A stretch of DNA of 64,000 nucleotides from Zarea fungicola (Eukaryota; Ascomycota; Sordariomycetes; Hypocreales; Cordycipitaceae): the NCBI GenBank assembly GCA_900169235.1, contig FWCC01000080.1:186001-250000 (forward strand), given 5' to 3'. The notes under the pieces are model-generated. The model saw nothing but the letters and a program-made list of their open reading frames with translations, did not search any database and was not told the DNA's origin. The translations under genes were made by a program, and so were the position numbers. Positions 1 through 64,000 of this stretch are shown here, piece by piece. Numbering within the stretch: position 1 is the stretch's first letter; each line of letters begins with the position of its first letter.

Positions 1-1043
1 GAAGATATAAGCAAGTATATACAATTTTCTTGACAGCTTAGCTAGAGGAACTCGGATCTTCCGTAGCCAATCAACGCAGTTACTTGTTAATTGAGAACAA
101 CTTCTTCGCAATACACTTGAAGCGTGAGTCCCTCATTGTGTCTAGTCTCTAGTCAGACATCAATTCCTCTGCTACTCGGAATATTACCATGCTAGATATA
201 CTATTGACCTGTAAAACGTGTATTTCTAACCTATAAGATATCACAGCTTTGCATATGATGATCCTATTACTCTCTTCTTAGCGTCCTTTAGATATTTTGA
301 TCTAATTCGAAAGGGCTCGGTAGACGAACATGAGACTTGGAATGAGTTATCTTTGCAATGAAATTAGTGATTATGTAGCTCAATGTCCTTCTTAACGACC
401 GGTCCATGACTAATTGACAGTTGAAAAGATATTTTCTTCAGACTACGGTGGTATCTATTTCGTAACTAAACTGCAAAGCCACTACATTCAGGCGAGCTAA
501 CGAGTTGCTTTCTGGCGTCTTGTAACGCTGAATTCATTCGCCTCGGAGCGGTCGGTCAATTATCTCAGCGTGAAGATGCCGAACTAATCCTGCCATACGA
601 GGATCAGCTATCACGCACTGTTGTTGAATGAATGTCCTCAATTACTACGTCTGACTGGAACTGAGCATTGGTTGACATAAATCAAAACAGGTTTATAGAA
701 TTATTATACAATAATAATGTGCGAAGTGTCCAAGAAATTTGCAGGTTGCTAGTTGCAGAGTATCGCATATGCTCTCTGTTGAATTCATGTATTCATATTT
801 GTTGTTTAAAGTTGAAATCTAAGATGAACTTTGTCTGGATCTATCATATACTTGCTCGTCTAGTATGAGTTGAGATATATCTGACACCGAGATCTTGATT
901 GATATAGTGGTAACGCTTTCAGTTCATTGCAATGGCCGCATTCGACCAGTGGCTTCATCCATGGGCCGCTGGATGGGTTTCGACGCTTGTAACCTTGTGC
1001 ACCACGATCATGTCGAGACCGGCAGTTAAGATCATGGTCGCCG
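1..1043. other. AT-rich intergenic region, no gene seen
   Basis: I see no open frame with coding character, no RNA gene and no repeat here. The only open frame of note (668-868) has an atypical amino-acid mix and no recognisable start context, so it is not called. The right end is the 3' flank of the KP4-like gene. Confidence 0.5.
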
Positions 1044-1430
1044 TCAGTTGGCGACCATGTTGGCGGTCAGCATGCCACGGCTAACGTCGTTGCCAGGATT
1101 TGTGGGGTCCGAACCACAGGCGTGGCAGCCGTGGTCGATGAGGTTCTGGACATGCTCGATCGTCTCGAAGACTTTGAACGTGCGACCGGTGTTCTGGTAG
1201 AAGATGCAGAGAGAAGCCTTATCGGTAGTGACTTTGGGCTTCACGCAGGTGATGTGCTGACCATCGCCGACTATTTGGTTCTGATCCATGGCGCGAAGAT
1301 TGTCTTGAGCTTCGCCCAGGATCCCATTGTTCTCATGGCAGAGAGTACTGCCGCGGCAGTTGATACCAAGGGCTGCTGAGGTAACAGCCATCATGGAGAT
1401 GGCGAGAGCGAAGATTTTAGTGTTGAGCAT
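1044..1430 (-). CDS. KP4-like killer-toxin family secreted protein
   Basis: This gene encodes 128 residues with a clear N-terminal signal peptide (about residues 1-21, hydrophobic, ending near SAALG). The mature part matches the KP4 family: it begins LGINCRGSTLC, carries GDGQHITCV in the middle, then CIFYQNTG, DHGCHACGS and a C-terminal LTANMVAN. Six cysteines are present, as expected for a disulfide-stabilised secreted protein. Known KP4 relatives are small secreted proteins that act on other fungi or plant cells, proposed to work through calcium channels. That role is family knowledge and is not shown here. The gene is a single exon, which is usual for the family. It stands alone, with no neighbour suggesting an operon-like arrangement. 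The start is the only ATG giving a signal peptide. Confidence 0.88.
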   Translation of the reverse strand: MLNTKIFALAISMMAVTSAALGINCRGSTLCHENNGILGEAQDNLRAMDQNQIVGDGQHITCVKPKVTTDKASLCIFYQNTGRTFKVFETIEHVQNLIDHGCHACGSDPTNPGNDVSRGMLTANMVAN

Positions 1431-2512
1431 GATTGTGAGGCTGGATCAAGGTGTCTGAGTGAGTGATACTTTATTGTACAGGCTCCATCAGGCCGGCAAA
1501 CCAACAATACTTGTAGCTTTTGGCTTCACTAGTACTTATCATCGTCACCTATTAAAGCAGACCCGCATGTAAGGCGCCAAGGCTCGGACCACCTGGATTG
1601 TTCTACAATAGCCTAGGTGTGTCATTTGCTGACCTAAAATCGTCACGATGACACTGCTTTCGGCCCCGCCCATTAATCATGCTGCTCGGCGGACGTAAGG
1701 ATCCCAACATTATTACATTAGCCAAGATTCTTGCGTTGAGCCGGTATGGGGCACTGCCGGAAATGTGGCCAGATGCGCAGATATAGCTTCACAGGAATCA
1801 ACGCTATTGTTGCCAGTAGTGTCGTTGGAAAAGCAGCTATCATCACTTTATCCCCGCGGCGAACCATCAATGCAAGTTACGTGATTGACTAGCGGAATGA
1901 CTATTCCTCCTAGGCCCCTTTCCTTTACCATATTATACAATCATAACTTCTTTGAATCTATAGCCAGTCGATTCATTGTCCTGCTCGGCCTATTCCCATC
2001 AAGCCAAGGCTGGAGCAGTTGTTAGCTATGAGCAGCGAAACTGCCACTTCTTTAACAGGTAATTTCGCAAAAGAATATGTACAAAGACCAGAAAGCAGAG
2101 CAACCAATATGCCAAAAATAGCGCCCAGAACACCCAGGTGGAAAGTGGCTTACAACGCGGGTGGAGAGGATACCGGATACCGGATAGATGTGAAAATAGA
2201 TACTATCGGCGCCGAGCATGCCGGAGAACAATACCGGCCAACTGCACGGCATTCGGAGACCTGTAACACAAAAAGTCAGGCTAGAATAGACCGAGCCATT
2301 TGTGGCTGTTGGTGCTCCCTAAGCCAAGCCCACTCGATAACCTCGCTCAAGCCTGTTGGACGGCGCACCGCTGGTCGTTGACATTTCCCCACACGACTAG
2401 TATCTGCCGGGTACACGCACCCGGGCGCCTTACATAAAGAAGTGTTTGAGACCCTGGCGCAGAAGGCTTCGGAATATCCCCCTTCCAGTACATTTTACAT
2501 TCCTGGTATTGA
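1431..2512. other. Intergenic region, no confident gene
   Basis: This is the upstream flank of the KP4-like gene and the possible 5' region of the next locus. Open frames on both strands at 2019-2381 and 2052-2252 overlap each other, lack a signal peptide or domain, and look like chance frames. An upstream exon for the 2513-3262 locus, which would be needed for a signal peptide, could lie here but I cannot place it. Confidence 0.4.
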
Positions 2513-3262
2513 TCGTTTTCGAGCATCCGTCAACCTTCTCAGGACGTCATCACTGAGATGGTCTATCCGAATGGAACCGTCGAAATTCTGAAGAACAAGT
2601 ATACTCGTGAACAGCTTCAGACACTGCGAGAAGAGAACAACGTCGTCAGTGTTGAACATCACCCAGGCAACGTCATCTATGACGATGCTGCTGAATTCGT
2701 CAAAAACATGACGGAGAGGGAAACGGGCCGCCCCGTATGCTAAACGGAAACCCAAAAATGGTATGATCAAAACCAGTGGGGTTAGTGGTATCAATCATGG
2801 GCTCAGGTTGGCAACTGCTTTTATTGTGATCATTGTACACAGGCGATAGCTTCATCCTTCGGTGTGGCCCAGACGTGGACCGTTGGACTGGGTTTCAAAT
2901 TTGACAACGTTTTGAGCGCTAGCTTTGGCTTTAGCTGGGGGAAAATCTTCACTCTGAGTGACACCCGGACGTGCCAGTGGGACAATGTCGAAAATGGCTG
3001 CCATACGATATGGTATCAGCCTTTGATGTCATACCACAACGGCTACGCAAACTACCAGACTCATGTCCATTGCTATGCCTTGGGAGGTATACCTGCTACT
3101 GATTCATACTACGACCTTAACTGGGGCTTTGCCAATGTGAACTAGGGCGGTAACAACGGGGTCAACCAACGGAGTTTGGGATGCAACAGCGGGTGCGGAG
3201 GAAGTGACCACAGGCAATGCCAAGGGAACAATGGCGGAGTTCTCTGGCCAAATGCAAACTAG
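2513..3262 (+). pseudogene. Probable broken gene for a secreted-type protein, family unknown
   Basis: An open frame from about 2513 (possible ATG at 2558) runs to a consensus donor GTATGC at 2735. A 108-bp intron ending in ACACAG at 2842 keeps the frame and joins it to a second coding block. That block is rich in aromatic residues (WTVGLGFKF, FGFSWGKIF, CHTIWYQPLMSYHNGY) and has three cysteines. A TAG stands at 3143-3145. The same frame then stays open for 38 more residues that are Gly/Asn/Cys-rich and end in LWPNAN before a TAG at 3260-3262. A CAG-to-TAG change would explain the first stop. Alternatively the protein simply ends at 3145. No signal peptide is found, so a first exon may be missing or undetected. 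I do not recognise the family. Confidence 0.4.
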
Positions 3263-4324
3263 TCATGGTATACGCAACATCTCGCACCCAACTGGGCAGT
3301 CTTCTCTTACTGTTGGATGGCAAACAGTATACTACTCAAGATGCTGCGATAGTTCTGCTACCGCAGTTCTGGCAGAGTAGTGTAGTTTGAGGAGATATAA
3401 GACATTGAAGGATTATGAAAAGCTTCGGTCGTTGTATGGAGTTCTCCCTAGGAATTTAAGCTCAGCCGACTGTTTAGCGGGTTTTACAGCTGATAGCTTC
3501 TTATGAACAGACTCAAGGTTGCAAAAAACTGCCTATTAAGAGCATATAAATCATGCTTGCTAAGCTTTTCCATCGCATTGTAGGCGATTCATGTATGGAC
3601 CAAGTGAGTGACTGTATGAGACTAGAATCGTTATAGCAGCGAACACGAAAAACACTATTACTTCAAAAACTGCAAAGGCGCATCTATAACTAGTTAAAAT
3701 AAATCTAGAAACTTAACAATATAGGCATAGTTCCTTGAACTTACCCAGGTATATATATAGCAACAAGATCTAGTACAGGCCGTAGCTAGTGTACCAGCTT
3801 GCTATGGAGCTCTTTACGCTTTTTTATGCAATTATACAGGCAATTGATATTGACCCATCATGGTTTGGTAACGACGCACGACGTTCCGAACTCAGCCCCT
3901 GTTATTGTTCAGAAAGGATTATTGCGGTGCACCTTAACACGGTATGGTCAGGTTTTCTTATTTATCGTTAATTTTCAAATTCAATTCGAACTCATAACGG
4001 GACACGTGGTAGCTATAGTGGGTTGCTCAGCAAGGCCGTTAACTAGCACCCACCACAGAATCCTTTAGGTATAAGGTGTAAGCTTGTTCAAGTCGGTTAG
4101 GCAATTCCTCTAACTAGTCATTTGGCATAATCAGCCCACTTACATGGACTGGGTCTAACCTGTTAAATTCAGTCCTAGCCCGGCTACCCAAGTCATCCGT
4201 GTATTAACTTTAAGAAATTATGAGAGCTATTTAAGGATCAACAAAACCCAAAATCACAGCTACCATTGTCAGTTTACTGATCTTTAATGTATATTGCTGC
4301 GTGAATTATTACTCGTACATCACC
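3263..4324. other. AT-rich intergenic region, nothing recognised
   Basis: About 1 kb with frequent stops in all frames. The overlapping short frames at 3789-4068 have no domain signature. I see no RNA gene or repeat. Confidence 0.5.
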
Positions 4325-5184
4325 ATGGCATCAACCAAAGGCCCAGCCCTGCTTATCGTTCACGGCGGCGGTCATAGCGATCCTGCCTATCTCCAGCCGT
4401 TCCTGAAGTCGTTAGAGAAACTCAATATTTCCGCTGAAATTGGCAGTCAACCATCTGATGGAGGCTTTCCTCCCATTGGACGCTCCATGTATGATGACGC
4501 CGTTTACTGGCGTAATAAAATCACGTCGCTTCTTGATGCGGGCAAAGACATTGTCATGATTATGCATTCCATCAGTGGCATTGTCGGCACAGAGGCAGCA
4601 CAAGGACTGGGCAAAGCTGAGCGCCAGAAAGCTGGTCTACCCGGCGGGGTTGTGCGCCTCATTTACCTGGCGTCTTACCTGGCAGATGTGGGGGAGAGCA
4701 CATTTACATTTTATGCGCCAGGCAGGGGCATGCCGACCAGAGCCAGCGTTGTTGAGGTACAGCATAACTTCATCTGCGCAAAGAACAAGCTCAAATAAGT
4801 AGAAAAAGCTAACGGTGCGTGACAGGCTGAAAATGGCACATCTGCCGCAGACCTCGAGCCGTTCTCTGACCATTTCTACAACGACCAGCCAGAAGAAGAG
4901 CGAAATCATTGGGCAAAGTATCTGAAGCGGGTGCCAGCAGAATGGTACACACAACCTGTGACTCATGCAACTTGGAGAGACATACCGAGTACATGGACAT
5001 TTACTGAAGGAGATGACATTATTCCAGTAGAGATCCAAAGGGCCATGGTACGGAACGGGGAACAGAAGCATGGCGTCGAATTTCAATTTTTAATATGGAC
5101 ACTGAACATTCGCCCTTTTTGAGCAAGCCAGATGAACTGGCTTCGATCGTTGAGCAAGCAGCGTATGTTAACCAAAGTTGCTAG
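4325..5184 (+). pseudogene. Alpha/beta hydrolase (AB_hydrolase_6 type) with a frameshift near the end
   Basis: Exon 1 (4325-4756) starts MASTKGPALLIVHGGG, a typical beta-strand plus oxyanion-loop start. It carries the nucleophile elbow MHSISG around residue 82. A 69-bp intron (4757-4825, donor GTACAG, branch GCTAAC) leads to exon 2 at 4826. Exon 2 holds the acid-residue segment TFTEGDDIIPVEIQ. The expected His region NMDTEHSPFLSKPDE is present, but in a different frame: one base is missing in the T-run at 5087-5091. Without it the frame ends at 5122; in the shifted frame it ends at TAG 5182-5184. The family is the EstC/hydroxynitrile-lyase-like esterases of about 250 residues, substrate unknown. 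All three catalytic positions are visible, so the break is either recent or a base-call error. Confidence 0.75.
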
Positions 5185-5988
5185 ACATTGGAAGAATTTG
5201 GAATTTATACGAGAAATTACGGTACAACAAGCGAGAAGTGGCCCCAACAGCTCGCACAGATACTACCAGTCGATATGTACCTCGACTAGGTACAAAGTAC
5301 CTCCAGGTTGATTGCATGTGAGCTTACTAGGGTAGAACACGAAGCGACTAATTACCTTCAGCTCGTTGTTGTACTTGAGAAGCTCATTATAGACATATAA
5401 CCTTGTTCGAACAGGCTAAGATGCTGAATGCCATTAAAGGCTGCCAGTTGTTCAGAATCATAATCGAATTAAGAGCAAATATCTTTGGAAAAAAACAACT
5501 AGATTCATTGCTTTGGATGTTCACAGTGTACCTCTAGACTGACCTTGTCCCTCTCGGGGCGGTTCTGGTCTCCCAGTGTAAGCCGGATAGGCTGCGGATG
5601 GTAGGGGACTGTTGGTAAGTGGTAGGCTATCCGCGCCGGCCTGAAGCTACTGCTCGGAACTCGCAGCCGTGTCGCCGCAGGAATAATTGCTGACTAGGCT
5701 ATCCGTTTTCCACAGAAACTGTAACTCCAGCATAACAAAAAGTTTAATTGGTAATTGGAAACCCCAGTCTATGCATCAAAGTGCTATGTCCTGCTGGACA
5801 AAGCCGCATTGCAATTCGTTGCTGCTATCGGCTATTCCCTGACTGCCGCGAGCCTTGATTGATCCCGCCGCTCTCGTGTCATCCCTATATAAGGAGGCAG
5901 GCCAGCAGGTTTGCTGAGAGGTGATCCTTTTGTTTGTAATTTACCCGCAACGAGTTATTCCTATCTGCGCAACTTTTACATCTTCAAC
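5185..5988. other. Intergenic region and promoter of the next gene
   Basis: No coding frame is seen. The last 100 bases hold a TATA box for the gene starting at 5989. Confidence 0.5.
5886..5892 (+). promoter_or_regulatory. TATA box
   Basis: TATATAA lies about 100 bases before the ATG at 5989. This is a normal position for a strong fungal promoter, with a 5' UTR of some 70 bases. Confidence 0.5.
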
Positions 5989-6456
5989 ATGCAATTTTTC
6001 TCTCCCTTCTTACTCCTGGGACTTGCCACCCTTGGTTTTGCCGACTTTCATGTCGGGGAGTCCCAAAAACAGCAACAACCGATTAACCCCGACAAACCTC
6101 CGTTCCCTGTATACACCGAAAACGTCGCGTGTCCGTCGAATTACTTGAACTGCAAGTGCTATGGAGACTGGCCGAAGAGGTCTGATCGTGGTGCCATTGT
6201 TTCCTCCAGGTCGACTACTGGGCAATATTTTTCTCTCAAAGAGGGCCTCTGCGGAATGGGAAAACTGGACTTTTACTATCGCCAGAATCTGGGCCACTGG
6301 GAGTTTTATGTCAACAACGGGGATGGGAAAGTGCAAGGAACGTGCCACAAGGCAACTGGCCCAGGGTTAGTTAAGAGCTGCGGCGGCGCGTTCAGCGTCA
6401 TGTCGACGGTGTATAAGGATCAGCTTTGGTGTTATAGTTATATTTGTGGCAAATAG
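5989..6456 (+). CDS. Small secreted cysteine-rich protein, family unknown
   Basis: The protein has 155 residues. The ATG at 5989 is preferred over the in-frame upstream extension because it opens directly into a signal peptide (MQFFSPFLLLGLATLGFA). The mature part has a Pro/Gln-rich linker (about residues 20-42) and a cysteine-rich domain with eight cysteines, including CKCYGDW, GTCHKATG, SCGGAF and a C-terminal CYSYICGK. It is a single exon with a TATA box upstream. The size, secretion signal and even cysteine number fit an effector-like or defensive secreted protein, but I do not recognise the fold and give no function. Confidence 0.75.
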   Translation: MQFFSPFLLLGLATLGFADFHVGESQKQQQPINPDKPPFPVYTENVACPSNYLNCKCYGDWPKRSDRGAIVSSRSTTGQYFSLKEGLCGMGKLDFYYRQNLGHWEFYVNNGDGKVQGTCHKATGPGLVKSCGGAFSVMSTVYKDQLWCYSYICGK

Positions 6457-7000
6457 TACCAAAGTGTGGAAGCAGAGAAATAGTCGTCAGGGCTCGGACG
6501 ATGCGCGGCTTGCATGCCCATCTTGGAAAAATTTTAAAGTTGTGAATGCAGTCTGCGCGTAAATTCTAATCTGCTTTCTTGGTTAACTATTATTTGGAAC
6601 TAGCTAGCGGATGCAAACCTGGTTGTACATAAGCAGGGACTGGGCAAGCAAGAAGGCTTACGGGGCTACCTAATAAGCTAGTTTTGTCTTTATCGTTTCA
6701 ATTAACTATACTTAAGCCTGGAAACTTGAGTACGAAAATTGTTTCTTTATTGAATAAAGTACACAATAAATAGTATCTTCGCTGTACAAGCTTTCTATAA
6801 AGATTTTACATTGCTTGTTCACAGCAAAATTAGATTACGCTTGAGAACGGTCTAACCTATCGGTATCAGGGAGCCCGAGCACCCGGCCTTTGCAGGCTGC
6901 GGCACTCAGTTGAATTACCAGTGGATATTCAGTCAGACTCACACGCGTGCAATCTACATTACGCCACGCACGCGTCCACACCACCAGGTCCTCCAACATC
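6457..7000. other. Intergenic region, nothing recognised
   Basis: AT-rich 3' flank of the secreted-protein gene, then a more GC-balanced 5' flank of the MazG-like gene. No separate feature is supported. Confidence 0.5.
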
Positions 7001-7453
7001 ATGCCATCCAACACGCCCCAAAACCACAACTCCGAGACAGGAATCCAGGCGCAGCTGCGTTGTGTCGAGCAGTTTCATCGCGCCGTCAATTCTGGTGTAC
7101 GGACCACGCCAACGGCCAACATTGGCCTCGAAACGGCGCGTTTCCGCCACGAGCTCATGCGCGAGGAGAACCAAGAGTACCTCGACGCCGTCGAGGCGGG
7201 CGACGTGGTCGAGGTGGCCGACGCTCTGGGCGACCAGCTGTACGTGCTGTGCGGGACCATGATTGAGCACGGCATGCAGGGCGTCATCGAGGATGTGTTT
7301 GCCGAGATTCACAGGAGCAACATGACCAAGCTGGGCGACGACGGCAAGCCAGTCTACCGCGAGGACGGCAAGGTGGCCAAGGGGCCCAACTTTACTAGGC
7401 CGAACCTCAAGGAAATTGTGGAGAGCAAGATGGCCACGGAAAATAAGGAGTAG
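7001..7453 (+). CDS. MazG-like / phosphoribosyl-ATP pyrophosphohydrolase-like protein
   Basis: The protein has 150 residues from the ATG at 7001 (MPSNTPQNHN); an upstream in-frame extension has no added conservation. It is an all-alpha NTP pyrophosphohydrolase-type domain: the metal-binding helices show EENQEYLDA (ExxE) and EVADALGDQLYVL (ExxD). After these comes the subfamily tail with the KLGDDGKPVYREDGKV and KGPNFTRPNL segments. Proteins of this group hydrolyse the alpha-beta bond of nucleoside triphosphates or related nucleotides; the substrate here is unknown. The subfamily is mainly bacterial. The gene has no intron and is visibly more GC-rich than its AT-rich flanks, which is compatible with an old transfer from bacteria, an inference only. 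Confidence 0.8.
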   Translation: MPSNTPQNHNSETGIQAQLRCVEQFHRAVNSGVRTTPTANIGLETARFRHELMREENQEYLDAVEAGDVVEVADALGDQLYVLCGTMIEHGMQGVIEDVFAEIHRSNMTKLGDDGKPVYREDGKVAKGPNFTRPNLKEIVESKMATENKE

Positions 7454-8093
7454 ATTAAGCTTGCTACCTCAGTGTATGGTGGGTTTTCACGCAATGATTG
7501 GTGAGCTGCTCAGACGGGATATTTTGCAATTCGCTATCGTTGGATGCTAGAAATGATTGTTTATAAACTTGATTCTATCCACACATCTGCGATTTGATCT
7601 AATAGCTTGCAAAATACAACGTTGTCAATTATACAAGCTTATTTGCAACCATAAACCATTCTCTCACTCACTGAACTTCTATCATTGGACGAATAAACAC
7701 ATATTTGCTCAGGCTGAAGCTGGTTGGAAACTCTAGCCTCAATTGTGCTACATACAACGCTGTAACAAACGTCAATGCCATTAGTCCGTGGAGCAAAATA
7801 TCAGGGCTCTAAAGTGATTCTTGTAAGCCTTTATCCAGGACATGGTAACAAGCCGCTGAGAAAGTATGGGTGGCCTAGAACGATACAAAATCTCAAAACA
7901 AATGTTACATTGTATGCTAACACTCTATGAGCCTTTCCTCTAAATCTCGCGAAAGTAATGCCATGAATGTAAAAAGCCATGCTCTCCGATTGATTCATCA
8001 TCACTCATGTAAAAACCATCTGGCATCGCTCCAAAATCCTTTCGCTGTGCCATTGCCTTGCACGCGTCAAAGGGGTGCAGTTAGCTAGACTGC
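7454..8093. other. Intergenic region between convergent genes
   Basis: 3' flanks of the MazG-like gene and of the secreted-protein gene on the other strand. No feature is supported. Confidence 0.5.
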
Positions 8094-8786
8094 CTATAAC
8101 TCTCCATGAATGTAGTCTGGCGCCATCTGAGCGTTGAAAGCTGACGGGTAAACGGAAAAGCCACCAATTCTGCGCCCTAATGTATCAACCATTTCCCAAG
8201 TTATGCCATTCTCAGGGGTTATCCAGTCAACTGCGCCTTGGATTGCTTCGATGCATGTGTGGTACATGACTGCGTATGGGATGTCTCTGAATTCATATCC
8301 GTTGTTTTCGTATATTTCACCGCTCCAAGACCATCCACCTCCAAGGTTTCTTCTTTGCACGATGCCACCACCAATGACGCTACGGACATCTGTGGCAAAG
8401 TTATCCGCAATGTAATTTTGGCCGGCAAGGTCCGTGTCCTTGGGGAACACCCAGTTTGTGCCTTGCCAGTGTTCGACCAGATACCATGAAATGGAAAAGA
8501 CCCAACCTTGGATCTGATAGAGCTTGCCTCGGTACATGGAAGTGCGCTTGGTCAGGTCGCGGGTCTCAACAGTCTCGCGTGCGCCGGATTTGAAAGCTTT
8601 TGCCAAGAACTCTGCATGGTGGGTTCTCAAAGCCTCTGGCCATCCAGCAAGCCAGTCCTCGTACGAGACTTCTGCAATCACAGTGCCGTTGGCAGCCGCT
8701 CCCGAGTCACTTTTGATGGGAAGGTTGGCGGGAGATCCCAACGCGCTCAAGGCCGCGATCAAGTTGAGAAGGAATGAATACTGCAT
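8094..8786 (-). CDS. Putative secreted protein with pro-region, family unknown
   Basis: The protein has 230 residues in one exon. The N-terminus is a signal peptide (MQYSFLLNLIAALSALGSPA). A pro-like region follows and ends in a Lys-Arg pair (VETRDLTKR, about residue 80), a candidate Kex2-type site. The mature part would be about 150 residues, rich in Trp and Gly (QGWVFSISWYL, GGGWSWSGEIYENNGY), with only one cysteine. It ends MAPDYIHGEL. I do not recognise the domain. A TATA-like run of alternating T and A lies around 8900-8920, about 120 bases before the start. Function unknown. Confidence 0.7.
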   Translation of the reverse strand: MQYSFLLNLIAALSALGSPANLPIKSDSGAAANGTVIAEVSYEDWLAGWPEALRTHHAEFLAKAFKSGARETVETRDLTKRTSMYRGKLYQIQGWVFSISWYLVEHWQGTNWVFPKDTDLAGQNYIADNFATDVRSVIGGGIVQRRNLGGGWSWSGEIYENNGYEFRDIPYAVMYHTCIEAIQGAVDWITPENGITWEMVDTLGRRIGGFSVYPSAFNAQMAPDYIHGEL

Positions 8787-10065
8787 TGTCGATTTAATGG
8801 CTTAGCCAAAGAGGAGAAAGAAGCAGTTGAGTTCGCTGAATTCAGTGTGTGGATTAATGATCTGGATAGCTCAGTATGGAAGCAGGGAACCTACAGACAT
8901 TATATATACATATGTATACCTTCAACCAAGACATCGCCAGACACGTGGCTGCGTGTAGTCTTGAGTAACGTAACTCCAACACATAAGTTTTCATTCACCA
9001 TCTCACGTCAGCCGGTACGAGCACTTTGATTTGTATTCCAACTCCTCGGGTAAAAGGTTCATTAAGTTCTCTCTTCATCTCAATAATGCAAAATATAACC
9101 AGTGCGTAGCAATGGGGTAAAGCAGGGTGTACTCATTCTGGCTGGTAGTCTAGATCCACCCACTCTCGGGCAATGTTTGTGTTACCGAGTCAAGTAGATG
9201 ACAGGCGAGCAGGATCTGCTTATGCCACTAGACTGCTATTGGAAATTGCATGGTCCCGCCCGAATGGACTGACAGATGAATGTCAATAGAAAATAAAAAT
9301 TCTAGCGTGAGCTACTAGTGAGGGTAGAGATGTCCCCGCTATAGGATTCCTTTCCTATTATGTGGTAACAATAAAGAAGGTTTTACTTACTTAATAGTTA
9401 ATTATACCTCTAAACATTTATGAAGGTATAATCATGCATTTAATTTTGGTAAATGGATCAGTGTGTTTTACAAGTATCTAGCGAAGAACCTGCATGGCGG
9501 TTCCAAGGGGACGGGACATTTTCACAGCGGAGGCTCAAACGGCTCCTGAAATCGGTCAAAGGACACCAGCCGTTCGACTGCATGCTCGCTATCTTAAACG
9601 CTCCTAGTTCCTCTCATTCTTCACAGTGGGGTTATGGTTTCAATAGTATCAAAGTAACTTTATAAAGTGAGCTTGCCATTTCTCTCTAGCTGCCGCGATG
9701 ACCTCGTATCCAGGTCAGGCTGCCGTTGGTCACGGTGTTGATCGACGGAAGCCTAGCTGCTTGACTTGAGTCAGTAGTCACAACAGTAAAGGAAGGAAGA
9801 TCCATACACGCACAAGTAAGTCTTCGTCTTATAGGATCTAGCAAGATGTTATGTATTAATTAATTTCGAGGCGGTACTACTCTTACTCTCCCAACCATGC
9901 ACGTCTCTCGGCAATAGCGCTCCATCCTCGTTTTTTTTCTTCCTTGGCTACCTTGTCTCAGTATATTCCATTACGAATTAATTAAGTCATTTTGATCCTA
10001 GGCATAGTGATACATCTTCCATTACATCGATCTTCTCTTTAATTGGTCTCAATTTTCTTTGATTT
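8787..10065. other. AT-rich intergenic region with an LTR-derived fragment
   Basis: Promoter of the secreted-protein gene on the left, then an AT-rich stretch. At 9688-9785 there is a copy of the 3' part of the repeat seen at 61025-61343 (listed separately). The open frame 9453-9665 has no coding character that I can support. Confidence 0.5.
9688..9785 (+). repeat. Fragment of a dispersed LTR-like repeat
   Basis: This stretch begins AGCTGCCGCGATGACC and ends GTCACAACA. It aligns with 61219-61343: same order, same ends, with scattered transitions and a 25-30 bp internal gap. Only the 3' part is shared; the sequence upstream of 9680 does not match the longer copy. Most differences are C/T or G/A, as expected after repeat-induced point mutation or simple decay. 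Confidence 0.75.
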
Positions 10066-11554
10066 TTAGAAAACAACCGTCAGCTTCCATCCCGTTCTGC
10101 CAATCCTTGCCACCAGTGCGCCAGTTGTGCCAACCAACATAAAAGTCCCTGCAAATATCTTCATGCCAACCAAGCCGCCATGACCCTGGAGAATCTTCCC
10201 CGCGATTGGTGTTGCAAGAAGACCGCCAACACATCCAACTAGCGTTGAGATGCCATTCCGATATCCAATCTCCTCAATTGGTGACAGCTGCGCAATAAGC
10301 GCCGGCACGAGTGAAATATAGGCACCCGAAAATATACCAAAGAGCACAGCAAAAGCAACAATGCTACCATCATTTGAGGCCGGAATCCACAATGCCACAA
10401 TCAAAGTGCCCGCTGTGTAGCAAGCCACAATAAATGCGTTGAACCGGCCAAACTTGTCTGCCAGGAACCCTGAGCATAGGCGGCCAACCAGACTAACACA
10501 AAGTGTCAACGCAGCTCGGACAGAACACATTGAATTCCGTACAACTCACCTTGAAGCATTGTAAAATGCCACTAGATTCTGGGACAGCCTTGCATTCGTT
10601 CCAGCCATGACCGCTGCCGTCGGAAGATAGTCTATTGGCGTGTACAGCCCAAAAGGCACCAACGCGAGGCCAATGAGGAGAGCTACAAAGGGAAACTCGC
10701 GAAACGGCTTTCCGAGCTGTTTCCGGGTGGTTTTCTCCACGATAGGCGGATGGTGCATCCTCGTAGTCAAGTTCACAATAGTCAACATCCCGGCAATGAT
10801 AAAGGCAGCCGCTCGCATGGCCCAACCATATCCCACACTGTCAATGAGCGCATTGAGCAGGATCGGGAAGATTATGCCGCCAATACTAGACCCCGTCGCC
10901 AGGATTCCAAACGCAAGACCCCTTTTCTTGTCAAACCACCCGCTCACACAGGCAATGGCCGCGAGAGAGACGGCTGCGCTTCCCATTGCACTGCATGTGC
11001 CTTGAGATAGGAGGAATTGGTAGTACTTTGTCGAGATGGAGGCCATCATCAGTCCAAAAACGTGCATGATGGAGCCGACCAACACAATGTAGCGAGGGCC
11101 ATATCTGTCAAAAACCTGACCCAATACTGGGCCAACTGCAGACATGAAGAAAATCTGTAGAGCAGGAATCCAGGCAATTTGGCTGGGTGAGTAGTCTTGG
11201 AGCGGCCCGTGCTGATAATACTGCTGGAATGTGCCGACACCTACGTGTGGGATAGATTAGCTAAATCTGGTCGCCCGGCGTGGTGGTGAACAGAGGAAAT
11301 GACGAACTATTAATCCAGCCGTAACTGCAAAAACTGCTACACCATGCCCCCAGCAGTACAAGCCAAGCAGCTGCTCCCGTATCAACGTCGCTTTTTGTTT
11401 CGTCTTTTATTTGGCTAAAGCTGATCGTGGAATCCTCGGAAAGTTGTGGCGTAGAGGAGCTGTCGCGGGGATACTCAGTTGGCAGCACATACTTTTCGTA
11501 TTGAGACTCTGGATCGGTCAAAACCGCTCTATCTTTGTTATTGTGGCAAGACAT
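10066..11554 (-). CDS. MFS transporter, monocarboxylate-porter type
   Basis: Three exons (11554-11308, 11240-10550, 10492-10066) joined in phase give 454 residues. The introns are 67 and 57 bp; the second has a GTGAGT donor. A hydrophilic N-terminal tail (about 65 residues) is followed by 12 predicted membrane spans. Family marks are GAWCSSFCSYGWIN in TM1, the TM2-3 loop GQVFDRYGPRYIV, the GWFDKKRGLAFGI segment, and GFLADKFGRFN between TM8 and TM9. This is the fungal MCT-like group of the major facilitator superfamily, which moves monocarboxylates or small organic acids across the plasma membrane. The substrate cannot be read from the sequence. The gene is divergent from the FAD oxidoreductase at 12079 and shares about 520 bp of promoter with it. 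Confidence 0.9.
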
Positions 11555-12078
11555 TGTGCGACAGAAAATAACTAGGAGGACTCATGTGTGTCGAACTGGG
11601 TAGAATAAATTATTTCATCTTGGCTACCGTGTATATTTATTGCTATAACACGCGCAACCAAAGCTGTCTTCTAAATGATATAAAATGTTGTGTCGGCCGA
11701 ACCGGTTCTCTCAAAATATAAAGTAACGTGTGAGCCATTCCTATTCTCTTGTGCAGTTTCGCGCTCTGTCCAACGCATAGTCGCAACTGTGGATGAGACA
11801 CGCCAGGGTCCAGCTTCGGCTCGTACGAAGCGGCGGAATGTGGCGTTGGTGCAAAGAACCCACCATATTATTAATTACTAGCTGTGCCAAAAGTTTGATC
11901 TGATAAGCGGCCGGGCCTCGCGAGCTCGGTGAATTTGGTAACTCGCGCGAGCCGGCTCGGCAGCCAGGCCGGGACTCGGCGGGCATCCCGCCACGTTTAT
12001 AAATACTTTCCACGGCCATTACACGTCCCCAAGTTAAATCCGACAACTTCTTGTACCTTGCATCATCGATTGTAAAAC
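11555..12078. promoter_or_regulatory. Divergent promoter region
   Basis: This stretch separates the MFS transporter from the FAD oxidoreductase. Bases about 11909-11985 hold a dense set of CGG/CCG triplets, the half-site used by Zn2Cys6 regulators. A TATA-like TTTATAAATA lies at about 11996-12005, some 75-80 bases before the ATG at 12079. Control of both genes by the zinc-cluster gene at 14274 is plausible but inferred. Confidence 0.45.
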
Positions 12079-13609
12079 ATGGCCTCTGGATTTCTTGTCG
12101 TTGTCGGAGGGAGCTATGTTGGTTCGTCTTCACCGGCTGTTGTACCTAATAAAACCGCTAACTAATTCATGCTTCAGGTGTCAAGGCATCTCAGCAGCTC
12201 GCAGCCGGCTTTAGCGGTCGCTTTCGCGTATTATTAATAGAGAAGCAATCTCACTTTGGGCATCTCTTTGCCTTTCCGCGCTTCGCATCCGCCATTGGAG
12301 TCAAGACGCAAAAGGCATTTATCCCATATCAAGGCGCCTTCAAGGACGCACCAGCTGGGTCCATCGATGTTATTCAGGCCAGAGTCACCAACGTCACCAA
12401 CGGAGCAGTGCAGCTGGACAGGACGGTCTTGCTAAATGATCAGCATGTCGATTCTATTCCCTATCGCTATCTCGTAAGTTTTTTTATTGGTCTTTCAACC
12501 CTATGAAAGGCTACCGTCATTTTTCAAGACTAATAGTCGCTAAAACTACTCCAGGTTTTGGCCACTGGTACCCAGCTCGCTGCGCCATCCAGCATGCCCA
12601 GCACAGAAAAGCTTGAGGGAATAAAGTACCTGCAAGATCATGCGCAGCGCGTCGGTAAAAGCTCAAAAATTGTCATCATTGGCGGCGGTGCGGTGGGCGT
12701 GCAGATGGCGACCGACATCAAGGAACTCTACCCAACCAAGTCGGTCACCCTTGTGCATTCGCGCCAGGTCGTCATGAACAACTTTCACCCTCAGCTGCAC
12801 GAAATCGTCAAGGCGAGATGTGCTGAGCTCGGTATCGAGCTGGTTGTCGGCTCCAGAGTAAAGCTACCACCAAACGGCTACCCAACTAGTGGTGACTTTT
12901 ACGTGGAATTGCAGGATGGCACCAAGATTCCATCAGACCTAGCGGTAGGTACTCACACCAGAGAAATGGGAACTTGGCGTACTAACCAGTTAAATCTACC
13001 CAGATTATATGTACCGGTCAGATTCCGCATTCGAATATTCTCAAATCTTTGTCTCCGGAGTCAATTGACGAATCCGGGTTCGTGCGCGTCTTGCAAACCT
13101 TGCAGCTCAATGACTCAAAGCACCCCAACATCTTCGCGATTGGAGATGTCGCCGCGACTGGTGCTCCCAAAGCAGCGCGACCGTAATTTTTTTCCCCATT
13201 CACTTTCAGAATAATTACTAATGCCGTACTAGGGGAATGGCGCAAGCCGAGATTGTGGCGAGGAATATTCAGCACCACTTGAACAATGAGCCGCTGGAAG
13301 TCTATGCTCCCACTAATCCACCAGCGATTCACCTGACACTGGGCATCGTAAGTCTTTCTGCTCACTGCGCCTCTGTGAGATGGTTCATCTTTCTAATGCT
13401 GTTCTGACCTGCCCACAGGCCAAAAATGTAATATTTCGCAACCCTGCGCAAGGCGCAACTGAAACATACACGGACTTTAGAGAGGATGGGTAAGCTTCAA
13501 TCCAGAACGAACTGGGAAATATGCTGATAGTTTCACGATTAGGCAACTTGATATGGGCATTGATGGTGTGTGGACGCGCCGTGGTGGTGGTGGTGACTCC
13601 ATGCTTTAG
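12079..13609 (+). CDS. AIF/FSP1-like FAD-dependent pyridine nucleotide oxidoreductase
   Basis: Seven exons (12079-12121, 12178-12473, 12555-12944, 13004-13182, 13233-13347, 13419-13489, 13543-13609) join in frame to 386 residues. The first Rossmann motif is VVVGGSYVGVKA near the N-terminus. The second, for NAD(P)H, is IVIIGGGAVGVQMA around residue 150. A CTGQIPHS segment and the flavin-binding FAIGDVA follow. The C-terminus MGIDGVWTRRGG resembles that of AMID/FSP1 proteins. Such enzymes oxidise NAD(P)H and reduce quinones or other acceptors. No membrane anchor or targeting signal is evident. The neighbours (MFS transporter, TauD dioxygenase, SRPBCC protein, regulators) suggest a role in a catabolic or secondary-metabolic set, but the substrate is unknown. 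Confidence 0.88.
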
Positions 13610-14273
13610 AAACTTACCACGGTGGTAATTGACATAATAATTTAGCTTCCATGCGTAGGAGCGAAATGAAAGAGGATAATTTAATGATATAAATTCTAGA
13701 AGACCACCGTTGCTGACCTCGAAGTTCGAAATTCGAGATCATCACGATCTAGGACGCCTACAATTTATGAACTACGAACCAGATTACCTTGGCCAGGACA
13801 TAGAAGCGCCGCTGAAAAGTTTCAAGTTGCTATAAAAAGCCATTGAAAGGTTACAATACGACAGTATGGTGTCCCACTTAGAGAGCCGATCGAGGCAACA
13901 AATTCTAGGAACGTTTGAGGGGTGGTATAGGGTAAACACGACGCCTCACCAATGCTTCAACGCAACCCTCGGTTCGGCCGAAGCATTCGGAAGAGCCGGA
14001 ATCCGCCGCCACATACAACATGAGTCGAACTTGCCTTCTAGACTTGGCAGATCAGATAACCCCCCTGGCCAAAACCAATTCTCCTGCATTGAAACCGAGT
14101 TCCGACGGGTTATTATTCCTAGGCTGTCATTTTCGGAATAACGACGGACCGTCGGCAACTCAAGTCCGATGGTGGGAGCCTTCTCTGTCCAAGGATCGCT
14201 GTACGGCGATGAACGCTCAAGGGAAACAACTGAAGCTTGTCACGGAATATTGCATCAAATAATTCCCAGTCCA
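13610..14273. other. Intergenic region upstream of a regulator gene
   Basis: Short open frames here (13866-14141, 14020-14262) overlap each other and the extended frame of the regulator, and have no recognisable domain. They are probably 5' leader. The region contains CGG-rich words around 13975-14000. Confidence 0.4.
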
Positions 14274-16547
14274 ATGACGGACAATCTGCGCCCACCATCA
14301 CCTACTGCGCCTTCTGGCCGCCCTGAACGAAAGCGGCGGCGAAAGATTTGGTCCTGCAGTGAATGTAGAAACAGGAAGCTCCAATGCGACCGAACGCTAC
14401 CAGCCTGCGGTCGTTGTACCAAGGCAAACAAGCCCGGACTTTGTATCTACATTGATGATGTCGATTTACTTCCCGGTGTGTCGGCCAGCAACCCCAACAC
14501 TGTACTGCATGGCCGATTCGGACACACAACTCAAACCGCGTCGCCCACATCGAATGAAGCTGCCTGTTGCAACAATGCAGAGCTGCTCCAAAGAATTGGG
14601 CAGCTCGAGGATGCTTTGAAGCATCAAACGCCTAGCGCCACAAATGCGCAAAACACATATAGACTTCCCCCAACACCAGCATCCACTGTCGCTCGCCAAG
14701 AGCCGTATCGAAGCAATGGTGATGCCACGTTTTTGCACGGCCAATCTTTCCAGACGCGATTCAATGGCAGCACGCATGAAGGTCTATCGGTGAACCACAT
14801 TCCTGGATTTTCTGATTTCATGACAGAACTCTTTGAGAGGTTTCCAACAATCAGCCGCGTCCGTCTGCAGACTCGAGCGTCTGATAATGCAACCAATTTA
14901 ACCGTTTTAAATATTAGCCCGCCACTACCTGCGCAGCTGAGCGATCTGCTGCCCAACAGAATTGAAGCCGATCAGTTGGTGCAATTGTTCATGGATACGT
15001 ATGGCTGTGTGTATCACATTCTGCACCTGCCAAGCTTCCATAAAGACTATGAAAATTTCTGGCAGGGCAAAGAAGTCAACTCGAAATTCGTCATTGTGCT
15101 CATCCTCATCGTCGCCGTATCCTTGTGCCTGTCGTCAAAGGCGACGGCAGATTCATCACGTCAGCAGGCAACGACAATGATTCGATCGTGTGAGCAATGG
15201 CTTGTGACCAATTTTCTAAAATACAATACCATATACGATGTCCAAATATCTGTTTTGCTTATATTTGCAAGGCAGATCAATGCAAAAAGATTCAAGAAGA
15301 CTTGGGCTCATGCCGGGAAAACAGTTCGAGATTTAATGTGTGCGGGGCTTCATCAAGAACCCAGCATTCTAAAGGACGGAGTCTCGGCACTCGACAAGGA
15401 GATGCGCCGGCGAATCTGGTTTGCTGCCGCCGAGTTTGAACTGCAAGCATCGTTTGAGCAGGGCATGCCGGCTATGCCGTGGCAGGATCAGAGCGATATT
15501 CTCCCGCCAAGGAACATACAGGATGATGAGATGGAGCCAGACCAGGTTCCGGAATCGCGGCCCGCGCAGGAATTTACACCAACCTCGTATCTGGCGGTCG
15601 CAAGTAGCAGTATTTTCTTGCGGCATACCCTCAATAATATCCTCAACAATGTGCGACACGATTTATCCTTTGAGGAGACAAAGGATTTTACAGATAAAAT
15701 AGATGCCCTGTTGGCGGAAATACCGACGTGGGCAGACCCCCGCTCTGACTTGCCTCGCGTTCTCCTCTCGATCAACCTTCAGCAATATAAAATTGTCTTG
15801 CATGACAGACAAGTTCGGCGAACGGCATCCGCTGCCGAGAGAAGCTTCTCGAAAATGATTATTCTCGACACAGCCACGAAGATGATCCACAGCCACCGAG
15901 CGATACTTGACAGTGGCAGCACCGCCCTGGAAATGCTGAATGGGGACCTTGTCAGGACGACCCTGTTGATATGCCAGGTGTATTTAACCCTGGACCCGCG
16001 AACCGAGATTCTGCTTAGTAGAGTCGCGGAGACGGAGGGTGTAGCGGCCATCAATTCTGCCGTCACTATGCTCAAAGAAAAAGTCGTCCGCTACGGCGGC
16101 GACCAGAGGCACATGCTGAGCGCTGTTGCCGCCAGTAAATTTCTGCGATTAAAGAATGAGCCGGACACGAGGGAGACTGTCATGCGGGATGCACTGAGCG
16201 AATGCGTATCGATTGTCAACGGGTTTGCTGGTGGGCTGCAGGACAGAGCGAAGCCATTCCTCGATATGCAACGGACTGTCAATGATGCTTCCAAAAACGG
16301 CGATGTTTCTGATCAACAACATCAGGATCAAGAGCAGCAAAAGCAGCAAAAGCAGCAAAAGCAGCAAAAGCAGCAAAAGCAGCAAAAGCAGCAAAAGCAG
16401 CAAAAGCAGCAAGAAGAACAGTCCTTGGCTGAGGCGAGTGCTGAGATGATTTTGGGACCGCTCAATGTAGAGTCCTGGTGCTTGGGGGAATGGGATTTCG
16501 ACGACTACTGCATGGACTATCAAGACTTTGCTGTGATACCGCTGTGA
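14274..16547 (+). CDS. Zn(II)2Cys6 transcription factor
   Basis: The protein has 757 residues from the ATG at 14274 (MTDNLRPPSP), chosen because it places a basic stretch (ERKRRRK) and the zinc cluster at the N-terminus. The cluster runs CSECRNRKLQC then CGRCTKANKPGLC, spacing C-x2-C-x6-C-x6-C-x2-C-x8-C. A fungal-specific regulator middle domain follows (from about residue 230, with the FMDTYGCVYHILHLPSF and RRIWFAAAEFE segments). Near the C-terminus a Gln-Gln-Lys run of eight units is followed by an acidic aromatic tail, a possible activation region. No intron is required. The gene lies between the FAD oxidoreductase and the TauD dioxygenase and is a candidate regulator of that set. Confidence 0.9.
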   Translation: MTDNLRPPSPTAPSGRPERKRRRKIWSCSECRNRKLQCDRTLPACGRCTKANKPGLCIYIDDVDLLPGVSASNPNTVLHGRFGHTTQTASPTSNEAACCNNAELLQRIGQLEDALKHQTPSATNAQNTYRLPPTPASTVARQEPYRSNGDATFLHGQSFQTRFNGSTHEGLSVNHIPGFSDFMTELFERFPTISRVRLQTRASDNATNLTVLNISPPLPAQLSDLLPNRIEADQLVQLFMDTYGCVYHILHLPSFHKDYENFWQGKEVNSKFVIVLILIVAVSLCLSSKATADSSRQQATTMIRSCEQWLVTNFLKYNTIYDVQISVLLIFARQINAKRFKKTWAHAGKTVRDLMCAGLHQEPSILKDGVSALDKEMRRRIWFAAAEFELQASFEQGMPAMPWQDQSDILPPRNIQDDEMEPDQVPESRPAQEFTPTSYLAVASSSIFLRHTLNNILNNVRHDLSFEETKDFTDKIDALLAEIPTWADPRSDLPRVLLSINLQQYKIVLHDRQVRRTASAAERSFSKMIILDTATKMIHSHRAILDSGSTALEMLNGDLVRTTLLICQVYLTLDPRTEILLSRVAETEGVAAINSAVTMLKEKVVRYGGDQRHMLSAVAASKFLRLKNEPDTRETVMRDALSECVSIVNGFAGGLQDRAKPFLDMQRTVNDASKNGDVSDQQHQDQEQQKQQKQQKQQKQQKQQKQQKQQKQQEEQSLAEASAEMILGPLNVESWCLGEWDFDDYCMDYQDFAVIPL
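16333..16413 (+). repeat. 9-bp coding microsatellite (Gln-Gln-Lys)
   Basis: About eight to nine copies of CAGCAAAAG in frame encode a QQK run near the end of the zinc-cluster regulator. Such runs change length easily between strains. Confidence 0.9.
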
Positions 16548-16768
16548 TCTGGTTGTGGGATAATTACTTTCCTGCAATAACTTTTGTCACAAGAAACCAT
16601 CTCTAGCTCGCTGAGCGCGGGTGACACCGCCATCGATACAGATACATGCGCACACGTGGACAGATCATTGCAATGCAGTCAGTAAAAGAAGATTTCTTGT
16701 TCAGCTATAGACGTGCATCCTATAAATCGGGCATGACAATGTCAAGGAAATGAAAAGGGTGGTCTACT

Positions 16769-17882
16769 CTAAGGCAAGCCCATTCTCACATCGCTCTTCT
16801 CGTTCAATCCCCACGCCAGGCCGCTGTCATCATGGACAGTCGTGCGCCTCATGTCCCTACGGTACTTTGTGACGAACTCGCCGCCCGTGGCGCGGTGCAT
16901 GGTGCAGGTATTGTCCCACACAATCATGTCGCCCACGTCTTGCCACTCTACATTGACCACATACTTACCCTGCGTGGCGTGCGCAAAGAGCCTGTCGAGA
17001 ATAGCCTGCGACTCCTCCGCCGACGCCCCCTCGAGCGAGTGTATGTGCTTGGCCAGATAAAGGGTGCCCCGACCAGAGCGCTCGTGGGTCTGGAGCAGCT
17101 TGTGGCGGCTCATGAAGTACTCTGTCGGCTCGCTGTCTTTGTAGAAATCCGGCGCGGCCAACTTTTTCGAGTGCAAGAGGGAGTGGCGGGCCACAAAATC
17201 TCGCTCGTGAAGAAGTGCCTTGAGATTGTCATCCAAATCACGGTAGGCGGTCCGCATATCTGCGAATTCAGTGTTTCCACCAGTCCCGGCCGGTGGAAGT
17301 TCATGGGCAAGGAGCAAGGAGAATCCTGCTCGACGTGGATTAAAGCTCGAGTCCGTGTGGAACAGAGCGTTGCCCTGAGGCCAGGAGGAGAAAATATGTC
17401 AGCACTGATTTCACATGTAGTTTGCGCTTAATTCGCAACTCTGGTATACTTTGTTTGATTGGGCATGGGGGGAAGTTGGGTCCAGAAGACTGCCATCGTG
17501 GCCAATGTTGCCGACATCGAAGAGTTCATTGTATTTGAGGCGATGGGCACGTCCGGCTTTATTGTAGGGCGTGACATCGTCTAGCTCACCAAACCTTCTA
17601 GAGAGCTCAATGTGCGTTTCATCCGTCAGATTGGTCTGGCGAACGACGGCGAAACCGTGCTACTTGCGTGTTAGCGCAGCAATGACAGGATAATCCGTGT
17701 TTTGACCCGTGAATACTTGCATCTTTCACAGCCTGCTTAAGAAACTGAAAGTATTTCTCATCTACTCCGCTTGCAAAGCTCATGTTTGTAATGTTTGCAC
17801 CAAAGCCATTCTTCATCACTTCAAGTTGAGGCCCAGTGCCACTGGCGGCGACTGAGGACGAGGCTGCGGCGACGATTGACAT
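16769..17882 (-). CDS. TauD/TfdA-type 2-oxoglutarate-dependent dioxygenase
   Basis: Three exons (17882-17730, 17659-17450, 17374-16769) give 322 residues. The iron ligands are visible: HTD in GNALFHTDSSFN and the distal His in NTCTMHRATGG. The 2-oxoglutarate-binding arginine lies in RRDMRRTTVHDD. Other family marks are RRFGELDDVTPY and GGNTEFADMR. The second intron (75 bp, donor GTATAC) is certain from conservation. The first (17729-17660, donor GTGAAA) is the only choice I find that keeps frame, so its ends are less sure. Relatives hydroxylate or cleave sulfonates, phenoxyacetates and other small acids. With the nearby carboxylate-type transporter and FAD oxidoreductase this suggests breakdown or modification of an organic acid; the substrate is unknown. 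Confidence 0.87.
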
Positions 17883-18457
17883 GATTATTGTTTTCAGCGA
17901 ATACGAATTGTTTGATCTGGGTTACAGACTGCATCAAGTGTCCGCTTGGCCATTTAAATACTTGATTAATGAGCATATGACCTTTCAAATGCCGGTACCG
18001 GATGGTGATATTAGGCTATTCGGCAATCCGGCAATAGCAATCCCCCCACGCAGGCGACGCTACTTTCTGGGGATGAGGCGATCGACGATCTTAGCGAACC
18101 ATGTTTATTAATACTTTAAATATTTCATTAATTTAGTTTCTAGTTTTCTTCTTGCAGTAATTTGCATTGTTGCGGATTCTAGGTGGCAGTCGCTCAACTG
18201 ACTGTGCCATACTGTCGGGAGTGCGTAGGACAAGCGTCAACGTGCAGTTGTTGATGGATCAGAAATCGTGTTACCCCGCCACATGTTACTCTGCATGCGG
18301 GGGTGAATTATTTCTACCTGGATCAAGAAGTCTGTGTAAAGTGAATGGGTGCAGGGGGAGGACGAAGTGTGCCAGTCCCTGACCATGACGTCGTAAACAA
18401 CGGCAAAATATACAGCAGGTTTAGTCAATGAATTGAATATAGAAGCTCCGACCACAG
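17883..18457. other. Intergenic region, nothing recognised
   Basis: Upstream flank of the dioxygenase gene and 3' flank of the SRPBCC gene. CCGGTACCGG is a perfect palindrome at about 17993-18002 and could be a regulator site. No coding frame is supported. Confidence 0.4.
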
Positions 18458-19107
18458 CTACTTCTCACTCTCCACCCTCTTCTTCAAGTCACGATTGAAC
18501 CCTTCAAACCCCTCTTTTTGCTTCGAGCCCTGCGGGATAAGATTCATCGCAAAGGCCAATATCCCACTGAATTCCTCCGAGTGCACGAAAGTCGTTGTGC
18601 CGGGCTTCGGGCCGGGATCAAAGCGGAATGCGTGGTCGCCATACAATAAACCGGGGATGCTGCCGCGCCACTTGAGCTGCTCGGCCGAATTTTCCTTAGA
18701 AGAGAAAGAAGAAATCAGTTTAGTTTTATTCAACTTGCCAGAGAGAAACCAGGAAAAAGTTCAAACAGAGGAAAAGAAATTCCACAAGGGGTATACGAAG
18801 CGGTGGGACATACCAAAACCACTGGAGAAAATGATGCGGCTTCGAGTTTGACATTGAGTTTGTCGCCCTTTTCGAGGATGTCCTTTTGCTCGACGGGCTC
18901 AATGGATCGGATGAAGCCCTGCGTCCACTCGGGTATCCTCTTAAAGTCGAGTAACTGCATTTTGCCCACGCTGTCAGTGGACACTCATATACATGCAGGT
19001 GCGGGAAAGTAGCAATGAACTATAGAAAACTGCCAGACGTTTCTTACAACTTGTCTGACATGCTCCGGCGAGCTGTTGATTTCTGTAGTGGTTGTGACGA
19101 TGCCCAT
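18458..19107 (-). CDS. SRPBCC (START-like / polyketide cyclase-like) protein
   Basis: Three exons (19107-19048, 18954-18814, 18694-18458), all joined in phase 0 with GTAAGA and GTATGT donors, give 145 residues. The start MGIVTTTTEINSSPEHVRQV runs into LLDFKRIPEW, the typical first helix and strand of the fold. SFSPVVL, LKWRGSIPGLLYGDH and FVHSEEFSG follow. The fold is a ligand-binding helix-grip. Members bind or act on hydrophobic small molecules, and many fungal copies sit in metabolic clusters with no known reaction. The gene lies beside the TauD dioxygenase on the same strand, about 575 bp away, and may be co-regulated with it. Confidence 0.82.
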
Positions 19108-19662
19108 TTTTTTTTATCTTGGCTTGTGAGGTCTTGGAGAAAGTTGCAAAGTGCTATTGTTCAAAGGAACAGGCCGGCTATTTGCGTTGTAATATAAGTG
19201 TAGCACGGAGCTTACACCGGCCCGCCCAAGATACTCAAATACGCTTGAATAAACCATCGCCGACGGACGGCACACCTCTTAGAATTTGTGCAGCCGTGAT
19301 TCCTGGCCGTTTTCAGCTCCGTGATTAGTAGACTGGCTCGGAAGCTTCCCAATGCGGCTGGGCGACGGCGCTCAATCGGCGCCGCGATTTAGCGGCTCAG
19401 CTTCCGGCCAGATGCACATCAACTTGGTCTTTTTCGTTTGTCACCACGATGGTAGTTGTTTATTTTAATATATTTTGCTCTGGACGAAAATGAACTTGAG
19501 AGAGCCCCAGTTGGTTTTCTGGCCATCTTGCTACAAAGTGAGTCGGCAATACCGTCTGTGCACGAATGCATGCACAGCCCGACTTATATAGGAAACCTGC
19601 TCCAGATCATCGGTCGTATCACGGCGACGGAGCGCCGACAGCAAAGTGCAATTCTATACACA
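19108..19662. other. Intergenic region, nothing recognised
   Basis: Promoter of the SRPBCC gene and 3' flank of the next regulator. GC-rich words around 19340-19400 include repeated CGGC/GCCG motifs. No coding frame is supported. Confidence 0.4.
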
Positions 19663-21831
19663 TTAAATACCAAAGTCATCAGCACTACTAAAGCCTGCCA
19701 TTTCCAAATCCAGCAGCTCATCTGCAGGATTTAGCATGGACAATGGGTCGTGGTACCACATTTCACCCACATCGTCCGCCAACGGCACCAACTTTTGTGC
19801 CTCTGTGGCCATCATTTCCTGCGGCCATTTACTGGATACATTAAACGCAGGCCTATCCTTGCCACCACTCGAAGAATGGGATAGCGACAGTACCGTGTCA
19901 AGTTGCGCGAGCGTGTCCGAAATATCTACTCTCTGGTCTACCCTGCCATGCACAGTCGTGGACCTCACCGCCTTGTCGTTGCCGAATTTTTCGTAATTGT
20001 CCTCATACGACCCCGTGAGCGCCAGCGGTCTAGAAAACACACCAACAGAAGGAGTATATGGCGAGGCGCTTGCACTGCTGCTAGTGCCGCCGACCGATGA
20101 GGCCGCGCTGAGCCCAGCATACACAACCTCTCCCATCGCCATCACAGCCGGCGCCGGTGGTTGTCCGATGAGCTCTGGGTGAATGCACCATTCACGCATC
20201 TGCGACAGGAGATTCAGAAAAATGGCAGGCAGGCGACAGCCGTTTACGCCAATGGAGCTGCGGACAAACAGAAGCGTCCGGTTCAGATAGGACTCGGCGT
20301 GGAGGGAGGCTCGGTCGATCAAGGGAGCAAGCTGGCTGCGTTCCTGGACGGCGCTCGCGCACAGCTTGGCCAGGACAAAGGCAGCATACGACACGCGCAC
20401 AAACATGCCCAGAGGCAATGCACGGGCGAGATTGGTGTCTATGCTCATGAAAGTGTCCAACAGCGCATGGGAGTTTTCCACCAGCTCGGCCAGTGCTTCG
20501 ACGGCGGCTTTCACTGGTATTGTATCCTCGTTACCGCTGGAATATGATGCGTGGCTCATACGGTACGGTACGTTAAAGTCCTCGGGTGGATGGTCGACAT
20601 GAAGCGCAACCTCGCTCAGGTAGAGTCGGACAGTGTAGTACGTCATTTGCAAGGTGGGAGACGAGTGAAACTCGGCTGAACCGTGCCGCCAGTCGCCGAG
20701 TCTTCGTCTGAAGGCTGTCATCATCAGTTGCGTCTTGACATCATATATGGACGCCACTGCGCCTGGGTCATCGTAGTTGAAGGCGGAGCCAATCTCTTCT
20801 GCAATGATGAGTAAGTGAGTCCAGGCGGTGAGAATGCGGTCGCCCAGGGTCGATTGCGAGGATTGCCCCATGTGCTGAAGACAGTCTTTCGCGTAGCTGG
20901 TAACGCGCATCGTTGTCGCTCTTCGTGATGTGATCATTATCCCCATGGACTTGACGAGCACGGCAAGATACGTTCTTCTGGACTCAATATTAGTTGTATC
21001 TCTGTTTCCGACCGTCGAAATCTTGCTTTGAATACCGAAATTCGAGTCGGATTCTGGGTTGATGTTTAACGGTCTGCTTGCAATTCCAATGTCCTTGGCC
21101 ATCACTTCTGCCATGTGGATGTATTCCGAGTATTTAAACTGATTCAGACGCGTGGGAGGCTGATACCAGGTAGAGCTGACCAGCAGCGCCTGGACAAGTT
21201 CCAGCGACTTTTCACTGCTCAGTACAGTACGATTCGCATATTCTTCCAGCGCCATACGGTCCAGTTTGATGGCCAAGTCATGATGCTCCTTGCCAGCGGC
21301 TGCTGCCAAAATGGCGAGAAAAAGCATTGGCTTTGCTTGACGAAGGGTGTCCGCCGTACAATCAGGAGCCAGGTATACTATGGGATAGTTTGGGTACATG
21401 TCGCTCTTGTACTGCTGGACTAGACAACGGGCGGTTTCAATCGACAGCAGGCCCTGTTTGACGGGGTCTGTTCTGTGATGCGACGCGACAATGGCTCTGC
21501 CTATTGCCGGGGTACCGGTTTCCTGTACCTGCATTTGGCTGTGTTGTATCTGCGGCACCAGGTCAAGGACTGTAGCAGTGTGTGGATTCGGAGCTACAGA
21601 GGATGCATCCGAGGCTTTCACCATGGCACGCAGTGCGCTCATTTCCTTTTCCAACTCGGCAACTCTCGCATCAGTTCTCCTGCGCGGGTTGCGCCTCTGA
21701 ATCGGCGCAAAGACGCATTGCCTCCCAAAGCGAACGCATCGCTCGCAGACACTGGGATTTGTTTCGTCCAGCAGGCACCGGGTTTTCAAGGTCCGACAGT
21801 GCGTGCAGGCGCGGTGTGATGCAACCTCCAT
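19663..21831 (-). CDS. Zn(II)2Cys6 transcription factor
   Basis: The protein has 722 residues from the ATG at 21831 (MEVASHRACTHCRTLK). The frame stays open further upstream, but that part lies antisense to the neighbouring gene and has no domain. The zinc cluster is CTHCRTLKTRC then CERCVRFGRQC, with spacing C-x2-C-x6-C-x9-C-x2-C-x6-C. A basic linker (RRNPRRR) and a short coiled coil (VAELEKEMSALRAMV) follow, then the fungal regulator middle domain. The N-terminal layout resembles Leu3-type regulators. No intron is needed. The gene is divergent from the DUF5071-type gene at 22220, sharing about 390 bp. Its targets are unknown. Confidence 0.9.
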   Translation of the reverse strand: MEVASHRACTHCRTLKTRCLLDETNPSVCERCVRFGRQCVFAPIQRRNPRRRTDARVAELEKEMSALRAMVKASDASSVAPNPHTATVLDLVPQIQHSQMQVQETGTPAIGRAIVASHHRTDPVKQGLLSIETARCLVQQYKSDMYPNYPIVYLAPDCTADTLRQAKPMLFLAILAAAAGKEHHDLAIKLDRMALEEYANRTVLSSEKSLELVQALLVSSTWYQPPTRLNQFKYSEYIHMAEVMAKDIGIASRPLNINPESDSNFGIQSKISTVGNRDTTNIESRRTYLAVLVKSMGIMITSRRATTMRVTSYAKDCLQHMGQSSQSTLGDRILTAWTHLLIIAEEIGSAFNYDDPGAVASIYDVKTQLMMTAFRRRLGDWRHGSAEFHSSPTLQMTYYTVRLYLSEVALHVDHPPEDFNVPYRMSHASYSSGNEDTIPVKAAVEALAELVENSHALLDTFMSIDTNLARALPLGMFVRVSYAAFVLAKLCASAVQERSQLAPLIDRASLHAESYLNRTLLFVRSSIGVNGCRLPAIFLNLLSQMREWCIHPELIGQPPAPAVMAMGEVVYAGLSAASSVGGTSSSASASPYTPSVGVFSRPLALTGSYEDNYEKFGNDKAVRSTTVHGRVDQRVDISDTLAQLDTVLSLSHSSSGGKDRPAFNVSSKWPQEMMATEAQKLVPLADDVGEMWYHDPLSMLNPADELLDLEMAGFSSADDFGI

Positions 21832-22219
21832 CACGACCTGCGATGGGTTTTTTTCTGTTTCTCGGATTTGTATCGCAATTATTTGCGAACTTGGAGTGAA
21901 TGGAGCCTGAGGCACGCTTCGATGTAGTTCGAGTAGCGCGTGGCAAAGTGGCTGTGAGAGAGATATGACTCTGTCGCGATCATCTTCTGCGACCGATTTA
22001 CCCGCAAGCACGCAACTCGCAGAGAAACAACATTTCAGCATGACAAGGCTACGCAGCGTGTACTCAACAACGGCGCTCCATTTTAGGGCGACGCCATTCA
22101 ATAAGACAGCCAAGATCCTCGCCCCGCGCAGTAGTGGCTTCAAGGGACCCGCCAGCGCGATCTGTCGACCCTTCAAACCAAGATGTAACAATAATTGCTC
22201 ATCAGCACGGAAGTTCAGC
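21832..22219. promoter_or_regulatory. Divergent promoter region
   Basis: About 390 bp between the start of the zinc-cluster gene and the start of the DUF5071-type gene. Both strands have extended open frames here, but no conserved protein segment, so I take it as shared promoter and leaders. Confidence 0.4.
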
Positions 22220-23056
22220 ATGATGAGCGATAGCACTCGCACAGGTGACTTGGATAAACTCGATGGAGCAGCGTTGCTGGCGAAGCTCGTCGCACTCAGC
22301 CAGAATCAAGGCGACGCCGCTGTCTCATCAGCCACCGACGCAGAGGACGGCCAAAACGAGCAACTCCTCACCCAGCTCGTCCGCGATCGCGCTGCAGAGG
22401 CACCTGTCGCAGACGCCATCACGTTAATTTTATCAACGCCAGTAACCAGCGCTGCCTCATTTCGCACAGCATGGACTGCCGTGTCTATACTGACAGAACT
22501 TCCCCTTGACGTGCTACCGCTATATAGACAAGCCTTGGTAAACCTGTCTGCGATGGACATTGATAGCCCACCTCCTGGAATTGGCTTGTCTACGCTACGC
22601 GCACAGGGCTCAGATGTTCTACGCTTCATGGACAATCCCGACCAGGCCTGGACACCACAGCACAAGGGGGACTGGATGGCGGAAAGATCCCTGACGGAGC
22701 GAGTGCACTCGGCCGAGGCCATGCGTCCACATGTGCAGGGTTTACTCGGCTGGTTGTGCGATGTCAATTGGCCACCGTTCCAGGGATGCAGAAAACAGCT
22801 TGCGCGATTCCCAGAGGTGGTCGTACCCGCAATTCGGGAATTGCTGGCCACGGAGACGGAGGATCTTGAATGGCTTACAAGGATGATTGAGTTTGTTCAC
22901 GATGAGGTCCCTGTGGGAGCGCTATGGGAGACGATGAGAGCGGAAGTGGAAGCCAAGGTCGACAGGCATTCCACGGATGAGGATGACAAAGAACTTTCCG
23001 AGGCGGCTGAGACATGGCTCAAGGTTCTTGGCGATTCAGAGAGGAAGCAAGTCTAA
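22220..23056 (+). CDS. DUF5071 domain-containing protein
   Basis: The protein has 278 residues from the ATG at 22220 (MMSDSTRTGDLDKLDG); the upstream in-frame extension is not conserved-looking and overlaps the divergent regulator. The second half carries the DUF5071 marks: LLGWLCDVNWPPFQGC, RKQLARFPEVVVPAI, DLEWLTRMIEFVHD and VGALWETMRAEVEAK. The N-terminal half is helical and Ala/Asp-rich, possibly a separate HEAT-like segment. The domain is known from bacteria and fungi without an assigned activity. It is a single-exon, probably cytosolic protein, with no signal or membrane span. Confidence 0.75.
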   Translation: MMSDSTRTGDLDKLDGAALLAKLVALSQNQGDAAVSSATDAEDGQNEQLLTQLVRDRAAEAPVADAITLILSTPVTSAASFRTAWTAVSILTELPLDVLPLYRQALVNLSAMDIDSPPPGIGLSTLRAQGSDVLRFMDNPDQAWTPQHKGDWMAERSLTERVHSAEAMRPHVQGLLGWLCDVNWPPFQGCRKQLARFPEVVVPAIRELLATETEDLEWLTRMIEFVHDEVPVGALWETMRAEVEAKVDRHSTDEDDKELSEAAETWLKVLGDSERKQV

Positions 23057-24021
23057 TTCTGGCCGTAGACTGGGTTCATCTTACTTAATTTCAGGAATTA
23101 CCTGAGAATCGTATCGGTATTGGTTGAATCGCTGGTAAGCCTAGCAGTCCGCCTTCCTGCAGCCACTAGGGCGGCCTGAAGCCACTATGGCACGCCTGCA
23201 GCCACTATGGCTCCGGCAACCTCTTCCTTTAAGCAGCTGGCCATTATTATGGACGTGACCAGTAGGATGCTTGCGTGAAATTGGAAAAGTGGTAAAGAGT
23301 CGTACAAACTAGAAACTAGCCGCGCAAAGTTGGCATCCTACAGTCGCCATTCAGGTGGTCTGTTTCCAACACTCTAAAACCATTACGTTCATATTTGAAT
23401 TTATAGCACGCCTACTGCAAGGCAATTCACAAGCTAGCCTTTGAATAAGTAATTGCCACGTCAATCTCCCTGTTCCGCAACTTGCCTCACATTGTGGTGT
23501 TATCCTTTAACAGCCCATTGCCCTGGTACAAATCCAGGACGCCACCGCTGTACGCCATGGCCCGGTACGGTATTGTTCGGCACATAGCGCCATACACAGT
23601 GGGCCGTGAAAACAACGAGGAAGAGCAGGCAGTGAGAAAATAGACGAACCAGTACATCGTTCTTATGGTCCTGGGCTAGTTGCCTATTGCACTACATGCA
23701 TTTAGTTTGTCAAAATGTCCAAATTATGACTGGATTGGATCCTTCGTATTTGGCCATGTCAATAATAGCATAGCATAGTATGGAATATTTTGGTCTGGTT
23801 CAGGCCGATTGACTTCGCGATAAATTCATACACCATAATGATTGAATTCCGTAAAAGTCTAAAATAAAGAAAGAACTATGCTATAATCGGCTCCGTTCCG
23901 TGACGACAATGCTATTGTATTGGGCGATAGACGACTGAGTTGATATCGAACATAGCTGTACCATCGTAGCAATTGCTACCACCGAGCCTTGAAGCCTGTC
24001 CAATGTAGCCGCCTAGGTCTG
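23057..24021. other. Intergenic region with a short tandem repeat
   Basis: No coding frame is supported. A three-copy tandem of about 20 bp (listed separately) lies at 23156-23216. The rest is AT-rich and unremarkable. Confidence 0.5.
23156..23216 (+). repeat. Three-copy tandem repeat, unit about 20 bp
   Basis: The unit CCTGCAGCCACTATGGCACG and two near copies stand head to tail in non-coding DNA. The last two copies share GCCACTATGGC exactly. Function unknown. Confidence 0.75.
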
Positions 24022-24738
24022 CTACTTCTGGAAATTTCCATCAAGGTAGCTGATGGTACCATCGCTGTAGATAACACCGATAATAGCTGGGCTGGGTTCA
24101 ATGGTGCTACTGTTGCCATTGACGAGGATGTTATCGGCATTGAGAAAAGCGGGGTTATCGTTGAGGAGGATGCCGTTGTCATTGCCGAAGGTGTTGTTTT
24201 CATTCATGAAGGTATTGCTACCATCGGTGAAGCTGCTATTGCAACCGAGAAATGCAATATGGCCGTCGACAGAAGTGAAGCCACTGTTGATGAAAGTGTC
24301 GGAGCCGTGGACAAATATGCCAGCGCCAGGGTTAACTGGTTGGTTGCCGTAAACAATGTTGTCATTGCCATATGTAATATCATCCGGGTAGCTGATGCCA
24401 GGAATGGTGATCTCGTTATTACCAATGTCAAGAGGGATACTGCGAGCCCAATGAACTCTCATGTGCTGCGTGAGGCCGTCCTTCCTAAAAAAGGGTCGTT
24501 TTTCGCCCACCGCGGCTTCACTTCGATTGCAGCCATTTGCTGGACACCAGAATAATACAGTCTGTTCATGAACTGACTGATGGTGACGGTTCAAATCAAC
24601 CTCTCTTGTAAAATACTTGCCACAGCCTGCCTTGCAACGGTGTTTGCTTGGGTCTCTGGTATAATTAGTATAGCAGCGCTCCACATCAAAACAAAGAACA
24701 GCTAACCTATTTGAGACCCTTGTCGTATGAGAGGACAA
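24022..24738 (-). CDS. C2H2 zinc-finger protein with Asn/Gly-rich tail
   Basis: Two exons (24738-24707 and 24655-24022; intron 51 bp with TACTAAT branch) give 221 residues. Residues about 17-45 form a zinc finger (CKAGCGKYF ... RHHQSVH). A second, longer and degenerate finger follows (CPANGC ... QHMRVHW). From about residue 90 the protein is a run of loose 8-10 residue units rich in Asn, Asp and Gly (YGNDNIVYGN, FLNADNILVNGN), possibly forming a beta-solenoid-like or disordered tail. The short first exon could be preceded by others. The gene is divergent from the C2H2-ankyrin gene at 25637. A DNA-binding role is inferred from the fingers only. Confidence 0.65.
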   Translation of the reverse strand: MSSHTTRVSNRLAVLCFDVERCYTNYTRDPSKHRCKAGCGKYFTREVDLNRHHQSVHEQTVLFWCPANGCNRSEAAVGEKRPFFRKDGLTQHMRVHWARSIPLDIGNNEITIPGISYPDDITYGNDNIVYGNQPVNPGAGIFVHGSDTFINSGFTSVDGHIAFLGCNSSFTDGSNTFMNENNTFGNDNGILLNDNPAFLNADNILVNGNSSTIEPSPAIIGVIYSDGTISYLDGNFQK

Positions 24739-25636
24739 GGAGGAAGCCCTGCATTAGGTTAAAAAAAAAAGTGGCCCACACTCACATGATGTAAGGCGGT
24801 ATTTGGCAGGATACTTGTGCGTTAAAAAAATGTGTTGGGTTTGCACTGGGTACTGGGTAGGGGTGAGAGTAGTAGCTTGCTCGTAGAGGTGCACGAAGGT
24901 GGTCGGGTAGGCAGCAGCGAGCAAGGCTTGGCTAGGCTGAGAGAATGAAGGATTATAAGGCAAATTGGCTACTATGTTGGCTGATAAGAGTAGCTGAGAA
25001 TGGTCGACAAATATTCTGTATCTGGCCTCGTGCTTCTTGGTTGTTCTCGATGCAGAAAGCATGTGGTGAACCGAAAAGGTCTTCACAACAAAGAGAGGCC
25101 AAAAGAGCGATGGTACCACGAAAGCCAGATGAGAGCAGAAACAAACGTCTGGTGTTCTGATGTATTGTCTAGAAAGAGAAGAGAGGAAACAGATGAGACG
25201 GTCCCTTGGAAGCCATGGAGGGTCACGGGAGCACTGCCACTGCCTGCTACAGAGCACCACACAGTATGCGCCTTGCGCCATACAAGCTGCAGGCGCCACG
25301 TTGCTTGTCTGTGCTCAGGCCACCAACCATTCTACCCTAAAGGCAATGGATAGTTGTAGATACGTAACCAGCTTGTTCTCGCTTTTCACCCCTTTGTAAG
25401 AGTAGGCTGGTATATATGATACGACAAGGACACTGCCAGATCAACGCTGCGTCCGCCCAGATAGCGTCGTCGTAAGGCATATGATGAATGAAACAGCATA
25501 AAATCAGGAGCCGCCTTCAATCGTACAAGGAAGAGCAAGCGATATTTCCCCGCAATTTGTGCAACATCAACTCTCGCAGTTGCGAATACCAACACTGCTT
25601 TCTATTGCCAACTCATGCAAGCCGCACCCGAGGAGA
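24739..25636. other. Divergent intergenic region between two C2H2 genes
   Basis: About 900 bp. Overlapping short frames on both strands lack domains. The stretch probably holds both promoters and possibly small 5' exons of either gene. Confidence 0.4.
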
Positions 25637-27948
25637 ATGGAGCCCGTACATTCTCGCACTTTTAGCGATCAGAGCCATGCTGCTGCCAGAATCATTGCAT
25701 TGCTAGACTGGCAAGACGATTTAACGTCTGGAGCGGCGTGTGAGTGAGTGAGCACAGCCCCAGCTAACAAGCCGAACAAATTTGTCTGATAAATTTCGTG
25801 TCTAGTCTCAATGAAACTCGCTCCCATCACCATTACTGCGATGAGTGCGGTAAAAGCTTTTCACAAAGAGCTAATCTTAATAGACATAAAGCAACACACA
25901 CCTTTCTAAAACGCCTATGGCATTGCGCTGTGCCTGGCTGCAAATCATCAGGGTTTGGCGCAAAGTGCAACCTTAAAAGACACATAAACAAAATACATCA
26001 GCCTCGAGATGGAGGCAATGCACTTATGAAGAAGGCCGAGTTGAAGAGGAAACAGCCCAACGACGCCATTGCACTACTTCGAGCAGCTCAGGATCCCTCA
26101 GTCACGATGCTGAGATCGTTACTCGATCTTGGGGTCGACGTTAGATCAGTGGGGGAACAAGGAACAACACCACTGCACGTTGCCGCGGCACAGGGCAATC
26201 TGGAATCCGTCCAGTTACTGCTGATTAGGGGAGTCGACATTGATGCCACAGACAACGATGGCAATTCAGCACTTCAACATGCAGCAGGCTCTGGACACCT
26301 GCTGGTAGTGGATCGTCTTGCAAAGGAGTCCCACTGCATGACAACAGCGAACAAAAAAGGGCATACAGCGCTGCATCTGGCTATTATGATGGGTCACACA
26401 GAGATAGTGAAATTTCTCCTCGATAACATCTCGCATGTCCCAGACCAGAGCAATGAGGCGCAGGTGATTCTGGGGCTCGCGGCTGGAAGCGGCAATATCG
26501 CTACGGTGCAATTGCTGCTTCATAAGTTTCAGGCTGACCTAGGTGTCAAGGTCTTGTCATATGCGCTCAAGAAGGCATTACCGGGTGGTAACATAAGCAT
26601 AGTGCGACTGCTATGGGAAAGGGGCGCGGATATCACTTATATCGGTCATCGCGGCAGACCTGCGCTTCATTATGCGGCTTTGAGGGGTCAGCGAGATATC
26701 GTGGAGTTCCTGCTGGACAATGGAGCAAACATCAACGCAAGAACTGGTAATGGGGAAACTGCTCTTTGGGGAGCAGTATCAGAAGGTCACCAAGAAATTG
26801 CTGAGTTTCTCATTAAAATGGGAGCGGAAGTTATTCTCAGTGCATACCATCCCAAAAGCCATCTGACAGCTGCAGTCTCGAAAGGCCACATGGGGCTTGT
26901 GAAACTGCTGGTCAACTTTGAAAAAGGTGGCGACATCGACGGCTATGGTGAAATTCTTGCTGGAGCAGCCTGGAATGGCCAAGAACATGTTGTTAGACTT
27001 TTATTAGAGAGTGCAAAGGGTGATGGCCAGTTGGCCGGATGGAGCGAGGGGCCGTTTCGCAAGGCTGTGCGGCACGGCCGCGAATCCGTTATAAAGCTGC
27101 TGCTTGACAATGGAGCGGAGCTTGATACCAGCCACGGCCTTGCCGTAGCAGCAGGATACGGTTACATAGCCTGTGCAAGGCTGATGATAGACGCTGGGGC
27201 AGACGTTAATACGGCTGCGGCCAATGGTGGAACTATGCGTCCTCTTCACCAGGCCGCGGAGAACGGGCATCAGGCCATTGTGAGCTTGCTATTGGAGAAT
27301 GGTGCAGATGTTACTGCATTAAGCAACGATGGCACAACCGCTCTTCAAAAGGCGGCGATGAATGGTCACGAAGACATTGTGCTGCAGTTGCTAGGGGCTC
27401 AATATATGTATCAGAGCCAGGAGTACATTGATGGCGCATTCCTTGCTGTTTTTGCAGAGGGCCACCGAAAATCTGTGCAGCTTCTCCTTAATCATGGAGT
27501 CAAACTCAACAGCCGCCACAAGTTCGCTGGCAAAGCTTTGGTGCGGGCTGTGCAGAAGGAAAATATTACGGCAGTCAAACAGCTCCTAGAGTGTGGCCTT
27601 AGTGGCAATGCGACTGGTCCAAGGGGCGAGCTGGCCCTTGCAGAAGCGGCAGAGAATGGCAACTTCGAAATCACGGAACTGCTGCTGAAACATGGTGCAA
27701 CCGTTGATGACAGACGATGGACCATCAGTAATCCGCTCTATACAGCCTCTAAGCGCGGTTACACCTCCATGGTAGCACTTCTGTTAAAGCGAGGCGCTGA
27801 AGTTTACCTAGGACATGAATCTATAAAACGCTCTCTCGAGATAGCAGCATCAAACGGCCACACGTCTGTTGTAAATCTGCTATTGCTGACAATCGATGGG
27901 AACGAGAAGCCTGAGGCTTGCAATGATGTACTAGCACGTCGGTATTGA
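25637..27948 (+). CDS. C2H2 zinc-finger / ankyrin-repeat protein
   Basis: Exon 1 (25637-25737) and exon 2 (25806-27948) join in phase across a 68-bp intron (branch GCTAAC), giving 747 residues. Because no ATG opens exon 2, the first exon is needed; its donor GTGTGA is the frame-keeping choice. Residues about 42-65 are a C2H2 finger (YCDECGKSFSQRANLNRHKATH) and about 73-100 a second (CAVPGC ... HINKIH). From about residue 125 to the end there are some 15 or more ankyrin units (GTTPLHVAAAQGNLESVQLL, GRPALHYAALRGQRDIVEFL). The array continues beyond the stop in other frames (next entry), so this protein looks truncated. Ankyrin arrays bind proteins; partner unknown. Confidence 0.78.
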
Positions 27949-28258
27949 ATGGCCACAGGTCCCTGGCCGAACAGCTGTCGCAGCAGGGAGCTACGCTATT
28001 GTGGAATCAAAAGGAGCTTGGCGACAGACTTCGCCGGGTGGCGCGGGGCGGCGACGAAGCTGCCGTCGCTCTGCTGCTAGAGAGGGGAGCGGACGTTAAT
28101 AATTCCACCTGGCCTTCGGGATGGAATACGCCGCTTCGGTGGGCATCCAGGAGCAGAAACAGGGCCATGGCAGTGCTTCTGCTTAGGGCTGGAGCATGCC
28201 GCCGAGCTGTATCTGGGCAAAGGAAAAGGAGTTCATATTATCCATCTGACTGCGTACT
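27932..28258 (+). pseudogene. Frameshifted 3' end of the ankyrin gene
   Basis: Directly after the stop at 27946-27948 ankyrin coding sequence goes on in another frame: VLNGHRSLAEQLSQQGA, then AVALLLERGADVNN and TPLRWASRSRNR. A second break occurs at about 28196: the segment AAELYLGKGKG, close to the upstream EVYLGHES unit, is in a third frame that ends at TGA 28256-28258. No intron with usable sites and phase explains either jump. Two independent indels in the terminal repeats suggest decay of the tail, while the body stays open. Confidence 0.6.
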
Positions 28259-28271
28259 GATATTCAAGTAG

Positions 28272-28683
28272 TCCTGTGCATTTCATGATAGAAACTGCTT
28301 TATTTTGCAGGTCAATAGTGTTCACTGGCTCACTCACCTTCGTGCAGTCGGCGTGAAATCCACTGGCCACGAGCGCAGGCGTTTTAGGCCAAGAAAGTCG
28401 ATGATACGTGCTACTCTGCACATGAGGAATCACATTGGTTTAATTAGAAAAAGAAGGCATTGTTGATAGATGAATTGCGGGTGTGGGCTGTTAAAATTGC
28501 AGTATTTTTAAATTTAATAGCCGCCCTGGGTATGATGTAACGGCCACTGCCTTTCACCACTGTCACTACCAGCCACCGCCGCCACAGGAGATTGATTGTG
28601 CCACCACGTTACAGTTCTTTCATATTTCTTTGCTTGCCTGCTTGGTCTTGGTCTTTTCCCATTGCATCCCCCGCTGTTTTGAC
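28272..28683. other. Intergenic region
   Basis: Promoter region of the amidase. No feature is recognised. Confidence 0.5.
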
Positions 28684-30819
28684 ATGGATGATTACCTTGC
28701 TCTCGCTTGTCGCCCCTCTACGCAGATTTTTCCACAATCTGCAGCCCTCGTAATGACCCCAAAGCCGTCGACAGCTGAGTTGCTTAGCCTTGATGCTGTT
28801 GCACTGCAACGCAGGCTTGAGGCTCGTCTCTTGACCAGCCTAGAGCTGGTTCAGGCCTGCCTAACTCATATTAGCAAGCATGACCAGCAGGGTGCTAGGC
28901 TGGGTGCAATGATTTCCCTTGTCCCTCGGCACCTGCAAATAGAACAGTCCGAAAGGCTGGATGCCGAACGTAGCGCAGGCCGACTCAGAGGTCCTCTTCA
29001 CGGCATACCTATTCTTGTCAAGGTTTGAGACCCCTCACCGCTACCCCTCTCTTCTTTCATATCCCTGACTACCACTGTTGAATTGAGCTGACTGCATCCA
29101 GGATGCTATCGCGACCGCACCAACGCTTGAACTTGCTACAACCGTCGGTAGTCTGGCTCTTAAACGAGCCATTATACCCAGGGGCGCCAATGTCGTGACC
29201 AAAGTGAGTCCATAGTGGCGGAATCCAGGTCTAGCACATTCTGACCCTGCGACTAGCTGGCGAAGATGGGGGCCATTGTCCTAGGCAAAACGAATCTAAA
29301 CGTAAGACCGGAGTTGCAACAGACCGACTTCGCAAGTTAATGCCGGGATTACAGGGGTTTTGCAATTTCAAGTATTTTATCCCTTTCAACCTTTTTGTTT
29401 CGCCCCACTAACATCCATGTATAGAGGTGACACAAACTCGAACGGCTGGTCCGCTGTCGGTGGACAAACTCAGTCCTCATATATTGCTCGCGCACAGAAT
29501 GAAGCAAGCCGTAGCCAAGGTGTACGAGCGGTCTGTTTATATTCGTCTCATACCTTTCTGACCAGCCTCGTAGGATCCATGCGGCTCATCAACTGGGTCA
29601 GCCGTTGGTGTCTCGGCTGGCTATGCCCCCTTGGCGCTGGGTACTGAGTCGATTGGATCAATAGTCATGCCAGCTTCAAGGGCTGCCTTGTATACCCTCA
29701 AGCCTACCCTTAATACCGTGGACATGGATGGCATCTTCAAAAGCACAGCAGAGTTGGACGCTATTGGCGGTCTGGCGAAATCCACTGCCGACCTAGCGCT
29801 TCTGGCTCAGACAGTTTTGACAGACGACGCGAGGCTTGATCTGCCACCGCGAGGTTATCTTGAATGCCTGACCAAATCATTTGAAGGGCTCCAGATTGGT
29901 TTCCTGGACCCCAGAAAGTGGTCTCTCCATCCAGACATTGTACAGCTTGATGAGTCCATTTTGACGCAGATGGTGGGTTTCCCCATCTCTATCCACCACA
30001 CATGCTAATGCGTAACAGGATGATCTGTATTTTGCGGCCATTGATTGCATAAAGAAGAATGTTCCAAGCGTCTCTGTCGTCTCACCGGTTGATTTACCAC
30101 CAGCTTCTCAACTCTGGTATGAGGGGAGAAACCCAATCGATATAATTACGGGTATGTACTGTACTCCGAATCCAATTCACAGAATTAACACGACGAAGCA
30201 TATGAAGGCAAACAGGCGATGACGGCCTGGCTCGAGTTCGCCAACGTCCCGGGTCTCAAGACAATCGAAGATGTGATCAGCTTTAATCTCAGCCACGAGG
30301 AAGAAGAATTGCCGGATTGTATGCTTGAAATCCTTCCTTGTCGAAAGAAAAATTACTGACGGCATTCTTGAAGGCTATCCTGACCAGAATCAGCTGCTTA
30401 GAGCATCACGGGAGCGTCCCACGCGGGAGGTATACGAGGCTGTCAAGGCTCGCATGAAAGAAATATCAAGAGATAATGGCATAGACCAATTATTCAGGGA
30501 GAAGGGGCTGAATGTACTGGTATTCCCCATGGACAGTCTCATGGTATTCATGTCTGCCGCGTCTGGTGAGTTTGGACGACGGTCTCCGCTGGATGCTCAA
30601 ACTGCTGACAAGCATACAGGTTACCCGCTCGCAACAATGCCGGCCGGAGTTATTCCAGCAGACGGGCGGCCTTATGGGATTGGGGTAATGGCACAAGCTG
30701 GCATGGAGAGCCTCCTTTTTCAGTTTATGAGCGCCTTTGAGGCGCATTCACCCCCACGCGGTTTGCCCTCGCGCGTGCATGACGCTCTTGAGACGAATGG
30801 CGCTGTAAAAGTAGCCTAG
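28684..30819 (+). CDS. Amidase-signature family enzyme (possible frame break)
   Basis: About ten exons (28684-29022, 29102-29203, 29257-29301, 29355-29371, 29425-29519, 29574-29972, 30019-30151, 30208-30318, 30374-30565, 30620-30819) encode an amidase of normal length. The catalytic Lys lies in HGIPILVKD, then GKTNLN, GWSAVGGQTQSS, and the signature CGSSTGSAVGVSAGYAP with both serines, then GTESIGSIV. The C-terminus has the usual PLATMPAGV and PYGIGVMAQ. Amidases hydrolyse carboxamides; the substrate is unknown. The ATG could be 28684 or 28753. Between about 29480 and 29574 no canonical splice pair keeps the frame: the conserved part before it and the signature after it are one base out of register. 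The gene is therefore either broken or misread there. Confidence 0.75.
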
Positions 30820-30938
30820 AGATTAAATGGCTACTTGTTGACGTAACTTGCTTTCAACACTTTACATTCCACTTAATTATGGTAGTATTTGTCTGTTCTC
30901 TTCAAAAGGGCAGCAGGCCGTTTCTATAAATGTTCTCC

Positions 30939-32095
30939 TTACAACGTGAAGTTGCGCAGCACTGTCTCTCCTTCGCGCAGTCGCGTGTACCCGACAGTAT
31001 CCTTCCATAGCAGCCGTTGGTTGGCGACATCCTTGGCCTCTGGGTTAAACTCAACCGGCTGCCTACCAAAAAAGTACAGCGACTTTGGCGCAGTCCTACC
31101 AGCAGCAGCCGAGGACAAGCCGGCTATAACGTCGGAAGTCCCCAGTTCAACGTACGCAGCGGGCCATTTGGCCAAAACCAAGCTACAAGAGGGCAAAGCC
31201 AGGGGAAGAGATAGGTAGATATGAAGCCTCGGATAATCCATGGCCGTCGGTAATTTATGTTGCTCGGCATCGTCCGGGGCTCAACAGTCAACATGGCGAT
31301 TTTAGTCAACGCAGGGTCAGCATCCAGTCTGCGTTGAAGTTCAACCCTAGAAAGGCGTCAACATTGAACCGGATGTTGGTAGGCACAACATGCACTCACA
31401 CCATTAAAACCAAGCAAAAATTTGACACCCCGTAGCGTCGGAAGCCGCAGTAGTGTGTAGGGTCATCTTTGCTCGCGCGCCATGTTCCTCTGGCAAAGCG
31501 CTCGGTGCTGGAGTGGATGAAGGGCTTCCATTTGTCGTCATGGAACCCTAACCTACATTTTAAATTATGAGGGCTGATGAAAATGGTCTTGTCAGAACCA
31601 ATTGATAAGCTGCTTTTCTCAAAAGTGAACATACTCATGGCTTTCACTTCCCACAACCACAGTCCTTCCAGAATCGCGATCTAAGCTCTCGAGAAGCAAG
31701 AGGCATAATAGCCAATGTCCCAGGTATTTGGACGCAAACGTCATATCGAAACCGTCTTTTGTCCAACTTTGGTTTGTAAACTCGATGAAACCGGCGTTTA
31801 AAATAATAGCACGTATCGGTGGAATGCTGCCTGTGGCAACAGATTTATTGATAGTTGTGGCTACTTTCCGTACATTTTCCATGTCAGCCAAGTCGAGCGA
31901 CAGTATTTTGTGTGCATGCGGATTCGATGGAAGGGCTCTTTGCAGGGCGGTTTGCAAGCCTTCAGCTGATCTGCTGTCACGTACTGTGTATAAGCTATAG
32001 CATCCAACAAGTTCAGGTGTCGTAAAAATCTGGGAAACAATGGCGCAACCGAGGCTCCCGTTGGAGCCGGTGACCAGTATGGTGCCTTTTACCAT
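30939..32095 (-). pseudogene. Decaying short-chain dehydrogenase/reductase
   Basis: Exon 1 (32095-31635) starts MVKGTILVTGSNGSLG, the NAD(P)-binding TGxxxxxG region, and has LDLADMENV and ILNAGFIEF. A phase-2 intron (82 bp, donor GTATGT) leads to exon 2 (31552-31400) with FARGTWRASKDDP and FRRYGVSNFC. Here the catalytic Tyr-x3-Lys is Tyr-x3-Asn. Exon 3 (31346 on) has VELQRRLDADPAL and FWPNGPLRT. The usual C-terminus (FGRQPVEFNPEAKD, LLWKDTVGYTRL) then appears one frame over, with the break near 31146-31165. The expected Gly after the Val-Asp/Glu-Pro turn is Arg. A lost active-site Lys plus a frameshift point to a dying gene. An upstream start at 32119 is also possible. Confidence 0.72.
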
Positions 32096-32119
32096 GACAC
32101 TTTCTTCCAGACTTAGCAT

Positions 32120-34960
32120 AATATTATCGAAGAAAACTGTCTCCTTGAGGGCTGGTAGGTTGTTTCGGCACTGCGTGCTTCCCGTTGCTCTCTTGGTAGA
32201 ATGTTACCACTGTCAGGTACTGGGGCTCACTTTATAGCTACCTGAGGCAAAGATGGATGGAAAACTGTGGAGTTGCGTCATTGTAGCTGGTTTGACGAAT
32301 AGAGTGTGACAATGTAGATGAGCGTAATATGAAGGAAGAAGGGAAACTCCTCAAGAGATGATCCACAAGCCATGGTTCTAGCGTGGCAGAGTACCCGGCG
32401 TGGAACCCCTGAAGCTTTTGCCAGTCGCAGTAGTAACAGTATTGCACCATGATCTAGACTGAGATCGAAGCGCGCCCATAGCAACCAATGAAGAAGTAAG
32501 CATCTCTTCCAGAATCAGAAATGAAGTGAATCATGAGTCATACAGCCTCGCCTCCAAGAAGGCGTTCAAGTTAATTTACGGTCGTCAATACGGTAATCAC
32601 TTCACTTGACTCAAAAATTGGATCAAATGCATAGAGTTAAGCTCATACTACGAATTAAACGAGTGCGAGTGCGAGTACAAGTACAACTGTGGGTACGAGG
32701 AAGATTGTCGGAATTTGTGTCCAGTGTAAACAGCGGGCATTCGCACATCTCTCATGCCGATGCTGCCGACGGGATTATAGTTGAAGCCGTGGGTATGAAT
32801 AGTATGAATAGAAATAGTATTGAAAGCCAGGAACGCGTACCAGCTATCGGCACTGCCCAGCTGTAGTTCCGGATGAGCAGGCAACGGACCTGACATCTTG
32901 GCCATATGCGGCCACAGCTGATGCCACAGCCTTTAGAAACACCTTTACAAATTTAACTGCCTTCGGACCGCCAGCGCGTCCTAATTTCTGCTGAAAGGAA
33001 GGATATCTCCGTGGCTTTTAAATCTGTCGCATAATACCACTGTTGTGACTGCTGACTCAATTCAAGCAGCGTATCCAGCGTACCCTAGATAGAATCTATC
33101 AATACCAAGAGACGTCCATCTCAGCACTGTGCCTTGTAACTGTTCGTGATCGTCCCAACAGCCTGTACATGTGACAACCAATAAACTAGCCGCTTACTGC
33201 CCAGCACCGTGGTGGCTTATACATGTCTCTGCTGCTCTCTAGCTGTAAATTGGATGTATTATTTGTTTAATTAGCGAATATATAAAGAACAGCTATTCGT
33301 CTGAAGTGGTTTCTTAATAGGACACCCCTTTCCTGCTGTGAGGTTAATCTCGCGCCGGATTCTTCTCCCATTACTTGTTACCATCGTGCATAGTGGTTAT
33401 ACCGGCTCGTCTGCGCTACTCTTACTCGACGATAAATCGACTGAAATGTTCTTCATGTGGGCAACAAAAGTTCTTATTGCATGTTGCAGCGTACCTGAGC
33501 CTACATCAACACCAACCACGATTTGTACCACCTCCGCAGTTGGCTTGTCTCTGTCAGCTATTCAAACCTGCTCAATGCACACTGCAGCGACGTTGCAACT
33601 CACCCACAAATGCAGTCCACCGCTTTCACATAGATGGCTGTTCGCATCGGGAGCAATTCTATTAAATAATACGTGCAGTAATACATCTGCTCATTCTGGA
33701 TACTCCTGTCCAAAGTGCCTGCCGTGCCTCTCTCACTTGTCCAATACAAAGTAATTTATATATATAATAATCGCTAAAAGCAATTGATTGATTATTGCAC
33801 CGGGGCTAAGCATGGCGGCGGTGCTGGTGGACAAGACGCCCACAAAAAGTTACCATTCTTGTATATAGACCGCGGAACGCTGCCTACCCTTGTGGCTGGT
33901 GGGCTTTTATTTTTCGTTCGTATGACGTATCCATTGATTCTTTTGTTGGCCTTTGCCATAAATACTCCTTGATTGTTTCTCTGGTGTACGCGACGATTTT
34001 GGTCCCTGTTCCTTGCGGTAGAAACCTCTCCGACCCATCCATCGAGTACTGTGACACCACCACGATCCATTAAGACCTATGGATATGGTGCCGGTCGCTA
34101 TCACTTCAACTTATCATACGACCCTTGAACCTTTTATTTCGTGTACCTCCCCCAATAGCAGGATACACGGTTCTGAACAGCTGTATAAGCGATTGTCGCC
34201 ATACAATACCCTACACCACGACAGCAGGTGTAACAACTGTCTATAACTGCTACGCCAAGTAGCAAAAGATCGGCATTGATACTATTCGAGCATCANNTAG
34301 ACAGACAACTATAGCTTATAACTGTAACTGCATTACAACAGGTGTAACGACCCTCATTCAAAGGTCGACATTAACGCCATAGCGAGCATTAATGCAGAGA
34401 ATAATTACTTGGTATAACTGTAGTGCGAGTACCGAACTGGTCACTCCTTCCACCAAAGCATACATCATGCACTTGCTACAGTACATTAACCCGCGGATGT
34501 ATACCGAGACAGGCGGAATAAATGTCCCTCTTTTGTTAATTAAGGATAATAGTAGGAGCAGTAGCTATGGCGGTGCTCTGGCCCCACCTAGGAACCTTCC
34601 ATGTACCTCCTGGCCCCCATGAAAGTACCTTTGGCCATTATTTAAGCAACAAGATCAAAAGCCGCTTTTAGCCATTACTTTTTTACATTCCGTGTTCACC
34701 CCTACAATTTGTTACAATAAATGATGCCATAGCCGTTTAGAGATATCATATAGCTTCAAAACAAAACCCAGAGCAGCCCCCTAACTGCCATTTACTCTTT
34801 ACATCCCCTATAAATGCTAGCTCTAATCTGATCAGTCTTAAGTCATCGGCTGATTCCCGCTCCTACGATTATGTGATGTCGATTCTGGCCAAGAGGACAA
34901 TAGAAATCATCCGACTTGTATTAATTACGACCTTAAGCGGAAGATCCTTTAACGCGGCGC
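32120..34960. other. Gene-poor AT-rich region
   Basis: About 2.8 kb without a supportable gene. Open frames such as 33338-33754 are Ser/Leu-rich chance frames. Two unresolved bases (N) lie at 34296-34297. Words such as CAGGTGTAAC (34225 and 34340) and GAGCAT recur loosely around 34220-34400, suggesting an old degenerate repeat. Confidence 0.45.
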
Positions 34961-35576
34961 TGGTAAGAAAAGGTTAATATCAGTTAATCTTCTCTAGAAG
35001 ACCAATGTTGTCCTTGCGCCAAGCGACCTTTAAGAGACGAGCTTGAGGTGCATGTAGCAACCTTGCGGAGTGATCCAGCCAAGTTTCTGGCTGGAAGTGA
35101 TAACTATACCAGCCACTGAGGTGGTGTGTCTATTAAAGCCAGATCTACTCGTAGTGGCCTTAATGAGTTATTTGACGATAAGGATATTCCTTGGCCAAGT
35201 ATTGACGAGCACCTTGAATCTCTTGGTGGGCTGTTCAAACTGCGACGTATGGTGATAACCTTGGCGATTGATCTTACCTTCCACGAGGTTACTACGACAG
35301 CAGCGTCAGAGGAGAAGCAGAGAAAATTGGCTACCAGTGTTGCCCGGTCCAAACTACCCACCGATGCAGCTTTCATGGCTCGGTTCTACAAGCATCATGA
35401 ATGTGACGCGAGAAGTTGCCGACAGAACTCGATGTACTGCTTGAAAGACAAAGACGGGAATCACCATCCATGCGATCGACCGTGAAAAAACGTGTGCCAG
35501 CGGCGCGGAGGTAAAAGCAAGGGTGAAGAAGGGTGAAGAGTTCGAAAATGTTGAGGATATCGAGATCCGGTAAGCG
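34961..35576 (+). pseudogene. Decayed fungal hypothetical gene
   Basis: One frame can be followed from about 35002 (DQCCPCAKRPLRDELEVHV, then DPAKFLAGSDNYTSH) through an in-frame TGA at 35117-35119 into the segment from 35126 (GLNELFDDKDIPWPSIDEHL, FYKHHECDARSCRQN). After about 35462 the frame shifts to one with IHAIDREKTCASGAEVKAR and ends at TAA near 35574. The His/Cys-rich stretch looks like a structured metal-site or nucleic-acid-type motif seen in fungal proteins of unknown role; I cannot name the family. The TGA could come from CGA by a C-to-T change. No intact version is possible here. Confidence 0.45.
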
Positions 35577-36504
35577 TTCATCGTGAAATCGCGAGTGCGC
35601 GCAGGAAGCGCAGGGCAAATGGTGACATTGGCTGTCGTAATTGCAAGACCCGTGGCGTGGCCGGGGTTGAACGACGACTTGAGGTCTCTGGCGATCCCGA
35701 TGATCGCTTAGAGGAAGGAGTACTGTACGAAGAATTTGAACATGCAGAGTGATAGGTTTAGGGATGGCATGGAAGCAGCCAACAAATTTGCAATGGAACT
35801 CCAGTTCACCTTCTTCTAGTGCCTCGCGAGTGGCAGACGATACTGAGCCGGCCATTCCCCTAGAAATGTCTTCCCTGCGACAGTCCACTTTCTCCCTCAA
35901 AGCTGGTGTGACCCATTTGCTGCTGTTCCTCACTGCGATGGTTGGCGAGTCCCAGTTTTTTGTTGTATATAGGACATGATCTCCGACACACTGGATTCAT
36001 GATCCGGAAATACAAGCAGCAAATTCGCGAGCAGCTCGCTCTATCGCGACAGTCTCGGCTTTGCTCAGGACACCGCTTCTCCGACAGGCTTGTACATGAA
36101 CACAGCAGGCGCTCTGCGTTAACAAGAGGAACATCATATAGCACAAGTTAATCCTCCTACTAGCAATTAGAAAAGTCAATCAAGCAATAATACAGTAATC
36201 ACCGCGGCAAAACATATTATATTACGAGCTCCCGTCGATAGACTCTCAGTTGGTAGCTAAATAACCCCGGCTCTGCGATGGTAATGGTGTGGTGACGTAG
36301 TAAATGTACAAGCTATACAAGTCCTAGAACTATTTTGGAGGGAATGACTTCTTGCACTATGCAACCTTGTTAGAATGGGACCTCAAACAGACAATATGCA
36401 ATACTTGCCTCTCCATTGCATGTGCTCTCAGTTTTATCGCAATCGAAGAGACAGCCCTGAGATTGGTTAACTCTTAACACTCTTTAAATTACCCAAAGAC
36501 GGAT
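35577..36504. other. Intergenic region, nothing recognised
   Basis: Overlapping frames at 35373-35933 (minus) and 35749-35979 (plus) have no domain and probably come from the same decayed DNA. Confidence 0.4.
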
Positions 36505-36738
36505 TTATCTCACCTCCAATATGAAATCAAAATCTTCAGTACTAAAGTCCACGGGGCACTTATCCGCGCAAGCGTTCCAGGCAGTGCCGCAGTCTTTCGC
36601 GCAAGCCGAGTCTGTCTGGGCCAGAAAATCTTCGAGAGCTTTGACCCTTGCTTCCAGGCCATCATCCTGGCGCACGCGGACTGAGCTGGCCATGGAGGTG
36701 CCAAAGAAGAGGGCCATGAGTGGCAGAGAGAACATCAT
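36505..36738 (-). CDS. Small secreted four-cysteine protein
   Basis: The protein has 77 residues from the ATG at 36738 (MMFSLPLMALFFGTSMASS), chosen because it opens a signal peptide; the longer upstream frame does not. The mature part is about 58 residues, acidic, with exactly four cysteines in a C-x3-C-x6-C-x3-C pattern (CAKDCGTAWNACADKC). It is preceded by a predicted helix (ARVKALEDFLAQ). The spacing suggests two helices held together by two disulfides. A TATA-like ACATATAAAT on the minus strand lies about 85 bases upstream (near 36825). It is an effector-sized protein of unknown role. Confidence 0.65.
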   Translation of the reverse strand: MMFSLPLMALFFGTSMASSVRVRQDDGLEARVKALEDFLAQTDSACAKDCGTAWNACADKCPVDFSTEDFDFILEVR

Positions 36739-37912
36739 TGTGGCGTGGGTTGAGGAAGGATTTGTAGGGTTGAACTGGAAGTGATTGTGTTGGAGCTTTT
36801 TCGCAGCGACGGACGATTTATATGTAATACTTCTGTTGTGATGGCACATTCTTCATTTTTGTGTATTATTTCAACTGCCGAAGTGAGTACAAAACAGCTC
36901 GTGCTTTTAACCTGATTCAGTTGTTAAATTGTAACTGGCTGTAGTATTATGTCAGTGGCATATAAATTCTAGTATTTCGGTGCGTCCTTGTCTAATAGGC
37001 GAATGAAACAGGGGATCTTGACTGACACTGCTTCTTTTCCTGTCTTTCTTATTTACCAAAGGATCTTGATGTGATTGGTCAACTATATGACAATACAATC
37101 TTAACAAAGCAAAATCAGCGTTACTCAGGTAGCGTCCACAGAGTATAATAGCCGTGCAGCAATTGCATCTCATCACAATTTCTCTACCCTTGCATGATGC
37201 GCCCCTGAGTCTAGCTAGCGCATTGTCTCACAGAGAGATAAAATAATAAATGATAGATATTTCGTGTTATGTGTTACCCTGACCGGCCGTGTTTCATTGA
37301 GATCTCCAAAACTTCGGTTCGGCGGGATGTCCATCTACTATTAAAACACAAAAAGACAATCACAGCTGCTACAGATGAGAAACGCACATGATTATGTATT
37401 TATGGCCGGAGCAGATATAACAGGGCTCTTTGTCTCTCTACAGCATCTACCAAATGTAAATGTATGCATAATTTGAACGTTGAGATCCGGCTATTTGTTG
37501 AGTTGAGAGTTAATGCTATCACGCTGTTGCAATTGCCATGCATTCAAGGTCTGTACACCGCTGACTCCCCAACCTCAACTGAGCTCTCCCATCTTACATG
37601 TGAGACTTACAATCTCACCTGTTGCTGATGCGCTACAAAAGAAAAGAAAAGTGGAAACACTTGTTTTCTGCGAAAGACAAATTAAAATTGCCCTCGCCAT
37701 TATCAAACGCGGATAGGATCTCTATAGTAATTGATCCTGAACACGTGGTAGATATCTCTTTTGCTCTTTCGTTGTTACCGAGCTTGCTGCGCTCCTTTGG
37801 TGGCAGCACCGTTATAAGTACCCCCGTGCCCGAAGTGCAGCAACAGTTTTGCTTACCGCTGCTCGTTAAAACGTCTCTGATCTATGATTCTATGCTACCG
37901 TATCTATCCCAA
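36739..37912. other. AT-rich intergenic region
   Basis: Promoter of the small secreted protein on the left. No other coding frame, RNA gene or repeat is recognised. Confidence 0.5.
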
Positions 37913-38080
37913 ATGAAGATCGAATGGTTCCTCGCAACGTTTGCTGCCGCGTTGGCAATGGCTACCCCTGACGTAAGTGGTCGCGTCAGCATGGAGTCTG
38001 GCCCTACACGGCGTTCAGTACAGAGTGGCTATCATGGTCATCATGGTCATGGTCATCATGGTCATCATGGCCCTTACTGA
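37913..38080 (+). CDS. Short secreted His/Gly-rich peptide (putative)
   Basis: The frame is open from further upstream, but the ATG at 37913 gives a 55-residue product with a clear signal peptide (MKIEWFLATFAAALAMATP). After it come a short polar segment and Arg-Arg (GPTRRSVQ), then a C-terminal run of Tyr, His and Gly (YHGHHGHGHHGHHGPY) with eight histidines in sixteen residues. Such tails bind Cu, Ni or Zn ions in many proteins. The coding repeat is built from CATGGTCAT words. It could be a metal-binding secreted peptide or a processed peptide precursor, or a chance frame over a simple repeat. The in-frame signal peptide argues for a gene. Confidence 0.45.
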   Translation: MKIEWFLATFAAALAMATPDVSGRVSMESGPTRRSVQSGYHGHHGHGHHGHHGPY

Positions 38081-40763
38081 AAACATGAGTGGTGAGGACC
38101 AGTCTGAGCAAACGCTGGCTAGTAGGTCGCGGAATTCGGATAAGAAGTCTGAAAGGGCTTTCCATGATACTACGCGGTAAGTAAATATGTCGTGCCGAAT
38201 AAAGGGCAACTATGATGCTAATTACTCAGCCCTGGTGCTTTACAACTGGGACGGTGGTGTTTGCTTTTTTACAGAAAGCGTTACGAGCGGCATTGGGAAC
38301 AAGGTCTACCAAGGGAAAGAATTGGGCTGAAAGTAAATGTATATAGCATCATGGTGCCTCGCTGGGCCTCACTAGGCGATGAAATAAAATACGTACATTT
38401 CTCAAATATCGTAGTATGAGTAGTGACATTGATTACCGAGAAAGGAGGTGTGTGATTACATATTCTATAGAAATAGTAGCTCACCAATCCTCCGTTCTGC
38501 TAAGGTCCTTCTTGCTTCGTTTCATAACTTTGATGACGCAGCATGAAATTCTTTCGCCGGGAATTGTGTTGTTTAATACTTCTTGCCCAGATAAGTGCCT
38601 GACGTGCCAACTCCACTGGGATACCCACCAAGGCGTCAGTCTCCGAGTTGCGGCGCAGCAAAGTCTGGAGGTCGTTTCTTAAAATGCGAGGAACCAAGTC
38701 GTTCCCTGGCAATTCCTTGGTTAAATAGTACATCTTGATGTAGTATAAATGCTGCTTGTCATGTAGTCTAAGTCACTGCTGTTCGTTTGCACCGCACTGA
38801 GCCTCCCATCGCATAAGTCCACCCTGAGACAACTTGAGTATGGTATGCGCTACCAGAGGACACGTGGCTCTAACAAGTTTCTATAGCCTTTTATCTAGTT
38901 GCTTAAGTAATGGCGCGTTGTCTTTGTGCGGTGCCTTAATCTAAGTTTTTTTTTTCCTTTAGGCACTGTTGAAGGCATCTTCATCTTCTAACTAATGGGC
39001 AGAATGTACTTTTTGGTGGCGCAAACGAGTGGCAGGGGCAGATTGTAGTGTTGCAAGCTATTGTAACTCTAATTTAAGGGGTAGTAGTGCCTGATTCCCT
39101 GTAAATCTGGGTCGCTACTTTGCCACTAATTTATGTAGAGCCTAGATGAGATCCGATCCAGGGCACTCTAACCTTTTGTAGAGTTGATTTGTAGTTGTGA
39201 AAAAGCAATGGCTAGATATGGTGTTTCGGCCTGTGGCGCCATTGTCTTACTAAATGCAAATAACCATTTTGCATGGAAAACCTCCCCCCCTAATATGTAT
39301 GGGAATAAAAGCAGTGCAAACTGGCGGGCAATGTAGGACGCACTAACGGTAATGGCTCTGGTATATCTTGTATTTTAGTGTTGTAAGGTACATTGAGCCG
39401 GATAGAAGGTACATACGCTATAGCCATAATTGCCTACTTTTCTTAAAAAAAAGTTAATAGAAGCGGGATACTAATTCCGCCTTTCTCTATACGAGGCTTC
39501 ACCACACACAATAGATACCAATGTTAGACTGCATGGGATGTTTAATTCTTAACATGAGGTCCTTCACCCATTGTCCCAAAATCCACAAGACAATGTGCTT
39601 AAAATGGGAGAGTTAATGTAGACAGACAAGTTTCGAAAAGCCTCAGATAAGAAAGTGCTGTTTGAATACGAAACCGGCTTGCCATTTCTGTTTTTGGCAA
39701 TGTTGAGTTTTTTCTTCGCTGCTTCATTCTGGTGCCCATACTAGTTAGTAGACTGCACGCCAGTGTATTTCCCGCACCGGCACCGGCACCGGCATGCGCA
39801 TCCGATCTAGATTAATGTCCAAGACTATGTGCAGTCTCCATAATTTTAGTGCCATACGGCTCTCGAGTACATTGCCAATTACCACATCTGCGTCTGCGCG
39901 TCAGCTACACGTGGAGGCAATCATAAAAGGGATGCTTGCTATCGCCAACGCGCTTCTAAACCTTGCTTGGGGTGACTACTTGCCCTATGCTGCAGTAGCA
40001 ACGTAGCTTACACCCTTGAAACTTTGTAGACTTTGAGCCGTCTATATGTCTCTAAAGTAACCATTGTTTTTGCTGATTCCTAATGATATTTCTATTGGTG
40101 GTCCGGTATAGTCTTCATGGCACGAACGAAAAAAGTCCGGTGTTACCGACACTTCGTGATCAGACTGCACAATAATTTTATCGGCCAGGGGGGGTCTGCT
40201 ACGGCGGAAATGAAGACTTTCTTGTGCCTACCGAAACTATACCATGCAATCTCGTTGCGATAGATTACGATCGGAAAAGCCGAGTCGTGTTTGTTACTCT
40301 TAAGTGACCAATTAGTTATCGGCACGGATTCCATAAAGGTCCGAGATCCGTTGTGGGGACAATATCTAATTTACTGCTTTTGGCTATGGTACTATCTCTA
40401 GTTTATTGGCCGAAATCATCCTTGAAGCCTTGAATGCCCCCAAACATATTAACACTCCGTGAATGATGAAGTTCATGTATTGGCTGAGGGGAGGTGGGGG
40501 GGGCGGGGGAGATGGCAAAAAAGTGAAAAATAAACCAAAGAGTTATGCAAAACCAAAACTCTTTACATATCTTTCCAGTACTTATACAGGAGGGTAGAGT
40601 CAATTTGAATGAGTCTTCACCATCGACAAGTTCTCCGTACTCGAGAAGAATGTGAGTGTCCGCGGTTGGTAGACGGAGCCTGCAGAGCCCCGACCCTTCC
40701 CCTACTTTATTAATGTACACTGCCGCCACGCTTACAAATTAAGTATTATCAAGTTTGTCCGCC
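38081..40763. other. Gene-poor AT-rich region
   Basis: About 2.7 kb with no supportable gene. A (CACCGG)n short tandem lies near 39775-39795 and a G-rich run near 40496-40512. No transposon terminus was found. Confidence 0.45.
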
Positions 40764-42309
40764 ATGTCATCAAAGAAACAGAGCCCATTGACGTTCTCGC
40801 CAGCTTCGGTGAGCGGCCACGAAGACAAGGTGTCGCCTCAAGATGCAGGCAATACAACAACCCCTGCATCAGATTCTCAACTAGCACTTACGCCAGTGAA
40901 AAGTGTAGAGCCGGCTTACATTACTGGCATAAAGCTTTACATTACTGGCATAAAGCTTTACATTACTGGCATAAAGCTTTTTCGTGGCCTTGTCGTTAGT
41001 CGCCTTTCTTATGCTCCTCGATGTTTCTATTGTTGGCACGGTAAGTATCCCATTGCGACAAAACGCAAGGAGACGATGAAGCAGCATACAGGATATAATG
41101 AGTTGATACTGATACTCTCTACAGGCCATTCCTAGAATCACGAGCGACTTCCACTCCCTTAAAGATGCCGGCTGGTATGGTAGCGCATATCTGTTTGCCA
41201 TCTGCTCTCTGCAGCCACTTGCTGGAAAGATCTACACATACTTTGACTCCAAAATTACATTTCTCGGCTTCTTTGCCATATTTGAGGTTGGCTCTCTATT
41301 ATGTGGCGTTGCAAAATCGTCCAAAATGCTCATCGCGAGCAGAGTCGTCGCCAGATTGGGCGGCGCTGGACTCATGAACGGTGCTCTTACCATCATCTCA
41401 GCTGCTGTGCCTTTATCCAAGCGACCGATGTATATGGATGCCATGATGGGCAGTATGTTTACTCCTTTCTGACTTCAGTCTATGATGGAAAACCAACTAT
41501 TATTCTAGTTGCTCAAATGGGTGTTGTCTTTGGCCTGCTACTTGGCGGACCATTCACCGAAAATACCACTTGGCGCTGGTGCTTCTATACCAACTTACCC
41601 ATTGGCGCTCTCGTTACTGTCCTGCTGTTTGCAAGTTCTATACCCTCTAGTAATGTCAAACCCCGTGGGCAGCAACTCTTCCAGACCATCTATCACGAGC
41701 TCGACCTACCACTCTTTATCCTTTTCGCGCCATCTATTATTATGCTGCTGCTCGCACTGGAATGGGGTGGCAGTGCCTATCCGTGGAAAAGCGCTCCTCA
41801 TTTTCAATGCGATAAACGCCTTTCAAGTTCTATGCAAAAACGAACAAGCAGCGAGCCACCCCTCCATATTGCCGCTGAATCCTTTTGCCAAAGGCACGTC
41901 AAATCTCCCCCCCGCGGGCTGTTCGCCGTCTATCAGACGCCTCTCTGACTCCAGTAGTTCCCCTATTACGCTTCTCCGACAAGGACACAGTCTCCAACGG
42001 CACAATAATGAAGAATGCACCGATATTGCGTTCAAGACTCTTGAGTACGAGACTGGGCATATAGTGGACACTATATGTTCAAGGGATCAGACGCACGTCG
42101 ATTTCCGTACGATGTTGGTATTTATTCCCAACTTATTGTTCAAGGCACTCAGCACGCTCATGCAAGAGTCAGAAAATAAGTGTCCTCAAAGCAGAATTGA
42201 ACTAGATAAGCACAAGATGGCTTGCTGCAAGTATGATTACCATAGTCTCTACTCTGCGTTGTTTACTAACAGAAAAGCAGAGCGCTATCTTACGATGCTG
42301 GGAATGTAA
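40764..42309 (+). pseudogene. MFS drug transporter (DHA14-type) pseudogene
   Basis: Exon 1 starts MSSKKQSPLTFSPASVSG and reaches EPAYITGIKL. A 21-bp unit is then repeated (YITGIKL three times), and one extra T in CTTTTTCG (about 40978-40982) throws the frame. The true continuation FVALSLVAFLMLLDVSIVGT is one base over. Exon 2 (41125-41452) is well preserved: AIPRITSDFHSLKDAGWYGS, LARSRVVARLGGAG-like motif C region. Exon 3 (from 41509) has GVVFGLLLGGPFTENTTW and RWCFYTNLPIGALV. After LLALEWGGSAYPWKSAP (about 41795) the family match ends and unrelated sequence follows. Triplication, frameshift and loss of the C-terminal half make it non-functional. The relatives are plasma-membrane toxin or drug exporters. 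Confidence 0.8.
40917..40979 (+). repeat. 21-bp direct triplication inside the MFS pseudogene
   Basis: The unit TTACATTACTGGCATAAAGC(T) stands three times in perfect tandem. It adds two extra seven-residue copies at the start of the first transmembrane segment. Perfect identity suggests recent replication slippage. Confidence 0.92.
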
Positions 42310-44895
42310 TCGCATCGAAGAGCCTGGCGATAACAAGTCCAATTATTTTTATAATGCCACCAATGCTACCTTTTACAGCTATCTACCGTCATTGACGCAG
42401 TGTTTTTCTCTTTACTGGCAATCTTTGGATTGCGAGTGCTCAATGCAGGACATGGTTGTATCTTGGCATATCGTACCGAAGCCATAGGTGATGCCAAACA
42501 ATAGTAAACTACATTTACTTGCCTGGTCCAGATTCCAAAGTCTTCAGTCTTCCTACTTCAGCCAGCTTCGGTCGGCTTCATTGGAGGTGATGACATAATT
42601 CAGCGACAAACTGATGAATTTCATATGGAAGGCTACCCCGATGCTCGGCAAGCTTACACTGATTGTCGCCTTGCTGTTTTGAGCGTGGAAGTACACACCT
42701 TGCGGGGCCTATACAACCCATAGAATAAAAGCAAGAAGGCACCACTTCATTGTGCCGGCAGATGAACTTGAAGAGGCCATCAGATTGCCAGTATATCTTG
42801 CTTGAGACTGTTTTGCCTTTGTCCCAATGACCAACATCGGTGTCAAGGCTGTCATTTATACAAGACCAATTGAGGATAGCATCCACTCTCTAAACAAGAG
42901 GTCTTGATACAGTCTATATTTGACTGCCAACTGAGGCAACTTCTGAACATGGCCAAATTACATCGCCGGATAAGAGACAAAGCAGCAAAGCCACAAGCCC
43001 ACCAAAATAGACCATGCTAAAGAAGTAAACGTCTTGGGAGTGTATTTTTCTTCAAGTTGCGCCGCGTTTTTGCAAGCACCAGCATCACGAAACAAATTCA
43101 TACTTTAGGGTGCGGGCGAAGGTGCGGGCGAGGGTGCGGGTGCCATGTATTGGCAGTTAGATCTTTGCTGGGATCAAAACAAGGAAGCCAGTCGCTAGTG
43201 ATACATTCCTGATACCAACTAAGTTCAAGAACGTTGTCAATAATTTAAACTGAACCAGGCATTTATTGTATTATAGCAGCTACTCCTGGTTTAGTGGGTA
43301 GAGCAGTGTTGGCTACTTTTTCGTTTCTTCGCTTCACTACTGTACTATGCGTCACAATTGATCTGTCCCATAATTGTTTGGCTGACGTATGCTCTGTGAG
43401 TGCAACTGAAAGAAGGTCTGCTCAACATGCAGTTGGAGTACAAGAAATTTGACATTGATGTTGAAGCAGAATAACTGGAAAATCAGATATATCTGATTGA
43501 AATTGGATATATTAATAGCAAGACGCTGATTTTGTGAACTACAGTCACAGATGAATAAGCGTACTGGCGCAGCTTCCCGTCAATTTGGGAGTCTCAACAT
43601 TGCTCAATTGTGCCGTGCTTTTCGCACCGAAATGCAACGATAAGTGGATTATGCCACTCAGGTATCAATCCATGGTATCTGAACTGGCTGTTCTGTTTTG
43701 TGCAAATCTCTGAACCAAGAGTTGACGCTGTCGGCACCCGGCCCGATACCAAGCCGAATAGGCGGTCAAAGCTTCAAGAGGATCTTTTGGCATATGGGTC
43801 ATGCAAAGGTTCTACATGAAAGTTCTTTTACCATGGCCAGTTCAGTTTATTTGTTGCGGGCCTGCCGTTGCGACTTGATTCCGGTCAGACCCTTACTCCA
43901 TGGCATAAACCCGCACCGCCGCCTTCCTATCCTATCCTACGCTTTTTGCGTTTCTGTAGCTAGTTTATTTTATACCCACAGCGTCAGCTGAGGCGGGACG
44001 CACGTTTTAATGGGGCACGGTGAACGATGTCCGGTAGATGCCGGCTCTCACCAGAGAGGGTCAGTAGTTCGTCTAGAGCGGCAGGGATGCGATATGGTAC
44101 AGTGGGCCGTATAATACATAGACCGCTTTTACGGCGCGGTAGCCGCGGAATTTTTGGATCAACCATGAATTTATTGGCATGATTCAGTAATTAATTACAT
44201 CATTGCCCGGAAACAAGTGCTAGTGTTGCTGCCTGCCAACTTCGCACTTACAAGCCGAGTTGCCTTCTCTCGTGGGCTGGGAAACTCCATTTCATATGGC
44301 TCACATTCTATTGGTGTGCAGTGACTAATATTGTTAGTCTCGTTTAGGCACCAGGCTCGTTCATCTCGGGTCCCGAGCCGTATCAAGTGGAGGGGGTTCG
44401 GCCTAAACCCATGCCTTGAGCCCCAGTTCCACGAACTCAAGCATAATCACCAGGCCAGCCCCTCGCTCCACAACCTCGCAACTCGCAACCATGTGTAGAA
44501 CCGTGCAGGATCCGCGGCGTGGAGATTTGGGTACCATAGCAGGGAGTAGTTTATCATCTTGGTTTAGAACTGGCGGCTATTGAATATTTAGCGTTACGAA
44601 GCATGCCCACACTGCTACCTGGACTTAAGTATGACATCGTCGAAATTTGAGTGGGAGCACACGTATTGCGACTGTTTGAAGAGAAGAATGTATTTAAATT
44701 TGTGAATGAAATGTGTGAAGATTGATGCATTCATTCTCCGACTAGCTAAGCATATTATCCATACTCTGCGTGGGATCACACGTTTACGGAAAGACGAACC
44801 AGCAGATCGAAAAGCTGCGTTGATATTCCATGATTCACAACTAATACGGTAATATTGTATCTTTAACACTTCCAATAAGCGGAAGATTTGACTGA
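42310..44895. other. Gene-poor region before the RiPP precursor
   Basis: Remnants of an MFS-like C-terminus may lie around 42385-42490 (VIDAVFFSLLAIFGLRVLNA in one frame). A GGTGCGGGCGA-type 12-bp tandem lies at 43108-43142. Otherwise no gene is supported. The small frames at 43610-43991 and 44195-44440 lack domains. Confidence 0.4.
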
Positions 44896-45396
44896 TTACC
44901 AGAATCGGTTGTGGGGGTCGACCTTGTGAGGGTCGACAGCTCTGGCCTCGCTTGCCTGTCCTTCTTCCTTCTTCCAGAAGCGGTTGTGGGGGTCAACCTT
45001 GTGAGGGTCGACAAAGGAATCCTCGTGCACCTTGGCCTCCTCCTTCTTCCAGAAGCGGTTGTGAGGGTCAACCTTGTGAGGGTCGACAACTCTGGCCTCG
45101 CTTGCCTGTCCTTCTTCCTTCTTCCAGAAACGGTTGTGGGGGTCAACCTTGTGAGGGTCGACAAAGGAATCCTCGTGCACCTTGGCCTCCTCCTTCTTCC
45201 AGAAGCGGTTGTGGGGGTCAACCTTGTGAGGATCGACAAAGGAATCCTCGTGTACCTTGGCCTCCTCCTTCTTCCAGAAACGGTTGTGAGGGTCAACCTT
45301 GTGAGGATCAACGAAGCTATCTTGGATTGGCTCAATGGCGAGGGCAGCAGCACTGCCCAAACCGGCGAGGACGAAAAGAGATGAAGAGAATTTCAT
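44896..45396 (-). CDS. Repeat-containing secreted precursor, candidate dikaritin-type RiPP peptide
   Basis: The protein has 166 residues in one exon. Residues 1-20 are a signal peptide (MKFSSSLFVLAGLGSAAALA), followed by IEPIQDSF. The rest is six identical copies of VDPHKVDPHNRFW. The first five are each followed by a 12-residue spacer starting KKEE; the last ends the protein. Two spacer types occur, in the order A-A-B-A-B: KKEEAKVHEDSF and KKEEGQASEAR plus V or A. The Lys-Lys after each core Trp is a candidate Kex2-family cleavage site in the secretory path. This signal-core-dibasic-spacer layout is that of Kex2-processed repeat proteins and of UstA/PhomA-type RiPP precursors. A UstYa-type oxidase gene lies 1.1 kb away, divergent. 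Other Kex2-processed proteins (repellents, pheromone precursors) are alternatives; the cores lack the cysteines usual in alpha-type pheromones. The opposite-strand and second-frame open frames here are shadows of the repeat. Confidence 0.88.
   Translation of the reverse strand: MKFSSSLFVLAGLGSAAALAIEPIQDSFVDPHKVDPHNRFWKKEEAKVHEDSFVDPHKVDPHNRFWKKEEAKVHEDSFVDPHKVDPHNRFWKKEEGQASEARVVDPHKVDPHNRFWKKEEAKVHEDSFVDPHKVDPHNRFWKKEEGQASEARAVDPHKVDPHNRFW
44899..45312 (-). repeat. 75-bp coding tandem repeat (six cores)
   Basis: Five full 75-bp units plus a final 39-bp core. Units differ at few positions apart from the two spacer types. The near identity indicates recent duplication or ongoing homogenisation. 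It is not a CRISPR array: the units are coding and contiguous. Confidence 0.95.
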
Positions 45397-46500
45397 ATTG
45401 GAGTCGAGTTCGAGCGTTAATTGCTCGAATTTTGGGTTTGATAATTGATTTTAATGGTGTGAGTTGTCTTTTTTCAAAGTGAATGCAACCACGTGGATTA
45501 CACCTGCTTTATATAGTCAAAATAATCCATGATTCCATTCAAGCTATGCTTCCTAATGGAACTTTTGTTGCTTTTCTTGCTCACGGTTTGTTCATGAGCT
45601 TTTCAATGGGTCTTGAAGCCACAGTTTTGTACTAATATCTTACGTCGTCAACAGGCTTCTCATTCCATTCCATGCGTAGAGAGCTGGTTCTTGAAGTCAA
45701 AGAGGAACTCCAAGCCCATCGGCAGTACTCCGTATCAGTCTGTCAACTGGAGAACTGGGGTCATGTACCGGTTCCCCACGCGGTACGGTCGACCAGTGGA
45801 GATTGGGTTGCTATTCCTGCTACTGGGTTTCCCGCAAACCAGACCGCGCGACTATTAAAAAGGAAGCTACAAACCCAAGGCTAGGTCAGAGAAGGAAGGC
45901 AGTTATGGGTGGGACATTGAATGGGGAAGCTAAGCCTACATGCGTAATAGATGGCGTGCGTTTCCCGAAAAGTGGGCGGCAAGCTCGGCCTTCGTCATAT
46001 GGCACCGTTGTACGGGCGAAGCGTAAAACTTGCGTTGCGGACCGGCAAAACTTTATCAGACGCCCAAATTACAAAACACCTTCCGTTCCTGACACTAGCA
46101 ATCTGACCGTTCTATACCGCTTTAGGTTCTGAATCATACGGTAACTGGAGAAGCTCCCCGATAAACGGTTACAATTTTCAAAATAAGAGTATCAAAGGAC
46201 CTTTTGTTCACGGGACTGCTTAGAGATTCCAATCCGCCACAATTCCACAGACTACTGTGGCATTGTAATCCCTCCTGTTATCAGTCTCGACTCTCATACT
46301 CTTCCCTGAGTGGATATGATGCACGACGTGGCGGGGTGGCTTACTGTTATTGCATATTACAAAGCGGAACCTTTCCAACAACTAATCAATGGAGAAGCTA
46401 TTAAGTAGACGCCAGCGTGCATTCTACAAGCATTGCTCTCTACCAATTGCGTGACGGAACGTGCTGTGGGCAAGCGCGTTCACTTCCATTCGTCTTGAAA
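45397..46500. other. Divergent region between precursor and UstYa-type gene
   Basis: About 1.1 kb. Overlapping short frames (45613-46132) show no domain and I do not call them. The region probably holds both promoters of the RiPP pair. Confidence 0.45.
45489..45516 (-). promoter_or_regulatory. Promoter of the RiPP precursor: CCACGTGG and TATA box
   Basis: On the minus strand CTATATAAAG (45507-45516) lies about 115 bases before the ATG at 45396. Just next to it, inside this interval, is the palindrome CCACGTGG (45489-45496), an E-box of the kind bound by bHLH factors. It sits downstream of the TATA box, so its role is uncertain. Confidence 0.5.
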
Positions 46501-47533
46501 ATGCTAAAGAATTCCGTTTCCAAGTATTTTGACAATGCCAAAGCAGGAGATTATAGCCCACTGCAGTACCAGGATGCCCATGTGAACGATGAGATCTCTG
46601 GGCAGGGTCATAGCTCACACAACATCACAAGGCAAAAGTCTTGGAGCAAGTGGATGTCTATCAGCTTTACTGTACTCCCCTGGATGCTATCGGCTTTGCT
46701 AGCTTGCATTATTGTGCACTATCACACTCATGGCGGCGACAGATTTCATCAGCACAAGTTGTACGCTTCTCAACTGACCTACTCGCCAGCGCAAGACGTG
46801 ATTGAATACGAACTGAAAATGTATCATTCAGGCATTAGCGAAGCTCCAGTCGAGTTTCAAGGACCTCCATCGAAGGAACTTGATCAAGCATGGGACTCGT
46901 TATATAACTGTTAGTTTAATCCTGCGTCTGTTTTCCATTATTAAAAGCTAATACATCCTAGTTGGCATATCGACAGTCTCAAAGTCAGAAGCCAAGCTCA
47001 TGACGAACTACACGTCGCCGGTCCCAAACCACGAGGACAGACATATTATGGAGCTTGATGTATTTCACCAACTCCACTGCTTGGTAAGGACATTGCAAAA
47101 TCACATCTGTTCATTAATTAACGGCTGTCTCTAGAACATGTTCCGTAAGGCACTCACTCCCATCTACCTTCAAGACTGGGAGCCAGTCAGGGACCCAGAT
47201 ATCTCAAAAGACAATTGGACTATCCCAGCGTGGCCATTTGACGAACTTGAGAAAAACCGGGTTGAGCACGGGATAAATCCATGGCACATTGGTCACTGCC
47301 TGGAGAGCATTCGGCAGTCACTCATGTGCCATGCAGACGTCACCCCTGCCGTATGGCACTGGGATAAGTCGGCGTCAAACCCAACTCGAAACAAGCCTTG
47401 GCTTACGGTGCCACATACCTGTCGCAACTTTGATCGTATTCGAGATTGGGGTTTGAAACACAAGCTGCAGTGGGACTTTGACTATGAAGTAAGGCTGCCT
47501 GAAGACTTTGAGGTGCCCACGTATCCAGGGTGA
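46501..47533 (+). CDS. UstYa-family (DUF3328) oxidase
   Basis: Three exons (46501-46909, 46962-47083, 47135-47533) join in phase to 309 residues. Introns are 52 and 51 bp with GTTAGT and GTAAGG donors. The ATG at 46501 (MLKNSVSKYF) is followed by a cytosolic stretch and one membrane span at about residues 53-73. Both HxxHC motifs that define the family are present: VFHQLHC (172-176) and WHIGHC (228-232), the latter followed by ESIRQSLMCHADVTP. UstYa-type proteins are copper-dependent oxidases that crosslink or oxidise residues of RiPP cores (ustiloxin, phomopsin, asperipin), and also act in some non-ribosomal peptide paths. Membrane anchoring in the secretory path fits a secreted precursor. 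Placed beside the repeat precursor, it most likely acts on the VDPHKVDPHNRFW cores. Confidence 0.93.
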
Positions 47534-47836
47534 GGGAGATGAAGGAGGAGATGTTGGAATAGCTTGGAAGAATTATTCGTTAATTCGAAGGCGATATTAC
47601 ACCCTTTAGCATCAGGCTTAACGTTGCAGGCGTGATACACCTTACATCAAGGTTGGCTTGGACCAGGACGTAGCTCACGTGCATGGCGTAAGCAAAAACT
47701 GCGCACTCGAGCAAGGGTATTCTTCGCACCGTCCCGGTTCCTAGGCAGCACTTTGCACTCATGTAATGACATCAGTCACAATGCAGATAATCAAAGCCTC
47801 GAAATAATTTAAGCCATCATTGTACAGCTTCTAAAC
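47534..47836. other. Intergenic region
   Basis: Short spacer between the UstYa-type gene and the F-box gene. No feature is recognised. Confidence 0.5.
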
Positions 47837-48892
47837 ATGCCGCACCCAGCGCTATTTGCACCGGATATTCTTCTTGACATCTTTCTCAGACTCCCGCAAC
47901 AGGACTTACTTCTGGTGCAAAGAGTTTGCCGTATGTGGCACGAATTCATCTCAGACAGTCATGCTCTCCAGGTCGCGCTCTTCTTTCAACCAGACGCAGA
48001 TACAAGTACACAGCGGCCGAGCGACAATGAGGTGGTGCTGAACCCGCTCCTGAGAGCACGTTTCCCTTCCTTCTTCGAGCTTTCTTCAAGAGTTCCGAGA
48101 CAGCATGCCTGGCTTCTAGGTCCCTGGTTTGACTCACACTGGGCTGAGAGCCTTCATTCATCACCATCCAGTGCGGATGCCAACCCAGACTCTGCTGGCG
48201 CTCCCTCCACAGTGGGAGAGAGCCGAGATGCGCGGTACCCAGAGCTCGATCAGCAGCGGTCCGACGCATACAGGCGACGCGGTGCAAGCTGGCGGAGGAT
48301 GATTCCGTGTCGCCCAGCGCCGAGGCAGCTGCAGGTTCAGCAGCATCGTCGGCGCGTGGGACCGCGTTCGGCGGCAAGGCATGCAACCTTTTACAAGATG
48401 GACTTTGAAAACTGTGGCGGAGGCGGAGCTGCCAGTCACGACGGTGACTCTGCTGCTGCGGAAGCCAGCGGGAGCGTACATGTGCGTCATCTCACATTTG
48501 GGCTCATTTACGATGTAGCAGATTCCACCTTTTTTCACCGTATACCATACCCGGCATACAGTATAACTTTCGACTATAGTTTCAAGGACCGAGTCTCCTC
48601 GCTGCCCATGCTGCCTGCCTTCGTTTCTGGGCCGTCACAAACCCGCATGACGGTAGAGGAGAGACTGAAGGGGACCAAGGCACAAGGATATAGTGCTCCG
48701 GAACAGCTACAAAAGGAGCTTCAAGAAGGCAAATTAGGTGGCAACGGAACGCTCGTCATGCATCTATCAGGAGATATGCTCTCCATAACCGGGCACCGGC
48801 GATCGCCATACCAGGGACAATTTACAGTCGAAGAGCCCTATGCTGTAGATCAAATCGATTGGACCGATAAATTTGATTACATCTGTACATGA
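47837..48892 (+). CDS. F-box domain protein
   Basis: The protein has 351 residues in a single exon. The N-terminus APDILLDIFLRLPQQDLLLV plus QRVCRMWHEF is an F-box. Members link substrates to Skp1-cullin ubiquitin ligases. The fungal subfamily marks NPLLRARFPSFF and ASWRRM follow. Residues about 150-185 are Arg/Pro/Gln-rich and read unlike the family at that point. As other frames are open there too, a compensated frameshift cannot be excluded. The C-terminal half has no domain I recognise. It lies about 300 bp after the UstYa-type gene on the same strand; F-box proteins are not known parts of RiPP paths, so the link is probably only positional. Confidence 0.78.
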   Translation: MPHPALFAPDILLDIFLRLPQQDLLLVQRVCRMWHEFISDSHALQVALFFQPDADTSTQRPSDNEVVLNPLLRARFPSFFELSSRVPRQHAWLLGPWFDSHWAESLHSSPSSADANPDSAGAPSTVGESRDARYPELDQQRSDAYRRRGASWRRMIPCRPAPRQLQVQQHRRRVGPRSAARHATFYKMDFENCGGGGAASHDGDSAAAEASGSVHVRHLTFGLIYDVADSTFFHRIPYPAYSITFDYSFKDRVSSLPMLPAFVSGPSQTRMTVEERLKGTKAQGYSAPEQLQKELQEGKLGGNGTLVMHLSGDMLSITGHRRSPYQGQFTVEEPYAVDQIDWTDKFDYICT

Positions 48893-49663
48893 AGTCAAAA
48901 AAACGGCTATGTGGCAGCTACTGCTGCGGCGGCACCACATCGTGCGGCAAATTCTGCACTGCTGCGAGGAGAAAGACCCTGTTTGGATTCTTACGCAAGC
49001 TCGCAGGGGCGCACGTCAGCTGGGAGAATGCACGTAAAGAACGCGGCATGGTTGGCTCATGATCATATCACTGCTCGAATTTCACCATTGATTATTTTCA
49101 TCTTCTTCACTGTCATATTAGAAAGTCATGCCTCCCAAGGGAACGTAATGTACCGCGGCAAAAGATATCAGATGTTGTCAAGGCCGCTACATACTATACC
49201 CGAGTGGATATGGAGATTCATATACGTGTTTAGCCAATCAATTACTTATTAAAACGGGTATTGGCAGTCAGAAGTGCACAGAGTACCTACCAACCGAGGT
49301 CACATTGCTTTTGGCCGTTGGTAAACAAGTAAATGTCTAATAGCTCGGCCTCGAAGCCGTAGTAGAGAAGGCAGGACGCGCTGCATGCAGGACAGAAACG
49401 GTTTTGATCAACGTTTTTTATAAAGCTTTATATACAATATTATTATTACAGACTAATCAGTTATGTCCAAGCATTTGCGCAACTTGCATGAACGGTTTAG
49501 TCAAGCACTTGAATTGAGATGACTCTGTGCCTGAGATGGGCTGTTGCTACTGTTGCGTCTGACAGGCCAAGGTCCCCGAGTGAGGTGCATCCTGCGATCC
49601 GACTACTGGCGGCGAGGTGTGCGGAATGTTATGGGTATTCTTATGGCATCAACATCAACCATC
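48893..49663. other. Intergenic region
   Basis: 3' flanks of two convergent genes. No feature is supported. Confidence 0.5.
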
Positions 49664-51870
49664 TCACTCGCTATTGTCTCCAGTCGGCGCCATGAAACCA
49701 AAAAAGTCTCCGCCGCCGTTGAGAGCACCAAGCAGAATATCGTCCAGCCAGCCAATGCCAGTCGTCGACGAAGAGAACAGGGTCAGACCGGGGAAATCCC
49801 ACTCAAACACAAACTGGTCGGGGACAAACGAATCTAGGTCGCCCTTTGCTGAAGACCCATGAAACTCAGCATCAGCAGCCGGCCCCTCGTTGCCGCTACC
49901 GGTCGCGTCCAACTGCCCATACTCCCCACGGAGCGCCCGCGTGAACTTGTCCATGCCTGTGCGCAGGAGCTGCAGGTACATCTTGGCCGTGGTATTGGAG
50001 ATGCCGCTCATCGCGGCCCCGCCCGCAGCCCCGAGCTCCTGCGCCAGAATCAGGCCGCAGCGGACCAGGTCGTCGCTGACGCTGGCGCTGTCCTCGGGCA
50101 GCAGGATGCACAGCTTGAGGAGCAAGAGGTAGCAAAAGGCGCACTTGGCCCACACAAAGTCCATGGCGTAGCGCAGGTAGTGCAGGTACAGGCGCGGCTC
50201 CGCGATGATGGTCTGCAGGTGCTGTCGGAGCGCCTCCTTGGCCATGGCGAGGATGGAGCGCTGCGCGGGGGACATGAAGTCGACGTTCTCCACGCCGGCG
50301 GCCTTGACGGCGCGGCAGAGGGCCATGGTGTTGGCCCAGCACTTTTGCACGCGCAGGTTGACGCGGATCCAGGCGGGCACGTCGCGCATCTGCTCGAGCA
50401 TGCGCTCCCAGTCGCTGTGCCACAGCTCAATGTCGATTTTCGCGTCGCGCACCAGGCTCAGAATCTCCTCCTCGTCTTCGTACGCTGGATCGGACAAGGA
50501 GGCAAAGATGTTGGCGCGCAGCACATTCAGCTCCACCTGCGCAAAGAGGAATCGGTCCAGCACGGTGGCGTGCGGGCTGTCGAGAATGATTCTCGTGCGT
50601 CGCGGATCTCCGACGAATTTAAACGTCATCATGTCGCCCGCGTCGACGTGGAGTATGAAGCTCAGAACAAGCAGGTGAAACCAGGTTCGGGTTTGCCGCA
50701 TCAGCGCGTCAGCACCGGTCAAGTGGCGGCCTCCGTCGTTGACCATGGCTGCGCTCATTTCATCATACGAGTCTGGCAAGCCAATCTCAATGGCTAGTCG
50801 TGTCGCGCTCGCAACAAAGAGCGATCGCTCCGCTGAGTAGCAGGCCCTAACCATGAGCGCCTGCACCGTCTCTAGGGAGGCCGGAACCGGCGTTGAAAGC
50901 ACGCTGCTTATCATTCGCTTGAGATGAAAGTTGAGCAGCCGCCATTCATGCGAATCGGTCCCACAGACGACGCGGCAACCCACTGTGCAGATGGTGGCGA
51001 AGAGAAAGCTAGAGCGCTGCCTGATGCTCGGCATAGTATCGTACGCTGGGTCGAATACGGGGACATAGTGATCGCAGCCCTCAAAAAAGGTGGTAAAGTA
51101 CTTTTCCGCTTGCTCCATCGTGAGCAGCCCAATGGACACAAAGTCGGGTAGGCGCCCCGCCTCCACGATGAAATGCGACCGCCGGCTCTTGCGCGGGGCT
51201 TGGCTGATTACTGGCGATCCATGTGTCGAAGTTTGATGATTCTGGGCCGATTCCATGTATCCCGAGACGTGATTGCCCGCACCGCCGCGGTACGCATCCA
51301 GTCGCAGAGGCTGGGCTGTCGCGATTGGGTCGTAGGGGCTGGTGGAAGCGGCCAAACCCGTCGGCGACGCTTGCTCTATTGAGCGCGTGGTTGACCGAGT
51401 GGCTTCCGCGCTGTGTGATTGTGTGTCCAGTCGTTTTTGCAAATTTGTCATTTGCTCATGTAAAGAGTCAATCTTTCTTCAACGGAACGTATCAAATCAG
51501 CGAATGAAGGATGGGCACGTCAGGTTGCGCAAAACGTACTCTTGGTAGGGGTCTTTCGGCCTCTCTGCATAGTTGCAGGCTTTACTCAAGGCGCGACATC
51601 TACATGATGGTGAGTAAACTACTGAAGAAATCTGCGAGAAGCGACGGACCTGGTGCATGGATTTAGGCCATTGCATTTTACCTGCCCGCGGTTAGCACAA
51701 GCCGCAATGCATGGGTTGAGTTTGTTTAGCCACCAACTTTGGACAGTCGGCATGCAGCGCAGGCTTTCTTCGTATTCATTAGCTTCGTTCAAAGCATCCC
51801 CTGTTATACTTCTTACCGGTATTCTTTTTTTACGCGGCCTGGCTGACCTGCTCTCCTGTGAGTCGGACAT
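49664..51870 (-). CDS. Zn(II)2Cys6 transcription factor with DNA-binding domain split over small exons
   Basis: Five exons (51870-51817, 51767-51738, 51681-51650, 51599-51539, 51472-49664) join in phase to 661 residues. Exon 1 gives a basic N-terminus (RPRKKRIP). Exon 2 is only 30 bp (KACAACRLSK). Exon 3 is 32 bp (VKCNGLNPCT). Exon 4 gives CRALSKACNYAERPKDPYQE. Together they form a perfect zinc cluster, C-x2-C-x6-C-x5-C-x2-C-x6-C. Exon 5 starts IDSLHEQMTNLQKRL, a coiled-coil dimerisation helix, then the fungal regulator domain (VEAGRLPDFVSIGLLTMEQA, YFTTFFEGCDHYVPVF). This N-terminal style is common in regulators of secondary-metabolite clusters. It is the nearest regulator to the RiPP pair, about 4 kb from the UstYa-type gene. 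Confidence 0.88.
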
Positions 51871-52851
51871 GTCAACCGTAGTGAGCCTGTGATGAATTGA
51901 AACTCTACCAAGGACTGAATGTCTGGATGGGGCATTGTTACGGGCAGTTCAGTTGCGCCACTAGAGCTCCAGCGGCCAATCATTGCATTGGTTGACCACT
52001 CCTGGAACAGAGCAGTCAGACAGCACTAATCCTCAGACCACACATGTACTGTAGAAAAAACAATCGACTATATACAATAAAAATTGTATTTTATTGTGTG
52101 ATGTCTTATTTCTCCAAAGCGTTCCAATTTCAGCTCAAGTCAGGCCGGACATGGTGCACCAGTTGGTAAATAAGACGAGGCTCCTGTCCCTAACGTATAG
52201 TTACACTGGAGGGAATGTTGGACCCTCTCGAATCGCGGGGTATTTTCCCTTTTTGACTGGTCAACAAACTCCCACTGCTAAAAATAATTTCGTTGTAGAA
52301 GACGGGCACGAGAAGTTGACTGCTTTGGAGAGTGTCATGTACTATAAGATCACTTATACCCCATTCTTGCGACTAGCTATTGAGAACATTTCCAGCCGGG
52401 CAAGATGCACCGAGCTCGAGTTGGATTAGTTCTGGCCGCCGTACCTAGTTGTCACTTCAAGGAACTACACTGCGCACATTGCCGAAATCCATTGTTGCGG
52501 GCCAGTCTGCGTCGCCTAGCTTTGTTGCTGGATTTACCCGATGATTTTTTTGGAATTTTTTTAATGTCCCCATCTACATTTGACCAGAAACTTGATGCAA
52601 GAAATCAATCAGTTTATTTACCGTATTTGTTGCCGACCGGGTCAGCTGGTTAGCTTCCGACGATCCGTAGGCCACCTTGAATGGTCGATTCCCCGCCATC
52701 TCAGTTCACCGACACCGAACAACAATTACCCGAGACGACTACGTTTGCTGGCCTATAAATAATCTCTCATCATCAGCATCAAGGTGATGTAGGCATGCCA
52801 CCAATTTCGTTCTAGCGCTAGTAACCATTGAGAGCCCAAAGTTTTCAAACC
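51871..52851. other. Divergent intergenic region
   Basis: About 980 bp between the zinc-cluster regulator and the carboxylesterase. An open frame at 52094-52429 has some coding-like composition but no domain I recognise, so it is not called. Confidence 0.4.
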
Positions 52852-54177
52852 ATGAGTGAGGGTTCAAGGATTCAGATTCAGCTTCGCGATGGCGCCATAT
52901 ACGCCATGAAGCATAATCACCTCATCAGCGCTCGTGGAGTGCGATATGCCAACGCAGCCCGATTTCAGCCACCACAACCGATCCAGCCCTGGCAAGACGT
53001 GATGGACTGCACGGGGCCGGCCACGATATGCCCGCAGCTGCCGTCACGGCTCGAGGCCCTCAACGGGCCTATTGCTGGCGGGCGCGAAATGGATGAGGAC
53101 TGCCTTCATGTCAGCATCTACGCTCCAGTTCAAGATTCCGCGAGTTCATTGCGGCCGGTCGTGGCATTCATCCACGGAGGAGGCTACACGTCCGGCGGAG
53201 GAGACCTGGACTGCTACGGCGGTGCCGGCCTTGCCGAGATCGGTGATGTTGTTGTAGTCACCATCACATACAGGCTGGGCATCCTGGGCTATCAACCCAT
53301 TGACGGTGTTGCGCCGGCGAACCTGGGTCTCCTTGACCAGATGGCAGCCCTGCGATGGATTCAAGACAACATTTCCTGCTTTGGTGGTGACCCACGGCGC
53401 GTGACTCTTGCCGGCGCTTCGGCCGGGGGCGATTCCATCTACTGCCTCTTTGGCGCCGACGGTGCAGAGGATTTGTTTCAACGAGCCATCTTTCAAAGCA
53501 CGCCTCTTGGGGTTCGACATGTGGACCGCGACGCCATGGTCAAGACGCTCGGTGCGTCTGCCAAGAAAATGTTGGGAGACGGCTATTCGACCATGGGCGT
53601 TGCGGAGGTCTTGTCCGTGCAAATGAGTCTAGCTATGGAGTCGAGAGGGTTTGCCGCTGCCGGGATGCCTTTTGCACCGACCCTTGGACACGCACCCCTT
53701 GCATGCACGCAGGCCGAGTTTGATGCTCGTGTCCGGCGTGCTCTTGCCCGCATCCCCATCTTTATCGGGTACTGCGCCGACGAGGGCACTGCATTTGAGG
53801 GCATATTCAATGCTATGAGGCCAAAAGTCAGGCCAAGCTTTACAGGCAGCGCTGCCGACTTCATATCGAGGAGTTGGTTCCAGCAGGGCTCAGACAAACT
53901 GTTGCAACAAGCTCGAGAGGCTGGCGGTGAGCCGTGGTTTTATAGGCTTACTTTTGCTCCCAAGGAGAGCCCGTTCAAGGCATCGCATACCATGGAGATG
54001 CCGTTTCTACTGGGCAACTGGGACGCGTGGAACGGTGCGCCGATGATGAAGAGCCGTGATGCCAAGAGCACTGTTGAGATGGTCGGTCCGCATGTGAAAC
54101 GGCTCTGGGCGACCTTTGCGCGGGGGGGGGATGTCGGAAGAAAGAACTTTATAATTGATGAGAGTTTCTTCGTGTAG
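52852..54177 (+). CDS. Type-B carboxylesterase / lipase family protein
   Basis: The protein has 441 residues in one exon from the ATG at 52852 (MSEGSRIQIQLRDG). Family marks in order: EDCLHVSIYAP, the oxyanion loop FIHGGGYTSGGG (about residue 105), LGLLDQMAALRWIQDNI, the nucleophile elbow GASAGGDS (about 190), CADEGTAFE with the acid residue (about 305), and KASHTMEMPFLLGN with the catalytic His (about 380). No signal peptide is seen, so it is probably intracellular. At 441 residues it is shorter than the common 500-550 but still has the whole triad. It hydrolyses an ester of unknown kind. It is divergent from the zinc-cluster regulator and may be under its control. Confidence 0.88.
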   Translation: MSEGSRIQIQLRDGAIYAMKHNHLISARGVRYANAARFQPPQPIQPWQDVMDCTGPATICPQLPSRLEALNGPIAGGREMDEDCLHVSIYAPVQDSASSLRPVVAFIHGGGYTSGGGDLDCYGGAGLAEIGDVVVVTITYRLGILGYQPIDGVAPANLGLLDQMAALRWIQDNISCFGGDPRRVTLAGASAGGDSIYCLFGADGAEDLFQRAIFQSTPLGVRHVDRDAMVKTLGASAKKMLGDGYSTMGVAEVLSVQMSLAMESRGFAAAGMPFAPTLGHAPLACTQAEFDARVRRALARIPIFIGYCADEGTAFEGIFNAMRPKVRPSFTGSAADFISRSWFQQGSDKLLQQAREAGGEPWFYRLTFAPKESPFKASHTMEMPFLLGNWDAWNGAPMMKSRDAKSTVEMVGPHVKRLWATFARGGDVGRKNFIIDESFFV

Positions 54178-55403
54178 CAGTGCTTACCCATCGTTTGGAG
54201 TATGGCGCTGCTATGTTTGTGTGACGAGTAGCCAGTTCTGTAGCCACTATAGCTGTCAGAATTAATTATACTTTGCGTTAATGCTCGACATGTTGTTGTT
54301 GCCCGAGCTTTTACAAGAATTGTTCTAGCAAAATCATTGTCCCAGTTCGTGTAACGAGTGACCAGATGGTACTTGCACTGTAGTTACAAGTAATAATCCT
54401 CTACATTAATGCTCGCTTTAGCATTAATGCGTAGCCTTTTGCTAGATTTGCTGCAACGGAATGAGGATTGGTACAGTCGTAATGAATTACAGGGTAGTGT
54501 CTAGGACCTTTGCTGGAAGATGGGCTGAGCTTGCTACTGGAACTATTCCCTTACTAGTTACTGGGCGGATTCTTTTCTTTCATTAAAATAAAAAGCACCC
54601 TTGAATCTGTACACATGATTACTGATCCTACACCTGTCAGGTAATACCAAGTCACTTCTGTTATCCGACTCGCCTCATTCCTTTTACCCGACTCGCCTCG
54701 TTCTTTATCCACAAAGTTCCGCAACAATTCCGCAAACCCCACCACTAGTAGGCTAGCGAACTATTTAGCAAGTCAGGTAGGTCGCAGATGTTGTGGAATT
54801 ATGTTTGCCCTCTGTGGCGTCGTGCAGATTGACACTTGCAAACTGACTTCACAACCATTCCATGACGAAAAAGAAGAAGAAAGCAGAATCAAAGGTTGGG
54901 GTCTTGGTGTGCTGGTAAGCATGGTATGAGCGAAGCTACGGACTGGAATGCAGCTGAGTGCAATGCTAGTAGCTTTCAAAAAGCAATATGAATGCAATTT
55001 TGGAGTCAACTACTCCGTATAAAATGGACAGAGAAGAAGTGGTAAGCCCTGGCCAAGCAGAACACAAAGACCTACTGATAGCTACAAGAGAGGCAAAGGG
55101 GCCAAGGTTGCCTAAACTAAGAAGCGTCAGAAGTGAACACCGAATGTTGACCGCTTATTGGCTGGCTTACTCTCAATGTAAGCCTAGTTGGGTACTCTAT
55201 AGTTACTCCGTCCTCCGTAAAATAAGCCGGAAACAAAGCCTCGCAAGCTGCTGGAGACGGCCAACACAGCCGGGAGCCGTCGCATGCAAATTGCATTGCG
55301 ACAGCACCCATGATATCACCTAAAGTTTGGCCAACTCCTGATTTCATCACTCTAGCGAATACATCAGAAAACGGATTGTTTTCTCACCACAATATATAGT
55401 AGA
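54178..55403. other. AT-rich intergenic region
   Basis: Nothing is recognised. The word GCATTAATGC/TTAATGCTCGC recurs around 54280-54430. Confidence 0.45.
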
Positions 55404-55898
55404 ATGACCCCTGCCGGGGCAGGCTTGAATTTTCTCCTTAAGCAAACCCGCCATCCCAATCTTACAAGCTCACCGGAACCGGATACTACATTGCGTAAAC
55501 ATGGGGTTTTTCCGATACCTTTTCGCCGAGCGGGTCGGATTTTAGCTGGAGATGTCAAAAGTTCTCCCACTCAGCTAGTCCTGCCAGCCAACAGGCTTGC
55601 CCGTCAGCTAGCCCTACGGGTTCAAGGCGGAGCCCTTGAATTAGTTAATACACTTATTTATCCATCATTACCCAGTTTGTCTATTCGCGCGTGTGTGGCC
55701 CCTCTTCTTACTGGGAACACTGCCCAATACGAGGCGACACCGCGCATAGAGACCCCTGTAAAACGGGGATCTTGTCTCAAGCACGGCTTGCCGGCACGTC
55801 CGTCACAATTTTCGAGCCATCCACACCTACAGAAGTTCCTAGCCAAGTACGGACAGGGCTTCGGCGCCGCCCGCCTGAAGCCTGAAGTCGGTCTGTAG
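55404..55898 (+). CDS. Hypothetical open reading frame, family unknown
   Basis: An open frame of 164 residues starting MTPAGAGLNFLLKQTRHPN. It is basic and Pro/Leu/Ala/Arg-rich, with no signal peptide, membrane span or domain that I recognise. The C-terminal part (LQKFLAKYGQGFGAARLKPE) looks protein-like. The local base composition is more even than the AT-rich flanks. A second open frame of similar style lies at 56362-56712 on the same strand. Either could be a real small gene, part of an inserted foreign segment, or chance. Confidence 0.25.
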   Translation: MTPAGAGLNFLLKQTRHPNLTSSPEPDTTLRKHGVFPIPFRRAGRILAGDVKSSPTQLVLPANRLARQLALRVQGGALELVNTLIYPSLPSLSIRACVAPLLTGNTAQYEATPRIETPVKRGSCLKHGLPARPSQFSSHPHLQKFLAKYGQGFGAARLKPEVGL

Positions 55899-56361
55899 AC
55901 GCCCTTTTCGCGGCATATCGTCGGGTTCCACAGCGAAATCTGCGTGACTTGTTACCTCGTCCGGCTGCATGTGGCGAGCCCCTCCCCCAAAGCTTGGTAT
56001 TGGAGAAGTGCTTTTGTTTTTGTATGCGCTGGACCCTACATGTATTTATCGATAGTCACACTGTCGACATGACTTGTGTCCGATTACCTGACTTTAGTCT
56101 AGACAGTTACTGAACTTGAAACCTTCAACAGGTTCGTTCCAAATCAAACGCAAAATTCATAGATTTAACTTCTGCCAAGTACCAAGGCTTAATCAGTGTC
56201 ACGTCCAATTGGGCTGAATACGTGACAAATAACCTTGAATTCACTCCCTATGAAAAGACCACTGCGAGTAATCATGTCCCGTACGTTATCAAGAGCCACG
56301 ATGACAATGGTTCTAACCGTAAGTCCGTAAAAAGGAACTTTTTCACATTTAACGAGTTCCT
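55899..56361. other. Intergenic region between two hypothetical frames
   Basis: No feature is recognised. Confidence 0.4.
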
Positions 56362-56712
56362 TTGAAGTGGGACGCAACAGAAGTTCCCAACATGCGGCCG
56401 CTTGGGAAGACCATTGCAGAAAAGCCCCCGGCCGGCCATTATCTTTCCCCATCTCTGGCTCGCCTCGATCGGGTCAGCGGCTGCAATAGGAAAGTCTTTT
56501 TGTTTGGTCAGGGATTAGATGAACTAGGCTCCATTCCAGAACCACGTCGTGATTATCGGCGAGCTACTCCGTACATGGCACTTAACCCACTCCTGGCACA
56601 AAGTTCCATGGTTGCCAGTCGCGAGTCAATCCTTGTGATCCGCAATCCGCAAACCTATTCATCCGGCGTCAGTCCATTGCCAACCGTTATCTACAATGGA
56701 GAGGGTCTTTAG
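56362..56712 (+). CDS. Hypothetical open reading frame, family unknown
   Basis: An open frame of 116 residues starting MKWDATEVPNMRPLG and ending in TVIYNGEGL. No domain or targeting signal is recognised. It ends about 110 bp before the OPT transporter start and so lies in that gene's promoter area, which argues against a normal independent gene. Confidence 0.2.
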   Translation: MKWDATEVPNMRPLGKTIAEKPPAGHYLSPSLARLDRVSGCNRKVFLFGQGLDELGSIPEPRRDYRRATPYMALNPLLAQSSMVASRESILVIRNPQTYSSGVSPLPTVIYNGEGL

Positions 56713-56823
56713 GAATAAAACTCTGCTTCCCGCCCTCTTCGCTGCGAGCGTTTTGCTCCTCCTTCGTCTGCCACTTGCACCTTGACCTCATCTCCCAAAT
56801 TGGAAGGGTAACCGCGCTTGACG

Positions 56824-59637
56824 ATGGGCATCAAAGATCGGTTCAGGGCTTCGGCAACCGAGGTCCCTGTTATTGAAGGTGTTACCACTGGCGCCGAGGC
56901 CGCCCCCCGCGGGGCCAAGCTTCGTGCATTTCGCAAGGAGCACCAATGGGATCCATTCCTCGACATCGAGAAGCTCGATAGCTCAACCCCCGACGAGAGT
57001 CTCGCGGAGAAGGCTTTCCCTCCCGATGAGGAGAGTCTTGAAGAGGATTCGCCGTACTCTGAGGTTCGCTCTGCAGTATGTACAGCCTAGTCTCATTCGA
57101 TTTTTTCTTGTAATCCATCTGCTAACCATTGCTATCAGGTCCCAAACAGCGACGCCGATCTCCCCATCAACACAATCCGTGCCTGGTTTCTTGGTTTTCT
57201 CTTCTGCACGATTGTCGCTGCCTGCAACATCTTGCTAGGCCTGCGAAATGCCCCCATTATCATTTCATCTACAGTTGTTCAGCTGATTTCCTACCCGTAA
57301 GTATCTTCTGCCCTTTCTCTAGTTCTGCAGATGTAAACAATTGCCCACCGGAGGTTCATGCTTACGATGACGTGCAATTCTAGTGTAGGTAACTTCTGGG
57401 CATGGGTGGTGCCGGCTTGGACATTCTCGCTGTTTGGCAAGACATTTGAGCTCAACCCCGGCCCGTTCAATGTCAAGGAACATACCCTTGTCACCATCAT
57501 GACTGCCGCAGGCACTGCGCCGAGCTACGCCATCGATATTCTACTCGCTCAAGAGATTTACTACGATCAGGCTTTCCACTGGGGCTTCCAGCTGCTTCTC
57601 ATTTTGTCGACTCAGGCCATGGGACTTGGTGTTGCCGGTATCTCGAGACGATTCCTCGTTTGGCCATCGGCAATGGTGTGGCCTGCGACGCTGGTCTTCA
57701 CATCGGTCATGTACTCGCTGCATGACCACACTCCGTCTGACCCAGCGGCTACCAACGGATGGAAAATGGGAAGATACATCTTTTTCCTCATTGTTTCTGG
57801 ATGCACCTTTGTTTGGGAGTGGATTCCAAACGTCTTTGCTACCTTTCTGTCCGTCTTTACATTCCCCATCTGGATTGCACCGAACAACGTCGTGGTCAAC
57901 CAGCTGTTCGGCTCCACCAGCGGCATTGGCATTCTCCCAATCTCTTTCGACTGGAACACCATCAGCGGCTACCTGGGTAGTCCGCTTCAATTCCCTGCCT
58001 TCGCCATCTTCAACTTGCTTGCCGGCTTTCTCTTCGTCTTCGTCGCCGCCCTGGGCATGACTTATGGAGGGCCTGACTACTTCAAGTATCTGCCAATTAG
58101 GTATGGTCCAATCCTCAGAGTTACCGAGTTGGAAAGCCTTTGAATGCTAACATGAGTCTAGTGCCAATACAAACTTTGACCACTTTGGCAAGAAATACAA
58201 TGTCTCCAGAATTCTGACCCCCGACTTTACGCTCAATGAGACGGCCTATAAGGAATACTCACCAATCATCATTGGCCCCGTGTTTTCATTGTCGTATGCA
58301 ATGTCTTTCGCTGGTCTTATCGGCACCATTACTCACGTTGCGCTGTTTTACGGGCCTGATATCTGGAGACGTGTCCGCGACTCGCGTTCGGAACAACCCG
58401 ATATTCACATGAAGCTCATGAGAAAGTACAGAGAGTGCCCGGAATGGTGGTTTTCCATCATCTTCCTCATCTCCTTTGGATTTGGTATGGCCGCTTGTCA
58501 GCACTGGCCTACTCATCTTCCCTGGTGGGCCTACATCATTGCCATCCTTATTGGCGTTGTCTTTTTCATCCCTGTGGGTATGGTTCAGGCAATTACAAAT
58601 CAGCAGACTGGTCTCAACGTCATCACCGAGTTGGTAGTTGGATTCATGTAAGTCGACCCACAAGGCCGTTATTTACCTTGTTGACATGACCAAAGAACAA
58701 AATATAGTTACTAACAGAATTCAAGGCTTCCTGGTCGCCCCGTCGCCATGATGCTCTTCAAGAGCTTCGGCTACATGATGAGCTTTAACGGCCTCAACTA
58801 CATCAGTGATATGAAGGTTGGCCACTACATGAAAATCCCCCCGCGCTCCATGTTTGCGGCTCAGGTTTTCGCCGTCACCTGGCTTTCGATTGTCCAGATT
58901 TCAACCTACAACTTCTTGCGAAACCACATTGAGGGTATCTGCACGCCCGACCAGGCCCAAGGCATCACTTGCCCCGGTGCGCGCACCTTTTTCAATGCCA
59001 GTGTTATCTGGGGTGTTGTAGGACCTGCTCGAGTCTTTGGTAAAGGAGCAATGTACGTTAAAGCCCCTAACCCCTGCCGTGCTGAGTGACAGCACAACAC
59101 GCTGAACCTTTGCGCTAACATGATCGTTGTAGCTTCTCCTGGACCAATTATTTCTGGCTGATTGGTTTCGCCCTGCCCGTTATCCATTATCTTCTGGCGC
59201 GCCGCTACCCCAAGAGCTTCCTTCGCTACATCATGTTCCCAGTCATCTTCTCTGCCACGGGCCAGCTACCACCGGCGACTCTGTACTACATGTTTGTGTG
59301 GACCTCGGTTGGTCTCTTCTTCAACTACTGGATTCGCAGGCGATACACTGGATGGTGGAGTAAGTTCAGGGCCTAAACACTGCCTGATAGTTTAGCAACG
59401 TTTCGACTAACGCATCTTTTCTAAACAGATCGCTACATCTACACCTTGTCCGGTGCCCTGGATATCGGTCTCGCCCTCTGCGTTGTCATCATTGGCATTG
59501 GCCTTGGTCTCGGCAATGCCAATTTCCCCGACTGGTGGGGTAATGTAGTGAACGCTAACACTCTCGATTGGGACGCAAAGGCCCATCAGAAAACTTGGGT
59601 GCCCGGCATGAAGCCATTTGGGCCCGAGTCCTGGTAG
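56824..59637 (+). CDS. OPT-family oligopeptide transporter
   Basis: Seven exons (56824-57075, 57139-57296, 57384-58100, 58162-58647, 58726-59052, 59133-59359, 59429-59637) join in phase to 791 residues. A hydrophilic N-terminus of about 85 residues is followed by a many-span membrane protein. OPT marks are TIRAWFLGFLFC, NPGPFNVKEHTLVTIM (the family signature), QAMGLGVAGISRRFLVWP, PGRPVAMMLFKSFGY, and ITNQQTGLNVITELVVGFM. OPT proteins couple proton flow to import of tetra- and pentapeptides, glutathione or related compounds at the plasma membrane or vacuole. It lies 9 kb from the UstYa-type gene. A role in moving the RiPP product or its fragments is possible but unproven. Confidence 0.93.
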
Positions 59638-61024
59638 TTTTTAAAATACCGTTTAGTGTCAGTGTGCTTGTGTGAGAGTAGCATAGATCCTGTAAAATCT
59701 ACAATACAAATGTATGCTCTATTTGAAACAGAGAGCGTAACCATATTTCTTGGATTTATCCCACAAGTTCATACGAGTTTTTCAGGCAGCTTACCCAGTA
59801 GGTTCATGTTTGGCCCTGCAAGATGATTTACCTTTACCTTTCTCCCTTTGTTCAGAATCCGAGATGCGAGTTGGTTATTCTCACCAAATGAATCAATCAA
59901 TCAGTTTAGGGCCAGTTTCGGAGACTGTTGAGGCCATGTCGCCACGTGGCTGTCGCCCAGATTAGGCAGGTAAAGTTCAACGCCTGGCTGCCGTGAGATT
60001 TTAACCAGCTTACCGAGAGTCAAATTTACCGAATGGGAGGCCAGCAGCCAGCAAGGCCCATACACCAGTGCCTCCAATTCCAACGTTTGGTACTTTTGTA
60101 CCCGGTGTCCATCGAAGTGGGTAACGCACGTACTTGGTGTAATCCTGGACATGCCGGCCATCCCGCAGGCCAGATGTTGAGCAATATCCAAGGCTGGGTA
60201 ACAACACATGCGAGTCACGAACTGTTGGGGCCTTATGGATCGGCCAACAGCTGTCGCGTGGATTCGAGATTCAGATGTCGAACTGCAAGGACCCGAGAAC
60301 CGTCAATTAGGGAATGGCAGTAGACTGAGTCGCCAAGAGGCCTTAAATGCGGAACGCCCTTCTGCGGCCGCATCTCCGTACGACGATCGGCTATCACGGC
60401 ACCTTACTTCGCCGCCCTTTGCTGTCGTTTCCACCAATCAAAGGCCCTCCGCGGCTGCGCCACTGCACAGGCGAAGCTGTCAGAGAAAGTGACTTGGGCG
60501 AGCCATAAAATTGCTGCCTTTGCTCGATTGGTAACTTTGCGAGAGAAAACGACTGTAGGGAGTCATATATTAATACCATACTGTGTTTTAATACCTGAAG
60601 CTGATCTTTAACCAGTTACTTTAATATTGCCAGGTGTATAGGGCTTGGATTACTAGTAGAGTTCCTTGTTACTGGCCCACTCAATGAATACAAGGTGAGA
60701 CCAGATGGCTTGTTCGGAATCGAGGCATTTTAAGAAGATACCGGGCGATGGATTTACGGCAAGACAGTCCTCTCTGCCCCTAGCTAAAATTTCGCCAAGT
60801 TTGTTTGTTAGTAAACTGTCTTACTTTGTACCGCTCAGCAGGCCGCGTCGATGAAGAGGAGAATCAGAGAAAAGCATTCTCAATTACCAATACTAATCCT
60901 CTTCTGACTTTTGTTGTGGTTACGTATTCTTTTACCTATGATTAAATTTCTGTTAAGGGTCAGTTGACGGCAGTTGTCTTGAGGCGAAGCAGAGCAATGC
61001 TAGATGACTTTTAGGAGTGGGGAG
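59638..61024. other. Intergenic region
   Basis: 3' flank of the transporter, then about 1.2 kb without a supportable gene. The short frames at 59901-60579 on both strands overlap and lack domains. Confidence 0.45.
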
Positions 61025-61343
61025 TGTTGGTACAATCACAAGTAGTTAAAAGGTACAGTACTGAGCGGGGCGTCTTGTTGTTAGTAGGTATGCTTAGAAT
61101 AACTTGATAATATTCTATTCAGCTACTAACTAGTAGGGGAGCAATTCTTTCCCTGTATATAGGAATTTAAAGGTAGGGGAAAGCAAGTATTAAATAGGGA
61201 AGATTTATCTTCTCTTACAGCTGCCGCGATGACCTTGTATCTAGGGCAGGCTGCCGTCAGTCACGGCACTGACCAACGGAAGCCAGCAGCAGGAGTCAGG
61301 CTTCGCTGGATATGCTGCTTGACTCGAGTCCGCAGTCACAACA
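61025..61343 (+). mobile_element. Probable solo LTR of a retrotransposon
   Basis: This 319-bp segment starts TGTTGG and ends CACAACA, so the termini are the perfect inverted pair TGTTG/CAACA typical of LTRs. A TATA-like TGTATATAGG lies at about 61157-61166. Its 3' part recurs at 9688-9785. Flanking five-base words are GGGAG and GGGGG, a near match that could be a mutated target duplication. No retroelement coding sequence is next to it, so it is best read as a solo LTR. Confidence 0.6.
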
Positions 61344-61951
61344 GGGGGCATATCTTGACTGCCAGACTTGTACAGTTGCTTCCAGCACTACTGAAGTTAC
61401 TTTCATAATGTTAATAAGCTTTTTTTAGTTTCCCCCTACTTTTCTCCGTGACTAATTTGAGTTTCTCCTATGTGGCAAGCTGCCACTTTCGGCAACGGCA
61501 TAACCATATAGATAGGGCACCGTCGTAGGTTGAGTTATTAATTTATGAGTAATTTTCCCTTCTTTCTTCCTTGAAAAAACAGTTTGTACGGTGATATTAG
61601 TGAGCTGAAAAGCTGTTTTACTTTGAAGTCGAGTGCCGTACTTCCTGATTAAGTGGTGACTGGTACCGATTAATGACCGGAGAGCCCTTATAGAGCCCTA
61701 GTTGTTGCCACAAAAGCAATTCTATGTTGATAAGCAAGAGAGGTATCTACATGAGCCTGAATAGATACTAAATAAACTAATAAACTAATAAACGAATCTC
61801 TTGCCGATGTGTCAATATTGCAGCCATTATGACAGACCATCCACGGCGGTATTGAACGTACAAATTGTATTGATACAATATAGCAGAGGCTAATATTATA
61901 TTTTATGTATTTCAACATATTATTTATGGCCATATTATTAACAACACTGCA
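61344..61951. other. AT-rich intergenic region
   Basis: 3' flank of the hydrolase gene. No feature is recognised apart from a TAAATAAAC-like run near 61765-61795. Confidence 0.5.
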
Positions 61952-62996
61952 TTAGGTGTATTTGGCAACCATCCTCAAGACCGCAGCGTTGACTTCCGTC
62001 GGACTTGTCGCATTGAGGTAGTGACCTCCGCCTTCAATGACCTCGAGTGTCGCTTCTAATGCGCCGGTAAAACGTTTGATGTGATCTTGCGGCAGGCTAA
62101 GTGGGAAAATAGCGTCCTCGACACCCTATGATGCGTAAGTATTTTGCTTTTCACGCCTGTAAACGGCACGGCCAGGGGTTACAAACGTGGAGCCAGTACA
62201 CAGGGCATTCGATGTCTCGGACACGCAGCAGCAAGCCGTCTCTCGTCATTAGATTAGTCAAAGCCATGCGCAGCTTTTTGCGACCAGGGTCCCCCGAATA
62301 CACAGACTGCATAGTTTCATCCCAAGCGGCCGCTACGTCACGAGGCAACTTTCCGGAGAAGCCAAATTCGATAATCGTGCCGCGAAAGACCTCATTGACG
62401 ACAAAATCTGGTGTAGGCATCGTGCTGGACAAACTTTCGTACAAGGGCGCAAGGTGCATGTTGGGATCCCAGGAGCCACTTGCGCGGGAGGTTGCAGACT
62501 CGTAATCCATTGAGGTACCCAGGGGGAGCAAACCACGAATCTTGCATCTATTGTCAGTATCAAATTGCTGTAGAAAACTTGTAATACGCCGCCAACCTCG
62601 ACGGCGGGTTGCATGTTAGCTTACCCTCTCTGGCGCGAGGAGAGCCATGCGCACAATAACCCAGCCTCCTTGGCTAGTACCAAGCGCAAAGGCGTTGGAG
62701 ACATTGAGAGCGTCCATGACCTGCAGTGACATGATGGCAGAGTCCCAGTAGGTGAACTGCTCCAGCTTAGACGTGGTAGCGGTGGCACCATGACCCAGGG
62801 GTTCAATGGCAAGAAGATTGACGGCATTGGTGAGGTTCTCGTCATTAAACTGTACGTCGTAGAGTGAGACCGTTGTACACATGGAGTTAATGAGGACCAC
62901 AGTGGGTTTGGAGGTGTCTATGCTCTCCCCAGAGACACGATAGCCCACATCAATACCCCCGAGATGAGAGACATGAATCGTTTTTGTGAGAGCCAT
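61952..62996 (-). CDS. Alpha/beta hydrolase fold protein
   Basis: Three exons (62996-62625, 62540-62187, 62125-61952), all in phase 0, give 299 residues. The start MALTKTIHVSHLGGIDVGYR opens the first strands. VVLINSMCTT takes the usual oxyanion-loop place. The nucleophile elbow is LGTSQGGWV (about residue 105). The acid residue is in LHGVEDAIFPL and the His in GGGHYLNATSP near the C-terminus. No signal peptide is seen. Relatives include esterases and hydrolases linked to secondary metabolism; the substrate is unknown. The second intron uses a weak donor (GTTTGT), but conservation on both sides supports it. Confidence 0.87.
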
Positions 62997-64000
62997 ATTT
63001 GCAGCTGGTCGCGCCAGCACTACATTTCAACCACTGGATAGACTTAATTTAAGTATTTCTCAGCAGCGGACGGAGAGATGAGCATATATCGCCGGGTAGC
63101 GGCTATGCTGTATTGAGATACATCTTGACTGGCGTAGCTGTCCCGCAAGTTGTTTTATTGGGCAGCCTTAGCCACCCCACACCATGCAGTGGTAGTCCAG
63201 ACCCGAAATCAAAGGAACGATCCTGCTGTGATTGCTTTACTTATAATAACTACTGGGCAACCCAAGTGGAACTCATGGGCAGTATCATCAGATCTGCAGA
63301 CTAATAATAATCCCAAGGGAGGCTATGTTGAACCTAAATATGAGTTCTCGCTTTATTTTAAACTAGAACTTCTCTTGGGTTGAATGTGGCCGATCTTATT
63401 AATGTGCAAGGTTCAAATACAAGTCGCACCTTCTGCCGCAGACCGATTATCCTAGTACAGCTGAGTATTTCCGTCACCATGAGGTCTCTCAATTCACTAA
63501 GCGAGAGATTTACTGAGAGTAAAGTCCAACAAAAGCGAGCTCGGAGCCGACAATCACTGATGATTTGCCTTTTGCTTGTTGTTTCCTTCCCATTTGAGGT
63601 AGAGATGTTATAGCTATGCTGCCGCCCCGTCCGCCAAATTCGTGCCATTCAGCAGTTCAAAAGCTGGGTCATGCCATATATTATCGGCAGAAAGGCTACG
63701 TCCCTACAATCGGCCCAGATATATGGACAACCCGATTGACAAATACACTTTCAACAGTTCCACTGTAAACGCTAGTCTCTTGTACCTTAATAAAGAAGCT
63801 TACTATTTCTGACATTCATGTGGAGAATCCCCCACAAACGTCCGCAAGTGGCTATTTGCGGTTGATGCGGTTGACCACTGGGATAGATTACATGATTCAA
63901 ATTTGCAATTAGCTTCAGTAAAATTGATGGAGGCGTAGCCACTAATTTGGAAATATTTTATAACACCGAATACCCCTCTAAAATGCATTTCCTCCAAGTG
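62997..64000. other. Window end, AT-rich, no gene seen
   Basis: Promoter of the hydrolase gene, then open frames on both strands at 63358-63648 without a domain. No feature is supported. Confidence 0.45.

Follow-up and report, generated by a model that had tools for sequence, protein, structure and literature searches.

A candidate two-gene UstYa-type RiPP locus with a tyrosine-free repeat precursor in Zarea fungicola

Analysis of a 64,000-nucleotide window of the genome (contig C144, positions 186001-250000, in a 43.1-Mb genome) revealed a gene for a repeat-containing precursor and, divergent from it, a gene for a protein of the UstYa (DUF3328) family. The features of the pair, numbered from the first nucleotide of the window, are as follows.

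44896..45396, minus strand: repeat precursor gene, 166 aa, single exon, ATG at 45396, TAA stop
45337..45396, minus strand: likely signal peptide MKFSSSLFVLAGLGSAAALA, with A-L-A before the cut, which was placed by eye
45274..45312, minus strand: core copy 1, VDPHKVDPHNRFW
45199..45237, minus strand: core copy 2, VDPHKVDPHNRFW
45124..45162, minus strand: core copy 3, VDPHKVDPHNRFW
45049..45087, minus strand: core copy 4, VDPHKVDPHNRFW
44974..45012, minus strand: core copy 5, VDPHKVDPHNRFW
44899..44937, minus strand: core copy 6, VDPHKVDPHNRFW, with the stop codon directly after it and no Lys-Lys
44968..45273, minus strand: stretch holding five Lys-Lys sites, each immediately 3' of a core
45268-45273, 45193-45198, 45118-45123, 45043-45048 and 44968-44973, minus strand: the individual Lys-Lys sites, at residues 42, 67, 92, 117 and 142
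45397..46500, no strand: divergent intergenic region of 1104 bp between the precursor and UstYa genes
46501..46909, plus strand: UstYa gene exon 1, with a predicted transmembrane helix at about residues 54-72 (46660-46716)
46962..47083, plus strand: UstYa gene exon 2, with HxxHC motif 1 (47066-47080, residues 172-176)
47135..47533, plus strand: UstYa gene exon 3 and stop, with HxxHC motif 2 (47285-47299, residues 228-232)

The first-pass annotation had delimited the locus as 44896..47533, an interval bounded exactly by the stop codons of the two genes. Its description of a precursor with six identical 13-residue cores, five of them followed by Lys-Lys, is borne out by the minus-strand ORF at 44896-45396, for which no intron is required. 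The hydropathy of the precursor reaches its maximum of 2.16 at residues 8-21 and, with the cut judged by eye, points to a likely signal peptide. The six exact copies of VDPHKVDPHNRFW recur with a strict period of 25 aa, and the underlying DNA is resolved by TRF as a 75-nt tandem array at 44899-45306. The core contains a short internal duplication, VDPHK-VDPHN, and ends in a Phe-Trp aromatic pair with Trp at the C-terminus; the whole precursor protein contains neither Tyr nor Cys. The calculated monoisotopic masses are 1645.8113 for linear VDPHKVDPHNRFW, 1643.7957 and 1641.7800 for its forms lighter by 2H and 4H, 1069.5093 for VDPHNRFW, and 2817.3259, 2702.2949 and 2674.2636 for the forms of 23 residues. 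The spacers that follow Lys-Lys are of two kinds, EEAKVHEDSF (n=3) and EEGQASEAR-V/A (n=2). Under the KEP repeat rule of Umemura 2020, which asks for at least three tandem repeats of at least 8 aa between KR, KK, RK or RR, the protein qualifies through its five KK sites, which delimit four fragments of 23 aa and a fifth running to the stop. A degenerate DNA pattern for DPHNRFW gave six matches in the 43.1-Mb genome, all of them in the precursor array, and its reversed control gave none. The intergenic region carries a TATATA element 119 nt upstream of the precursor ATG.

Five nucleotide columns vary across the six 39-nt cores, and all five are synonymous in the described frame. Pairwise comparison of the cores in this frame gives 37 synonymous and 0 nonsynonymous differences (pS 0.33, pN 0), which is to be read as a count and not as an independent-sample test, the copies being related by duplication; in the remaining five frames, 13 to 37 of these 37 differences become amino-acid changes. 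Unlike the cores, the spacers differ from one another at the amino-acid level (pN 0.21). We conclude from the exclusively synonymous differences of the cores and the amino-acid variation of the spacers that the 13-residue core is a stretch preserved by selection. The reading-frame test rules out a gene on the opposite strand, and the lack of nonsynonymous differences among the cores rules out a decayed array. Pfam matches of the precursor to PF22659 (23.7 bits) and PF19754 (23.3 bits) lie below the cut-off of 27 and were taken as chance; identity as an alpha-pheromone was ruled out, there being no Pfam family match.

The three exons of the neighbouring gene, set by eye and by homology, are separated by GT..AG introns and together encode a UstYa protein of 309 aa. 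Residues 46-285 match the Pfam family UstYa, PF11807 (158.9 bits, E 2.3e-46, cut-off 25), and this match together with the two HxxHC motifs assigns the protein to the UstYa/DUF3328 family, as had been proposed for the gene divergent from the precursor. The hydropathy maximum at residues 54-72 suggests a single membrane helix. Both HxxHC motifs are invariant in an alignment of 15 sequences. A search of 5.8 billion proteins produced 244 candidate relatives, 107 of them at E 1e-10 or better. The closest is VHEMI08494 from Torrubiella hemipterigena, with 67% identity (BLASTP, 87% of the query), followed by five Trichoderma proteins with 55-60%; further relatives include an unnamed model (47%) and an Exophiala protein (39% over 82% of the query), and the others lie at 27-45%, except for two partial pieces with 54-55% over 40-42%. 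These relatives suggest a hypocrealean host. A quick tree, built from the window protein and 54 of the 107 relatives and sampled without own-genome paralogues, places the window enzyme inside a 12-row group (SH-aLRT 99) that holds the Torrubiella, Trichoderma and Exophiala sequences and three partial pieces, one flagged for its long branch. The best-scoring paralogue in the genome, among the loci compared, is on contig C230, with 33% identity over 227 columns; three exon pieces on contig C186 match the window protein at 39, 50 and 51% over 41, 40 and 61 residues and may represent a closer paralogue.

In the AlphaFold2 model of the Torrubiella relative (mean pLDDT 73.5), a transmembrane helix at 38-64 is followed by the HxxHC motifs on separate helices, 157-171 and 214-230, the arrangement that has been described for the copper enzyme CctR (PMC12435403). 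In CctR, a member of the same family, the HxxHC motifs are reported to form a binuclear copper site and the reaction to depend on O2 (PMC12435403), and from this we infer copper-dependent oxidation by the window enzyme. A PDB sequence search gave no match of the window UstYa to solved structures, and none of 30 matches in a fold search with the Torrubiella model reached E 0.001.

The neighbourhood was analysed by a Pfam scan of 38 selected proteins and ORFs in the window, a scan that small exons may escape. The following features surround the pair.

28495-30005: amidase pieces
31622-32203: piece of a short-chain dehydrogenase, the nearest recognised reductase-like piece, 13 kb away
41113-41945: MFS pieces in different frames, 3 kb from the pair, the nearest transporter pieces
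47837-48889: F-box protein
49667-51478, minus strand: 604-aa ORF with no Pfam family, by eye like a fungal transcription factor
52825-54174: carboxylesterase
57337-58648: OPT oligopeptide transporter, at a distance of about 10 kb, with no sign of belonging to the pair

None of these neighbours is an evident tailoring enzyme for the peptide, and no methyltransferase, peptidase or P450 family was found among the 38 proteins and ORFs. The MFS matches, in the two ORFs scanned, stop by profile position 203 of 347, and the pieces probably stem from a gene that has decayed or is split by introns. Both UstYa match rows on C144 belong to exons of the window gene, and the contig carries one DUF3328 gene. 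Tyrosinase gives nine match rows genome-wide, none of them on this contig; peptidase S41 has no match in the whole genome, and there is one gene with a kexin-type proprotein-convertase P-domain. Elsewhere in the window lie an ORF of the killer-toxin-like KP4 family (1047-1445; PF09044, 112.7 bits) and a 726-aa ORF (25768-27945) in which numerous ankyrin repeats come after a C2H2 zinc finger.

The genome contains 55 UstYa match rows, which we merged into roughly 40 loci. Repeat precursors were sought near UstYa genes only, in 51 stretches (L007-L057) comprising 30 short UstYa loci, the P-domain locus and 20 wider regions; these take in essentially all UstYa loci, with flanks read to some 1.5 kb for about 20. 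The same gene appears twice in L009 and L053, and likewise in L020 and L057; other-frame shadows (L020, L038, L040, L057) and a His/Arg-rich stretch (L053) were left out of the precursor count. Six further repeat precursors were found, on contigs C230 (L053), C439 (L054), C157 (L057), C163 (L038), C312 (L040) and C360 (L047), with the nearest UstYa match 0.9-1.5 kb away in every case. Their repeats include DILYNNxAGWG, DILYFMPVGWG, HKYSVS, YIAYGA (ten fragments), NNRGGIPW and SSVYKSYMADR. Within the sequence read, every one of the six has KR sites (C312 also RK) and contains Tyr; among the seven precursors seen, that of the window alone is KK-only and Tyr-free. No repeat precursor was found in the flank of about 1.5 kb read around the C186 UstYa pieces. 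Two of the tyrosinase matches, C157:123776 and C43:24646, each share a contig with a UstYa match, at distances of about 0.4 and 6 kb, respectively.

Homologues of the precursor were absent, at E 0.001 as at E 10, among 82 candidates drawn from annotated proteins of about 91-290 aa. Relatives of the enzyme reach 55-67% identity but none of the precursor was found, so no co-inheritance of the pair was seen. The first-pass annotation had matched the core to no known one, and it was indeed not found in this protein search; nor does the string occur in open-licence main texts, a search outside which supplementary tables fall, so that a listing there is possible. The core of victorin we take to be unrelated to VDPHKVDPHNRFW. 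Among the Trichoderma RiPPs of Vignolle 2020, the T. reesei cluster that is detailed is of another kind (PMC7099791).

Overall, we consider it likely that the pair constitutes a minimal two-gene UstYa-type RiPP locus, and it probably makes a small modified peptide. This reading is favoured by the adjacent and divergent arrangement of precursor and UstYa, 1.1 kb apart; by the 0 nonsynonymous against 37 synonymous differences of the cores beside varying spacers; by copy 6, whose Trp-stop is the very end that trimming of Lys-Lys would leave in the other copies; by the PF11807 score of 158.9 bits, the invariant HxxHC motifs and their helix-borne position in the model; by the single kexin-type P-domain gene in the genome; by the six other precursor and UstYa pairs, 0.9-1.5 kb apart; and by the published observation that counts of DUF3328 genes are highest at the position adjoining repeat precursors (PMC7329392). 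It is disfavoured by the lack of Tyr in the core, by KK sites where the six other precursors have KR, by the lack of a recognised partner gene among the 38 window proteins and ORFs or, for tyrosinase, on the contig, by the failure to find a precursor homologue when the enzyme has relatives at 55-67%, and by the C186 UstYa pieces with no repeat precursor in their flank of about 1.5 kb. Kexins prefer Lys-Arg, and Lys-Lys is a weaker site. The Lys-Lys sites are a weak point of the RiPP reading, but KK is allowed by the KEP rule (PMC7329392).

In the mechanism that we propose, the precursor would enter the secretory pathway by way of its signal peptide, and UstYa, anchored by its one transmembrane helix with the catalytic domain in the lumen, would oxidise the 13-residue core at a binuclear copper site formed by the two HxxHC helices. 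The most likely outcome would be one or more side-chain cross-links between the Phe-Trp pair and a residue of the VDPH repeats. Kexin would then cut after Lys-Lys and a carboxypeptidase would trim the lysines to leave a C-terminal Trp, as in copy 6, with the variable spacer removed by another peptidase. That the enzyme acts on this peptide is quite probable. A cross-link in the core peptide is likely rather than implied, because the family has also been linked to hydroxylation, halogenation and desaturation (PMC12435403, PMC10512285), and we lean towards its formation; participation of Trp in it is a real possibility that falls a little short of an even chance. More tentative, and on balance doubtful, is the fuller proposal of a Tyr-free pathway in which a single copper oxidase would link Trp, or else Phe, to one of the His, Pro or Val residues in the duplicated VDPH units; the product would be a macrocycle based on Trp or His and freed at Lys-Lys instead of Lys-Arg.

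The same breadth of chemistry allows an alternative in which UstYa modifies the core without closing a macrocycle: the peptide would stay linear and be hydroxylated, halogenated or desaturated. Hydroxylation is the reaction of CctR, and halogenation has been associated with the family (PMC12435403); the phomopsin UstYa homologues also desaturate (PMC10512285), and the core is without the Tyr through which ustiloxin, phomopsin and asperipin-2a are cross-linked. We nevertheless regard this alternative as unlikely, since a review describes side-chain cyclisation for all five products reported from such precursors, namely ustiloxin, phomopsin, asperipin-2a, epichloecyclin and victorin, and victorin, with a link from Phe to Leu, dispenses with Tyr (PMC9233826). 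It is also rather improbable that the product is a linear secreted peptide, be it a signal, pheromone-like or surface-active (cf. Ustilago Rep1), and UstYa an unrelated neighbour. In the survey of Umemura 2020, a DUF3328 gene is among the 15 closest genes for 1758 of the 7878 repeat precursors, which leaves 6120 with none nearby (PMC7329392); moreover, the contrast between enzyme relatives at 55-67% identity and no precursor relative, and the KK-only sites unlike those of the other pairs in the genome, would suit such a peptide. Against it stand the divergent adjacency of the two genes, the lack of a pheromone family match in Pfam, and the presence of a repeat precursor at six further UstYa neighbourhoods out of about 40, whose 1.5-kb flanks make up, by a rough estimate, some 0.3% of the genome, precursors having been sought there only. 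That the repeat ORF is no gene but a tandem DNA repeat open by chance in several frames is very improbable: four frames are open across the array, two per strand, but the core differences are all synonymous in the described frame only, and the ORF starts with a signal-like N-terminus and finishes cleanly at a core.

Five dikaritins only had been reported by 2022 (PMC10512285), against the 1758 predicted precursor and DUF3328 neighbours (PMC7329392). A two-gene, Tyr-free locus with an exact 13-residue core and predicted masses is a small system in which to learn the side chains that UstYa can connect. If Trp or His participates, the known UstYa chemistry would be widened and, were the Tyr-free pathway true, the group that this enzyme forms with the Torrubiella and Trichoderma proteins would be a separate Trp/His-directed UstYa branch; if the product is linear, it would caution against naming every precursor and UstYa pair a cyclic peptide.

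Whether the locus is of dikaritin type, as the first-pass annotation proposed, depends on the definition. By the enzyme-based definition (Montalban-Lopez 2021, as given in PMC12048977), a DUF3328 enzyme acting on a RiPP precursor, the pair is a candidate dikaritin; the five-gene definition (Ding 2015, quoted in PMC12048977), comprising a precursor, a tyrosinase, a methyltransferase, multiple DUF3328 proteins and a transporter or peptidase, does not describe the locus, given one DUF3328 gene and no tyrosinase match on the contig, no methyltransferase or peptidase among the 38 proteins and ORFs, and only MFS fragments as the nearest transporter. The further proposal that such a pair is the known minimum for these cyclic peptides was overstated, heterologous production of asperipin-2a in A. 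oryzae having taken four genes (PMC10512285). Asperipin-2a of A. flavus resembles the present case in its repeat precursor with a signal peptide, which is likely here, in its one UstYa and in needing no tyrosinase (PMC7329392, PMC12048977), but its cross-links start from Tyr and its gene set includes a reductase and a transporter (PMC12048977); here the nearest recognised reductase-like piece lies 13 kb from the pair and the nearest transporter pieces 3 kb. Ustiloxin and phomopsin share the repeat precursor cleaved at Kex2 sites and the DUF3328 enzymes, but have a Tyr-Ile link, a tyrosinase, two and five DUF3328 proteins, respectively, and further tailoring (PMC7329392). The Tyr from which cross-links of the ustiloxin, phomopsin and asperipin type are made is missing from the window core. 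Victorin of C. victoriae is the nearest precedent for closing a core without Tyr, being a multi-core RiPP closed from its C-terminal aromatic residue, Phe, to an internal Leu; it differs in being chlorinated and in having peptidases encoded in its cluster (PMC9233826). The architecture itself is that of the KEP and DUF3328 pairs of Umemura 2020, among which Tyr is found in 65.6% of the repeats and is lacking from about one-third, and whose reported types include some without Tyr and some with Trp, W and P both occurring in type P-3 (PMC7329392). The kind of locus is therefore already known, and what is unusual is the precursor with its KK-only sites and its Tyr-free, Trp-ending core.
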